DNA from: a virus
Virus record (IMG/VR): IMGVR_UViG_3300045733_000450
Location: 1 to 46,068 of that record
Length of the DNA: 46,068 nucleotides
Direction: 5' to 3' (one strand)
The position numbers and the translations under genes were made by a program. Position 1 is the first letter of the stretch; the number at the start of each line of letters is the position of its first letter. The notes beneath the pieces are model-generated. The model searched no databases. It saw nothing but the letters and a program-made list of their open reading frames with translations, and was not told the origin of the DNA. Of this stretch, positions 1 to 46,068 are shown piece by piece.

Positions 1-177
1 TCCCCTACGCCCTCGACCTTCGTTTTTGACGATCCCCAGACCGACGAGGAGAAATTTGCGAAGTTCAACAAGGACCTGGAGGACCAGGCCCTTGTCGGTC
101 AAAGAGCCTTTCAAGGGTCCATGGACCTTGGCCAAAAATCCAGGGACTACGAAGACTTGAACAAGAGTCTTGAGGAC
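1..177. repeat. Terminal overlap, copy 1 (closes the circle)
   Basis: Bases 1-177 equal 45892-46068 except at position 51 (G) versus 45942 (A), a synonymous Glu codon change. Both copies are in the same frame of the giant gene. The simplest reading is the overlap of a circular assembly or of a circularly permuted, terminally redundant genome, with the mismatch reflecting population variation. Confidence 0.9.
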
Positions 178-3100
178 CAGGCCCTTGTCGGCCAGCGCGC
201 CATGGACGAAAGTCTGGCCCTGGGGGATTCCTCCAGGCAATACGACGAGCAGCACCCCACTCTGCTCCGTGATGTTACGCAGCGGATCAAGAGCAAAGCG
301 CAGGTCGCTACCCACCTACTGACCGGAGCCCTGTCTTTCCCGATCGGGTTGGTTGCAGGGGCAGGCGAGGCTATCAAGGGCAAAGGATCTGAGGGGTTCC
401 AGACCGGTCAACAGCGGGTTGCCGAGCATTTCACTCCAAACCCGGAAGTTATAGGGGATCTGACCCCGGAGGCCGAGGGAACCCTCGGAGCCGTCGGGAA
501 GGTCACCGGAGCCCTGGCTAAGGCGGGTGGCGCCGTCACCGCCGCGATCGGCGGGGAGGGATGGAGAAAATTCGGGGAGGTCCTTGGAGACCTGTCCATG
601 ATCGGCCTGCCCATTGCCTTGAAGGGTGTAGCCGTCAAATACGTCGGAAAAGGGTTAAAAGAGAACCTTTCTACGCTGATCCGGGAGCATAACAAGCTTG
701 GAATGACCCCGGAAGACTCCGCCTTAATGGCCGAAGGCCTGATAAACCAGGCCCACGGGAAAATGGTCGAACGGGCCGGGAGGCCCTTGGACCTTTGGGA
801 ACAATGGAAGGCAAAACGAGGGTTTGCCAGAATGGGCGAAGAGCTGAAAGCCGCCCGAGAGGGCGGACCTTCCGAGCCCTTCAACCCTGAGTTTTCCGGA
901 GAGGTGGCCGGTCCGAAGCGGATCACCGGCCGGATGGACGCCTATACACCCGAAGCGGAGCCCGCTGGAAACGTCGTCGGCCCCCTGGAACCGTTCAGTC
1001 CGGAGATAGCCGGAGAAGTTCAAAGGGCTGGTAGACCCGCCTTGCCGGAACCGATCGATCCCACCCTTACCCGAGGGGAATTCCCCGGTAGGTTCCCAGG
1101 TCCCGCAGAAAGGTTTTCCCCGGACCTGGCCGGAGGAATCAGGCGGGTTCGCCAACTTCCTGCCTTGCCGGAGGCCCAGGGGTTTGACCTGGTAGGAAAG
1201 CCCTACGGGCCCCCTCCCCCGACAATTTCCGGGATGCGGTCAGCTCAATCTGCCCAGGGGTCCTTTATTTTCGATGACGGAATGCCGGATAAGGCCGTAG
1301 GAGCCTCCAGGACGGGCGATCTCCCCCCTGCGGCCACTACCACACCAGCTTTACCCCCTGCGCCAGGCCTACCCCCAAGCGCGGGGCCAGGCATATCCCC
1401 TGAAGTGGGAGCAAAACCCTTAATTCCTGCGCCGTCCATGACGCCTCCGCCAGCGTCAGGCGCACCCGGGGCCGCCCTGCCCAGCCCAGGGCCGGCCCCA
1501 ATGGCCGGGGGCGGGTCACCTCCTCCCGCTCCCGGCCAACCACCCACCGATCGGCCCATGGCCGAAGACGAGGTCTTCAAGTTTCCCAATGCCCAGGCTG
1601 CAGGAGACTACATTACGGCCAGGCGGATGCAGAAGGATGACACCATCTTCGAGCAGATAGTGGACTCAAAAACCGGGGAAGTGGTTGTCAGGAATAACAA
1701 TTTCCTTAGAAGGGACCCCATTGCCAGGAAGCTCCCCCCGGAGCCTCCAGTGACCCCGAACACCAACCCTACGGGGAAGGCGGTTATTCAAAATACAAGC
1801 GAATTCCCGGTCCTGCGGGTTCCGACCAACAAGATAGAGACAAACCCGAAGGAATTGCAGTTTAAGCTTGACGTTAACGCTTCGGGGGAACAAAAGCCCC
1901 TTCAGGGGGAATGGAACGACCTCGCTTCAGGGAATCTCTTGCTTTGGCAGGATAAAAGCGGTAAATTCTTCGTAGCCAACGGACACCATCGACTGGCCCA
2001 CGCCAAGCGCCTGGGAGTGCCGGAGGTCAACGCCCAAGTGCTGAAAGAGGCTGACGGTTTCAGCGTTATCGATGCGCGGAGAATCGCCGCCGAGTCAAAC
2101 ATCCTTGAGGGAAAGGGGACAATTTATGACCAAGCCGAATACTTCCGGACCCAGCCCGAATATACCCCCGACCTCGCCAGGAAGCGCGGGGTCGAAACCA
2201 AGGGGTATGCCATTGGAAAACTTGCCACAGGGAACACTTATGACCTTTTCCGAGATCGCAAGATTAAACCGGACGTCGCCGCCGAAATATCCACCGCCGC
2301 CCCCGGGAATGAAAGTCTCCAAGCCGTAGGGATCAAGTTCGCCCTGGGTCACCCTAAAGCCGATCCGGGAGAAGTCACCCACTTCATCAAGGCCATTGAG
2401 CTGCAAAGAGCCCCCCAAGCCAAGGGGGAGCAAGTGGATCTCTTTGGGTTTGATGACGCCGCTATCCGCTCCGCAGAGCAAGCCGCCAAGAAAGCCACAA
2501 AGATAATCAAAGACTTGCGCGAAGACCTGAACGCTATAAGCGGGGCCTCGCGACGTCCTGCCCGAGCCAAGAAGCTGGGGGTTGACGTCAGTAATCCCGC
2601 GGAGGTAATCGCCCGAGCCGACCAGCTCAAGGCCGAGATAGGGGCCTGGGAGAAGTGGTATAACGATCCGGCCAAGATTGCCCTGGTGGAGGGGTCCGGA
2701 GGGATGACCGTCAAAGAACCCCGCTGGGAATTCGGGGGGCGGATCCCCTTCGGGGCCGTCGAGGTCGTTCAACCTGGGGACATTAAGCGCGCAAAGCCGG
2801 ATAAAACGGCTCAAGGGTCCCTATTCGGATCTGGAGACCCCTACAAGGAAGCGACCGAGAAGCACCGGATCCAGTTTGAGAAGTTCAATAAGACCCGCGA
2901 AGACTACCGCGCCCGGCGTATCGGGGACGACGAATTTTTAGCCGCCAAAAAGGAATTTGACGCCGCCCAGCAGGAGCTTGACAAGGCCGAATCCTTGGAG
3001 AAAAAGCGGCCGGCGGAGCCTAAGAAGAAGGTCGAACAAGTGGGAATGTTCGACCAGCCAAAGGCGGAGCCGCCGAAGGTCGAGCCCAAGCGGGAGCCCT

Positions 3101-6100
3101 TCCCCGAGCCCCCCAAGAAGACCGCCGGAATTCCAGAAGACCCTAAATGGGCCGTCCCTGGGTCCGGGCGACCGGTCAAGGGTGAAATGGTTTGGGAGAA
3201 CCGGTTTTCCCGAGGAGCCTACGGGACCATTGACGGACCCATGGAGAAGTCCCCGGAGCGAGCCGTTGAAGCCCTGGCCGAGAAAAAAGCCAAGAGCGAA
3301 GAATTCAAGCTGGACACCGAGAAGATTGCCGCCGCCACCAAAAAGGTTAGCGCCGGGAACTACACGGATGAGGACATTAAGGCGCTCACCGGAAGGGGGT
3401 TGAATTCGAGTACCGCCGGAACCGAGAGCGTTCTAAGGGGCCTGGGGTTGAATTCTACGGAGGCCCGGAAGGTCATCAAAAGCATCTTTGAGGTTGGATC
3501 TACGAGCAACGGGACAATCCTTTACAGCGTGAGGGAGGCGATCGAGGCCGCTCGGAAGAAGGGATATTTTAGCCCGAAACCGACCCCGGAGTTTGGGAAG
3601 ACCGAGAAGCCCGTTGAAAAACCAAATGAGCAATTGGCATTGATCGAAAAAGGAGAAAAGCAGCTCACCCTTTTCGAGACCACGAAGGAATTCAAGGCCA
3701 TTCCGGACAAAGAGAAAATGGTCCCCCAGGGCGACGTCTGGAAGTGGGAAGCGTCTCATTACTTCAAGGACCATGAAAAGTTAGCCTCGAGCCGCACCAA
3801 GCCCATGCCGCCTTACCCTTGGAAAGAAGGGGACTGGACTATTGACAAGGATGTTGATCTTCCCTATGGACACCAGGTTGAAAAACTGGTCCGCCTGCCG
3901 GTCAAAGATCTTGTCTTGACCGAAGAGGATTATACCAAGTCCAACCAGGGGGGCCGCGGGGACGACGCCCGCCTTTACGCCGGGTGGATTAAGGAGGGGA
4001 AGGAGCCGCCGCCGATCTCCGTGGTGGAAACGGATTCCGGTAAAATGAGCGTTTCCAACGGACACCGCCGGGTAGCCGCCGCGAAGCTGGCCGGGCAGGA
4101 AACCATTCTGGCCTGGGTGTCCCCGAGGATGGAAGTAGGGAAGGCATACGGAGGGGGGCCGATTTATGTAGGCATGACCTACGAGGGCGCCACCCTGGGG
4201 CCGAAGGAAGCGGAGAAACAACGCGAAGCCCGGCGAGCGGATTCTGCCGGAAAAGACCTGAAGGCCGAAGCCGAAGCCCTGGGCGTCACCTACAAAGGCC
4301 CGTGGAAGTCCGGGGGCAAGATCCTCTTTGAAAATTTCACGGACAATCTGACCCATGGAGATTTTGTCGTCAAGCCGGGCGAGAGCATCAGGGATGCTTT
4401 GCTGAAGATGCGGAAGCCTTTCGTGGAAGCCGGTAATATCCCGGCCAGCGCCTTGAATCTGGCAGAGCCGAAGAAGGAATATGGTGCCGATAGGTACTAT
4501 GTTAAAAAAGAAAAATACTCGGAACTTCGAGGGGAGCATGGTCCATTCCATGACGTTTGGAGGATCTACGACAGGAAGACCGGGGAGAAGGCTTCCGGGG
4601 TTGATTACTCAAGTGAGGAAAGGTCCGGGTCCGTAGTCAAAAAGATGAACCAGGCGAAGGCCGAGCCGGTCAAGAACCTGGCGATCGTCCACAATATGAG
4701 CACCGACAACCTGCGTCACACGCTGAAGCTGGGGGGCCTGCCGGTCCCCAGTACCGCGGTAGTCAACGTGAACTATCCCAGCCTTGACAAATTCGGGGAG
4801 ATCACCCTTATCGCCCATCCTGATCGGCTGGGACCGGATGCCGGGAAAGAGAACAAATACTTTGACGCCGACATTTACAGCCCCCGCTACCCAAAAGCCA
4901 AATACCACCTGAAGGGGAACAGCTCTAAATATTTAATCGACTGGCTGAAGGCGGTCGAGGGCGAGATCCCGCCCGGCCGCGAAGGGCGATATTTCCCAGG
5001 TCCCTACGTTATCGAGTCCAACGTGGCTGACGTGGGCCTCTCCTTAGCGCTTAAAAGCGACGAGCCCCTTGTGGCCTATGCCTACCTCCAGGAGATCGGG
5101 AAGGTCCCCAAGGAGACGACCAATTCCTATGAAGGCCGGGGCCTGATATCCGCCGCGATCAAAGAAGCGGGCCATGACAATTTTGAAAAGTGGGTTGACG
5201 ATAAAACCCAAAAACTGCGGATAGAGACCGAAGGGAAAATCTGGAGTGGGATGGACCGCAACGGGAATTCGAAGTGGAGGGCCGAAACCCTTGACTTAGT
5301 GGTCCGGATGCTCAAGAAAGACCTCAAGGACGGGGAGGGGTTCAATTACGGAGTTCCGTCTATCCGGGCCAGCGTAGCCAAGCGCTTTCGTACACTGAAG
5401 CAAATCCAGGCCGATCGAGACCGGATAATATCTAAGCAGGATATGGATAAAATCAAGGACGAAACGGAGCAGGAGTTTGTCGACCTTGCCGGACAGGCCA
5501 CGGATCTACTCAAGCATAAAAGGGGGTTCGGGGACCTGGACACATTTTCCGAACACCTGAAGGAGGCTATTCAAACCCGCAATTTCTGGAAGGTCTTCGG
5601 GGATAAGAGCGAATACTATAATCCGGGGGTTGACATCGATGGACTAAGATCCTTCGTCAACAAGCTTCGGAATATGCCGACCGGATATTTCGAGGGGAAG
5701 ATTCAGCGAGCCGTCGGCCTGCACGAATTCGACCGGGCCGTGGTCCCGCACGATACGCCGGCGGACTTGGTTGCCGGGCTGAAGGCCAAGGGCCTGGAGG
5801 TCGAGACCTACAAGCGAGGGGATGAGCAGGCCCGCAGCGCCGCGGTCAAAAAATCGGCCGAGAAGGGCGGGGTGTTGTTCGAGCCGCAAAAGGAATATAA
5901 AGCTTCCGGTCCGATCTGGTTTTCCAAAATGGTCGAAGTGATCGAAAGAAAACTTCCGAATGCGGGGACCAAGGAAACCTACCTGGAGGCTATCCGTTCA
6001 TGGTCCGGGCAAGCGCTTAGCTGGCCGACCAAGAATTTTGTGGGTCCGGTTCATCCCACGCTTTCCGAGTTTACCAAGAACGAGCTGAAATGGTCCGGGC

Positions 6101-9100
6101 TGGAGGAATGGCTTGCGGAGCAAAAGGGCAAGATCACTAAGGCCGAAGTCCTGGTCTTCCTGAAGGCGAATCAGGTCGAGGTTAAGGAGGTTGTGAAGCA
6201 GCGCCAACCCCTTACCGTCCCCGAGCAATTACGTTACGGACATTTCTTGAACAATTCACATAAGCCGTGGAGCGAAAAAGACCACGCGGAATACAATGCG
6301 CTAAAAAAGAAAGCGCTCGCCGGTCAAACAAAGTTTGAACAGTACGTCCTTCCCGGAGGGGAAAATTACCGGGAAATCGTCTTAAGCCTGCCGGTAGAAA
6401 CAAAACCAATGGAGCAGTCTTTTAAAAGATGGAACGAAATCCGGGTATCATGGGACGAAAAACCGGGGACCATAGAGGAATACAATAAGGGGGTTCCAGC
6501 CGTCGCCTTTAAATCTTCCCACTTTGACGAGCCCAACACCTTTGCCCACGTCCGCGTCAATGACCGCACCAATGACAAGGGCGAGAAGGTCCTTTTTCTG
6601 GAAGAGGTTCAGAGCGATTGGGCGCTGGAGGGAAGGAAGAAAGGCTATGGAACGAATGAGCTTCCTCCCACGCTCAGGGTCGCCAGAACCAGAAAAGAGA
6701 AAATGCCAAACGGCGAGACAAGGTACTTTGTGGAGAGCGAGGGGGGGACGATCTTAGGGGTATCCGACACAGAAGAGAGGGCCGGGGATATCGCCGCCGC
6801 AACCATAGAAAGAGAAATGCGGGATTACCGGCGCAAAACTCCTCCCTTCCCCTTCGCTCAAAACTGGCACGAGGTCGCCATTAAGCGGATGCTGCGCTAT
6901 GCCGCTGAAAATGGATACGACCGCCTGGCCTGGATCAACGGGGAGGAGACGGCGAAGCGGTACGATTTGAGCAAGCACTTTAAGGAGGTTGCCTATCACA
7001 AATATAAAACTTCGCCAACCCCTGGGGTAGACGCGGGAACATATCATATTGAGGGAACTTTAATTAATGGGGAAATACACAACTTCGGAACATTCTCCGC
7101 GGAAGATCTTCCAAACGCGGTTGGAAAGGAAATGGCTGACCGGATCTTATCGGGGGAGGGCAGAGAGTCAACGAGCAGAATGATTATGGGCGGGGTCAGG
7201 GGCGCAAAAATACTTTCCGGCCTCGATCTCAAAATCGGCGGGAAATGGGCCTTCAATCTCTATGACAAGATGGTCCCCGAGTTTCTAAAGAAGTACGGTA
7301 AAAAATTCGGGGCCGGGGTCGAGCCCGCGGATCTGTACGTCAAGGATGATGTATGGCACGTTTGGGACGCGAAGGGGGAGCCCGTCGCTTATCGGGGTGA
7401 GGGATTCGCGACAATTAATTTCCCTACCAAGGGGGATGCAGCCACCGCTGCGCACGAGAATAAGGGAACATATTCCCATGCTCAGGGAGAGGTAGACAAA
7501 GACTTCCAGTCCGTCCCTATCACTTCCGCCATGCGTTCGGAGGTCATGACTAAGGGTCAAGCGCTTTTTGAGCGCCACAAGGAATACGCCGCGATCCGCG
7601 CCGAACTGTTAAAGCAGCGCAACCATCAATACGACTGGCTTTCCCCGATCGATTTGAAGATTGCCGTCGAAGCCCTGGCCGAGCTGCGAAAGGTCGAAGC
7701 CCTGCCGATTAAGGGCCAAGGCGCCACGGCCAAGACCATAGGGAAAGCCATTTCTACCGAGCTGATTCACAAAGGCCGCATAGACTTCGAAGGCCGGGAA
7801 GTGAAAGACATCCGGGAAATGGTAGGCCTCTTTCAGATTTTCCGAAATCCGAAGTTTGAAACCTCCCGATGGATTTTTGTCAAGGACCTGCCCAATGGAA
7901 AAATGAAGATCATGGGCCATTATGGGACCACTTCGAAGCTTCCGGGCGAAACCAGGATTTTCAAATCCGAAGATGGAGGCCGCAACCGTTACGAGCTGGA
8001 GCGCCGCAAGGAGCGTATGGGCGCGGACGGCTATTACTCTACACACAATCACCCTTCCGGAATTATCAAAGATTCTCCGGAAGATCGGAACGCAACCGGG
8101 AGCCTTTACGGAGTTGACCAGAACGGAAAAGCGATCGCTCCGGGGTTTCGCGGGATGATCATTATCGACCATGAAAAATATGGGTTTATGACCCATGGGC
8201 TAAAAAGGGGACAGCTCAACTATACCGCCGAAGATATCAGCACCGGGAAGGAAGATCCATTCCTGAGGGCCGAGATCGATCATAATTTTCTTGGGACTAC
8301 GGTCATTAGTCCGAACGATCTGGCCGGGGTGGCGGTACGCCTGAACCATGAGAAGAATTTCAGCACCGTTCTTTTTTTGAGTACAAGCCTGGCGATCCGA
8401 GGGATTCACGACGTGCATGACAGTGTTATCAAGCGCGGGGACTTCAGCGGATATTTGCGAAACCGGGCGCGTGAATTCGGGTCGAGCCGGGCCGTCATCG
8501 TTACGGAAAATAAAGATCTGTCCGGAAGGTTGGTCGATCTTTTCAAAAAGCACATTCTTTTGGAGTTTAATCTGGTTTCTAAGGATGGTATTTTCTCAGC
8601 CGCCAATGAGCTGGGCAGGCCGGATCCCAACCCTGACCTTTGGATGGGCAAAAAAGGCCGCGTCTCTACCGTGGCCTCTCCCGCGGTCGCCTATGGCGCT
8701 TCCAAGGCCAAGGCCTATATCCAGAAAACAAAAGAACTGGTCAAGTACAGCGGGGACCTTCAGGAAGATTATTACCGTCTCCGGAATAAATCCGAGATCG
8801 ATCGCATCCTGACCAAGCAATATTTGAAGGCCGCGAGGGGAACGCCCAGCGACTACCGGGCCATTTATAGCTGGATCGAAGACCCGAAAGAGCCCATTAC
8901 CGTCGAGCAGAAAAAGCTCTACACCGACGAGATCGAGCCCATCCGCACGGAACGAAACGCCCTTTTCTCGAAACTCCGGAATGAGGGGATTCCCGTCGAG
9001 GGAGAGGGCTACGTCCCCCGCTTTGTGGCGGACCGGGGCGGGTTCTTCGACCGCCTGATTAACGGCATGAAAACCTCGAACGCCGGGGCCGGGCTATTGA

Positions 9101-11274
9101 GGAGGACCGCCCAGTCTTTTAACCCCAGGGTGATGAAGGCCATTGTGGACGCGCAGGGTAACCGCCGGATAGTGGCCATTAAGAAGGAAACGGTGGTCGG
9201 CTTTGACAACGGGAAGCCTGAACTTCTCGGCAAAACCCAGCGGGCCACGCCCAAGCGTACCGAGTGGTTTGACAAGCTGGTGATGGAGAAATTGGAAGCC
9301 CTGGCCAAAGACCTGGGCATTTCACACGAAAGAATATTGACCGGGAAAGGTCTACGCGGTCGCCGGCTGGGGGTCTCTTTCCCCGGAGGGATCAAGACCA
9401 AGCACGCAACCCCGGAGGACGTCATCATCCACGAAATCGGCCACCAGATTGACGATCGCTACGACATCAACACGTCTTTCTTCGGGGGATCGGACAAAGC
9501 CGGAATCGAAATGAGACGGATCTTGAAGAAGGAGATCCGCGCCCTGGCTGATTTGAGATATGAGGGCCAGCAGGTTAGCAGCTATTACCGGAAGTATGTC
9601 CGGAAGGGATCGGAAAAGGCCGCGGTCATGTTCCAAGCCTATCTTCACGCGCCGCAGGCTTTCCGGTCTACCGCCCCGAACGTGTACCAGAAATTCGTTG
9701 AGTTTTTAGGCCGACACCCGGAGACCCGGCCCATCCTGGATATAAAGCCGTCCCTGGTTTACGGGGACAAAACTATCGGGGGAACCCCGGACTATACCAA
9801 ATTTATCGACAAAAACGGTAAGACCTGGACGATCGGGGAGGCGACCACCAAGGAGATCGAGGCCAACACAAAACTGAAGTACCACAAGAATGCTCTACTG
9901 AACGAGATCATTACCTATAACGAATTGAAGAAGGTCGATAGGGCCATTGAATACCTGGAAAATTTGAAGACCGATCCGGAATTTTCTAAATTGGCGATCA
10001 AGCTGGGAACGCAGAATATCCCCGATGGATACAAGACTACCGTCTTGCCGCAGCTTCGAGGCTACGCTTTCCCGGATCGGATCGCGGAGACCTTTGACAC
10101 GTTTTACAAGCACGTTTCCCAGGGGATCATGGAGCCGTCCAGCGCCTACGCCCAGATAAACAAATTTCTCCGGAATGCCATTTTCTTTAATCCCTTGATC
10201 CATATCCCTAACATCACGGTCCACGCGATCGTTAACCGGGGGTCCGTGGCCCTGGCCAACCCGGTAGCTTACCCGCGAGCGGTCAAGGCCGGGTGGAGGG
10301 CGATCAAGGCCACCCTGGCCATGAACGATGATTATATCGCCGCGCTCGACCAGGGGGCTGGCTTGCTTTATTCGGGCGTTCAGAATCAAAACCTCTACAA
10401 GCTGATGCTGGAAAAAATGGGTTCGGAGTTGACGGCCAACCCGAACTTATTGCATAAAATCGGCCGAGCTATCGGGTATGTAAACCCGGCCCATTTGATC
10501 AAGGCGCTTTACAAGTTCTCCTCTCAAGCGACGTGGGCGGTCAACGATATCGCCACCCTCCAGGCGGTCTTTGAAGAAATGGGCCGAGGGGTTCCCATGG
10601 ATACAGCCGTCGAGGACACGGCCAAGCACATTCCTAATTACCGGATCCCGGCCCGGGTCATGAATAGTACGACCATTTCAAAGCTGATGCGACCGGACTC
10701 CGGAATAACGATGTTCGGGGCCTATCACTACGGAGCCCTGAAGTCCTACGGGGAAATGATAAAGTCCCTCCTGGGGAAAGTCCCCTTGAAAGAGCGGGTC
10801 GGGGCCATGGATAAATTGGCCATGTTGGGAATTGTGACGTTGATCCTCTACCCCATCCTGGACGAAATCGCCCAACAGCTCACCGGCAAGAAGGACGCTA
10901 AATTCAGGCGAGCCGGAGCGGCCACCTTCCCGTACAAAACGTGGCAACTGGCCAAGGGGGAAATCTCTTTCCCCGCTTGGGTGCAATCGGTATTGACCCC
11001 GAGCATAGGGCTAAGCTTAGGAATGTCTTTTTATATGGGCAGAGATCCACGAACGGGTCGTCTGATGCCGCCCGGAGAAGTAGCGTTAAACGCGATCGCG
11101 CCGATATCCCAGGCCAAAAGAATAGCCGAAGGGAAGACGTCTGCTTCCGCGGCCGGAGAATCATTGTTCGGAATCAGCCAAGGCCTTAAAAAGCCCGTCC
11201 GTCCGAGTACCGGTACGACATTTAATAAATTCTTTGGAATCCGTTCAGCGCACAAAACGCGAACGAACTGGTGA
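1..11274 (+). CDS. Giant polyvalent protein (3,777 aa when joined across the contig ends)
   Basis: The frame is open at base 1 and continues from the ATG at 45832 through the terminal overlap, giving 3,777 residues (full-length numbering: residue 21 is at base 1). Modules seen: hydrophobic Gly/Ala-rich N-terminus; Pro-rich linker about 430-530; ParB-like domain about 624-704 with VANGHHRLAHAKRLG at 678 and a DdrB-like tail; second ParB-like domain about 1311-1397 (VSNGHRRVAAAKLAGQ at 1371); a domain with VHNMS...LGGLPVPS...SPRYP about 1583-1657; WSGLEEWL and EEVQSDW...WHEVAIKRMLRYA...KKFGA domains about 1984-2461; RadC-like MPN/JAB motif HNHPSG (H2702, H2704, D2715); YVPR region about 3024; zincin HEIGH (H3164, E3165, H3168); C-terminal membrane segment about 3626-3648. 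The combination matches the polyvalent proteins described by Iyer and Aravind, thought to be injected with DNA to counter host defences (DarB/DdrB-like). Its place after internal-virion-like genes fits ejection with the genome (inference). Confidence 0.85.
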   Translation, partial: SPTPSTFVFDDPQTDEEKFAKFNKDLEDQALVGQRAFQGSMDLGQKSRDYEDLNKSLEDQALVGQRAMDESLALGDSSRQYDEQHPTLLRDVTQRIKSKAQVATHLLTGALSFPIGLVAGAGEAIKGKGSEGFQTGQQRVAEHFTPNPEVIGDLTPEAEGTLGAVGKVTGALAKAGGAVTAAIGGEGWRKFGEVLGDLSMIGLPIALKGVAVKYVGKGLKENLSTLIREHNKLGMTPEDSALMAEGLINQAHGKMVERAGRPLDLWEQWKAKRGFARMGEELKAAREGGPSEPFNPEFSGEVAGPKRITGRMDAYTPEAEPAGNVVGPLEPFSPEIAGEVQRAGRPALPEPIDPTLTRGEFPGRFPGPAERFSPDLAGGIRRVRQLPALPEAQGFDLVGKPYGPPPPTISGMRSAQSAQGSFIFDDGMPDKAVGASRTGDLPPAATTTPALPPAPGLPPSAGPGISPEVGAKPLIPAPSMTPPPASGAPGAALPSPGPAPMAGGGSPPPAPGQPPTDRPMAEDEVFKFPNAQAAGDYITARRMQKDDTIFEQIVDSKTGEVVVRNNNFLRRDPIARKLPPEPPVTPNTNPTGKAVIQNTSEFPVLRVPTNKIETNPKELQFKLDVNASGEQKPLQGEWNDLASGNLLLWQDKSGKFFVANGHHRLAHAKRLGVPEVNAQVLKEADGFSVIDARRIAAESNILEGKGTIYDQAEYFRTQPEYTPDLARKRGVETKGYAIGKLATGNTYDLFRDRKIKPDVAAEISTAAPGNESLQAVGIKFALGHPKADPGEVTHFIKAIELQRAPQAKGEQVDLFGFDDAAIRSAEQAAKKATKIIKDLREDLNAISGASRRPARAKKLGVDVSNPAEVIARADQLKAEIGAWEKWYNDPAKIALVEGSGGMTVKEPRWEFGGRIPFGAVEVVQPGDIKRAKPDKTAQGSLFGSGDPYKEATEKHRIQFEKFNKTREDYRARRIGDDEFLAAKKEFDAAQQELDKAESLEKKRPAEPKKKVEQVGMFDQPKAEPPKVEPKREPFPEPPKKTAGIPEDPKWAVPGSGRPVKGEMVWENRFSRGAYGTIDGPMEKSPERAVEALAEKKAKSEEFKLDTEKIAAATKKVSAGNYTDEDIKALTGRGLNSSTAGTESVLRGLGLNSTEARKVIKSIFEVGSTSNGTILYSVREAIEAARKKGYFSPKPTPEFGKTEKPVEKPNEQLALIEKGEKQLTLFETTKEFKAIPDKEKMVPQGDVWKWEASHYFKDHEKLASSRTKPMPPYPWKEGDWTIDKDVDLPYGHQVEKLVRLPVKDLVLTEEDYTKSNQGGRGDDARLYAGWIKEGKEPPPISVVETDSGKMSVSNGHRRVAAAKLAGQETILAWVSPRMEVGKAYGGGPIYVGMTYEGATLGPKEAEKQREARRADSAGKDLKAEAEALGVTYKGPWKSGGKILFENFTDNLTHGDFVVKPGESIRDALLKMRKPFVEAGNIPASALNLAEPKKEYGADRYYVKKEKYSELRGEHGPFHDVWRIYDRKTGEKASGVDYSSEERSGSVVKKMNQAKAEPVKNLAIVHNMSTDNLRHTLKLGGLPVPSTAVVNVNYPSLDKFGEITLIAHPDRLGPDAGKENKYFDADIYSPRYPKAKYHLKGNSSKYLIDWLKAVEGEIPPGREGRYFPGPYVIESNVADVGLSLALKSDEPLVAYAYLQEIGKVPKETTNSYEGRGLISAAIKEAGHDNFEKWVDDKTQKLRIETEGKIWSGMDRNGNSKWRAETLDLVVRMLKKDLKDGEGFNYGVPSIRASVAKRFRTLKQIQADRDRIISKQDMDKIKDETEQEFVDLAGQATDLLKHKRGFGDLDTFSEHLKEAIQTRNFWKVFGDKSEYYNPGVDIDGLRSFVNKLRNMPTGYFEGKIQRAVGLHEFDRAVVPHDTPADLVAGLKAKGLEVETYKRGDEQARSAAVKKSAEKGGVLFEPQKEYKASGPIWFSKMVEVIERKLPNAGTKETYLEAIRSWSGQALSWPTKNFVGPVHPTLSEFTKNELKWSGLEEWLAEQKGKITKAEVLVFLKANQVEVKEVVKQRQPLTVPEQLRYGHFLNNSHKPWSEKDHAEYNALKKKALAGQTKFEQYVLPGGENYREIVLSLPVETKPMEQSFKRWNEIRVSWDEKPGTIEEYNKGVPAVAFKSSHFDEPNTFAHVRVNDRTNDKGEKVLFLEEVQSDWALEGRKKGYGTNELPPTLRVARTRKEKMPNGETRYFVESEGGTILGVSDTEERAGDIAAATIEREMRDYRRKTPPFPFAQNWHEVAIKRMLRYAAENGYDRLAWINGEETAKRYDLSKHFKEVAYHKYKTSPTPGVDAGTYHIEGTLINGEIHNFGTFSAEDLPNAVGKEMADRILSGEGRESTSRMIMGGVRGAKILSGLDLKIGGKWAFNLYDKMVPEFLKKYGKKFGAGVEPADLYVKDDVWHVWDAKGEPVAYRGEGFATINFPTKGDAATAAHENKGTYSHAQGEVDKDFQSVPITSAMRSEVMTKGQALFERHKEYAAIRAELLKQRNHQYDWLSPIDLKIAVEALAELRKVEALPIKGQGATAKTIGKAISTELIHKGRIDFEGREVKDIREMVGLFQIFRNPKFETSRWIFVKDLPNGKMKIMGHYGTTSKLPGETRIFKSEDGGRNRYELERRKERMGADGYYSTHNHPSGIIKDSPEDRNATGSLYGVDQNGKAIAPGFRGMIIIDHEKYGFMTHGLKRGQLNYTAEDISTGKEDPFLRAEIDHNFLGTTVISPNDLAGVAVRLNHEKNFSTVLFLSTSLAIRGIHDVHDSVIKRGDFSGYLRNRAREFGSSRAVIVTENKDLSGRLVDLFKKHILLEFNLVSKDGIFSAANELGRPDPNPDLWMGKKGRVSTVASPAVAYGASKAKAYIQKTKELVKYSGDLQEDYYRLRNKSEIDRILTKQYLKAARGTPSDYRAIYSWIEDPKEPITVEQKKLYTDEIEPIRTERNALFSKLRNEGIPVEGEGYVPRFVADRGGFFDRLINGMKTSNAGAGLLRRTAQSFNPRVMKAIVDAQGNRRIVAIKKETVVGFDNGKPELLGKTQRATPKRTEWFDKLVMEKLEALAKDLGISHERILTGKGLRGRRLGVSFPGGIKTKHATPEDVIIHEIGHQIDDRYDINTSFFGGSDKAGIEMRRILKKEIRALADLRYEGQQVSSYYRKYVRKGSEKAAVMFQAYLHAPQAFRSTAPNVYQKFVEFLGRHPETRPILDIKPSLVYGDKTIGGTPDYTKFIDKNGKTWTIGEATTKEIEANTKLKYHKNALLNEIITYNELKKVDRAIEYLENLKTDPEFSKLAIKLGTQNIPDGYKTTVLPQLRGYAFPDRIAETFDTFYKHVSQGIMEPSSAYAQINKFLRNAIFFNPLIHIPNITVHAIVNRGSVALANPVAYPRAVKAGWRAIKATLAMNDDYIAALDQGAGLLYSGVQNQNLYKLMLEKMGSELTANPNLLHKIGRAIGYVNPAHLIKALYKFSSQATWAVNDIATLQAVFEEMGRGVPMDTAVEDTAKHIPNYRIPARVMNSTTISKLMRPDSGITMFGAYHYGALKSYGEMIKSLLGKVPLKERVGAMDKLAMLGIVTLILYPILDEIAQQLTGKKDAKFRRAGAATFPYKTWQLAKGEISFPAWVQSVLTPSIGLSLGMSFYMGRDPRTGRLMPPGEVALNAIAPISQAKRIAEGKTSASAAGESLFGISQGLKKPVRPSTGTTFNKFFGIRSAHKTRTNW
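874..1140 (+). repeat. Three EPFSPE-type degenerate peptide repeats in the giant protein
   Basis: The pattern E-[PR]-F-[NS]-P-[ED]-x-[SA]-G-[EG]-[VI] occurs at 874-906, 988-1020 and 1108-1140, spaced 38-40 codons, in the low-complexity linker before the first ParB-like domain. The copies differ at the DNA level, so the peptide appears to be what is conserved. Function unknown; a short binding or docking motif is possible. Confidence 0.55.
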
Positions 11275-11278
11275 TAAA

Positions 11279-13198
11279 ATGATCGGCAACCTGCTATCGG
11301 ATCAACCCATAACTCCTAAGCGAACGACCAGCATGGTACCGCCCGGAATGGGGGATCTGAACTATCTCCAGAGCCTTATCGCGGGGATCACAAATCAGGA
11401 ATTAAACACCACGTCGAGCCCGACCTGGGTGGGGGGTACGTTCACAGGGTTGACCGCCAGCCTGCCGATCGTCACCAACGCGAGCAAGGCCCTGGCCAGC
11501 GTTTCCTATGCCACCTTCAAGGCCAGCCTGGCGATCGCGCAGGCGGATGTTTCTGGGTTGACGACCGCTTCAAGCCCGACCTTCGCCGGGTTGACACTAA
11601 CGGCCTTTTCCGGATTTGTGAAAGCCGCGGCGGGAGTCCTGAGCGCTGGGAGTATCGCCGCCGGAGATCTTCCCGCCCACGTCCTGGATGGTGCCATACA
11701 TACCGTATCCGGGTTGACCGGGGGCCATTTTCTGAAAGCTACGGGGGCCACAACGTTCGGTTTCGCCGCGCACGGCCTGACTTATTCCGATGTGGGGGCC
11801 GAGGCCAACGGGGCCGTGTCCACTCATAATAGCTCCGCCTCCGCTCACGGATTCACCACCGCTGGAAAAGCCCTGGCCAATTTGGCCAATCCTTCGGCAA
11901 TCACCTTCCCGCGCGTTAACGCGGACAATACGGCAACGCTGCTTTCGGCAAGTGATTTTCGAACGGCAATCGGCGCGGGTACATCGAGTTTTGATGGAGC
12001 GTATAGTTCACTTTCAGGGAAGCCTGCCCTTGGCACAGCATCAGCGCAGGACGTGGGCTATTTCGATTTGGCCGGGGTAGCCAGCGGGGCCGTTGCCGCC
12101 CATGCGGCGCTGATTACCGGGGTTCATGGCCTGATATTCACAGCGGGCAAAGCCCTGACGTTGCAAAAAAGCATGACCCTGACCGCTGCCGACGATACCG
12201 GAGTTTACACCTTCCCGACCGGGACAAAGACCCTCTTGGCCACCACGGGTAGCCCTGCCGCTCTGGTGATCGCTTCGCAGGCCACGGGGGATCTGCTTTA
12301 TGCCAGTTCGGCCACGGCTTGGTCCAGGCTGGCCCTGGGGGCCGCAGGTAAGGCTCTGGTGGTCAATGCCGGGGGGACTCTCCCGGAGTGGGGAACGGTC
12401 TTGACCAACCCCATGGACGCCGCCGGCCAACTGATCTACGGCGGGGCCGCTGGTGCGCCAACCAAACTGGCCGCAGGGGCGACGACCGATATCCTGGTCG
12501 GAGGAGGAGCAGCCGCGCCGGTTTGGACTGCGGCGACGGGGACCGGGGTACCGGTGAGGGCTGGAAGTCCGACCTTTACTGGAGTTCTTACCACTCCACA
12601 ACTTTCAATTCCTAAATCATCGACCTACAATTCAGAGGGAACCTACGGTCTCTATATCGCAGATCCAACCAACGATACAGGGGTTCAGTTTGGTGCTGAT
12701 ATTACTCTTCACGCATCTTTTATTCAGTCGATGGATCCAGGAACATCCTATACTACCCGCCCTCTTTTGCTTCAACCAAACGGTGGCTATGTGGGAGTTG
12801 GTGGAGTATCGGCTCCCAACGCACCGTTATCAGTTATGGTGGCCGCAGGGGCCTCGGAAACCGTAGCCTTGAGTCTTTACCCATCTACTTCAGGTGGACT
12901 ACCAGCCTATAGTTTTGGTATGGGACCAACAAATACGGAGGGCTTTGTTTCTTATAGGTCTGGAACTGGGTCAAGTGCGACATTTGGTCATAAGTTTTTA
13001 GTTAACAACGTGGAGATTATGCGTATTGATGGGAATGGTAGGGTAGGAATTAAAAGTACTGCACCCAAAAGCCCCTTGCAGGTCATTGGGTTGACAAACT
13101 ATGCCAGTGATGCGCTCGCGGCCGCTGCGGGACTGACATCAGGGGCATTCTATCGGCATGATTTTGGTGGGGTTGGTTATGTCTGTGCGGTTCCCTAA
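11279..13198 (+). CDS. Tail fibre / receptor-binding-like virion protein
   Basis: This 639-aa protein is built of phage-fibre-type Gly/Ala/Ser/Thr-rich repeats, such as SSPTFAGLTL and the TGVYTFPTGTKTLLATTG segment. Its C-terminal part ends in SDALAAAAGLTSGAFYRHD, a pattern common at the ends of phage tail proteins. I chose the ATG at 11279, four bases after the stop of the giant gene, over a TTG at 11234 inside that gene. From about 12600 the DNA becomes AT-richer with different codon choice, so residues about 440-639 look like a separately acquired host-recognition domain. The family assignment rests on composition and position; the receptor is unknown. Confidence 0.6.
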   Translation: MIGNLLSDQPITPKRTTSMVPPGMGDLNYLQSLIAGITNQELNTTSSPTWVGGTFTGLTASLPIVTNASKALASVSYATFKASLAIAQADVSGLTTASSPTFAGLTLTAFSGFVKAAAGVLSAGSIAAGDLPAHVLDGAIHTVSGLTGGHFLKATGATTFGFAAHGLTYSDVGAEANGAVSTHNSSASAHGFTTAGKALANLANPSAITFPRVNADNTATLLSASDFRTAIGAGTSSFDGAYSSLSGKPALGTASAQDVGYFDLAGVASGAVAAHAALITGVHGLIFTAGKALTLQKSMTLTAADDTGVYTFPTGTKTLLATTGSPAALVIASQATGDLLYASSATAWSRLALGAAGKALVVNAGGTLPEWGTVLTNPMDAAGQLIYGGAAGAPTKLAAGATTDILVGGGAAAPVWTAATGTGVPVRAGSPTFTGVLTTPQLSIPKSSTYNSEGTYGLYIADPTNDTGVQFGADITLHASFIQSMDPGTSYTTRPLLLQPNGGYVGVGGVSAPNAPLSVMVAAGASETVALSLYPSTSGGLPAYSFGMGPTNTEGFVSYRSGTGSSATFGHKFLVNNVEIMRIDGNGRVGIKSTAPKSPLQVIGLTNYASDALAAAAGLTSGAFYRHDFGGVGYVCAVP

Positions 13199-13228
13199 AC
13201 GGAGAAATTCCAAATTAAAGGAGGATTT

Positions 13229-13648
13229 ATGGAAGAAAAACTAACGAAAACCTTGGAGGAATGGCAGGAAATTTATTTCGGGGCGCAAGCCCTGGCACAG
13301 GAGTCTATCCCCGTCAAGGAGGCCTACAATCTCGCCCGCAATTTAGACCGCATCGAGGCTGCGGTCAAGGCCCTGGACTCCCTGCGCTTGAAAATGCTGG
13401 AAGAAATGGCCGACAAAGACGATGCAGGAAGGCCGATTATGCTGGACGTCCCCGGAGTGCCGGGAAGGCAGTTCCAGATAAAAGAGAATTGGGATGCCTT
13501 CCAAACCGCTTGGCAGGAAGTTATTGACCAGGAAGAGACCATTGAGGTCAGGCTGCTATCCACGGAAAAGATCGCGGAAAAGCTCGAAACCATTAAACCG
13601 CAGGTCCTTAAATTGGTCCTGCCGATCTTCGCAAAGGAGGAAGGATGA
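13229..13648 (+). CDS. Hypothetical helical phage protein (139 aa)
   Basis: A strong AGGAGG lies just before the ATG. The protein is mostly helical and charged, with a short conserved-looking middle (DVPGVPGRQFQIKENWDAF). It has no signal peptide and no membrane segment. It sits between the tail fibre and a cluster of secreted proteins, and its stop overlaps the next start by four bases (ATGA), so the two are translationally coupled. The size and EKLETIKPQVL end resemble small unnamed phage proteins found near fibre and lysis genes; I do not recognise a function. Confidence 0.6.
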   Translation: MEEKLTKTLEEWQEIYFGAQALAQESIPVKEAYNLARNLDRIEAAVKALDSLRLKMLEEMADKDDAGRPIMLDVPGVPGRQFQIKENWDAFQTAWQEVIDQEETIEVRLLSTEKIAEKLETIKPQVLKLVLPIFAKEEG

Positions 13649-14025
13649 AAAAGTGTAGTCCGTTCGGATGGTGTCTGGTTTGTTGTGTGCTTTTCTGGAT
13701 TCTGGTGGGTGGGGTCTGTATCGCGAAAGCGGACTCCCTCACGTTCGATTGCACGCCGGCCGGGGATCTCGTTACCAAGGCCGCGGTATCGATCAATTCC
13801 GCCGCCCCGGTTGACGCCGCCCTGGTAAGCACCTGCGGGAACGATCCGGCTACGAAAGTGACCTGCGCGGACCCGGCATCGAAAACGATTTGTTTTCCCG
13901 CGCCGACCGGCCCCTTCACGGCCACCGCTACGGTAACTAACGCGAGGACAACGAGTCCACCCTCAAGCCTTTTAACAGTGCCCGGCGTACCTTCGTCCCC
14001 AGCGTCTTTAAGGCGGGTACAATAA
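13645..14025 (+). CDS. Secreted Cys-containing protein with signal peptide (126 aa)
   Basis: The N-terminus is a typical signal sequence: MKK, a hydrophobic core to about residue 25, and an AKA site at 27-29 suggesting cleavage before D30. The mature part is short and rich in Ala, Thr, Pro and Val with several cysteines (at FDC, TCG, TCAD, TICF), consistent with a disulfide-stabilised beta domain. It starts within the stop of the previous gene (ATGA). A phage gene with a Sec signal acts in the host envelope or periplasm, for example in surface modification or superinfection exclusion; that role is inference. Function unknown. Confidence 0.6.
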   Translation: MKKCSPFGWCLVCCVLFWILVGGVCIAKADSLTFDCTPAGDLVTKAAVSINSAAPVDAALVSTCGNDPATKVTCADPASKTICFPAPTGPFTATATVTNARTTSPPSSLLTVPGVPSSPASLRRVQ

Positions 14026-14092
14026 CCGGGCGAGGGGTTACCCTACGACACCTAATTTTAGATCCAGGATTCTGGTAAGAAAGGAAAACATC

Positions 14093-15115
14093 ATGTCAAA
14101 GTGGCAAAAAGTGATTGACGCCCCAGGAAATTTTCCAATGTGCGGGGTCTATTTTAACGATAAGCTTTATCTCGGCGGTTATGGTTCCGGAGCCATTTAT
14201 TCCTGGATGCCCCTGGATACCGAGCTGGATAACTCCGGAGAATCTATCCTGGGAATGGTGGAGCACAAGGGATCGATTTACGCCGCTTCAGAAAACAACG
14301 ATATGGAGGGGCAGCATACCCGGGTGCTGCGCCGGACCCCTGGAGCGGGGTGGGTAGACGTCGGGATCCAGGGATACGCGGCCTTTTTCATGACTACCTG
14401 GAATGGCTTTATCGTCGTGACCGCGACGACCGACCTGCACACCGTGGACTATTGGTTTTCAGCGGACGGGAATTCCTTCCAGCATGGGCAAAAGTTTGAT
14501 AATTGGGTCTGGGTGCCGGCGGTCTTCAAGGGGGAACTTTACTTCCTGGGCCATTACGGCCGGGTCGAGGATAATCTCGGATCTTGTGCGATCAAGTGGA
14601 ACGGTACGGCCTTCGTGGAGGTCCCGGCCCTGTGTCATGTTCCGGGTGTCCTGGAATGGCAATGCGCCACCGAGCATAACGGGGCCATGTACCTGGGGTC
14701 CGGCGGGTGGGTGCTGGGACGGGGGACGTCTCCCTGCGGAGTCTGGAAGTTTGATGGAAACTCCTGCGTTCAGGTATTCGACGGCGCTCCGCAGCACGAA
14801 TGCCAAGCTCTGTTGAGTTCCAAGTTCAACGGATATCTCTACGCCTCTTTCGGCAACGGCTTCAAGACCGATGAGGGTGGAAGCCAGATCCGGGCCTCCC
14901 TGGACGGAGAGACAAATTGGCTTGATGCCGGGGCCTTTGACTGCCCCCAAATGTACGTGCTGTTAGATACGCCCTATGGGTTTATCGCGGCTGGTGGGGC
15001 ACAGGGGAACCTCCAGATTCATTTTTTCGACACCCAGGCGGTTCAGCCAGGGCCTACTCCCCTCCCGCCGGCTCCCACTCAAAACACCTGCCCTAAATGC
15101 GGATATCAATGGTAG
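14093..15115 (+). CDS. Beta-propeller-like protein with C-terminal zinc ribbon motif (340 aa)
   Basis: Repeats of about 45-50 residues recur with the pattern (F/H)NG-x-(L/M)YLGG or KGELYFLGH followed by a W/F-rich strand, as in kelch-like or other beta-propellers. A Pro-rich linker (PGPTPLPPAP) leads to a terminal CPKCGYQW. The start is preceded by AAGAAAGGAA. There is no signal peptide. It lies among secreted and surface genes after the tail fibre, so an accessory adhesin or receptor-binding role is possible but unproven. The terminal CxxC may be half of a metal site completed by oligomerisation (inference). Confidence 0.5.
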   Translation: MSKWQKVIDAPGNFPMCGVYFNDKLYLGGYGSGAIYSWMPLDTELDNSGESILGMVEHKGSIYAASENNDMEGQHTRVLRRTPGAGWVDVGIQGYAAFFMTTWNGFIVVTATTDLHTVDYWFSADGNSFQHGQKFDNWVWVPAVFKGELYFLGHYGRVEDNLGSCAIKWNGTAFVEVPALCHVPGVLEWQCATEHNGAMYLGSGGWVLGRGTSPCGVWKFDGNSCVQVFDGAPQHECQALLSSKFNGYLYASFGNGFKTDEGGSQIRASLDGETNWLDAGAFDCPQMYVLLDTPYGFIAAGGAQGNLQIHFFDTQAVQPGPTPLPPAPTQNTCPKCGYQW

Positions 15116-15127
15116 AAAGGAGATGCC

Positions 15128-15940
15128 ATGAAACGAAAATTGCTGTATATTTTTCTGGCCCTTATCGTGGCCGGGTGTTCTTCTAAGATCGCCTACGGCC
15201 CGAGCGGGGCGGTAGAGAAGGCGTCAAATTACACCATCAACGAAACCGAGACCCTTGACCAAAAGGGAAAAGTAACCAGCCGAAGCCGAAGCTCAATTCC
15301 CTTTGTTCCGGACCGCTGGTACTCTGACGCGCTCGACAAGCTGGGGCCGCTGCTCTCCGGGTTCGCTTCAGTCTGGAAAACCATGAGCCCTATCCCTATC
15401 CCGAGCCCTACGCCGACGCCGACGCCGAGCCCTACGCCGAGCCCTACACCCACGCCGGCCCCCAAGCCGACCCCCTACCCGGCCCCAGGTCCCGCTCCAG
15501 TGCCAGGCCCTACCCCGCCCCCGGTAGCTTCCTCGGTGTTCAAAACCAGCGGTAATGTGATTACCCTGGACATGAACACCCTGTCGGGGAGTATGAGGAA
15601 GGCAGGATTCCAAGGCAGGGACACGGCCCTCTGGTACACCATGGCTTATATTTATGCGTATGGACCGGGAGGAGACCTGCCGGAACTACAGGACGGGGAA
15701 ATGGCCGTTCTCAATACCCAGCGCCAGGCTATATTTAATTGGTTTGATGCCGAGGTCATGAAGGTCAAATCCACGATGCTCACCTATCCCGCCCTTAGTC
15801 TGGTGGCGATCTCCAATGACGGATTTGATATGTGTGGTTTTCGCCTTGGTCCCCCTATCCTGGAACGACTGAAAGAGTTTGGGAGCCGGGTGACCCTGGG
15901 GACAATCTTTACTTATCCGGAAAGCGACAAGAAGAAATGA
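15128..15940 (+). CDS. Phage-encoded lipoprotein with Pro-rich stalk (270 aa)
   Basis: The signal sequence ends in a lipobox, LIVAGC, with the lipidated cysteine at residue 17. A Pro/Thr/Ser-rich stalk (about 90-137), encoded by near-perfect short DNA repeats at about 15392-15475, leads to a C-terminal domain with [17 protein letters not shown] and [10 protein letters not shown]. It is much longer than a typical outer spanin. Known phage lipoproteins act in lysis or block reinfection at the outer membrane; the sequence does not decide between these. A GGAG site precedes the ATG, and the stop overlaps the next start (ATGA). Confidence 0.65.
15392..15475 (+). repeat. Short tandem repeats encoding the (PTPSPT) stalk of the lipoprotein
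   Basis: Units close to CCTACGCCGA repeat in tandem and encode alternating Pro-Thr/Ser. Such a tract can change length by slippage without breaking the frame, because units of three or six bases preserve it. Confidence 0.6.
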
Positions 15941-16521
15941 ACGATCTTCACCGCTACTATGAGCACCGATCGGAACTGGATACCGCGGATCTCCTGACGT
16001 ATGTGACGGATGGAGCTGTAAGCTGGGCTATTCGCCAGTGGAGCCCAGGAGCGAACCATGCCGGGATGGTTCTCTACCTGCGAGAATACGCGGGAGAGAC
16101 CGAGCGCCGATGGACCATGGAGGCGACCGCCCACGGTCCGAGAATGGCCTTTCTCTCTGAACTGCTCGAAGAGCTGGACGGAGAATGCTATTGGCATCAA
16201 CTGAAGCCTGAAATAAGCAATGCAAAGCGAGAAGCGGCCGGCGGTTGGGCTCTGACGCAGCAGGGGGTTGTCAAGTATGACCTCAAGGGCGTTTTACAGT
16301 ATCCATTCCGGAAAGTATCTGCTAATCTAAATAAGCTGGCCTGCTCGGAATACGTTCAGTTTTCATGGTGGAAGGGTACGATAATAACCATGGAAGTGGG
16401 CGCGATCATGGCAAGGCCTTCGGATCTACCTAATTTCGGAGTCACGCGACCGCCGATCTTGCTCGTCACACACAAGCCGTTTATTCAGGTTCCTTCCCAG
16501 CTTGAAACCATAACCCCGTAA
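15937..16521 (+). CDS. Permuted NlpC/P60-like (YiiX/LRAT-type) papain-fold enzyme
   Basis: I chose the ATG at 15937, which overlaps the lipoprotein stop (ATGA), giving 194 aa. The order of catalytic motifs is permuted: the His motif comes first ([12 protein letters not shown], about residue 40) and the Cys motif follows ([12 protein letters not shown], about residue 135). This matches the circularly permuted NlpC/P60 families that cleave peptidoglycan stems or deacylate lipids. Tight coupling to a lipoprotein and a secreted protein suggests work on the host envelope, during entry or lysis. It has no signal of its own, so export or virion association would be needed. Confidence 0.6.
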
Positions 16522-16535
16522 GAAAGGAAAAACCC

Positions 16536-16937
16536 ATGAGCGACCAGGAAGAGAAGAGACCAGCAAAAGACGATGATCTCAAGATTTTGTGGTTCTGCCC
16601 CTTTGGAAACCACCTTTTCGATCATCTTAAAGATCTTGATAAAAAACTGGATACCGCCCTTAGAATGCTGGCTGTGATCCAGAGAAAGGAGGTAATTCTT
16701 ATGAAGGAAGTTGACGAATTGGTTGTGACTGTCGAGACGACCAAAGGGATCGAAGAGTCCACCGCCGTGGCGATCGACCAGATTCTTGCTTATAACAAGC
16801 AAATTCTGGATCAAATCGCCAACACGGTTGACCCCGCCGTTATCGCTGCGCTGAATGCAAAGCTGTTGGAATACAACACGGCGCTGGCCACGAAGCGAGA
16901 TGAGCTGCTTGCAGCTATCCCTGCCAACCCTGTTTAA
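16536..16937 (+). CDS. Hypothetical coiled-coil protein with a strong internal start
   Basis: The 133-aa frame begins at an ATG with an AGAAAGGAA site. An in-frame ATG at 16701 (codon 56) is preceded by AGGAGG at the ideal distance, stronger than the upstream site. The product may therefore exist as a full-length form and a 78-aa C-terminal form. The C-terminal part (KEVDELVVTVETTKGIEESTAV...) is an amphipathic coiled coil with no membrane segment. Its place just before the putative holin suggests a structural or lysis-associated role (inference). Confidence 0.55.
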   Translation: MSDQEEKRPAKDDDLKILWFCPFGNHLFDHLKDLDKKLDTALRMLAVIQRKEVILMKEVDELVVTVETTKGIEESTAVAIDQILAYNKQILDQIANTVDPAVIAALNAKLLEYNTALATKRDELLAAIPANPV

Positions 16938-16951
16938 CCAGTAGACCCGGG

Positions 16952-16975
16952 GCCCCTGGCGGGTTAACCAGGGGC
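16952..16975 (+). promoter_or_regulatory. Intercistronic hairpin
   Basis: GCCCCTGG (16952-16959) and CCAGGGGC (16968-16975) form a perfect 8-bp stem with an 8-base loop, without a following T run. TTAACCAG occurs before it (16934-16941) and again inside it (16964-16971). It sits between the coiled-coil gene and the putative holin, and may be an RNA-stability or processing element. Confidence 0.5.
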
Positions 16976-16984
16976 TAAAGGGCC

Positions 16985-17359
16985 ATGGATAGGTTTAAAA
17001 ATTACTGCCAACAACAGAGGGATGCCTGCGAGAAGAGGCTGGAAGATGTCTGCCGATGGATAAGCGTTCAGTTCATTTCCCAAGAAAAAGCGATCAAGGT
17101 GGCCAGCGACGAAATGAACCGCCGGTTGGAGGGGATGAACGAATTCAGGGAACAGCTCAACCGACAGGCCGGTACTTTTGTTGAAAAAAATCTGTATGAA
17201 GCCGAGTATGCGGCCCTTAGAAAGGAAATCGAACTGCTCAGAGAATGGAAGGCCAGAAGCGAAGGCGCCACGTCCTGGTCGAACATCATGGCGGTTATCG
17301 CCCTGATCGTTTCCATGATCGCCGGGATCTTGAATTTCATGTTTCGATTTAATAAGTAG
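16985..17359 (+). CDS. Putative holin: coiled coil plus one C-terminal membrane helix
   Basis: The 124-aa protein has a long charged coiled coil (about 10-90, with GMNEFREQLNRQAGTFVEKN) followed by one hydrophobic helix (about 99-119, NIMAVIALIVSMIAGI) and a short basic tail. This architecture is common in tailed-phage genomes directly before the endolysin gene. It lies 12 bases before the endolysin-like gene and is followed by the terminator, the usual end of a lysis cassette. Holin activity is inferred from topology and position. No distinct Shine-Dalgarno sequence is seen. Confidence 0.55.
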   Translation: MDRFKNYCQQQRDACEKRLEDVCRWISVQFISQEKAIKVASDEMNRRLEGMNEFREQLNRQAGTFVEKNLYEAEYAALRKEIELLREWKARSEGATSWSNIMAVIALIVSMIAGILNFMFRFNK

Positions 17360-17371
17360 GGGGGTTAAACT

Positions 17372-17734
17372 ATGCCGAGCAGATCATTCAGAAACAACAA
17401 TCCGGGGAATGTTCGCTGGGGTAGTTTCGCGGAAAGCCGGGGAGCCGTCTCGGAGGGTCCGAAAGGTGACCAAATGGGCAAATGGCCTACCGTGATTCAA
17501 GGGCTTGCTGCCATGATATCCCTGCTATCCATCAAGGCTTACCGAGACCTCCCTCTTCCGGAAATGATCAAGCGCTATGCCCCGAGCGAGGACGGGAACC
17601 GGCCCAGGGAATACGCCGATTATGTAGCCCAGCGGGCCGGGGTGAGTCTGGGCGAAGCCATGGGAGGGATGGACCCGTTCAAGATCTTGAGGGTGGTCGA
17701 GGCTATGATCCGCTTTGAGAACTGGAAGCCTTAG
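17372..17734 (+). CDS. Endolysin-like peptidoglycan hydrolase (RNNNPGN family)
   Basis: The N-terminal FRNNNPGNVRWG (residues 6-17) and the later RYAPSEDGNRPREYADYV are hallmarks of a small family of phage muralytic enzymes related to the PRD1 P5-type 'structural protein' and lytic glycosidases. The 120-aa length is normal for the family. It follows the putative holin and is the last gene before the terminator. It lacks a signal peptide, so release would depend on a holin. The cleaved bond (glycan versus transglycosylase chemistry) is not decided by the sequence. Confidence 0.65.
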   Translation: MPSRSFRNNNPGNVRWGSFAESRGAVSEGPKGDQMGKWPTVIQGLAAMISLLSIKAYRDLPLPEMIKRYAPSEDGNRPREYADYVAQRAGVSLGEAMGGMDPFKILRVVEAMIRFENWKP

Positions 17735-17786
17735 AACGCTGCAAAAAAAAGTTTAAAATTGCAGTACCAAACCCTTGACAAAACGT

Positions 17787-17815
17787 AAGGCCCTGAATCC
17801 ACGGGCCTTTTTTTT
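17787..17815 (+). terminator. Rho-independent terminator after the lysis cassette
   Basis: AAGGCCC (17787-17793) pairs with GGGCCTT (17803-17809) around a 9-base loop and is followed by T through 17815. It is the clearest terminator in the window and lies at the end of the unidirectional gene order. Confidence 0.85.
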
Positions 17816-17841
17816 ATTAAAAAACCATTTCTAAGCAAATC

Positions 17842-17906
17842 GAAGCATTTCGAAGTATAAGCGCGAAAACCGCCTGAAAACCGCCTAAAACCGCCTGAAA
17901 CCGGGT
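17842..17906. promoter_or_regulatory. Tandem AAAACCGCCT(G) repeats: candidate operator
   Basis: AAAACCGCCTG (17866-17876), AAAACCGCCT (17877-17886), AAAACCGCCTG (17887-17897) and a partial AAACCGG run head to tail up to the -35 box of the adjacent promoter. Just upstream, TCGAAG occurs twice (around 17840-17856). Repeats abutting a promoter suggest a binding array for a regulator or for host RNA polymerase cofactors. No cognate regulator can be named. Confidence 0.55.
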
Positions 17907-17935
17907 TTTACAATCCTTTTTGTTTCCTGTATTCT
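17907..17935 (+). promoter_or_regulatory. Sigma70-like early promoter
   Basis: TTTACA (17907-17912, five of six matches to TTGACA), a 17-base spacer and TATTCT (17930-17935, four of six to TATAAT). It lies between the terminator and the first early gene and would drive the whole early block and possibly, by read-through, the rest of the circle. Confidence 0.6.
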
Positions 17936-17961
17936 TAAAGGCAATCAAGGGGAGGTAGCAA

Positions 17962-18138
17962 ATGGAAGCAAATCCTAAAAAAATAGAACCTGGGGACCGG
18001 GTCGAAACCCCGGAAGGAGCCGGGGAGGTCAAAGAGGAATCCATCCTGGGACAATTCAGGATTAAGATTCCGGGGGTGGGTGCGCGCTGGTATTTTGAAG
18101 AGGACCTTGAAATTTTAGAGAAAGGGGAGGGAGCATGA
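17962..18138 (+). CDS. Small SH3-like early protein (58 aa)
   Basis: The ATG at 17962 follows a good site (AGGGGAGGT). The 58-aa product is IEPGDRVETPEGAGEVKEE...FRIKI...RWYFEEDLEIL, a pattern of short strands like small SH3-type or KOW-like barrels that often read as 'phage protein'. It is the first gene after the early promoter and overlaps the next by four bases (ATGA). First-transcribed small genes commonly encode host-takeover factors; the function here is unknown. Confidence 0.6.
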   Translation: MEANPKKIEPGDRVETPEGAGEVKEESILGQFRIKIPGVGARWYFEEDLEILEKGEGA

Positions 18139-18317
18139 TTAGGCGACAACCTGTTTCGAAAGATGGTGTAGCAATGGCGGCGGGGGTGACTTTTTGGTGC
18201 GTCATGATAGCGATCATGCACGCATTCCTCCTGCCTTGTCTGGCAATTTGCGGGGCCATCCTTTTACTACTGAAGGATGACAAAAAAGGGGAGAATCATG
18301 ACCGAAGAACAGCGTAA
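18135..18317 (+). CDS. Small membrane protein (60 aa)
   Basis: Starts in the stop of the preceding gene (ATGA). Residues about 11-46 are almost continuously hydrophobic, enough for one long or two short membrane helices, followed by a charged tail (KDDKKGENHDRRTA). The last 20 bases overlap the next gene. Function unknown; small early inner-membrane proteins of phages often serve superinfection exclusion or host takeover. Confidence 0.55.
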   Translation: MIRRQPVSKDGVAMAAGVTFWCVMIAIMHAFLLPCLAICGAILLLLKDDKKGENHDRRTA

Positions 18318-18477
18318 ATTCATGAGCGACGAGGAACACGAAAGGCGGCTGAAATTCGAAGCGGAACTTCTTAACAACCAGGGGGTATTCGGGAGCTACG
18401 CGCGCGCTTTCATGTTAGACCGGGGAATCGTTGAAAGCTTCCTCGACTGGTGTTGGTCCAGGAAGGAGGGCGTATGA
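18298..18477 (+). CDS. Hypothetical charged early protein (59 aa)
   Basis: I chose the ATG at 18298 (GGGGAG upstream) rather than 18277, which lies deep in the previous gene with a poor site. The product is helical and acidic/basic mixed (MTEEQRKFMSDEEHERRLKF) with a Trp/Cys-containing end (SFLDWCWSRKEGV). No known family recognised. It overlaps its neighbours on both sides, the next by ATGA. Confidence 0.5.
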   Translation: MTEEQRKFMSDEEHERRLKFEAELLNNQGVFGSYARAFMLDRGIVESFLDWCWSRKEGV

Positions 18478-18737
18478 GAGATCCGGTCTTGATCGATGAA
18501 TTCTATCACCAACAGGACTTGGACGCGGAAACAGCAGCAGAGCGGGCGGAGGAGGCGGAAGAGGAAAAGACCCTGGAAGACCGCGAATCCAGGGCGCGCT
18601 TGGCCCTACTCTACGCCGAGGCCCACTTGAACACGGTTCCAACCCTTCCCTTCCGGGAATGGGCAAGAGAGCAGATTTGCGCCGAGACGAGACCACAATG
18701 GGACAAAGGATGGAGCCATGAAAACTATCAATCTTAA
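18474..18737 (+). CDS. Hypothetical acidic early protein (87 aa)
   Basis: The ATG at 18474 overlaps the previous stop (ATGA) and has an AGGAGGG site, so the longer frame from 18450 is unlikely. The N-terminal half is an acidic helix (DAETAAERAEEAEEEKTLEDRE) and the C-terminal half is mixed (LPFREWAREQICAETRPQWD). Highly acidic small phage proteins can be DNA mimics, but nothing specific supports that here. Confidence 0.5.
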   Translation: MRDPVLIDEFYHQQDLDAETAAERAEEAEEEKTLEDRESRARLALLYAEAHLNTVPTLPFREWAREQICAETRPQWDKGWSHENYQS

Positions 18738-18945
18738 CCGGGGGCGGGATGTGGAAGTCATTCCGTCGGTCCACCTGGCCTTAATGGAGTTTAAGCGCCT
18801 GGCCAGGGATAAACAGGTCACGGTCATCGAGGTCAAGCCGCGCCCCTGGGTGCTGCGTCTGGTCGGAAAGGTTGCGCTCATCGGGGCCGGGTTAATTTTC
18901 TCAATCGGCCTGCTCATCTGGTGGGCCAAGGGGTTGCCGGGATGA
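18718..18945 (+). CDS. Tail-anchored small membrane protein (75 aa)
   Basis: The cytoplasmic-type N-terminal half ends at basic KPRPWVLRLVGK and is followed by one hydrophobic helix (about 49-70, VALIGAGLIFSIGLLIWWA). The gene begins within the previous gene and overlaps the next by four bases. Together with its two membrane-protein neighbours it forms a small envelope-directed set. Function unknown. Confidence 0.55.
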   Translation: MKTINLNRGRDVEVIPSVHLALMEFKRLARDKQVTVIEVKPRPWVLRLVGKVALIGAGLIFSIGLLIWWAKGLPG

Positions 18946-19064
18946 GGTTATTTTTGGGGGGAATAGTTGTCGGGTTTATCTTCGGCTTCTTGGCCGGTTT
19001 CGCGAAGACCTTGATCCAAAAATATCGCGAGGATCGGTTCTGGAGGAGGGTCAAAATCAAATGA
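18942..19064 (+). CDS. 40-aa glycine-zipper membrane protein
   Basis: Begins and ends in ATGA overlaps with its neighbours, which supports it despite its length. The first 21 residues, MRLFLGGIVVGFIFGFLAGF, form one membrane helix with glycines spaced as in a GxxxG zipper, followed by a basic tail (KYREDRFWRRVKIK). The topology suggests an inner-membrane oligomer with a cytoplasmic basic tail. Function unknown. Confidence 0.55.
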   Translation: MRLFLGGIVVGFIFGFLAGFAKTLIQKYREDRFWRRVKIK

Positions 19065-19267
19065 AAAAATACGGGTCCAAAATCAAAGTGGGGGACACAC
19101 TGGTAGTCTGGTGGAGACCGGGACGGGATACCATTAAGAGCCTGACGGATTACAATGGGCCGTATAAACAACAGCGGGAATTTATCGGGTCCAGGATCGC
19201 GGAATTTACCTTCAGAAATTTGGGCATGACGATTCTATCCGGGGACGTTTTCGAGGTGGTTAAATGA
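19061..19267 (+). CDS. Small beta-rich early protein (68 aa)
   Basis: ATGA overlaps at both ends. The sequence KIKVGDTLVVWWRPGRDTI...LSGDVFEVVK has alternating hydrophobic strands and a GD turn typical of small barrel folds (ASCH, PUA or SH3-like), but no diagnostic motif. The 'conduct' region FIGSRIAEFTF could form the core. Function unknown. Confidence 0.5.
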   Translation: MKKYGSKIKVGDTLVVWWRPGRDTIKSLTDYNGPYKQQREFIGSRIAEFTFRNLGMTILSGDVFEVVK

Positions 19268-19809
19268 AAATTTTCCGGGTATCGGACATCATTGCCCCTT
19301 ATAGCAGCTACGACCGGGTTGACGCCCTGACCCTCCAGCTTGCGGCCGAGCGCGGAACCGATGCCCACGATTATCTCAACGTTTATTTAATGGGGGTCTG
19401 GGCTCCCATGCCGGAGGGTGCCGAAGGCTATTGCAGATCCGGGGAGCGCTGGCTGGAGGAGAACGTAAAGCGGGTGATCTCGGCCGAGCGGGAATACACC
19501 GACCCGGTTTTAGGATACAAGGGGCACCCGGACCTGCTCATGGAAAACTACGCCGGCGAGATCATCCTGCCCGACTTCAAGTCCCCGGTTATCGAGTACC
19601 GGTCTTGGCCTATCCAGCTCGCCGCCTACCATCATCTGGTATGCAAAACCCACAAATTCAAACGGGCGAAAGTCTCCCCGGGGGCCCTGATGCTATCGCC
19701 TACGGGAGGACCGGCAAAGTTTAAGCCGTACAGCGACCGGGTAGACCGCTGCTTCGCCCTGTTTTTGGGATTATTGAATTCAATCCGTTATTTCGAGGAG
19801 GGAAAATGA
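19264..19809 (+). CDS. PD-(D/E)XK nuclease, RecB/Cas4-like
   Basis: The 181-aa protein has the ordered motifs of RecB-type exonucleases: RGTDAHDYL with His36, an acidic SAERE (about 75-79), GHPD with Asp90, DFK with Asp104 and Lys106, and QLAAY at about 118-122. Phages pair such nucleases with annealing proteins for double-strand break repair and concatemer formation, and a putative annealing gene lies 2.5 kb downstream. It is coupled to both neighbours by ATGA overlaps. No Cas4-type cysteine cluster is obvious, so an iron-sulfur site is unlikely. Confidence 0.75.
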   Translation: MKIFRVSDIIAPYSSYDRVDALTLQLAAERGTDAHDYLNVYLMGVWAPMPEGAEGYCRSGERWLEENVKRVISAEREYTDPVLGYKGHPDLLMENYAGEIILPDFKSPVIEYRSWPIQLAAYHHLVCKTHKFKRAKVSPGALMLSPTGGPAKFKPYSDRVDRCFALFLGLLNSIRYFEEGK

Positions 19810-20012
19810 GCACAGAAGAAGAGGTCAAGGTTTGGAGGGAGAAGATTCCCGCGTTAACACAGATGGAATGCGCCCAGCTTCAACGCTTTGCGCCGCCGGG
19901 TCACCCTATTTTCGATGACAGGACCGACCTATTTAATCTTTTCAGTGAGCGTTTCGCGGAGGTTGGAGGGATGACCCCGGAAATCTCCAAAAGGATCGGG
20001 TGGGAAAGATGA
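19806..20012 (+). CDS. Hypothetical protein (68 aa)
   Basis: Starts in the stop of the nuclease gene (ATGA). The product, with the segment LTQMECAQLQRFAPPGHPIFDD, is a small helical protein with no recognised motif. Short proteins with a similar FAPxGHPxF turn are frequent in phage early regions, but I cannot name a family. Confidence 0.5.
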   Translation: MSTEEEVKVWREKIPALTQMECAQLQRFAPPGHPIFDDRTDLFNLFSERFAEVGGMTPEISKRIGWER

Positions 20013-20257
20013 AGAGAATGATAGCCTGTGAAAAGTGCGCCCAGCGCAAGATTAAGGATTACGAGGGGGAATGGTTTCATCGGGTCAAGGGGACCGCTAA
20101 GGCGGAATTCACCTGCGATTATTGCGGAGATCCATCACAACCGAACATTAAGCCAGGAGACAAATGCGCCGCCGAATCCATGGGGTGTCATGATCGGGGG
20201 ACCCCCTATTATCCCTGGGAGGGAGAGTACATCAACGAGGCGGAGGAGGGCAAATGA
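20009..20257 (+). CDS. Zinc-ribbon-like protein (82 aa)
   Basis: ATG at 20009 overlaps the preceding stop. CEKC (residues 7-10) and CDYC (about 36-39) form a likely treble-clef or ribbon Zn site, with two more cysteines and histidines near GDKCAAESMGCHD. Such ribbons bind nucleic acid or proteins. It overlaps the next gene by four bases. Specific function unknown. Confidence 0.6.
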   Translation: MKRMIACEKCAQRKIKDYEGEWFHRVKGTAKAEFTCDYCGDPSQPNIKPGDKCAAESMGCHDRGTPYYPWEGEYINEAEEGK

Positions 20258-20541
20258 AAATTTTAGGAGAAACGGAACACGGATTTATTGTGGAAATGTC
20301 GAAAGGAGAGGTTTGTAAGGTCCGGGGGTACTGGTCAGAAAACTATATGCCCGGCCACTTATATCGGAATCGGGTTGGGCTCACCTGTAACATTTCCGAT
20401 AAATGGGAGCAATTGGACAGTCTCCGGGCCAGCAAGGAAAAGTTGTCTGCAATGTCCAAGGAACTGCGGGCCTACGCGGACCTGATCGAATACAAGGGGG
20501 AGGAAATCAACAAGGAGGTGGGGAACGATGGAACTGTGTAG
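20254..20541 (+). CDS. Hypothetical protein with C-terminal coiled coil (95 aa)
   Basis: The N-terminal half is beta-rich (KILGETEHGFIVEMSKGEVCKVRGY), and the C-terminal half is a helix (SLRASKEKLSAMSKELRAYADLI). It has ATGA overlap upstream, and its last 14 bases overlap the next small gene. The coiled-coil end resembles linker helices of small phage DNA-associated proteins, but no family is assigned. Confidence 0.5.
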   Translation: MKILGETEHGFIVEMSKGEVCKVRGYWSENYMPGHLYRNRVGLTCNISDKWEQLDSLRASKEKLSAMSKELRAYADLIEYKGEEINKEVGNDGTV

Positions 20542-20692
20542 CGAAGGTCACCCGGAAGTCTGTCATAACGAGAAGGGTTGCCCGGTCTGTCAAGTGCTTG
20601 GAGAGATAGCGGACTTGGGTGCGGTTAGGGATAATTTAATCGAGACGGTGCGGGAACTCAAGGGCGAACTCTTGAGCAAGGAAGGGGAATAG
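20528..20692 (+). CDS. 54-aa zinc-binding micro-protein
   Basis: A GTGGGGAACG context precedes the ATG at 20528. The product begins MELCSEGHPEVCHNEKGCPVCQV, with five Cys/His positions in a compact arrangement typical of a zinc ribbon, then an acidic helix. It closes the run of tiny early genes, only three bases before the next gene. Confidence 0.55.
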   Translation: MELCSEGHPEVCHNEKGCPVCQVLGEIADLGAVRDNLIETVRELKGELLSKEGE

Positions 20693-20695
20693 AAA

Positions 20696-21466
20696 ATGGA
20701 TGACCCATGGGGAGTAGGGGAGGGGTTGGATTGGATGGAGGATATCAAAACGTCCCCGGCGCTCGAGGCGGATAAGGTCGAAGACCCCGAGTCAGAAAGG
20801 CGGTTGCCGGTCCTGGTCGAGGATTACGACAAAAAACTTATTCAGGCGAAGGCCTTTTTTGAGGCTTTCCGGGCCGAGGCCGAGCGCTTAAAAAAGGAGG
20901 TCTTCGCCCTGAAAGTTTCGGACGATAAGACCCAGGCCGAAATCGCGGAGCTGAAGGCGATCGCGCAAAGCGTAGTGAAAAAAATAGAAGACCGGCTTGA
21001 CGGACTGTTTGAAAAACCCAAGGCCTTGATGAAGGCGATCAAGAACACCGTGGGGACCATCACCAAGCCCCTGGAGGATGCCAAGGCGGAGGCAGATCGG
21101 AAGTTTTCGATCCGGGCGGCTTATGTAAAGCAGGAACGTTTGAGGCAGGAGAAAGAGGCCCAGGAAGCCATTGCCAGGGAACAGGCGAAAATGGACAAAA
21201 AGGCCGACAAGGTGGGAATCCCGCGGGTTCAATTGCCCTTACCCGCCATGGGGCCGATCAAGACGATCGTGCGTACGGACAGCGGATCCACCTTTGAGGT
21301 GGCGAGGTGGAAGGGTACGGTCACCAATGAGGATGACGTGGAGCGGATCTATTGTTCTTCGGATTCCAAGAAAATAAAAAAGGCGGTAGACGGGGGGGTT
21401 CGAAACCCTAACATGAAAGGGGTGAACATCGAAGAGATAACCACTCCACAAACAAGAACCAAATAG
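20696..21466 (+). CDS. Coiled-coil DNA-metabolism protein (256 aa)
   Basis: Residues about 45-170 are a long charged coiled coil (e.g. KKLIQAKAFFEAFRAEAERL, KQERLRQEKEAQEAIAREQ). A C-terminal globular part ends ...IYCSSDSKKIKKAVDGGVRNPNMKGVNIEE. This ending and the position just before annealing-type genes recall phage proteins regularly found beside RecT/ERF-like recombinases; their biochemical role is not settled. Site AAGGGG precedes the ATG. Confidence 0.5.
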   Translation: MDDPWGVGEGLDWMEDIKTSPALEADKVEDPESERRLPVLVEDYDKKLIQAKAFFEAFRAEAERLKKEVFALKVSDDKTQAEIAELKAIAQSVVKKIEDRLDGLFEKPKALMKAIKNTVGTITKPLEDAKAEADRKFSIRAAYVKQERLRQEKEAQEAIAREQAKMDKKADKVGIPRVQLPLPAMGPIKTIVRTDSGSTFEVARWKGTVTNEDDVERIYCSSDSKKIKKAVDGGVRNPNMKGVNIEEITTPQTRTK

Positions 21467-21475
21467 GAGGATTTT

Positions 21476-22333
21476 ATGGGAAAGAAGAAAAACCCGATCA
21501 CGATTTTAGGAGAAACCGGGGTAACGGTTATGACCGAGTCATTCTTACCGGAGAGTGCGGGAGAAGACAAGGCCGAGCTTTTTAAACAGCGCCCCCTGGA
21601 GGAGGAAGCGGGCGGAGGCCTGGGGGACCTGTTTGCCGAGATCGACCCCAAGGAGATCCCGCCGGCCGTGCTGAACAACCCGTATGGACCCATGGGGGAG
21701 TTTTTCGACACCCAACCCAGGGAGGGGGGGCCCGAGCCAGCGGAGATTATTGACACAGGAGCAGATCCGGCTACCGCCCTGGCGAATGCTATTCTGAGGG
21801 GGGAGGATGCCGATCCATTTACAACCCCGGAAGGAGAGACGGTCGAGGAGAAACCGGAACCGGAGTTATCTGAAACGTTTGTGGTTCAGTTTCATGAAGT
21901 CAAGACGATCCCGGAACCGGAAGGCCCTGAACCTGAAACGAAACCGGCCCAGGGTGAAACGATCGAAGGACCGCTTCCCATGGTAGAGAGATTCACGGAA
22001 ATGAGCGTTTTGAAGTGCATCTTGACCGACGCCGAAATGAAGCACTGTGCCGAACAAATGGCGCGGCTTTATGGGGAGTCCGCGGAAGCCGAGGCCGAGC
22101 TGAAGAGCGTCAGCTCTCAATACAAGGCCACTATCGCCAAATTGGAACAGCACATTTCCGAGGAGGCCGCGAAGTATCGGGCCGGTCACGAATTCCGGAA
22201 AATACAGGTCGTCGTATTGTTTGACTACGAGACCGGGCGAGTCTGGCGGGAGCGTGAAGATACCGGCGAAGTCATTGAGGACAGGGTAATGACCAGCAAA
22301 GAGGCCCAGCGCAAGCTATGGCCAGAAAAATAG
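21476..22333 (+). CDS. Acidic linker plus helical domain protein (285 aa)
   Basis: AGGAGG precedes the start. The N-terminal two thirds are acidic, Pro/Glu-rich and likely disordered. The C-terminal 100 residues form helices ending in a beta hairpin (RKIQVVVLFDYETGRVWRER, DTGEVIEDRVMT). This C-terminal pattern, helix pair then strand-turn-strand with a 'DTGE..E.R.MT' end, is recurrent in phage replication/recombination operons. Its acidic tail could interact with the neighbouring DNA-binding proteins (inference). Confidence 0.5.
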   Translation: MGKKKNPITILGETGVTVMTESFLPESAGEDKAELFKQRPLEEEAGGGLGDLFAEIDPKEIPPAVLNNPYGPMGEFFDTQPREGGPEPAEIIDTGADPATALANAILRGEDADPFTTPEGETVEEKPEPELSETFVVQFHEVKTIPEPEGPEPETKPAQGETIEGPLPMVERFTEMSVLKCILTDAEMKHCAEQMARLYGESAEAEAELKSVSSQYKATIAKLEQHISEEAAKYRAGHEFRKIQVVVLFDYETGRVWREREDTGEVIEDRVMTSKEAQRKLWPEK

Positions 22334-22342
22334 GAGGATGAT

Positions 22343-23692
22343 ATGGGAAACGATTTGACGAGGACAGACAGAGCGCCGGCTATGATCGAGCCGGAAAATC
22401 AACGGGCGATAGCCGAGGTCCAGGCCGCGGTCATGATGGCGAAAAAGTTCCCCCGGGACATCCCGGAAGCCCTGGAGAGAATCAAGGTAGCCTGCCGGAG
22501 TGTGCGGTTGGCGGAGGCCGCGGTTTACAGCTACCCTCGAGGCGGAACGGAGGTTGACGGACCATCGATCCGCTTGGCGGAGGTCGTGATTCAGAATTGG
22601 GGTAACGCCCATTTCGGGTTGATCGAGTTAAGCCAGAGGCCGGGGGAAAGCATAATGGAGGCCTTTTGTTGGGACCTCGAAACCAACGTTCGAGAGGTGA
22701 AGATTTTCACGGTCCCGCATGTCCGCTTTACTCGCAAGGGATCGTATGCCCTGACGGACCCGAGGGACATCTACGAAATGGTGGCCAACAACGGCGCCCG
22801 GAGGTTGCGGAGCTGCATCCAGGGTATTGTCCCGAAGGACATCATGGACGAAGCGGTCGAAATTTGCGATCGCGTCATGGTGGAAAACTCCGACACTACC
22901 GCGGCCGGGTTTAAAAAGCTGGAGGATGATTTCGGCTCGATCGGGGTCACGCGGGGACAGATCGAGGGCCGATTAAATAAAAAGTTTGAGAAAATGACCC
23001 CCCGGCAAATGGTTGGCCTGCGGAAGATCCTGAACAGCGTACAGGACAACATGAGCAAGGCCGCGGACTGGTTCGAGGGCGCGGGAATGGCCCCCACGTC
23101 ATCGGAAGACACCGGGGTCAGGGAGCGTTTCGAGAAAATAGCGGGAGAAAACGGTATTGCTGGCGAAGACCTGGAGCAGTTGAAGCGGTTTGTTGCGGCT
23201 GCGTCGGTTGCGTCACAAAAAACACAATCCCCTAAAAGCGAGGACACCCTACGGAAAATAGCGCTGGAAGACTTCCCGGCATTTTTAACCATGTACCGGG
23301 GAAAGCTTCAAAAAAAGCGGGAGCGCGAAGAGATGGAAGCCAAGGCCGCGGCCCAAGCTGCCGCTGCCAAGAAAGGGTTGGCCACAGAGCGCGAGGGAAT
23401 GAAGGCCAAGGCGCAAGCGAAGGCCGAGCCGAAGCCGGAACAAGACGGCCCTTTCCCGGACGATGCCGGCGATCCGGGTCCGGCGGAAACCGTTGACCCG
23501 CTGACCGGAGAGGTTTCCCGAGGGAAGTTTGACCCAGCATCCCAGCCCAACGACGAAATCGTGGTCTGCTCTAAAAATGCGGGGGACGAATTAACCAGAG
23601 GGTACTGCCGGACCAATTGTTCAAAATTCACGACTCCGGACGGAACGCCCCAGCCATTGCGCTGCCCGGACTTTACCAGCGATAGCATTTAA
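22343..23692 (+). CDS. Putative single-strand annealing / recombination protein (449 aa)
   Basis: The N-terminal 200 residues carry motifs widespread in phage recombination operons: AEVQAAVMMAKKFPRD, a YSYPRGGTEVDGPSIRLAE core, GNAHFGLIEL, and LTDPRDIYEMVANNGARRLR. By context these are thought to be annealing proteins acting with an exonuclease. The middle is helical, and the Ala/Lys/Glu-rich linker near 330-400 leads to a Cys-rich tail (CSKN..YCRTNCSKF..LRCPDF) that may bind metal. It is the last gene before a 130-bp non-coding gap. Confidence in the biochemical label is moderate; the family itself is recognisable. Confidence 0.5.
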   Translation: MGNDLTRTDRAPAMIEPENQRAIAEVQAAVMMAKKFPRDIPEALERIKVACRSVRLAEAAVYSYPRGGTEVDGPSIRLAEVVIQNWGNAHFGLIELSQRPGESIMEAFCWDLETNVREVKIFTVPHVRFTRKGSYALTDPRDIYEMVANNGARRLRSCIQGIVPKDIMDEAVEICDRVMVENSDTTAAGFKKLEDDFGSIGVTRGQIEGRLNKKFEKMTPRQMVGLRKILNSVQDNMSKAADWFEGAGMAPTSSEDTGVRERFEKIAGENGIAGEDLEQLKRFVAAASVASQKTQSPKSEDTLRKIALEDFPAFLTMYRGKLQKKREREEMEAKAAAQAAAAKKGLATEREGMKAKAQAKAEPKPEQDGPFPDDAGDPGPAETVDPLTGEVSRGKFDPASQPNDEIVVCSKNAGDELTRGYCRTNCSKFTTPDGTPQPLRCPDFTSDSI

Positions 23693-23825
23693 CCGCTGCG
23701 GTTGGCCCCGATGTCGCGAATCGGGGCGGGAGAAAATGATCCGCACCGTCATGGTTAACGCCGGTAGGGTGCGAGATTGGAGCCGGAGGGGGTAACCCGG
23801 TCACCGCGGGAGAAAGGAAAAAAGA
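23693..23825 (+). promoter_or_regulatory. Non-coding gap with hairpin and possible 19-aa leader ORF
   Basis: GCCCCGAT (23705-23712) pairs with ATCGGGGC (23720-23727) around a 7-base loop; no T run follows. A minimal ORF starts at 23736 behind GGGAG and ends at 23795 (MIRTVMVNAGRVRDWSRRG). No promoter was identified. The region may control expression of the downstream cassette by RNA structure or upstream translation. Confidence 0.35.
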
Positions 23826-24026
23826 ATGAGACTTGAACAAGCCATAGAAACACGTTGCCCATTTACTCTAACCATTCCAGGAACGGAGGATGAGTATAAT
23901 GGGGTCGATTGCATAGCGGCCAACTGCATGTCCTGGGTAGATGAAGGCAAGCGCTACACCCAAGAGGGGCCGGTAGAATGGGGTTATTGTGCGCTGATCT
24001 TTGGGGGGGCCGATGCCACTAAATAA
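23826..24026 (+). CDS. Small Cys-rich protein (66 aa)
   Basis: AGAAAGGAA precedes the ATG. Cysteines in CPF, DCIAANCMSW and GYCAL suggest a structural metal site. Small proteins with the 'C...C.W......GYC' layout are common partners of phage DNA-modification or radical SAM genes. The C-terminal codons overlap the radical SAM gene by 14 bases. Confidence 0.5.
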   Translation: MRLEQAIETRCPFTLTIPGTEDEYNGVDCIAANCMSWVDEGKRYTQEGPVEWGYCALIFGGADATK

Positions 24027-24678
24027 AGTCAAACCAGGAAGCAATATGTACGATTGGGTGACGCACACCCATAACCACCTTGCCGGGGCCTGTCCCCATG
24101 CCTGTACCTACTGCTCGACCCAGGACATGGCCCGGAGGTTCCCCGTTATGGCCGAGCGGTACAGCGGCCCGCCCAGGATAGTGGAGAAGGAGCTACGGGT
24201 AAATTATGGGCTACCATGGAGACCGGAAGATTCCTTCAACTGGCGAACGGACAAAGCCATTTTCGTGGAAAACTGTAGCGATTTATTTGCGGAAGGGGTT
24301 TTAGGCGGTTGGATTTCAGAAGTCCTTTACCACTGCAACAAATACCCCCAAAATACCTATGTTTTCCAAACAAAAAATCCGGCCCGGGTCAGGACTTATT
24401 TGATTGAATTCCCGCCCCGCTACTTGATCGGGACCACGGCGGAGAGCAATCGGATGTATTCAGGAAACGCTCCCCGACCATCCGCGAGACTCCGGGATCT
24501 GGAAAAGATAGGCTGCGATCCGAGTAAAAAATTCATAACAATCGAGCCGATTTTAAAATTCGATTTTTCCTTTTTTTACGACTTTCTACTGGCTACCGGA
24601 GTCAAGAAAATCTACGTCGGTGCCGACAGTAAGGGCCACGGCCTCCCGGAGCCAACGGGGGGGAGATTTGGGCGCTAA
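24013..24678 (+). CDS. Radical SAM protein, truncated in frame by a -1 shift
   Basis: The ATG at 24013 gives CPHACTYC with Cys27, Cys31 and Cys34, the CxxxCxxC site for a 4Fe-4S cluster that cleaves S-adenosylmethionine. Later motifs (VENCSDLFAEGV, YVFQTKNPARVRTY, LIGTTAESNRMY, ITIEPIL) match a phage radical SAM family of the DUF5131/Gp37-like kind. The zero frame ends ...LPEPTGGRFGR at 24678, but the homologous tail continues in the -1 frame from a GGGGGGG run at 24657-24663 (EIWALICALRGAGKT) to 24761, giving about 249 aa. The substrate is unknown. Either a sequencing indel, programmed frameshifting or a mutation explains it. Confidence 0.7.
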   Translation: MPLNKVKPGSNMYDWVTHTHNHLAGACPHACTYCSTQDMARRFPVMAERYSGPPRIVEKELRVNYGLPWRPEDSFNWRTDKAIFVENCSDLFAEGVLGGWISEVLYHCNKYPQNTYVFQTKNPARVRTYLIEFPPRYLIGTTAESNRMYSGNAPRPSARLRDLEKIGCDPSKKFITIEPILKFDFSFFYDFLLATGVKKIYVGADSKGHGLPEPTGGRFGR

Positions 24679-24761
24679 TCTGTGCGCTGAGGGGGGCCGG
24701 GAAGACGGTTGTTTTGAAGCCAAACCTTAAGAGATTGTACGTTTTGACCTGGGGGACATAA
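24663..24761 (+). other. C-terminal tail of the radical SAM protein in the -1 frame
   Basis: Reading GAG at 24663 onwards gives EIWALICALRGAGKTVVL followed by KPNLKRLY, which fits the expected C-terminal end of this radical SAM family. It stops at 24759-24761, one base overlapping the next ATG. The zero-frame codons ACG GGG GGG AGA make G GGG GGG a candidate slippery heptamer. Confidence 0.65.
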
Positions 24762-25111
24762 TGCCAGCTTATAATTTCAAGCCCGAGTTTGCCCCGCTGG
24801 TGGAGAGCGGGGAGAAGCGCCAGACGATACGCAAAAAAAGGAAACGTCCCACGAAGGCGGGGGACATCCTTTACCTAAAAACAGGGATGCGGACCAAAAA
24901 ATGTCGAGGCCTGAAAACCGTTGTTTGCTTGAGCGTCAGGGATTTTATGATGGACGAAAATTTTTGGGTTGGCGATATTGCCATTTCCGCCAGAGATTCC
25001 TTTGCATTCTTGGACGGGTTCAGGCCCTACGTAGGCGCGGCCGATAAGATGACCGAGTTTTTTGAACGCGAATACGGTCTTCCGTTCATCGGAGAGGTGA
25101 TCCGATGGTAA
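24761..25111 (+). CDS. ASCH-domain protein (116 aa)
   Basis: The sequence YNFKPEFAPLVESGEKRQTIRKKR and AGDILYLKTGMRTKKCR shows the classic ASCH pattern: an aromatic/KP start, the GxKxxTxR-type turn and GD-L-L-x-T-x-R strand. ASCH domains have a PUA-like fold and bind or process RNA or modified nucleosides; some hydrolyse N4-acetylcytidine. It starts exactly at the frameshifted stop of the radical SAM gene, which argues for coupled expression, and overlaps the next gene by seven bases. Confidence 0.8.
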   Translation: MPAYNFKPEFAPLVESGEKRQTIRKKRKRPTKAGDILYLKTGMRTKKCRGLKTVVCLSVRDFMMDENFWVGDIAISARDSFAFLDGFRPYVGAADKMTEFFEREYGLPFIGEVIRW

Positions 25112-25476
25112 CCATGACACCGAAAGAAGTACACGCGGCCCTTTCCAGGGGCAGAAAGGTCAAGCCCGAGACCGAATGGACCAGCTTCGTCAAGCAGCGC
25201 CTAAAACTTTCCTTTGGAAGACATTGCCGTCTGGTCAAGATCCGGGGTGGATTGGGCCAGGAAAGGGGTGTGGCCGACATCTTGGGGGTGATCCGGGGCC
25301 AAGCTATAGCCCTGGAGCTTAAAGCTCCTGGGGGACGGCACAAGGTCAGCGACGAGCAAGGGGCTTTTCTGGCTTCCTGGACCGCGGCCGGGGGGTATTC
25401 GAAGGTGATCGATTCCCTGGAGAGCCTTGAAGAATTGATCCGTAATTTCGGAGCGGTTCAGGGACGTATGTTTTGA
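25105..25476 (+). CDS. VRR-NUC domain nuclease (123 aa)
   Basis: The middle of the protein (GVADILGVIRGQAIALELKAPG, then HKVSDEQGAFL) is the PD-(D/E)XK signature of VRR-NUC proteins: Asp in ADI, then Glu-x-Lys in ELK, then the Q helix. The family includes Holliday junction or flap nucleases, and many phages carry a stand-alone copy. Gene position between an ASCH protein and a methyltransferase, with overlapping ends on both sides, suggests one operon-encoded module. Confidence 0.8.
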   Translation: MVTMTPKEVHAALSRGRKVKPETEWTSFVKQRLKLSFGRHCRLVKIRGGLGQERGVADILGVIRGQAIALELKAPGGRHKVSDEQGAFLASWTAAGGYSKVIDSLESLEELIRNFGAVQGRMF

Positions 25477-26453
25477 TCATCCAAGGTGACTGCCAGGAAG
25501 TTCTGCCCACGTTCGAAGCGGATTCCATTCAGATGGTTTGCACGTCTCCCCCCTATTGGGGGTTGAGGGATTACGGATGTGACGGCCAGGTGGGCCTCGA
25601 GCGGACCCCGGAGGAATACGTTTCAGCGCTGGTTAGGATCTTCCGGGATGTCTGGAGGGTGCTGAGAGGTGACGGTACCGTGTGGCTTAACCTGGGCGAC
25701 AGCTATGCGTGTGATAGGTATGGCAGCGGAGGAACGGACCCGAGTAAGAGGACAATAACGGGAGGCCACAGGAATATAGACGAAGGCCAAAATTTCCGGG
25801 GCGGACTGAGAATGCACGGACTCAAGCCCAAGGACCTCGTGGGGATTCCCTGGAGGGTGGCGCTCGCGCTTCAGGCGGACGGGTGGTATCTCCGTCAGGA
25901 TATCATTTGGCACAAGCCTAACCCCATGCCTGAGAGCGTTACGGACAGATGCACGAAGGCCCACGAGTATATTTTCTTGCTTTCCAAGAGCGAGAGGTAT
26001 TTTTATGATTCGGATGCAGTGAAGGAACCAGCAGCATTCCGGCAAGACAGTAGGCCCCGGATAAAATATGCCTGGGGCCGGGCCATTGATGGTTCCATAA
26101 ACGATATCCGGGCGGGGTTTGGACTGAAGATCTCCAGAGAGAAGACGAGATATATCGAGACCGAGGAAGAGGCCTTAACCCGGAACCGCCGGTCTGTTTG
26201 GTCGATAACCTCGAAGCCGTTCGATGGAGCCCACTTTGCCACCTTCCCGCCCGAGATCCCGGAGATCTGCATCCTGGCCGGAAGCCGGAAGGGGGATACG
26301 GTCCTGGATCCATTTCTCGGGGCCGGGACTACCGGCTTGGTGGCCGAGACCTTGGGGCGTAATTTTGTCGGAATCGAGATGAGCCCGGTTTATGTCAAAA
26401 TGGCACAAAAAAGGATCGCCTTAGCAACGGCTCAAGGGAGGTTATTCCCTTGA
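25473..26453 (+). CDS. DNA methyltransferase, beta class (N4-cytosine or N6-adenine)
   Basis: The catalytic motif TSPPYWGLRDYG (about residue 24) precedes the cofactor motif DPFLGAGTTG (about residue 277), the order of beta-class enzymes. Length 326 aa is typical for a solitary DNA methyltransferase. The start is a TTG at 25473, where TTGA overlaps the stop of the nuclease gene, and the predicted N-terminus MIIQGDCQEVL fits the family. No restriction endonuclease partner is adjacent, so the likely role is protection of phage DNA against host restriction, or gene control. The recognition sequence cannot be read from the protein. Confidence 0.85.
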   Translation: MIIQGDCQEVLPTFEADSIQMVCTSPPYWGLRDYGCDGQVGLERTPEEYVSALVRIFRDVWRVLRGDGTVWLNLGDSYACDRYGSGGTDPSKRTITGGHRNIDEGQNFRGGLRMHGLKPKDLVGIPWRVALALQADGWYLRQDIIWHKPNPMPESVTDRCTKAHEYIFLLSKSERYFYDSDAVKEPAAFRQDSRPRIKYAWGRAIDGSINDIRAGFGLKISREKTRYIETEEEALTRNRRSVWSITSKPFDGAHFATFPPEIPEICILAGSRKGDTVLDPFLGAGTTGLVAETLGRNFVGIEMSPVYVKMAQKRIALATAQGRLFP

Positions 26454-26480
26454 CTTTTATCAATCGAGGAGCATGATAAT
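26450..26480 (+). promoter_or_regulatory. Possible promoter for the replication leader
   Basis: TTGACT (26450-26455, five of six) and GATAAT (26475-26480, five of six) are separated by 19 bases, slightly long. It overlaps the methyltransferase stop codon. The inferred start near 26487 would place the structured leader at the 5' end of the transcript. Confidence 0.4.
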
Positions 26481-26483
26481 CGC

Positions 26484-26595
26484 GCCATGCAAGACCATTT
26501 ATCCTATAATCTCGCCCGAAAGGGCGAATCTGAGCCCCCCAGGGACAGCAGGTCCGGAAGATCTTGCATGGCACCCCTGGGGGGTTCTTATTTTT
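26484..26595 (+). ncRNA. Structured leader with two interleaved helices (candidate attenuator)
   Basis: Helix A: 26484-26494 (GCCATGCAAGA) with 26562-26572 (TCTTGCATGGC), 11 bp, perfect. Helix C: 26535-26544 (CCCCCCAGGG) with 26575-26584 (CCCTGGGGGG), 10 bp, extendable to 13 with flanking GAG/TTC including one G-U. Between them a 6-bp stem with a GAAA tetraloop lies at 26512-26527. The strand order A, C, A', C' makes a pseudoknot or two competing folds; only two bases separate A' from C', so both full helices are unlikely together. Helix C is followed by TTCTTATTTTT and would act as a terminator just before the initiator gene. No known riboswitch class recognised. Confidence 0.6.
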
Positions 26596-26606
26596 GAGGT
26601 CTAAAA

Positions 26607-27383
26607 ATGGCCAACCCGCAGGTTGAAAATGGACATATCGACATTGCCAACGAGCTGGCCGAGGCCTTGGCCGGGATTAGAATTTCAGGAGAAGAAAATC
26701 AATGTCTTTGGGTGATCATACGAAAAACCTACGGGTGGCATAAAAAACGGGACGCTATCCCTTTAAGCCAATTTGTTGATTTAACTGGAATAGACAAGCC
26801 TCACACCCTACGCGCATTAAATAAGCTCGCGCTTAAGAAGATAATTACCGTTGCCAATATTGGCAATGAACCTGCGAAAGTGTATGGAATTAATAAGGAT
26901 TATGATAAGTGGAAGGCATTGCCAAAAAAGGCAACGTTGCCAATATTGGCAATAAGTGTTGCCAAAAAAGGCAATCCGTCGTTGCCAATAATGGCACCTC
27001 AAAAGAAAACTACTTCAAAAGAAAATAAAGAAAAGAGAAAAACCCTCCCCCCTTGCCCTGAATTTATCTCAAAAAGCACCTGGGAAGATTTTATCGAACA
27101 TCGAAAAACCACAAAGCCACCTTCTCCCCTCAGCGCGAAGGCTGCCGAATTGATATTCTCGAAGCTGGAAAGATGGAAATCCGCAAAAGGATGGAATCCG
27201 GACGATGTTTTGAACCAGTCGATCGAGAACGGTTGGAAGGGTGTTTTTGAGCTGAAGACAGGGACACATCGGGACACGTCCCCGCCGGCGAGAGCAAGAC
27301 CAAAGTGTTACGAGGATGTAACCGACCCCCAGGGTAAGGAATGGACCGGGCCAGTCCCGGAGTCGTTCAAGAAATGGACATGA
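26607..27383 (+). CDS. Phage replication initiator, lambda O-like
   Basis: The N-terminal segment ANPQVENGHIDIANELAEAL, a following YGWHKK, and LSQFVDLTGIDKPHTLRALN form the winged-helix Phage_rep_O domain that binds origin iterons. The gene start has TTGAGGT upstream. Five 16-bp repeats lie inside the coding sequence (26851-26997) and encode the linker (LPKKATLPILAISVAKKG), as in lambda, where the origin is inside gene O. The C-terminal part (about 150-258) presumably recruits a helicase loader or helicase. Neither was recognised in the window, so the host replisome is probably used. It overlaps the next gene by four bases. Confidence 0.8.
   Translation: MANPQVENGHIDIANELAEALAGIRISGEENQCLWVIIRKTYGWHKKRDAIPLSQFVDLTGIDKPHTLRALNKLALKKIITVANIGNEPAKVYGINKDYDKWKALPKKATLPILAISVAKKGNPSLPIMAPQKKTTSKENKEKRKTLPPCPEFISKSTWEDFIEHRKTTKPPSPLSAKAAELIFSKLERWKSAKGWNPDDVLNQSIENGWKGVFELKTGTHRDTSPPARARPKCYEDVTDPQGKEWTGPVPESFKKWT
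26851..26997. repeat. Replication-origin iterons inside the initiator gene
   Basis: TTGCCAATATTGGCAA at 26851-26866 and 26937-26952 (perfect palindromes), TTGCCAAAAAAGGCAA at 26919-26934 and 26959-26974, and TTGCCAATAATGGCAC at 26982-26997. Start-to-start spacing of the last four is 18, 22 and 23 bp. An A-rich tract follows at 26998-27046 and would serve as the unwinding element. Confidence 0.8.
26998..27046. other. A-rich tract beside the iterons (candidate DNA unwinding element)
   Basis: The strand is strongly purine- and A-rich with little GC, in contrast to the rest of the genome, directly downstream of the last iteron. Iterons flanked by such a tract is the arrangement of the lambda origin. 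Unwinding itself is not shown. Confidence 0.6.
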
Positions 27384-28030
27384 AGATGGTTGACTCTTCC
27401 CTTGAATTCCCTGTCAGATTCGCGGACGGGGTTCACCGAATACCGTGGCCTCACCGTGTAGCTTGGGAGGAGTACGAAAATATTTGTGGATCACCCGGTC
27501 AATCAGCTTATGCCTTTCAGGTCTATCTTTCGACCTTCGAGGTTCTACCGGTAATAGCCACCAGGCCTATCCGGGATCAATGGGAAATTGAAAACAGGTT
27601 AGCAGCCGAAAAACTGGAGGCCGAAAGACTGGAGGCCGAAGAGAAGGCCAAAAAAGAGCGACAACGGAAGGCGGTTGAGGATGAATTAAGAAGAATTTCC
27701 CGAATGAGAGACACCCAGATGTACCTTGAGGGAAAAAATAGAGCCAAAGAGCTTAAAAAAGGCTTAAAAAATAGGCTTATAGGAGAAATGGAGAGGATAG
27801 AAATCGGTATTGCCGAAATGAAAGGAAAACTTTCCCCTACCTATTCAGGCTACGCCAGAGAAGATTATCCTCCATGGCCGGCCTACTGCGAATTAAGTAT
27901 TGAAAAAATTAAGGAAAACGCCCGATGGTTTTTAGACCATGGCTTTAGCTGTGTGGATACACATCATCGTACGGGGCTAAGTATAGAATATTTAACCAAA
28001 TTGAAAGGAGAGGGTGTTCATGATGTTTAA
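27380..28030 (+). CDS. Coiled-coil protein after the initiator (216 aa)
   Basis: I chose the ATG at 27380 (ATGA overlap with the initiator stop) over earlier in-frame starts inside that gene. The protein has a long charged helix (about 70-135: EKLEAERLEAEEKAKKERQR, then RAKELKKGLKNRLIGEMERI) flanked by globular ends, with WPAYCELSIEKIKENARWFL and HGFSCVDTHH near the C-terminus. In lambda this place is held by the helicase loader P, but no similarity to P or DnaC is visible. It is AT-richer than the structural genes. Function unknown. Confidence 0.5.
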   Translation: MKMVDSSLEFPVRFADGVHRIPWPHRVAWEEYENICGSPGQSAYAFQVYLSTFEVLPVIATRPIRDQWEIENRLAAEKLEAERLEAEEKAKKERQRKAVEDELRRISRMRDTQMYLEGKNRAKELKKGLKNRLIGEMERIEIGIAEMKGKLSPTYSGYAREDYPPWPAYCELSIEKIKENARWFLDHGFSCVDTHHRTGLSIEYLTKLKGEGVHDV

Positions 28031-28355
28031 GAAAACTTATGGCCTGGTCTATCGAAACAGAAAGTGGACGGTACGCAATTACGGCCGGGTACTCAAAAAG
28101 GGCGGTATGACCTGGGGGAACGCTAAGATCGGGGCTTGGTGGAGGAACCGCAAAGGAGAGACGCCGATCATCGAGCTTAAGCGGGTCGTGCCGAGGCCTG
28201 GCCCCCCCGAGGAGTACGGGCCCCAACCTGGGGACCTGGCCGGCACCGCCTTCCTGCGGACATTCATCGAAACCGACCTGGGCCGGTTGATCCTGGTGGC
28301 CTTCAAGGATGCGAGCCCGTTTATCAAGGTATCCTGGAAGGAGCCGGATCAATGA
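28020..28355 (+). CDS. Small basic protein carrying an inserted portal fragment (111 aa)
   Basis: The ATG at 28020 is ten bases downstream of AAGGAG; a GTG at 28014 is possible. The N-terminal half is basic (KKTYGLVYRNRKWTVRNYGR). Residues about 73-91 read LAGTAFLRTFIETDLGRLI, identical to part of the portal protein and encoded by a 58-bp near-identical DNA segment, in the same reading phase. The flanks (GPPEEYGPQPGD and LVAFKDASPFIKVSW) look like the original protein interrupted by the insert. Whether the fusion is functional is unknown. Confidence 0.6.
   Translation: MMFKKTYGLVYRNRKWTVRNYGRVLKKGGMTWGNAKIGAWWRNRKGETPIIELKRVVPRPGPPEEYGPQPGDLAGTAFLRTFIETDLGRLILVAFKDASPFIKVSWKEPDQ
28235..28292. 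repeat. 58-bp duplicate of portal-gene DNA, copy 1 (recipient)
   Basis: Matches 31677-31734 at 57 of 58 bases, the difference being ACA/ACG in a Thr codon. It is in the same frame in both genes. The surrounding sequences are not similar. Confidence 0.85.
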
Positions 28356-28642
28356 CCCGTCCCATAATCGGCCTTCAGGCCATTCATCGGCGGTATTTCG
28401 TGGCCGAAGATGGTGAAGAGCTGATTTCCTTTGGAACTTTCAGAAAATTATCCAAGGAAATGCAGGAGTCCGGCGCAGTACTGCGATTTGAAACCACGTA
28501 TAGGGGCCTGAAAAAGGTAAGGATTGTGGCCTTAGAGCCCTTCTTTTCGATCTGGATGATGAAGAAATTCAGCGTCACCCCAAAAAAAGATGAATTTTGC
28601 TCTGTATTGGGAGACCTCCAGAGCTTGCCTACTGGTAAGTAG
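28352..28642 (+). CDS. Hypothetical basic protein, possibly winged-helix (96 aa)
   Basis: ATGA overlap with the preceding gene. The core GTFRKLSKEMQESGAVLRFE followed by RGLKKVRIVAL and FFSIWMMKKF resembles a helix-turn-helix with a strand wing, a layout of small phage DNA-binding proteins that often precede terminase genes. No diagnostic motif. The gap to 28697 holds no gene. Confidence 0.45.
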   Translation: MTRPIIGLQAIHRRYFVAEDGEELISFGTFRKLSKEMQESGAVLRFETTYRGLKKVRIVALEPFFSIWMMKKFSVTPKKDEFCSVLGDLQSLPTGK

Positions 28643-28691
28643 ATTTCCGGTAAGTAGTTTTTGGCAGGGTTTTTAGGCCTGTGACTAAATC

Positions 28692-28717
28692 CGTGGTATG
28701 CGTGAATCCGTACCACG
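28692..28717 (+). promoter_or_regulatory. Inverted repeat over the small-terminase start codon
   Basis: CGTGGTA (28692-28698) and TACCACG (28711-28717) pair around a 12-base loop that contains the rest of the ATG. No good Shine-Dalgarno sequence precedes this start, so the hairpin could limit initiation, or the DNA repeat could be a terminase-binding (pac-like) site. Both are inference. Confidence 0.4.
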
Positions 28718-29114
28718 AGACGAGGTCTTAGGAGCCTTCGTTCAGCAATTCAACGAGGCCCAGAATGACATTGGCCTAACTCCTGAATACCTGGCCAAAG
28801 CCCTTAAGCGCCTTATCCGGGCCAAGAAGATCGACACGTTTAAGGGCGAGAAGACCAGCAAGAAAGAGGTCACCGACCCAGAGGGAAACCTCTCTATCGA
28901 GGAGATCCGCGAGGACATTGTCATTTACTCCGTGCCGATGGAGGACAATGCCACGCGCCGCCTGGCCCTGGCCATGGCCTTGAATGTCCGCGGAGTACAA
29001 ACCACCAGCCCCACCACGCAAGTCAATATCGACAAACCTGGATCTGTCAACCTCATGGGCTACGTGGCCCAGGTCTTAGGGGAGACCGACGGGAGCGAGA
29101 TCATTGAGCCCTGA
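28698..29114 (+). CDS. Terminase small subunit-like protein
   Basis: The 138-aa product has LTPEYLAKALKRLIRAKKIDTF, a pattern seen in phage small terminases after the DNA-binding part, and a C-terminal region with MEDNATRRLALAMALNVRGV. It lies directly before the large terminase and overlaps it by 11 bases. The usual N-terminal helix-turn-helix is not evident, because the upstream frame is stopped at 28686. The label rests mainly on position and this short motif. Confidence 0.6.
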   Translation: MRESVPRDEVLGAFVQQFNEAQNDIGLTPEYLAKALKRLIRAKKIDTFKGEKTSKKEVTDPEGNLSIEEIREDIVIYSVPMEDNATRRLALAMALNVRGVQTTSPTTQVNIDKPGSVNLMGYVAQVLGETDGSEIIEP

Positions 29115-30753
29115 TCCTCGCGACGTCAATGAAATGGGGAAGATCTGCCGGTCGTTTTACTATTTCATTCTCAAGTGGTGTTGGATCGAAGACAAAAAGA
29201 ATAAATGCGCGATCCCCTTCGCTCTATGGCCTGAGCAGGTCCGCGTACTGCCCCACATTATCCTGGCCATGCGCTTACTCATCCTCAAGGCCCGTCAGCT
29301 CGGGTTGACCTGGATGGTCGCCGCCTACGTCCTTTGGCTGGCCTGGACGCGCCCCTTGCAATTGATCATCGTTATTTCAGTCAACGAAGAATTGTCAATC
29401 GAGTTCCTTGAGCGAGTCTATTTCATCATGGACCGCCTGCCCGAACACCTTAAGCCCACTATTGCCACGCGAAACCGCCAAGTCCTGGAGATCCAACATA
29501 ACGACGACCTGGTTTCAACGATCAAGAGCCTGCCGACCACCGAAATGGGGGCCCAGTCGAAGACCCCGACCCTCTTAGTCCTGGACGAAACAAGCCGCAA
29601 CCGCCTGGTTGCCGAGATCTACGCCGCCAGCCTGCCAGGTATCGACGCGGCCGGCGGGAGGGTAATCGTCATATCCAACAGCATCAAGACCGCCCCCGGG
29701 TGGCCCTGGACCCGCGGTATCTACACCGACAGCATGAAAGGCGAGAACGTTTTCGAGCGCATTTTCATGGACTGGAGGGCCAGGCCTGACCGTCCGGAAG
29801 ATTTCAAGGCCCTGAAGCTGATGGACGGCATGACCACCGAGGATTTCAGCCAGCACTACCCCGAGACCGAGGAAGAGGCCATATCAGCGATCGGGGGGGC
29901 CTACTTCTCTGACGCCCTGGCCCGGCACGCTGGAGCCCAACGGAAGGGGATCCGGGGTACGATCATCAACCATGATGACTTTTGGAGCTTCGAAGAGAAT
30001 TCAGCCGGTCTCCTGGAGGTCTGGGAGCTTCCCTACAACGAGCGGGATGGATACGACGGTAGACCATGGCTTTACCGGTACGCTATGGGCGCGGACGTCT
30101 CTGAAGGCCTTGGAGAGACCTATTCTACCGCCTACGTGGTCGACCGCCTGACCGATGAGATCGTAGCCCGGATGAGATCCAACCGGGTGGATGCTCACCA
30201 CTGGGCGGAAATGCTCTTCGACCTGTCCCAATACTACGGCAACGCCCTGATATGCCCGGAGCGGACCGGGGCCGGACAAACCACCGTGAAGCGCCTGCGC
30301 GAGCTGAATGCCAATCTGTACCTGCGAGTCAAGGCCGATAAGCTGGGCAAGGGAGAGGTGACTAAGATTTATGGCTGGGAGGAAACCCGTAACTCCAAGC
30401 AGGAGCTTGCCGGAGATCTGCGAGCCTGGATGAAGACCTGCCCCCTCATTCCCGACGCGATCCTGATAGACGAGTGTAGCACCTTCATTCTGCGGGAGGA
30501 TGGAAGCTTGGGCCACGAAGATGGTAAATTCGATGACTGCGTTATGGGTGCCGGGACCGCCTTGCAGGCGAGTAAGTTCATTCCCAGATCACCGGAGAAG
30601 GTTCCGGAAGCGCCTCCCCTACGGAGGGAGCCCAGGAACCTGGACGAAACCGCGGCGCTGGAGCGCGCCGAGATTGCCAGGGAGGCCGAGGAGTCTTGGA
30701 AGCGCGACCAGGAAGCCATGGAAGGACTTTTAAGTGAGTGGCAGGAAGGTTAA
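29104..30753 (+). CDS. terL: Terminase large subunit
   Basis: The 549-aa protein has an adenine-region/ATPase fold: a deviant Walker A, KARQLGLTW (62-70), and Walker B LLVLDE (157-162), followed by a motif III-like VISNS. The C-terminal nuclease shows GADVSEG, ICPERTGAG and KFDDCVMG, the acidic residues of the RNase H-like headful or cos nuclease. It packages DNA through the portal. The TTG at 29104 (GGGAG upstream) is the longest start; an ATG at 29134 is an alternative. It is followed by overlapping small genes and the portal. Confidence 0.9.
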   Translation: MSPDPRDVNEMGKICRSFYYFILKWCWIEDKKNKCAIPFALWPEQVRVLPHIILAMRLLILKARQLGLTWMVAAYVLWLAWTRPLQLIIVISVNEELSIEFLERVYFIMDRLPEHLKPTIATRNRQVLEIQHNDDLVSTIKSLPTTEMGAQSKTPTLLVLDETSRNRLVAEIYAASLPGIDAAGGRVIVISNSIKTAPGWPWTRGIYTDSMKGENVFERIFMDWRARPDRPEDFKALKLMDGMTTEDFSQHYPETEEEAISAIGGAYFSDALARHAGAQRKGIRGTIINHDDFWSFEENSAGLLEVWELPYNERDGYDGRPWLYRYAMGADVSEGLGETYSTAYVVDRLTDEIVARMRSNRVDAHHWAEMLFDLSQYYGNALICPERTGAGQTTVKRLRELNANLYLRVKADKLGKGEVTKIYGWEETRNSKQELAGDLRAWMKTCPLIPDAILIDECSTFILREDGSLGHEDGKFDDCVMGAGTALQASKFIPRSPEKVPEAPPLRREPRNLDETAALERAEIAREAEESWKRDQEAMEGLLSEWQEG

Positions 30754-30898
30754 GGCCTTAAGGAAGATGGTCACCGGAGATCCGGACTATACGGGCCGGA
30801 TGTTTCACACGGCGGAGAACGAGAAGACACAGGTATTATGGCCACAGAGCTTTCGAAAGCAGTACCAGGAAGCCAAGAAACGGAGGGGGAAATGGTAG
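30734..30898 (+). CDS. 54-aa basic phage protein between terminase and portal
   Basis: A GTG at 30734 lies in the end of the terminase gene (site AGTGAGTG context). The frame runs VSGRKVKALRKMVTGDPDYT...FRKQYQEAKKRRGKW and stops at 30898. This short basic protein ending in a K/R-rich helix is a recurring partner of terminase and portal genes. Its existence explains why the overlapping longer frame starting at 30838 is not the real start of the next gene. Confidence 0.6.
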   Translation: MSGRKVKALRKMVTGDPDYTGRMFHTAENEKTQVLWPQSFRKQYQEAKKRRGKW

Positions 30899-31170
30899 AG
30901 ATCACGTCTTTCATGGTTTTGGGGGTCTGGGCGCTGGTGGTCCTGGGTTCCCTGGTGGTATCTCACGCAGCCGAGCGTAAAGAATGGCGGACCGAGCGCA
31001 AGGACCTGCTTAACCGGATCATGGCCAGGGATTACGAGCAGTATTCCACCGGCGAGATCAAAGTCAAGGCCCTGGGCAGTCCCATGACCGTAGTGGGAGT
31101 CGAGGAGTTAGTGGCCAAGATGCAAGAGCAGGAGAGGGACAGGGATTTTCCGGCGGGGATGCCGGTTTAA
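30892..31170 (+). CDS. N-terminal membrane-anchored protein (92 aa)
   Basis: I chose the ATG at 30892, preceded by GGAGGGGG and overlapping the 54-aa gene, rather than 30838. One hydrophobic helix (about 6-25, FMVLGVWALVVLGSLVV) is followed by a charged soluble part (ERKEWRTERKDLLNRIMARD). Similar small membrane proteins occur between terminase and portal in many phages. Function unknown, possibly a packaging or spanin-like accessory. Confidence 0.55.
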   Translation: MVEITSFMVLGVWALVVLGSLVVSHAAERKEWRTERKDLLNRIMARDYEQYSTGEIKVKALGSPMTVVGVEELVAKMQEQERDRDFPAGMPV

Positions 31171-31189
31171 CGAGACAACAACACGCGAA

Positions 31190-31227
31190 GGTCCGGGTAC
31201 AGCGCTTGGTAGGTGCTGGCCCGGACC
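31190..31227 (+). promoter_or_regulatory. Leader hairpin before the portal gene
   Basis: GGTCCGGG (31190-31197) and CCCGGACC (31220-31227) form a perfect 8-bp stem enclosing 22 bases that can pair further (CAGC/GCTG). No T run follows. It ends about 18 bases before the portal ATG. Confidence 0.5.
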
Positions 31228-31245
31228 GCTAAACAAGGAAACGAT

Positions 31246-33333
31246 ATGGCCATTCTGGATTTGTTCAAGAAGAAGAAATTTGAAATCACCGACGGGGCTA
31301 CCCTGTCCATGGTCAGCGAGATCTTTGACGACAACATGGACATTTCCAGGATGATGCTTCAACGGGTCTGGTGGCGCAATATGCTCTATTACATCGGGGA
31401 GCAATGGCTGGAATACAGTCCGGCTACCCGATCCTTTGTGCCGCGGTACCGTCCCGAGCTTGGATCACCGCCCGTATCCAACGAGATCCGAGAGCACGTT
31501 CGCGCCGTCAAGTCAGGACTTCTCAACCGGCGCTTGATTCCGGAGATCACGCCCAATACCAACGAGCAGGAAGACCGGGACGCGGCCAAGCTGGGCCAGC
31601 AGGTCGCCACCTGGATGGACTCAATCAATGACGGCGAGATCAAAGAAGAGAAGGAGAAGATGATTATTTGGTTGGCCCTGGCCGGCACCGCCTTCCTGCG
31701 GACGTTCATCGAAACCGACCTGGGCCGGTTGATCATGGGAGACGGCGGTAAGAGCAGAACCGGGGAAGTGACCACCGAGTGTATCCTGCCCTTTAATTTC
31801 TTCCCGGATCGTTTGGCCGATCGGGCGCGCAAGATGAGGTACCAGGGGATTCAAACCCTGAAACCTATCGAGTGGGTAGAAGACACGTTTGAAACCTTGG
31901 TCACGCCCAGCGACAACGCCACGGCCATGGACTACCAGCGCCGCTTGATGACCCTGGTTGGTCAGGTCAGCCCATGGAAGGGCTACGGTCTTGAAACGCA
32001 GTCCTTTGACGTCTTCGCAGATAAGGCTTGCATCTTTCGGGAGGTGGAGTTCAGGCCCAATAAGACCTACACCCAAGGCCGCTATATCGCCACCGCGGGA
32101 GACAAAATCTTGCTTGACGTCCCCAGGATGCCGATCGCGGTACAAGAGGACGGCCAATTCTATTGGACGACAACGGATTTCCACGGAAATTTCGTCCCCG
32201 GCCGTTTTTGGTCTGACCCCAGCGTCAACGATCTTATCAGCCCCCAGAAGTCCATCAATGAGATCGACAAGGCGCTTCGGGACAACCGCAAGACCCTGGG
32301 CCGAAACCGGGTTATAACTCCCGGAGAGCTGATTCTCAAGCGCAAGACCGAGCTGGGAGAAAGCTTCCTCATTATCCAGTACGACGGTAAATCCAGTGGG
32401 GGCCTACAGCCCACTATCCAGCAGGGGACACCTCTTCCCCAACAGTATCTTGAAGAACGCAACGCCCAGAAAGAGACCATCCAGGACGCGAGCGGAGACC
32501 CCAAAAACGTCCTGAAGGGGCACGCGCCCAGCTCCCAGGCTTCGGGTGTCATGGTTGACATGCTCACCGAGACCGCCCGAGCCGGGCAGGCGCCTGACGT
32601 GGAGCGGTATGAAAGCAAGATGAGCCTCGTCTACAAAAAGCGACTGCTATGCGCACAGGAAGCCTACTCCGAGGAGCGCACCATCAAGATCGCCGGAGCC
32701 GGATCACAGGCCGAAGCGAAGCAGTTCAAGGGGGCCGACCTGCGCAAGAATACCGACATCAAGCTGGAGAACGACAGCGGTCTGGCCACCACCCAGGCCG
32801 GGAAGCGTCAGGTTTTGATGGACCTGTCCAAGGCGGGGATGTTCGGAAAGATTGAAGAGGCTCCTATCAGCCTGCGTCAGGAGCTTTTGAAGCGTTTCGG
32901 ACTTTCCGGCTTCACCGATCAATCCAACGTTCATTTCGAGCGGGCCGAGCGGGAGAACTCCCGAATTGTGGCCGGAATCATCCAGGGAATCATGACTGTC
33001 ACCACACCCGTGGGTCTTGATTCCCAATTGGTCGAAGACGATCCACTTTTCAAATACGACGATGATGATATCCATTACGAAGTCCACCGGCACCTTATTT
33101 TGAGCCAAGAGTTTCAGGATCTTAAACCGCAAACACAGGCCGCGCTTATAGTTCACACGGACGTTCACCATTTGAGGCTGGAGGCCAAAAAGGCCCAGGA
33201 AGCAATGGCCCAGCAGGGACCGCCGCCGGGATCTGGTGGACCTCCTGGGCAGGGACCGCCCGAGCCTCCAGGTATGGAAGCGGGAGCGCCGCCCATGCCA
33301 GCGAGCGCACCGCCGTCACCCATGATGATGTGA
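31246..33333 (+). CDS. Portal protein (podovirus, P22-like size)
   Basis: The ATG at 31246 (AAGGAA upstream) gives 695 aa, matching large podovirus portals. Features include the N-terminal helix with RVWWRNMLYYIGEQWLEY, VSNEIREHVRAVKSGLLNRR, a long beta/helical body with NDLISPQKSINEIDKAL and RNRVITPGELI, and a Gly/Pro-rich C-terminal tail (PPPGSGGPPGQGPPEPPG). It forms the dodecameric ring for packaging and ejection. It carries the donor copy of the 58-bp segment shared with the gene at 28020. The start at 31213 (GTG) is less likely because it lies in the leader hairpin. Confidence 0.85.
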   Translation: MAILDLFKKKKFEITDGATLSMVSEIFDDNMDISRMMLQRVWWRNMLYYIGEQWLEYSPATRSFVPRYRPELGSPPVSNEIREHVRAVKSGLLNRRLIPEITPNTNEQEDRDAAKLGQQVATWMDSINDGEIKEEKEKMIIWLALAGTAFLRTFIETDLGRLIMGDGGKSRTGEVTTECILPFNFFPDRLADRARKMRYQGIQTLKPIEWVEDTFETLVTPSDNATAMDYQRRLMTLVGQVSPWKGYGLETQSFDVFADKACIFREVEFRPNKTYTQGRYIATAGDKILLDVPRMPIAVQEDGQFYWTTTDFHGNFVPGRFWSDPSVNDLISPQKSINEIDKALRDNRKTLGRNRVITPGELILKRKTELGESFLIIQYDGKSSGGLQPTIQQGTPLPQQYLEERNAQKETIQDASGDPKNVLKGHAPSSQASGVMVDMLTETARAGQAPDVERYESKMSLVYKKRLLCAQEAYSEERTIKIAGAGSQAEAKQFKGADLRKNTDIKLENDSGLATTQAGKRQVLMDLSKAGMFGKIEEAPISLRQELLKRFGLSGFTDQSNVHFERAERENSRIVAGIIQGIMTVTTPVGLDSQLVEDDPLFKYDDDDIHYEVHRHLILSQEFQDLKPQTQAALIVHTDVHHLRLEAKKAQEAMAQQGPPPGSGGPPGQGPPEPPGMEAGAPPMPASAPPSPMMM
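31677..31734. repeat. 58-bp duplicate, copy 2 (portal gene, likely source)
   Basis: Encodes portal residues 145-163, in a region whose sequence context fits the portal fold, so this is taken as the donor copy. Confidence 0.85.
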
Positions 33334-33347
33334 AAGGAGCAGGAGTC

Positions 33348-33485
33348 ATGCCATACGAAGTCAAGAAGGCAAGCAAGGGCTTCAAAGTGTTCAGCCCGAA
33401 CGGACCGAAGTCAAAGAAACCCATGACCCTACGCCAGGCGAGAGCCCAGCAGAAGGCCATTTATGCAAATACGAAAGGCAAGTAA
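33348..33485 (+). CDS. 45-aa basic virion-associated micro-protein
   Basis: AAAGGAG precedes the ATG at 33348. The product reads MPYEVKKASKGFKVFSPNG, then KKPMTLRQARAQQKAIYAN, a tiny family recurrent in phage structural operons, with a beta hairpin then a basic helix. It follows the portal by 14 bases. Function unknown. Confidence 0.6.
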   Translation: MPYEVKKASKGFKVFSPNGPKSKKPMTLRQARAQQKAIYANTKGK

Positions 33486-33552
33486 ACCCATTGAACCCCT
33501 TGAATAACCCTAACCCGCTTATTCACCGGGACACCTGAAAGGAGATCATACC

Positions 33553-34383
33553 ATGGACGCCAACGACATTAACGAAGGAACCGCATTAGAGGGATCGGAC
33601 CCCTCCACGGGGCAACCGTCGGGCTCCCCACCCGACACCGGGGCAATTACCGCGGTCCCCAACGCGGACGATGTAGACGAGACCGGAAAGCCGCTTCCGT
33701 TTAACGAGCATCCGAAATGGAAATCAGCCCGAGCCGCCGAAAAGGAATTGACCAAGATCCTGGGCGAGAACGAGCTTGAATCCATCGAGGACTTGGTTGA
33801 ACTGGTGAAAAGCGGTAAATCCGTAGTGGGTCGAGGCCTGGACGAAAGCCAACTCGAAGACCTGATAGCCAAAGCCACGAAGATGGAGCAGGTCGAAGAG
33901 TATTGGCAGGCCACCCGAGAGGCCCAGCAGCGCGAGAACGAGACCGGAGAAGAGCGGGAAGACCGCTTAATGAGGGAGAACGCCGACCTCAAGCAAAAGC
34001 TTTCCGGCAAGAACGCGCTCGAAGAAAACAAGCGAGCCCTGGACACCTTCCAGAAGAAAACCAGGGAATTCGTAGAGACCGTAGGCAAGGACCTGGACCT
34101 GGAGGCCAAGAGAGACTTTGAGTTTTTAATGGGCGTAGACCATCCCTTCGGGGAGATCGACATCACCAACGCCGCCCAAGTCGGAAAAATGGGCAAGCAG
34201 GTCCAGAAAGCAATCGACCGCATCGAGCAGCGAGCCATTAAGGGCTACATTGCCGGGAAGAAGGCCCTGGTGACCATCGGGTCCGCTTCCACCCCTGCCG
34301 TACAGCCGCAGCAGGGGATACGCAATTTCAAGCAGGCCCGGAGTGCCACGCTGGAGAAGGTGCGGAGTCTAATCAACCAATAA
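33553..34383 (+). CDS. Scaffolding protein
   Basis: The 276-aa protein is acidic and Pro/Gly-rich at the start, then nearly all helix and coiled coil (e.g. EEYWQATREAQQRENETGE, ENADLKQKLSGKNAL), with a basic C-terminal segment (NFKQARSATLEKVRSLINQ) that would contact coat protein. Placement directly before the major capsid gene is the standard scaffold position. No protease gene was found, so the scaffold may exit intact, as in P22. Confidence 0.8.
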   Translation: MDANDINEGTALEGSDPSTGQPSGSPPDTGAITAVPNADDVDETGKPLPFNEHPKWKSARAAEKELTKILGENELESIEDLVELVKSGKSVVGRGLDESQLEDLIAKATKMEQVEEYWQATREAQQRENETGEEREDRLMRENADLKQKLSGKNALEENKRALDTFQKKTREFVETVGKDLDLEAKRDFEFLMGVDHPFGEIDITNAAQVGKMGKQVQKAIDRIEQRAIKGYIAGKKALVTIGSASTPAVQPQQGIRNFKQARSATLEKVRSLINQ

Positions 34384-34405
34384 TCGAGACCGCCCGTCTC
34401 GATTA
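34381..34405 (+). promoter_or_regulatory. Perfect hairpin between scaffold and capsid genes
   Basis: TAATCGAGAC (34381-34390) and GTCTCGATTA (34396-34405) form a 10-bp stem with a 5-base loop, including the scaffold stop codon. With no T run, it probably stabilises or processes mRNA so that capsid outnumbers scaffold. Confidence 0.6.
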
Positions 34406-34420
34406 AGAGAGGGAGAAAAC

Positions 34421-35737
34421 ATGACCAGTTACGCCGATCTGACGAATCTTATCGAGACGTTGAAGTACAATTATGGGGAGGGGTTGAAAAACCAGTTCCC
34501 TGACGAAAAACTCACCTATAACCAATTCCCGAAGAGTGAGCGCAAGCCCGTAGGCCTGGGCTATGTGTTCGGTCTCCGGTATGCCCGCGCCCAGTCGATC
34601 GGGGCCAGGGCCGAAAGCGCGAAACTTCCCGATCCGTTCACCGGGAAGAAAGACCAGGGGACCATCAACCCCCGGTACATCTACGGTTCCATCCGGATCA
34701 CCGGTCCGGCTATGGCCGCAGGCGTTAAGGGTCCGGGTGCTTTCGTTAACTCCCTGGCCGACGAAATGGAAGACATTTACCAAGGGCTTTTGGTGGACAT
34801 GAACCGTCAAGCCCATTGGGACGGGTTCGGGAAGGTAGGCACCGTCAGCGCCACCTTCACGCCGGCGACAGGGACCACGTATTCAGTGGTTTTCGACAAC
34901 GATCTGGGGATTACCTACATGCAAGAGGGGATGCTCATTGACTTCTTCGATGCCACCGGAGCCACCCCGATCATCACTTGCGTAGCCCAGCGGATTCTGT
35001 CCATCACCCCCAGCACCAAGACCGTGGTGTTTGAGGCCAACGGACAAACGTATAAAGCGAACCATCCGAACGCCACCATTGCCGCTTACACCAACGACGC
35101 CACCCCAGTGGCCGCGGGAGTTATCGCCGTCAAGTCCGGAGCCAGAGACGCCGCTTGGACCACGAGCGATACCCCCCTGGAGATCACCGGGCTCGAAGGC
35201 CTCTATGATGACGGCACCTTGCTGGCCGTCTTCGAAAATATCACCGTAGCCACCAACCCCAAGTGGGCCGCTAACGTCATGGGCTACAGCGGGGTAGGCC
35301 GAGAGGTGAGCATTGACCTTATGATGAACGCCGTGGACCTGACCAGGACCCGAAGCGGTCATTCGGTCAAGAAGATTCGTATGGGCCTGGGCCAGCGCCG
35401 GAAATACGCCAATCTCTTGATGCCGGACGTTCGGTTTGCGCCGACCGTTCTCAAGGGAGGGTACGAAACCCTGACGTTCAGCGGGGGGGACGGTTCCCTG
35501 GAAATCGTTATCGATCCTTTGACCCAACCCGGGAAGATCTATTTCGAGCCCGAAGGAGTGATCCAAAAGTATGAACTGGTTGAACTCGGATGGGGCGAAG
35601 TGGACGGCCTGAAGATGCGTCAACGCGCAGGATACGACGAATACGACATGTTCCTTCGGCTCTATACCAACCTGGGTTGCGAGCAACGCAACGGCTTGAC
35701 CGTGATCAAGGACCTGGTGGAGCCCAGTCTTTACTAA
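34421..35737 (+). CDS. Major capsid protein
   Basis: The 438-aa protein follows the scaffold and has the layout of environmental podovirus coat proteins: KNQFPDEKLTYNQFPKS, then VFGLRYARAQSIGARAESAK with an N-arm, a beta-rich middle with many Ala/Thr (FTPATGTTYSVVFDNDLGI), and a P-domain-like end (EEGVIQKYELVEL...RLYTNLGCEQRNGLTVIKDL). HK97 fold is assumed, not shown. The start has GAGGGAGA upstream. It is the most abundant virion protein if the assignment is right. Confidence 0.8.
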   Translation: MTSYADLTNLIETLKYNYGEGLKNQFPDEKLTYNQFPKSERKPVGLGYVFGLRYARAQSIGARAESAKLPDPFTGKKDQGTINPRYIYGSIRITGPAMAAGVKGPGAFVNSLADEMEDIYQGLLVDMNRQAHWDGFGKVGTVSATFTPATGTTYSVVFDNDLGITYMQEGMLIDFFDATGATPIITCVAQRILSITPSTKTVVFEANGQTYKANHPNATIAAYTNDATPVAAGVIAVKSGARDAAWTTSDTPLEITGLEGLYDDGTLLAVFENITVATNPKWAANVMGYSGVGREVSIDLMMNAVDLTRTRSGHSVKKIRMGLGQRRKYANLLMPDVRFAPTVLKGGYETLTFSGGDGSLEIVIDPLTQPGKIYFEPEGVIQKYELVELGWGEVDGLKMRQRAGYDEYDMFLRLYTNLGCEQRNGLTVIKDLVEPSLY

Positions 35738-35759
35738 GCCTTAACCCTTTAACCAGTAT

Positions 35760-35779
35760 CCCGGCCCTTCGGGGCCGGG
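35760..35779 (+). promoter_or_regulatory. UUCG-tetraloop hairpin after the capsid gene
   Basis: CCCGGCCC (35760-35767), loop TTCG, GGGCCGGG (35772-35779): an 8-bp GC stem with an extra-stable tetraloop and no T run, preceded by TTAACCAG (35749-35756). It likely protects the 3' end of the capsid message or causes partial termination. Confidence 0.7.
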
Positions 35780-35803
35780 GGCAAACTATTCAAGGAGAAG
35801 AAA

Positions 35804-36757
35804 ATGATTACCGATAAAAACATTGCCGAAGGAGCCGACATCGATCCCAGCAAGATCCGGGGTTCCATGTTGGGAAAGCAGGTCAACGTAGGCCTGAGCA
35901 CGGGAGCGACCTATGGCTATCTGAAAGGCAAAGGACTTCCTCCCGGTTCAAGACTTTTCGGGACGATCGCGACTGCCTATGCCGGACTGGTAACCGGCCG
36001 TAACGATGCCATCAACCTGGGTCCGGACCAGCACACCCTGAGCGCAAAGCTTACCTGGGCGCTGAACGTTTCCCACCTGAGTGGTATGGTAGACGAAGCC
36101 CTGATGAATCACCGGTCCCGGATCGGCCACGATGCCAATTTCGCGACCTTGCTGGACGTGACCGGGTATGGAAACAGCTTCCGCAATCTCTATTTCATGT
36201 ATGGGCGCGGGAGTGCCACCAATACCAATCTCCTGAAAGTGACCGGGGACCGAAACAGCTTTATCAATTGCCATTTCGGGGGCCCCATGCACGCCACCGA
36301 AGGCGATCAAGCCGGTTTCAGTATCGCCACCATCCTGGGTACCGAGAACTATTTCAAGAACTGCGTTTTCGGAATAACCACCATCCCCTGGACCAACGGC
36401 AACATGATTGTTTTCGGAGGGGGCGGGTACGATCCGCGAACCGTCTTCGATAACTGCATTTTCCTCATGAATGCCGACAACGCGCAAGTGCAGTTCATCA
36501 AGACCGTTTCAGGAGTGGGCGAGAGCTTCGCCATGTTCCGGGAATGCGAATTCATTAACGTCGGGACCGCCCTGACCCTGGGAATAGACGGGGCCGGTAC
36601 TGGAGCCCAAAAGATTATCTTCTCCAAGGGAACGTTCATGGCCGGAGTAACGGACGTGGTCGCCGCCGCTTATGAGGCCAATGTTTTCATTGGCGGATCC
36701 GCTTATACGGCATCGGCTTTGTTCAACGGCCTGGCCGTCAACCCTGACCTTTCTTAA
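35804..36757 (+). CDS. Beta-helix virion protein downstream of the capsid gene (317 aa)
   Basis: After an N-terminal segment with KNIAEGADIDPSKIRGSMLG, repeated strand-turn units with Asn/Cys ladders (GNSFRNLYFMYG, RNSFINCHFGG, ENYFKNCVFGI, RTVFDNCIFLM, AMFRECEFIN) mark a right-handed parallel beta-helix of five or more coils. The place right after the major capsid gene suggests a capsid decoration or head fibre. Enzyme activity of the pectate-lyase kind cannot be excluded, but no catalytic triad is apparent. Confidence 0.6.
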   Translation: MITDKNIAEGADIDPSKIRGSMLGKQVNVGLSTGATYGYLKGKGLPPGSRLFGTIATAYAGLVTGRNDAINLGPDQHTLSAKLTWALNVSHLSGMVDEALMNHRSRIGHDANFATLLDVTGYGNSFRNLYFMYGRGSATNTNLLKVTGDRNSFINCHFGGPMHATEGDQAGFSIATILGTENYFKNCVFGITTIPWTNGNMIVFGGGGYDPRTVFDNCIFLMNADNAQVQFIKTVSGVGESFAMFRECEFINVGTALTLGIDGAGTGAQKIIFSKGTFMAGVTDVVAAAYEANVFIGGSAYTASALFNGLAVNPDLS

Positions 36758-36817
36758 CCAGATAACCCATGGGGAGGGGAGGCAGTCCGTCCCCTTCCCT
36801 CTTAAGGAGCCCACGCC

Positions 36818-37174
36818 ATGTTAGGACAGAGCCCGATTACCGTAATCAGGTTATTCAGCGCCGCGGCTATCGCCAAAAACGGGAATACCACCAGCGCCTT
36901 GGTTGATCTACGGCAAATCTCCCAACTAAATAGATTTTCCGTTTTCTACACGGTAGCCGGCACCGGTACGGTCAAAATGGAATACCTGGTTGGTCCTGAA
37001 AAGACCGGGACCTATTTTACCGGAGCAACCCCTATCGTGTCCGCGGCCGCTTCCGGAGGGGCCTCGGACCTGAAGGCCTTTGTTCCGGAGCTTGCTCCCT
37101 GGCTGAAAATCAAACTGACCGAAAATAACGTCAACCCCATTACCGCCCTGGATTTGTGGCTAATGATCCAGTAA
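36818..37174 (+). CDS. Small structural/decoration-like protein (118 aa)
   Basis: AAGGAG precedes the ATG. The sequence is beta-rich and small (SALVDLRQISQLNRFSVFYT, VKMEYLVGPEKTGTYFTG) with Thr/Ala turns, typical of phage capsid accessory proteins that carry a jelly-roll or Ig-like fold. No family is named. An imperfect GC hairpin lies in the gap before it, preceded by TTAACCAG at 36754-36761. Confidence 0.5.
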   Translation: MLGQSPITVIRLFSAAAIAKNGNTTSALVDLRQISQLNRFSVFYTVAGTGTVKMEYLVGPEKTGTYFTGATPIVSAAASGGASDLKAFVPELAPWLKIKLTENNVNPITALDLWLMIQ

Positions 37175-37184
37175 GGAGATACCC

Positions 37185-37601
37185 ATGGAAGCAGGACAGC
37201 TCTATTGCCCGATGCACACAACCCTGAAATTCCCTCCCTACAAGACCGAATGCACGGTTTGCAATCGCAAGCTTTTGGCTTTTCGCCCGGAGCCTAAGCC
37301 CACGCCCGCGCCCATCCAACCGCAGGCTAAAGGGCCGGACGTATGGGCCAAGCCTGAAGCCCCTGAAGCACCTAAGCCGAAGGTCGAGCCGGTCAAACCA
37401 GTGTGGCCGAATAAGCCCCCCGAGGATCTTCCGACTCCCTTCAAGGATCTCAGGACCAAGCCGGAAACCCCGAAGCCTGAAGTCCCGGATCCCAAAGTGG
37501 AGAAACCGAAGCCCTTTGTTCCGAAGCCCCTTGTTCCGCCGGCGGACCCGAAGCCGGAAGTCCCCTTTTCCTGGCCGAAGAAGACGGAGCCCCTAAAATA
37601 A
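37185..37601 (+). CDS. Zinc-ribbon plus Pro-rich tail protein (138 aa)
   Basis: The N-terminal 30 residues hold CPMH and CTVC, a small metal site. The rest is Pro/Lys/Glu repeats (PKPxPxP type, e.g. EPKPTPAPIQPQ and KPETPKPEVPDPKVEKPKP) that must be extended and disordered. The layout suggests a flexible tether between virion components. Its stop shares a base with the next start (TAATG). Confidence 0.55.
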   Translation: MEAGQLYCPMHTTLKFPPYKTECTVCNRKLLAFRPEPKPTPAPIQPQAKGPDVWAKPEAPEAPKPKVEPVKPVWPNKPPEDLPTPFKDLRTKPETPKPEVPDPKVEKPKPFVPKPLVPPADPKPEVPFSWPKKTEPLK

Positions 37602-38038
37602 TGGACGGGCCTACTCCTGACCGCGCATTCATGGCCGATCTTAAGCGCCTGGATAAGGCCCTGGGGATCAAGTTCAATGGCGAGCATTTCGTCATTACCT
37701 ACAAGGTTCCCAATGGAAGCGTCAATATCTGGCGGGTCGTCGCCGGAGACGGAGGCTTTCGCCAGCCCGACCACCGGGATATCGAAATCCTTCAGCAGAG
37801 CAATATCGAGCGCGAGAGCCCGGAGGAAAAGCAGAAACGGGTAGAGCAATACATGGAAGCTATCCGGGCCGCGGACCGCAAGAGGTCCCGAGAGAACATT
37901 CGGGACTGGACCAAAGACGGCAAGATCCAACTTCAGAGGGCCTTTGAAAACGTTCAAACCGGGGGAAGCTGGAGCAGCCCGAAGCAGGCACCGAACCCGG
38001 CCTTTCGAAGGATTCCGATCATAGGGGGTTCGCAATGA
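37601..38038 (+). CDS. Hypothetical structural protein (145 aa)
   Basis: Starts one base inside the stop of the previous gene. A beta-sheet-like segment (FNGEHFVITYKVPNGSVNIW) is followed by a charged helix (SPEEKQKRVEQYMEAIRAAD) and a C-terminal FRRIPIIGG. The gene is in the head-completion region and could bind the portal or capsid. No motif recognised. Confidence 0.5.
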   Translation: MDGPTPDRAFMADLKRLDKALGIKFNGEHFVITYKVPNGSVNIWRVVAGDGGFRQPDHRDIEILQQSNIERESPEEKQKRVEQYMEAIRAADRKRSRENIRDWTKDGKIQLQRAFENVQTGGSWSSPKQAPNPAFRRIPIIGGSQ

Positions 38039-38349
38039 ACTGCAAGGACGATTGCCACACTTACGAACTGGACAACTTTGACCCCCAGCCGGGAGACGCC
38101 CCGCAGCAGATTATTCATTTCTACCGCATGGCCTTGAGCGGCGAGAAAACCGCCGGGGTAACCAACGAGGAAGTTATCAAGGCATTGATCCACCGCCTGG
38201 GTTTCCTCAACGAAAAGTGGATGGACGGCCTCTTCCGCTGCCGGGAAAACTCTATGGCCATTACCAAGCTGGAAGAGGCCCTTATGTGGTTGAACCGAAG
38301 GACAGAGAATCGGATCAACCGAGGGATAGAAGGTACCCACAAGGCGTAA
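38035..38349 (+). CDS. Acb2/Tad1-hairpin-like candidate (104 aa)
   Basis: After a short N-terminal part, the sequence NEEVIKALIHRLGFLNEKW is one helix, and then FRCRENSMAITKLEEALMWL with RRTENRINRGIEGTHKA forms the second helix and tail. The CRENxxAITKLEEA pattern matches proteins annotated with an Acb2/Tad1 hairpin domain, a family that sequesters cyclic nucleotide immune signals (CBASS, Thoeris). I recall the family from memory and could not test it here. Location in the head operon is odd for an anti-defence gene but leaves open virion delivery or late expression. Confidence 0.45.
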   Translation: MNCKDDCHTYELDNFDPQPGDAPQQIIHFYRMALSGEKTAGVTNEEVIKALIHRLGFLNEKWMDGLFRCRENSMAITKLEEALMWLNRRTENRINRGIEGTHKA

Positions 38350-38421
38350 ACGTTAACCCGCAACTGGTTAATATGCTCACCGGAAACCCCGTTCAGCCTA
38401 TTACCGCGCAAAGGAGAAGAT

Positions 38422-39000
38422 ATGAGTAAATTACTTTGGAACCCGACCAACGAGGAATTGAGTCACCAGTATTCAGGCGTCACCTATTTTTTCGCGCCCG
38501 GAGAGAAGAAGAAAGTTCCGGACAACTGCGGAGCGCACTTGCTTCATAACCTGGACGCCCGGGGCCTGACCGTCCTGGAGCTGGACGAAAACGGGAAAGT
38601 GGACGAAGAAAAGATCAAGGTCGACGCCCTGGCCCGGAATAAGGCCTTCAAGATGCGCACGGTCTCGGATTTCAACCAACGCAACGAGGGCCGGAAACAA
38701 CAAGGAATGTCTTATCTGAGCCCTACGGAAAAAATCAAGGAGTACGCTATTGAGCTGGGCCTTGGCCTGCTCGAACTTTTCACCGTCAAGGACGTGGAGC
38801 GCGAAGCCGCCGCCAAGGACCGGGATGAAACCAAAAGGCTCAGAGAAGAAAACGAGTTATTGAAAACGAACCTGAACGATCTGATTTCAGAGTTTAGATC
38901 CCAAGGGGAGCGGATTTCGGAGCTTACCGCCCTGGTGGCCCCTCCTGAATTCGGAGACGCGAGGCCCAGGACGGTGCCGGTTAAACAGAAGGGGGCATAA
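38422..39000 (+). CDS. Structural protein with coiled coil (192 aa)
   Basis: AAAGGAGAAG precedes the start. The N-terminal part (LLWNPTNEELSHQYSGVTYFF, GEKKKVPDNCGAHLLHNLD) resembles small phage head/neck proteins. A C-terminal coiled coil (ETKRLREENELLKTNLND) follows. Its last base is shared with the next gene. A head-tail joining role is inferred from position. Confidence 0.5.
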   Translation: MSKLLWNPTNEELSHQYSGVTYFFAPGEKKKVPDNCGAHLLHNLDARGLTVLELDENGKVDEEKIKVDALARNKAFKMRTVSDFNQRNEGRKQQGMSYLSPTEKIKEYAIELGLGLLELFTVKDVEREAAAKDRDETKRLREENELLKTNLNDLISEFRSQGERISELTALVAPPEFGDARPRTVPVKQKGA

Positions 39001-39824
39001 TGGGAAGCTATCTCAATGCGTACGCGCTTATCGAAGAGGTTCGGAAGGCAATCAACGAGTATTCAACGGCCTATGTGCAGGGCACCGACACGACCGGGGC
39101 CTTTGACAACGCCGACATCCTTAAAAAGATTAACGATGCCCAAGAACTCCTTTTCAACTCACTCCTGAACCGGGATCCCAGCCTGTTTTTCAAGTCCGCA
39201 GCCCTGACCGGGGTTTCATCGGTCTACACCGTTCCGGCCGATTTCTACCGCTTGCGCAAGGTCCAAGACGCCGCCGGGCGGAAGCTGACCCGGGTCACGA
39301 TCGACCAGCGTCACGGGATCAACCTCGAAGGAAGCAGTTTCCTTTACTACCCCTACGGGAAAACTTTCGTCCTGGACAAAAATGGATCGACCGACGTCCT
39401 GACCTTCGACTATGTGAGCCGGGTCCGAAAACTGGACGCCGGAATGTCTTCAGGCGGGGGGGCCCTGAGCCTTACCCTGGCCACCAGCGCCCGGAAAGAA
39501 GCTTCTTATTATAACGGCATGATGATCGAGGACGTGACGGACGACTGGTTCGACACGATCACCGCCTATACCGCCGCTCGGGTGGCTACGATCACCAACA
39601 CCGGGGCCGCCTCGAAGTATTATGGCCTGATTTCCGAGCTGCCGGAAGACTTCCATTCCCTGATCGGACCCAAGGCGATAATCCTGATGAAGGAATCCCA
39701 TAAGGCGCTGAAAGGTCCCACGCCTCGCGAGATCAAGAACTTTGAGGACGCGAAGAACGAGAAATTTCTGTCCTTTTTCGGGACCGCGGATACTGACGTC
39801 GACCTGGTGGAGCTTTTCATGTAA
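39000..39824 (+). CDS. Head-tail connector / adaptor protein
   Basis: The 274-aa protein starts with helices (YALIEEVRKAINEYSTAYV, LKKINDAQELLFNSLLNRD), followed by a beta-rich body with FYRLRKVQDAAGRKLTRVTI and a terminal helical part. This helix-first architecture, with the VPADFYRLRKV segment, resembles the first tail-adaptor of podoviruses (P22 gp4 or gp6-like connectors). It overlaps both neighbours by one base. The assignment is supported by order: connector then hub. Confidence 0.65.
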   Translation: MGSYLNAYALIEEVRKAINEYSTAYVQGTDTTGAFDNADILKKINDAQELLFNSLLNRDPSLFFKSAALTGVSSVYTVPADFYRLRKVQDAAGRKLTRVTIDQRHGINLEGSSFLYYPYGKTFVLDKNGSTDVLTFDYVSRVRKLDAGMSSGGGALSLTLATSARKEASYYNGMMIEDVTDDWFDTITAYTAARVATITNTGAASKYYGLISELPEDFHSLIGPKAIILMKESHKALKGPTPREIKNFEDAKNEKFLSFFGTADTDVDLVELFM

Positions 39825-42232
39825 TGGCTACTAAAAACCCCATCAAAACCGTTCCATTCACCGGAGGTTGTAATACGGCCGTTGAACCCGCCTTGCTCAA
39901 GCCGGGGGAATATTCCATGTTGCAGAACGTCCGAAGCCAGCATCCAGGATTTGAGACCCGCAAGGGTCAAGCGGCCCTGCATACTTCGGCGGACGGCACC
40001 AACCAGGTCGTGAGCCTTTATCCTTTCTGCAAGGGCCGGAGATCCGAGGACCATCTATTTGCCCAAATGGGGGACTCGGACGTCCTGGAGGCTACGAATC
40101 TTCCGCCGGCGATCACTACCGGGGCATTCGGGGCCGAGGTCTTCAGCGGGTCCGCGAGCCAACTCCCGGCATCGTGGAGCAACCTGCTCGACAACCTGCT
40201 TTTCAGCAACGGGGTGGATCAACATCAAATCTGGAGCGGATCCCTGTCCTACGTTCGCAAATTCGTTCTCTATCGCAAAGCAACTCCCTGGAATCCCATT
40301 CCGACGATCGGACAGGATTACACGGATGAAGTGACGGACGGGGTTTCTACGACCTTCGCGCCCATGAACGGGCTGGGAACCCTGGCCGCTGACACCCTGC
40401 TTATCTGCATCCCGACAATTCCCAGCGGGTTGAAATTCACGGTTGGGGTGGCGAACACTACCACGGCCACCATGGCCATTTCTTACTGGAAGGGGTCCGT
40501 CCAAGCCCTGACCATAACCGATAACACCGCGGTAGCCGGAAAGACCCTGGCCCAAACCGGGACCGTGACCTGGACTCCGGTCACCGACGCCAAGACCTAC
40601 CAAGTTTATGGAGCCTGCGGGTACTGGCTGGCCATTACCTTCAACGCCGCCCTGAGCGCCACCACGGCCATAACGTCAGCGGAATACCTGTCATCCTGGC
40701 AACCGATCTCCAATATCTGGGACGGGGTCCTGATGGATGCTATTGAAGCCCTGGTCTACACCGCCGCCACCACAAACTATAAAACCTACGGCGGGGCCGC
40801 GATCAACGTGGGGGCACTGGGGTCATCGGACGTGATCTATTTCGCCACCACAGATCCGATCTTCGGGATCTTCATCGACGTGGGGCAGACTCCTAACACC
40901 ACCGCGGGAACGACCATAAACAGTTTCAAGTTTTGGGACGGGACCGCCTGGACCACCGTGGGGACCCTCCAGGACGGCACCAACGGACTCAAGAATTCCG
41001 GGTGGATCATCTGGCCGACGCTGTCCGCCACACCGCAGCCGTTGAACCTGATGAATTCCGAGGTTTATATGTACTGGTGGCAGGTGCAAGTTTCTAACAC
41101 CCTGAGCGCGAACATGACGATATGGGTCCAATATCAACCCACGTATGATATCGACGAGCTGGGGAAGGGGGTCACCAACTGCGCTTGGAAGGGCCGAGCC
41201 GTCTACTCGTTCGACCGCTGGCCGGACTATCTCTACATTTCCGCGCAAGGGAACCCCCAAGCGCTGAACGGAGACGGGTACGGGATTGTCCGGGCCGGGG
41301 ACGGTAGAGACCACAAGGTGGTCGCCCTGCGCCGTTTTCATAATGAGCTTTTAGCCTACCAGGAGGAGAAAGGAGAGATAGGCGGTTGTCTAACTCTCAT
41401 AGAAGGGGCCAGCCCGACGACCTACGGGACTTTGATTCTTTCCTCCCACCTTGGGACCATGAATTCGAAGTGTGTTGCTGTTGTGGATGGTGTACTTACC
41501 TCGACCGCAACGGAAGAGACCATCAAGACTTTGGCTTTTGCTTTGTCAAGATATGGGATTTACGCCACCGACGGGAGAACGTGCAGCTTTGTATCGGAAG
41601 AAATCCGGAATTATTTCGACCCGACAAAGCCCGAGTGTATTCGCCGGGGATATGAAAATCAGATGTGGCTGAACTACGACGCGGGATGCAACGTGATCCG
41701 GATCGGCCTGGTGAGCGGGGCCAGCGCCACGGTACCGAACGTCTTCCCGGTCTTCGACCTCATCGATAAGACTTGGAGCTTTGACGTCCTGGGGCAGGCC
41801 TTGAGCTGTCAAATCGACGTAGGCGCGGCCAGCGGGAACGTACCGGCCATTCAGATCGGCGGGGGTGCCGCCGACGGACTGGTCTACCAGGTCAACACCG
41901 GAGTGATCGACGTAGCCACGGCCATTTCGACTCTGGTCCGGATGGAGATCGACGGTCAAGGGGTGATCATCGACCTGCGGGAATTCATCTTGAGAGTCAA
42001 GTCCCAAGCTGCCGGGTCCCTCACCATGACCCCGTTTTTGAACAACATAGCCCAGACGGCCAAGACCCTGGCCATGACCGCGGAGCTGTCTAACCAGACC
42101 ATCCGGCGCCACCGGTTCAATCTCAACGTCAAGGGGCAGCACATTACCCTGGAATTCACTCTTTCGACGGCCAGCCAAATCCTGTACCTCCTGGACTTTT
42201 GGCCGCTGCTCATTCCCTATCAGGATCAATAA
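39824..42232 (+). CDS. Packaged-DNA stabilisation / tail hub-like protein (P22 gp10-like)
   Basis: The 802-aa protein begins with TVPFTGGCNTAVEPALLKPG and MLQNVRSQHPGFETRKGQAAL, an N-terminus seen in podovirus stabilisation and tail-hub proteins. The body is Thr/Ala/Trp-rich beta repeats (several WDG/FWDGT segments) and ends in a compact domain with LRVKSQAAGSLTMTPFLNN. It plugs or extends the portal channel and connects to the fibre. Length and position after the connector fit well. Confidence 0.65.
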   Translation: MATKNPIKTVPFTGGCNTAVEPALLKPGEYSMLQNVRSQHPGFETRKGQAALHTSADGTNQVVSLYPFCKGRRSEDHLFAQMGDSDVLEATNLPPAITTGAFGAEVFSGSASQLPASWSNLLDNLLFSNGVDQHQIWSGSLSYVRKFVLYRKATPWNPIPTIGQDYTDEVTDGVSTTFAPMNGLGTLAADTLLICIPTIPSGLKFTVGVANTTTATMAISYWKGSVQALTITDNTAVAGKTLAQTGTVTWTPVTDAKTYQVYGACGYWLAITFNAALSATTAITSAEYLSSWQPISNIWDGVLMDAIEALVYTAATTNYKTYGGAAINVGALGSSDVIYFATTDPIFGIFIDVGQTPNTTAGTTINSFKFWDGTAWTTVGTLQDGTNGLKNSGWIIWPTLSATPQPLNLMNSEVYMYWWQVQVSNTLSANMTIWVQYQPTYDIDELGKGVTNCAWKGRAVYSFDRWPDYLYISAQGNPQALNGDGYGIVRAGDGRDHKVVALRRFHNELLAYQEEKGEIGGCLTLIEGASPTTYGTLILSSHLGTMNSKCVAVVDGVLTSTATEETIKTLAFALSRYGIYATDGRTCSFVSEEIRNYFDPTKPECIRRGYENQMWLNYDAGCNVIRIGLVSGASATVPNVFPVFDLIDKTWSFDVLGQALSCQIDVGAASGNVPAIQIGGGAADGLVYQVNTGVIDVATAISTLVRMEIDGQGVIIDLREFILRVKSQAAGSLTMTPFLNNIAQTAKTLAMTAELSNQTIRRHRFNLNVKGQHITLEFTLSTASQILYLLDFWPLLIPYQDQ

Positions 42233-42414
42233 TGCTATCCGAAAAAGACATAGCCTTCAGAAAGGTGCCGGACTGGAAACAACAGTTCCACGAAGTCCGG
42301 ACGATCGGTCCCGAGCCCGAGCTGAACAAAGAAGGCTTTTGGAAGAAACCGGCAACCCCAAAGGTTAAGTTTCAGGGAGAGAAGGAAGAGAAACGTGACC
42401 GAGCCGATTCTTAG
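42232..42414 (+). CDS. Small linker protein between hub and propeller genes (60 aa)
   Basis: The ATG at 42232 shares its A with the previous TAA (TAATG). The sequence is charged and Pro/Lys-rich with no fold motif (KVPDWKQQFHEVRTIGPEPE, then KKPATPKVKFQGEKEEKRDRADS). The last 20 bases overlap the next gene, whose start is GTG. Function unknown. Confidence 0.5.
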   Translation: MLSEKDIAFRKVPDWKQQFHEVRTIGPEPELNKEGFWKKPATPKVKFQGEKEEKRDRADS

Positions 42415-43762
42415 GGAATTCGGACGCAAGCCCTACATCGACCCCGGCAAGGGCCTGGATGGATGCTATGTCAATTCCATGCGCCGGATTCCGCAGAAGT
42501 TTGAGGCCGATAACCCCCGAGTGGCCGGGATCATCGATAACCCGCGCCGGGGGTCGATTGCCATGAACGACGATCGGAAATTGATCACGACGCCGGCGGG
42601 ATTGATCACGGAATATATTTCCGATCTGGTTATCTGGGGCATGACCTTCGACAACAGCGGGGGGCTCTACATAGCCAAGACCGGCGGGGACATTCTCTAT
42701 CGACCGGCCGGAAGTGCTACCTTCGGAGCCCTGGGCCAGACCTCGCGGGACTGGGAGGAAATGGCCTGCTCGCCCATCAACGGGGATGTCTGGGCTATTG
42801 CCTTTATGGCCGGGATCTATCTCCGCGCTGGAGGAACGGGGGATTTCACCCTGTTTGCGGCCGGATTTTCCTGCGTAGACGCCGCCGCTAATGGGGACAT
42901 TTACGCGATATACAATCGACAGCTTTATCTCCGCTCCGGGGGAACCGGAACTTTTAATTTGGTGGCGGGGATTACTTCAAGGAACTATTTAGGCCTGGCC
43001 TGCGCTCCGAACGGTGACGTTTATGCTTCGGTTTATGGAGCTACCGGAACGGGGAAAATATACGTTCGGTCCGGAGGGGCCGGGGATCTTGTGGCAGTCC
43101 CCGGAGATTACCCCTATGTTTTAGCCTTGGCCGCATCACCGAACGGGGATATTTTCGAAACCCAGTACCAGGACCCCTATTTTTCTATCGGTATTCGTGC
43201 TGGTGGAGCAGGGGAATTCGTGCCGCACTTCAACACGTTACGCTACACCCAGGATATGAGCGTTTCGCCTGCGGGGATTTTATATCTCGCATCGAGTTTT
43301 TATTCGGATTACCGGATCTATCAGCTTAACACCGATACGGGCCTTCAGGCCCCGGTTGATACGATCGTGCAGACCCACGCCACGCCGGCCACCGTCACCC
43401 AACCCCTGCGGAAGAATCTCAAGCCCTATCTGAACCGGAGCTTTTCGGAAATGCAGCAATTCGCGAACCCTCTCGATAAGGGCCGGGAGCGAGTCCCGGA
43501 AACCAACGGCCTGCCGATCCTGGCCGACCATATTCCGCCGGTTTCCTGGTATGTCCGCAATGGGGCCCCGATCGTGATCGACATACCCACCACGGCCCGT
43601 GATCCGATTGCCGGAATAGAAGTCCTGGGCGGGGACGGGTTCGCATCGGTCGCGCCGAACAGAATTTCAGCGATTTACAAGCCGGGAGCGAGCAACGCCG
43701 CGGCCCTGGTGATCCATACACTAAGCGGGCAGCAATGCACCGTTAACCTCATGGCGAAGTAG
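42395..43762 (+). CDS. Beta-propeller tail protein (455 aa)
   Basis: The GTG at 42395 has a GAAGGAAGAG site. The middle contains repeated blades of about 40 residues with the pattern L-Y-[LV]-R-[AS]-G-G-[TA]-G-x-F, then D-A-A-A-N-G-D-[IV]-Y-A: at LYIAKTGGDILYRPAGSATF, IYLRAGGTGDFTLF, LYLRSGGTGTFNLV, IYVRSGGAGDLVAV and IGIRAGGAGEFVPH. This looks like an NHL-like propeller with five or six blades. The C-terminal part (about 320-455) is a separate domain. It is probably a tail-spike or knob-associated virion protein. Confidence 0.6.
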   Translation: MTEPILREFGRKPYIDPGKGLDGCYVNSMRRIPQKFEADNPRVAGIIDNPRRGSIAMNDDRKLITTPAGLITEYISDLVIWGMTFDNSGGLYIAKTGGDILYRPAGSATFGALGQTSRDWEEMACSPINGDVWAIAFMAGIYLRAGGTGDFTLFAAGFSCVDAAANGDIYAIYNRQLYLRSGGTGTFNLVAGITSRNYLGLACAPNGDVYASVYGATGTGKIYVRSGGAGDLVAVPGDYPYVLALAASPNGDIFETQYQDPYFSIGIRAGGAGEFVPHFNTLRYTQDMSVSPAGILYLASSFYSDYRIYQLNTDTGLQAPVDTIVQTHATPATVTQPLRKNLKPYLNRSFSEMQQFANPLDKGRERVPETNGLPILADHIPPVSWYVRNGAPIVIDIPTTARDPIAGIEVLGGDGFASVAPNRISAIYKPGASNAAALVIHTLSGQQCTVNLMAK

Positions 43763-43780
43763 CAAGGAAGGGGAAAAATT

Positions 43781-44539
43781 ATGATGCAGCCATCCAACCC
43801 GACTTACCGGTCTCCCATGGGGGGCAGCTCGAATCAATATTCCGATAACCCGGAAGATTGGGGGGTTCAATTTGCAGATGCGAGTAGCGCCTTGAAGTTT
43901 TATCAGGCCAAAAAAGCAGCCAACGAAGCCACTGCCGCCAGCAATGCCAACCTGAGAACGGCTACCCAGGGCATAAGGTCCGTTGCCCAGGAACGCCCCA
44001 ATTTTACCGGAGTGCAGCCGGCCGTCGCGCCTTCGGGAATGGGAGGGGGTTCCACGTGGAACGAGGGAGCCGCCGGGGGCGGGGCAGGATATGCCACCGG
44101 GTTAGTCCCGCCGGGTACCGGAAGTCCCCACCTGGACATCCCGGTTTACGATCAACAGAGGGTCGAAGCCCTGGCCCAACAGGTCGCCGCTCCCGGAATC
44201 AGGAAGCTCAGGAACCAGGTTCAGGCTACCCAAGGCGGGGTTTATGATAACCCGAACGTAAAAGCCATGACCCTGCGCCAGGCCCTTGAGGGCTACGGGT
44301 CCGGGTTGGAATCCGTCATGGGCGGAGCCCTGGGTTCGGGCGCAGCCATGTACGGTCAGGAGTACGACCCCCAGGTGGCCGCAGCCCACGCCAATTACGA
44401 GGGCCAGTTACAGACCGAGCGCTTGGCCAGCCAGGAGCGCCAAGCGGCCCTTAACCGGAGTTTTGAGTCCTGGTCAAAAACCGGAACGATGCCGGGCAAT
44501 CAAAACAGCCGAGGACTTCCTATTCCCGCAGCGGCCTAA
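43781..44539 (+). CDS. Putative internal virion / ejection protein (252 aa)
   Basis: A GGAAGGGGA site precedes the start. The protein is Ala/Gly/Gln/Asn-rich and mostly helical (SALKFYQAKKAANEATAASN, QRVEALAQQVAAPGIRKLRN, VYDNPNVKAMTLRQALEGY) with a disordered Gly/Pro segment in the middle. Such composition is typical of P22 gp7/gp20 or T7-like internal proteins ejected with DNA. It heads the three-gene block that ends in the giant polyvalent protein. Confidence 0.55.
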   Translation: MMQPSNPTYRSPMGGSSNQYSDNPEDWGVQFADASSALKFYQAKKAANEATAASNANLRTATQGIRSVAQERPNFTGVQPAVAPSGMGGGSTWNEGAAGGGAGYATGLVPPGTGSPHLDIPVYDQQRVEALAQQVAAPGIRKLRNQVQATQGGVYDNPNVKAMTLRQALEGYGSGLESVMGGALGSGAAMYGQEYDPQVAAAHANYEGQLQTERLASQERQAALNRSFESWSKTGTMPGNQNSRGLPIPAAA

Positions 44540-44552
44540 AGGAGAAAAAGTC

Positions 44553-45830
44553 ATGGGATACGCGTCTAAATACGCATCGATGTATGATGAGCAGCCCTAT
44601 CCGTTCGATCCCCGGCAACCCTTTGACCCGGAGAATATTCCCCCGCCGCCTCCAGGCTACGGCGAGAAGGGGGGGAATTACCTCTTGCCCGACGAGGTAA
44701 ACCCCGCGCCGGCCTATCTCCCCCAGAATCCGGACGGGAGCACTTCCTTTCCCCAACAGTTTGGGCCTCCACCGCCGACCTTCTACGCCACTAACGTACC
44801 CGATACGGCCAAGAAGTGGGGAGGGCAGGGGCAGGACTATACTTTTCTGGCCGAGAGCCCCGCCGCCGCGAAGACCGCCGAAGGTCTACCGGGAGACCCG
44901 ACCGTGATGAAGGGCTACGACCCGGCCCTGGATCAAAAGACGATCGGTCCCGAGCCCAAGCCGGGAGAGCTGGACGAAATGGGCCAGTTCAAGACCTTTT
45001 GGGGGCACTACGTCAACGATAAATACAAGGGACGCGACCCCCTGACCGTCAATCCTTCCGAGGAAGGAATGAAGGCCGAGGAAGCAGCCCGGAGCAAATA
45101 CGCCCTGGAGCTGATGAATCGAGATCCGGGAAGCGTAGACTACAAGAAGTATGAAAAGCTGATCACCGAGGCCAAGACTGACGCCATGAAGAAAGCGGAA
45201 TGGGAACGCAAAATGGGCGAAGAGGACCAAAAAATGGCCCATGGATTTTTCCAGACCAAGCTGACCGACCAGCGAAGAATCTCCGCAGAGGAGCGGAAGC
45301 AGAAGGGAATTGACTCCCTGACCAACGTCGATAAAGCCCAAAAATTCACCATGAACATGATGAGCGGGGCCAAGGCCCCGGAAAACTTTGAAATGCCGCC
45401 GGAAGATAGAGTCAAGGCCCTTTCAGACAAAACCTTTCCCCTGGACGGATACCGGTTAAAGCCCATAGCGCTTCAAAGCATCAACCGAGAGCGGGAGCGG
45501 GCCGGGTTACCGTTGATTGTGGAAAAGCCGGTAGACGTTCCCATGGTTGAAACCAGGAATTTTACCCCATGGGGTCCAAAAATCCCTTTTACTACGCCCA
45601 CGGCCTCTACCCCGGTCACAAAATATAGCTATGAGGAAGGCCCGGCGCCCGCACCGGGACGGAATGGAATAAGACAGCCGAGGCTAAGCACGGGAGAAGC
45701 CACACAACCGGAAGGGCCGGCCCCCGGGAGCCTTCCCGATCCCCGATCAAACAAGGGACGGTCCGGGACGGAATCAACCACGGGAAAGCGATACCGCAGC
45801 GACGGGAACCAGTGGTTGGAGGTCAAATAA
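44553..45830 (+). CDS. Second putative internal virion protein (425 aa)
   Basis: I chose the ATG at 44553 (site AAAGGAGAA) over the long frame from 44286, whose first 89 codons run through the previous gene. The protein has a Pro-rich N-terminal tract (PPFDPENIPPPPPGYGE), helical middle (EEAARSKYALELMNRDPGS, KKAEWERKMGEEDQKMAHG) and Pro/Thr-rich C-terminus. It stops one base before the ATG of the giant gene, so expression is likely coupled. No enzymatic motif seen. Confidence 0.55.
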   Translation: MGYASKYASMYDEQPYPFDPRQPFDPENIPPPPPGYGEKGGNYLLPDEVNPAPAYLPQNPDGSTSFPQQFGPPPPTFYATNVPDTAKKWGGQGQDYTFLAESPAAAKTAEGLPGDPTVMKGYDPALDQKTIGPEPKPGELDEMGQFKTFWGHYVNDKYKGRDPLTVNPSEEGMKAEEAARSKYALELMNRDPGSVDYKKYEKLITEAKTDAMKKAEWERKMGEEDQKMAHGFFQTKLTDQRRISAEERKQKGIDSLTNVDKAQKFTMNMMSGAKAPENFEMPPEDRVKALSDKTFPLDGYRLKPIALQSINRERERAGLPLIVEKPVDVPMVETRNFTPWGPKIPFTTPTASTPVTKYSYEEGPAPAPGRNGIRQPRLSTGEATQPEGPAPGSLPDPRSNKGRSGTESTTGKRYRSDGNQWLEVK

Positions 45831-45831
45831 A

Positions 45832-46068
45832 ATGGCCTTTGTCTTCGACGACGAGCCCCGGGGCGGACAGGTAAGCGGAGGTTCTAAGCTGTCCCCTACG
45901 CCCTCGACCTTCGTTTTTGACGATCCCCAGACCGACGAGGAAAAATTTGCGAAGTTCAACAAGGACCTGGAGGACCAGGCCCTTGTCGGTCAAAGAGCCT
46001 TTCAAGGGTCCATGGACCTTGGCCAAAAATCCAGGGACTACGAAGACTTGAACAAGAGTCTTGAGGAC
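45832..46068 (+). CDS. 5' end of the giant polyvalent protein (residues 1-79)
   Basis: The ATG at 45832 lies one base after the stop of the preceding gene. From codon 21 (45892) the sequence repeats the window start, so this is the true amino terminus of the gene continuing at base 1. The first residues read MAFVFDDEPRGGQ, and FVFDD recurs at residues 26-30, with a related FIFDD further on. A short internal duplication (N-K-D/S-LEDQALVGQRA) follows around residues 45-60 and 76-90. No signal peptide is present. No clear Shine-Dalgarno sequence precedes the ATG, and coupling to the upstream gene is likely. Confidence 0.85.
   Translation, partial: MAFVFDDEPRGGQVSGGSKLSPTPSTFVFDDPQTDEEKFAKFNKDLEDQALVGQRAFQGSMDLGQKSRDYEDLNKSLED
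45892..46068. repeat. Terminal overlap, copy 2
   Basis: Second copy of the 177-base end overlap, with one mismatch to bases 1-177. It ends inside a 20-base sequence that itself occurs twice in the gene (79-98 and 172-191). Confidence 0.9.

Follow-up and report, generated by a model that had tools for sequence, protein, structure and literature searches.

A single gene that takes up about a quarter of a phage genome raises the question of what so long a product does, and when such a gene runs over the ends of a contig it must also be asked whether it is one gene at all. Both questions are posed by IMG/VR record IMGVR_UViG_3300045733_000450, a 46,068-bp contig of an uncultured virus that was analysed at full length (hereafter the window). 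Here we establish the reading frame, separate the parts of the encoded giant protein that are constant among relatives from those that are replaced, and weigh what the protein might do. The giant gene, its features and both its neighbours lie on the plus strand.

The reading frame across the record ends

Bases 1-177 of the window repeat bases 45892-46068 except for one mismatch at base 51 (a 177-bp overlap of 99% identity). The joined frame encodes 3,777 aa (418 kDa, pI 9.1) with a stop codon at its end alone, and the same 3,777 residues result whether 45832-46068 is joined to base 178 onward, as had been proposed in a preliminary description made from the sequence, or 45832-45891 to base 1 onward. 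The 5' part (45832..46068, residues 1-79) begins with an ATG that has a GGAGGT ribosome site eight bases upstream; the remainder (1..11274, of which bases 1-177 are the repeat) encodes residues 21-3777 and the stop. Third-position GC is high throughout the frame. The gene amounts to 24.7% of a 45.9-kb circle, in agreement with the quarter estimated beforehand, and annotation of the linear contig indeed yields a partial gene, either an open-ended frame of 3,757 aa or a gene of 3,717 aa that starts at base 121.

Relatives described below support the join in two ways. In L012, L013, L014, L016 and L017 the giant frame starts about 20 bases or less from the end of the upstream gene, a spacing that the window reproduces only with the start at 45832. 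Furthermore, the relatives have two copies of a short motif near the start, and in the window the first copy of FVFDD (residues 3-7, 45838..45852) lies before the overlap while the second (residues 27-31, 45910..45924, also 19-33 in the overlap) lies inside it. That assembly fused two distinct genes of a contig that is in truth linear is very improbable: the mismatch, the classification of the record as linear in IMG/VR (perhaps due to that mismatch) and a 45-bp internal repeat within and beside the overlap would fit such an artefact, but they are set against 177 bp at 99% identity, a frame preserved across the join, a strong ribosome site, and the match with the relatives in both upstream spacing and doubled motif. 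Moreover, ORF 1-11274, open at its 5' end, has 3,757 residues by itself, join or no join. The overlap is either a true direct terminal repeat or an assembly overlap, and the gene continues in both cases. The giant gene is real and complete, as the preliminary description had claimed.

It is located in the block of late virion genes, together with and on the same strand as the genes for TerL, a P22-type portal, the major head protein and an SU10-type adaptor. Its upstream neighbour (44553..45830, 425 aa) has no strong family match and is, judged by position, possibly an internal virion or ejection protein. The downstream neighbour, directly behind the giant gene (11279..13198), has no Pfam match, and its composition and position make it a probable tail fibre or appendage.

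Elsewhere in the window a 65-bp piece of the portal gene (31674-31738) recurs 3.4 kb upstream (28232-28296, 95% identity) inside a small ORF (28014-28355), to which it adds AGTAFLRTFIETDLGRLI; this is either a recent duplication or an assembly chimera. The non-structural region encodes a DUF5131 protein (24001-24678) and an N6/N4 DNA methylase (25473-26453).

A constant C-terminal core and a doubled N-terminal motif

Comparison with relatives delimits a conserved C-terminal core of about 830 aa (residues 2921-3748, 8701..11184) that is present in ten other proteins. With the last 556 residues as query eight viral contigs were found, and a profile added three more, one viral and two from bacterial MAGs. 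Identity to the giant protein is 27-58% in the relatives, whose matches lie mainly in the core, with L014 and L017 matching ParB-type domain 1 too; the core-holding frames measure 661 to 3,055 aa, some being partial: L006 and L011 are truncated by contig ends and L019 has only part of the core. The middles differ, with LPD22 in L012, PBECR1 in L014, and 2H phosphoesterase and GGDEF matches in L017; we count these differences among the ten sequences for an interchangeable payload.

No match to the core was obtained by tblastn in 50,697 phage records, nor in L001-L003, the nearest relatives of the window by TerL, which may be fragments. The TerL of the window found no match in the core-bearing records, L001 and L003 matching as positive control; its major head, upstream and tail proteins found none there either, in searches that had no positive control for these three. 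The P22-type portal gave one match only, weak and below cut-off. Because neither TerL nor the major head protein matched, the core is, as far as sequence comparison can tell, common to phages whose head and packaging genes are not detectably related.

A Kyte-Doolittle scan locates a hydrophobic helix in the core at residues 3626-3644 (10816..10872), and such a helix is kept in six of the nine core proteins scanned. A membrane segment had been announced for the very end of the chain; the segment exists, but about 130 residues short of the terminus. The structure model of the core is weak (pLDDT 61) and mostly helical, and Foldseek comparison with the PDB gave chance-level matches only.

Some of the core-bearing contigs have features of their own. 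In L020 (8531-19986) the giant gene lies in a prophage-like stretch of a Patescibacteria MAG contig, accompanied by a papain-like peptidase with a peptidoglycan-binding domain, an integrase and then a Mur ligase gene downstream. In L019 (3-11740), a contig of an Omnitrophota MAG, the core fragment (a 661-aa ORF) is accompanied by the 3' end of gyrA and by genes for an integrase and a prim-pol/D5 protein; binning error is possible for both MAGs. The giant protein of L017 (3653-12817) contains a 2'-5' RNA ligase-like (2H) domain that weakly matches the anti-CBASS protein Acb1, adjoined by the GGDEF match, and in L015 (14016-18095) a second very long frame of 1,360 aa is found shortly downstream of the core-bearing gene.

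At the N terminus the doubled FVFDD falls within the first 35 or so residues; a third copy, FIFDD, is found at residues 442-446 (1264-1278), and residues 42-56 and 73-87 form a second, imperfect repeat (DNA repeat D2). A short motif is doubled close to the start of the nine core proteins whose N terminus is readable, the giant protein included: FVFDD in the latter, LDLSQIP in L012, A-K/E-DFFG in L013, DIFDQVA in L014, LDQFV in L015, VDVP with flanks in L016, TLDPSEV in L017, FWD in L020 and ILxAIExQVG in L007. The two copies of one protein are alike while those of different proteins are not, and this pattern suggests a shared partner, different from phage to phage. In composition shuffles six of the nine motifs reached p < 0.01, the others being L014 (0.05), the giant protein (0.054) and L020 (0.13, where the best-scoring repeat is a different one than FWD); with the nine combined and set against further windows within these proteins, p was 2.7e-6. 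Other frames of these loci did not contain the patterns. This evidence is strong, yet not clean, because the doubling had been noticed by eye ahead of the test and start codons are uncertain in L014, L015 and others. Taken alone the motif of the giant protein is borderline, and the case rests on the family.

DIFDQVA also occurs as a doubled motif in L104, whose giant is of a different type. A doubled motif in every giant phage protein was considered and rejected: 4 of 32 other listed giants with a QSDW domain (see below), L104 and three more, pass a score of 36, and the giants of phages Ab9 and X14 fall below it. Two further hydrophobic segments of the giant protein, at residues 122-140 and 214-232 (304..636, Kyte-Doolittle scan), are missing in most relatives.

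The middle of the chain, the zincin and the class of the protein

Residues of about 300 to 600 are proline-rich and of low complexity. ParB-type domain 1 (residues 624-760, 1810..2220) has an NGHHR motif, matches phrog_21 (6e-11) and is 33% identical to Shewanella phage X14 over 294 columns; ParB-type domain 2 (residues 1315-1395, 3883..4125) has an NGHRR motif and matches phrog_1033 (1.3e-7), TIGR00180 (0.0013) and, weakly, KorB. No ParB model of Pfam matched the giant protein; the PHROG matches and motifs support the two ParB-like domains that had been proposed. The sole Pfam match above cut-off was absent from the preliminary description and is a PBECR5 domain (residues 1571-1763, 4651..5229; PF18814, 1.9e-19, 71 bits against a cut-off of 25), whose RNase activity is predicted only, likewise in the literature. 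It is followed by an unnamed domain (residues 1745-1980, 5173..5880; phrog_22978, 1.2e-20) for which there is no Pfam model. A PBECR5-related stretch with this domain behind it is also found in Ab9 and BF1-TP2.

A RadC-like JAB motif, E...HNHPSG-x4-S-x2-D, is situated at residues 2650-2760 (7888..8220). It scores below the curated cut-off of PF04002 (E 0.0026, 18.1 bits against 22.1) and matches phrog_10276 at 0.011, while the RadC signature HxHPSG...S-x2-D is satisfied by HNHPSGIIKDSPED at residue 2702. The motif had been read as a RadC-like MPN/JAB peptidase; the motif is intact, but RadC is not known to be an established peptidase. Single-sequence patterns returned no relatives of the middle third and JAB region from viral contigs, and neither the core nor the QSDW profile nor the JAB region had a useful match in PDB sequence searches. 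Iyer et al. (PMC5512222) state that RadC is found only in polyvalent proteins of conjugative elements, prophages being mentioned elsewhere in the same paper; with a RadC-type domain, a polyvalent protein of a phage would depart from that statement.

What we call the QSDW domain (residues 2043-2465, 6067..7335) has an invariant H, R, EE-x-QSDW and R. An alignment of distant relatives was too variable as a query, and a DNA pattern of EE-x-QSDW was used instead, which matched at least 120 stretches in uncultured phage contigs. The domain is present at E < 1e-10 in at least 120 frames (loci L028-L147); among the matches listed many frames are of 600-900 aa and others are giants of up to 3,446 aa. 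It is a very frequent domain in the proteins of uncultured phages. It has no Pfam match over its length, and the libraries searched contain a model neither for it nor for the core. AlphaFold2 models most of residues 2060-2470 confidently (blocks mostly >85), and the best PDB fold neighbours of the model are largely GNAT acetyltransferases; at E 0.03 and a probability of at most 0.38 these only suggest a GNAT-like fold, which is compatible with how helices and strands follow one another in the second half. In BFVD the model has 19 matches at E ≤0.001; the described ones come from uncultured Caudovirales phages, and some of them bear the annotation ART-PolyVal or large polyvalent.

The MtfA-like zincin (residues 3105-3287, 9253..9801, with HEIGH at 9430-9444) lies inside the core and matches PF06167 at 5.2e-5, with 23.4 bits below the curated cut-off of 26.2. 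Alignment to MtfA (chain 9srw) pairs HEIGHQID / GSEKAAVMFQAYL with HEVAHKLD / AECFAVLSEYF, so that HExxH and the downstream Glu, which we take to be the ligand in MtfA, are retained, in favour of the HEIGH zincin suggested earlier. An Asp three residues beyond HExxH, as in the giant protein, is a feature of phage-type peptidases (Iyer et al. 2017, PMC5512222).

Polyvalent proteins are single chains that unite two or more domains with disparate biochemical activities (Iyer et al. 2017, PMC5512222). The giant protein has PBECR5 above cut-off, two ParB-type domains, and a zincin and a RadC-like domain whose motif residues are intact despite scores below cut-off, all on one late-gene chain as in the phage type, and the polyvalent theme of Iyer and Aravind invoked for it fits. 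The several large-polyvalent-protein domains also ascribed to it were not recovered: no LPD model matched in the Pfam scan, such domains being frequent but not required in the class. Nor is the length unusual, as had been thought, given isolates X14, Ab9 and BF1-TP2 with 2,740, 2,839 and 3,633 aa and uncultured relatives of 3,055-3,446 aa; the domains stand in a new order, but members of the class typically have their domains shuffled. The giant protein is a polyvalent protein, ordinary in size and place, and exceeds the ordinary in its portable core, doubled motif and optional zincin.

Phage-type polyvalent proteins (P1 DdrB, DdrB-like ParB, PBECR) share with it ParB-type, PBECR and zincin domains on a late-gene protein, and differ from it in the conserved core with an optional zincin insert, the RadC-like JAB, the doubled motif and the lack of LPD matches. 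The giants of X14 (Shewanella), Ab9 (Acinetobacter) and BF1-TP2 (Bacteroides) are of similar size, the first two in an equivalent place among late genes near a tail appendage gene; X14 shares ParB-type domain 1, Ab9 and BF1-TP2 share PBECR5 and the domain behind it, and none has the core. N4 virion RNA polymerase gp50 (Schitoviridae, 3,500 aa) is likewise encoded in a late block beside small ejection proteins and has a hydrophobic N-terminal part, a separate C-terminal part and one HExxH site, although the zincin context differs. The Pfam scan found no RNA polymerase family in the giant protein, and homology of the core to N4 vRNAP was rejected, as there is no sequence match to gp50. Polymorphic toxins, too, combine a constant part with a replaceable payload; the giant protein works like them and is no member, since its constant part is instead C-terminal and phage-borne and no immunity gene was seen.

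Cleavage, conduit or delivery

The zincin is present in the giant protein, L012 and L006. Of the nine other cores that extend over its site, seven are without it (L019, too short to judge, is left out). Iyer et al. (PMC5512222) propose for P1 DdrB that the chain is a polyprotein cut by its zincin into separate effectors. Such cutting, in the head or in the cell, would suit a zincin that sits inside the core with all three ligand positions, but HExxH occurs nowhere in the chains of two of the longest relatives (2,705 and 3,055 aa), and L015 keeps the zincin beginning VMSGLEKLASDLGISHERT while the rest, active site included, is gone, so that loss is likely at least there. In a tree L013 is near the giant protein and L014 beside L006, both L013 and L014 being without the zincin; the node joining the giant protein and L013 has a support of just 0.25. 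Since most core proteins miss the zincin, cutting by it would not be required in the core family, which argues against a general need for such processing and makes the polyprotein reading improbable for the giant protein as well.

Alternatively, the protein might mainly be an ejection conduit, its core and hydrophobic segments forming or anchoring a channel through the envelope and the enzyme-like domains being secondary, a role that has been proposed for P22 gp16 and gp20 and in part for N4 vRNAP. The N4 precedent, the place of the gene among internal virion genes, the core helix in six of nine proteins and the mostly helical core model are all in keeping with this. Conduit proteins are expected to co-evolve with their own tail machine, yet no capsid, TerL or upstream gene common to the core-bearing phages and the genome of the giant was detected, and the payload is swapped as modules with motif residues intact; we hold a conduit as the main role to be unlikely.

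The reading we prefer, and consider probable, is that of a virion-carried, injected polyvalent protein with interchangeable payloads, belonging to a probably short-tailed phage of P22 type. It would be made late, packed into the virion and enter the cell with the DNA or just ahead of it. The doubled FVFDD may dock the chain to a phage-specific partner, the hydrophobic segments near both ends may contact the membrane, and the core could be the constant carrier or host-facing module. The middle would be the payload, with two ParB-type nuclease/NTPase domains, the PBECR5 RNase, the RadC-like JAB and the QSDW domain, whose fold is possibly acyltransferase-like, and would cut or modify host nucleic acids and proteins before the phage genes switch on. 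The zincin would be an optional extra that may cut the giant chain or a host protein.

N4 vRNAP is a giant ejected chain of 3,500 aa with a likely membrane-spanning N-terminal domain and a separate C-terminal domain; according to unpublished work that PMC4496689 cites, the N-terminal domain serves injection and the C-terminal domain encapsidation. As the core is shared across phages without shared head genes, the opposite assignment is suggested for the core family, with the variable N-terminal motif for docking in the virion and the core facing the host or membrane. This is the least certain step of the proposal.

Tentatively, and with more doubt than confidence, we suggest that the core is an undescribed portable delivery module passed between phages whose capsid and packaging genes are unrelated, that the doubled motif is the lineage-specific part fitting the chain to its virion, and that QSDW is a new, widespread family of enzymes whose GNAT-like fold is modified. 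If the suggestion is true, the core would carry any payload fused ahead of it into the host. Many short-tailed phages may seize the cell in the first minutes by means of giant injected proteins. Zincins of this kind have been proposed as a general processing step of polyvalent proteins, a proposal for which it matters that most of the core family has none. As the constant end and the doubled motif can be separated from the payload by comparison, the docking and delivery signals would be testable by fusion and deletion.
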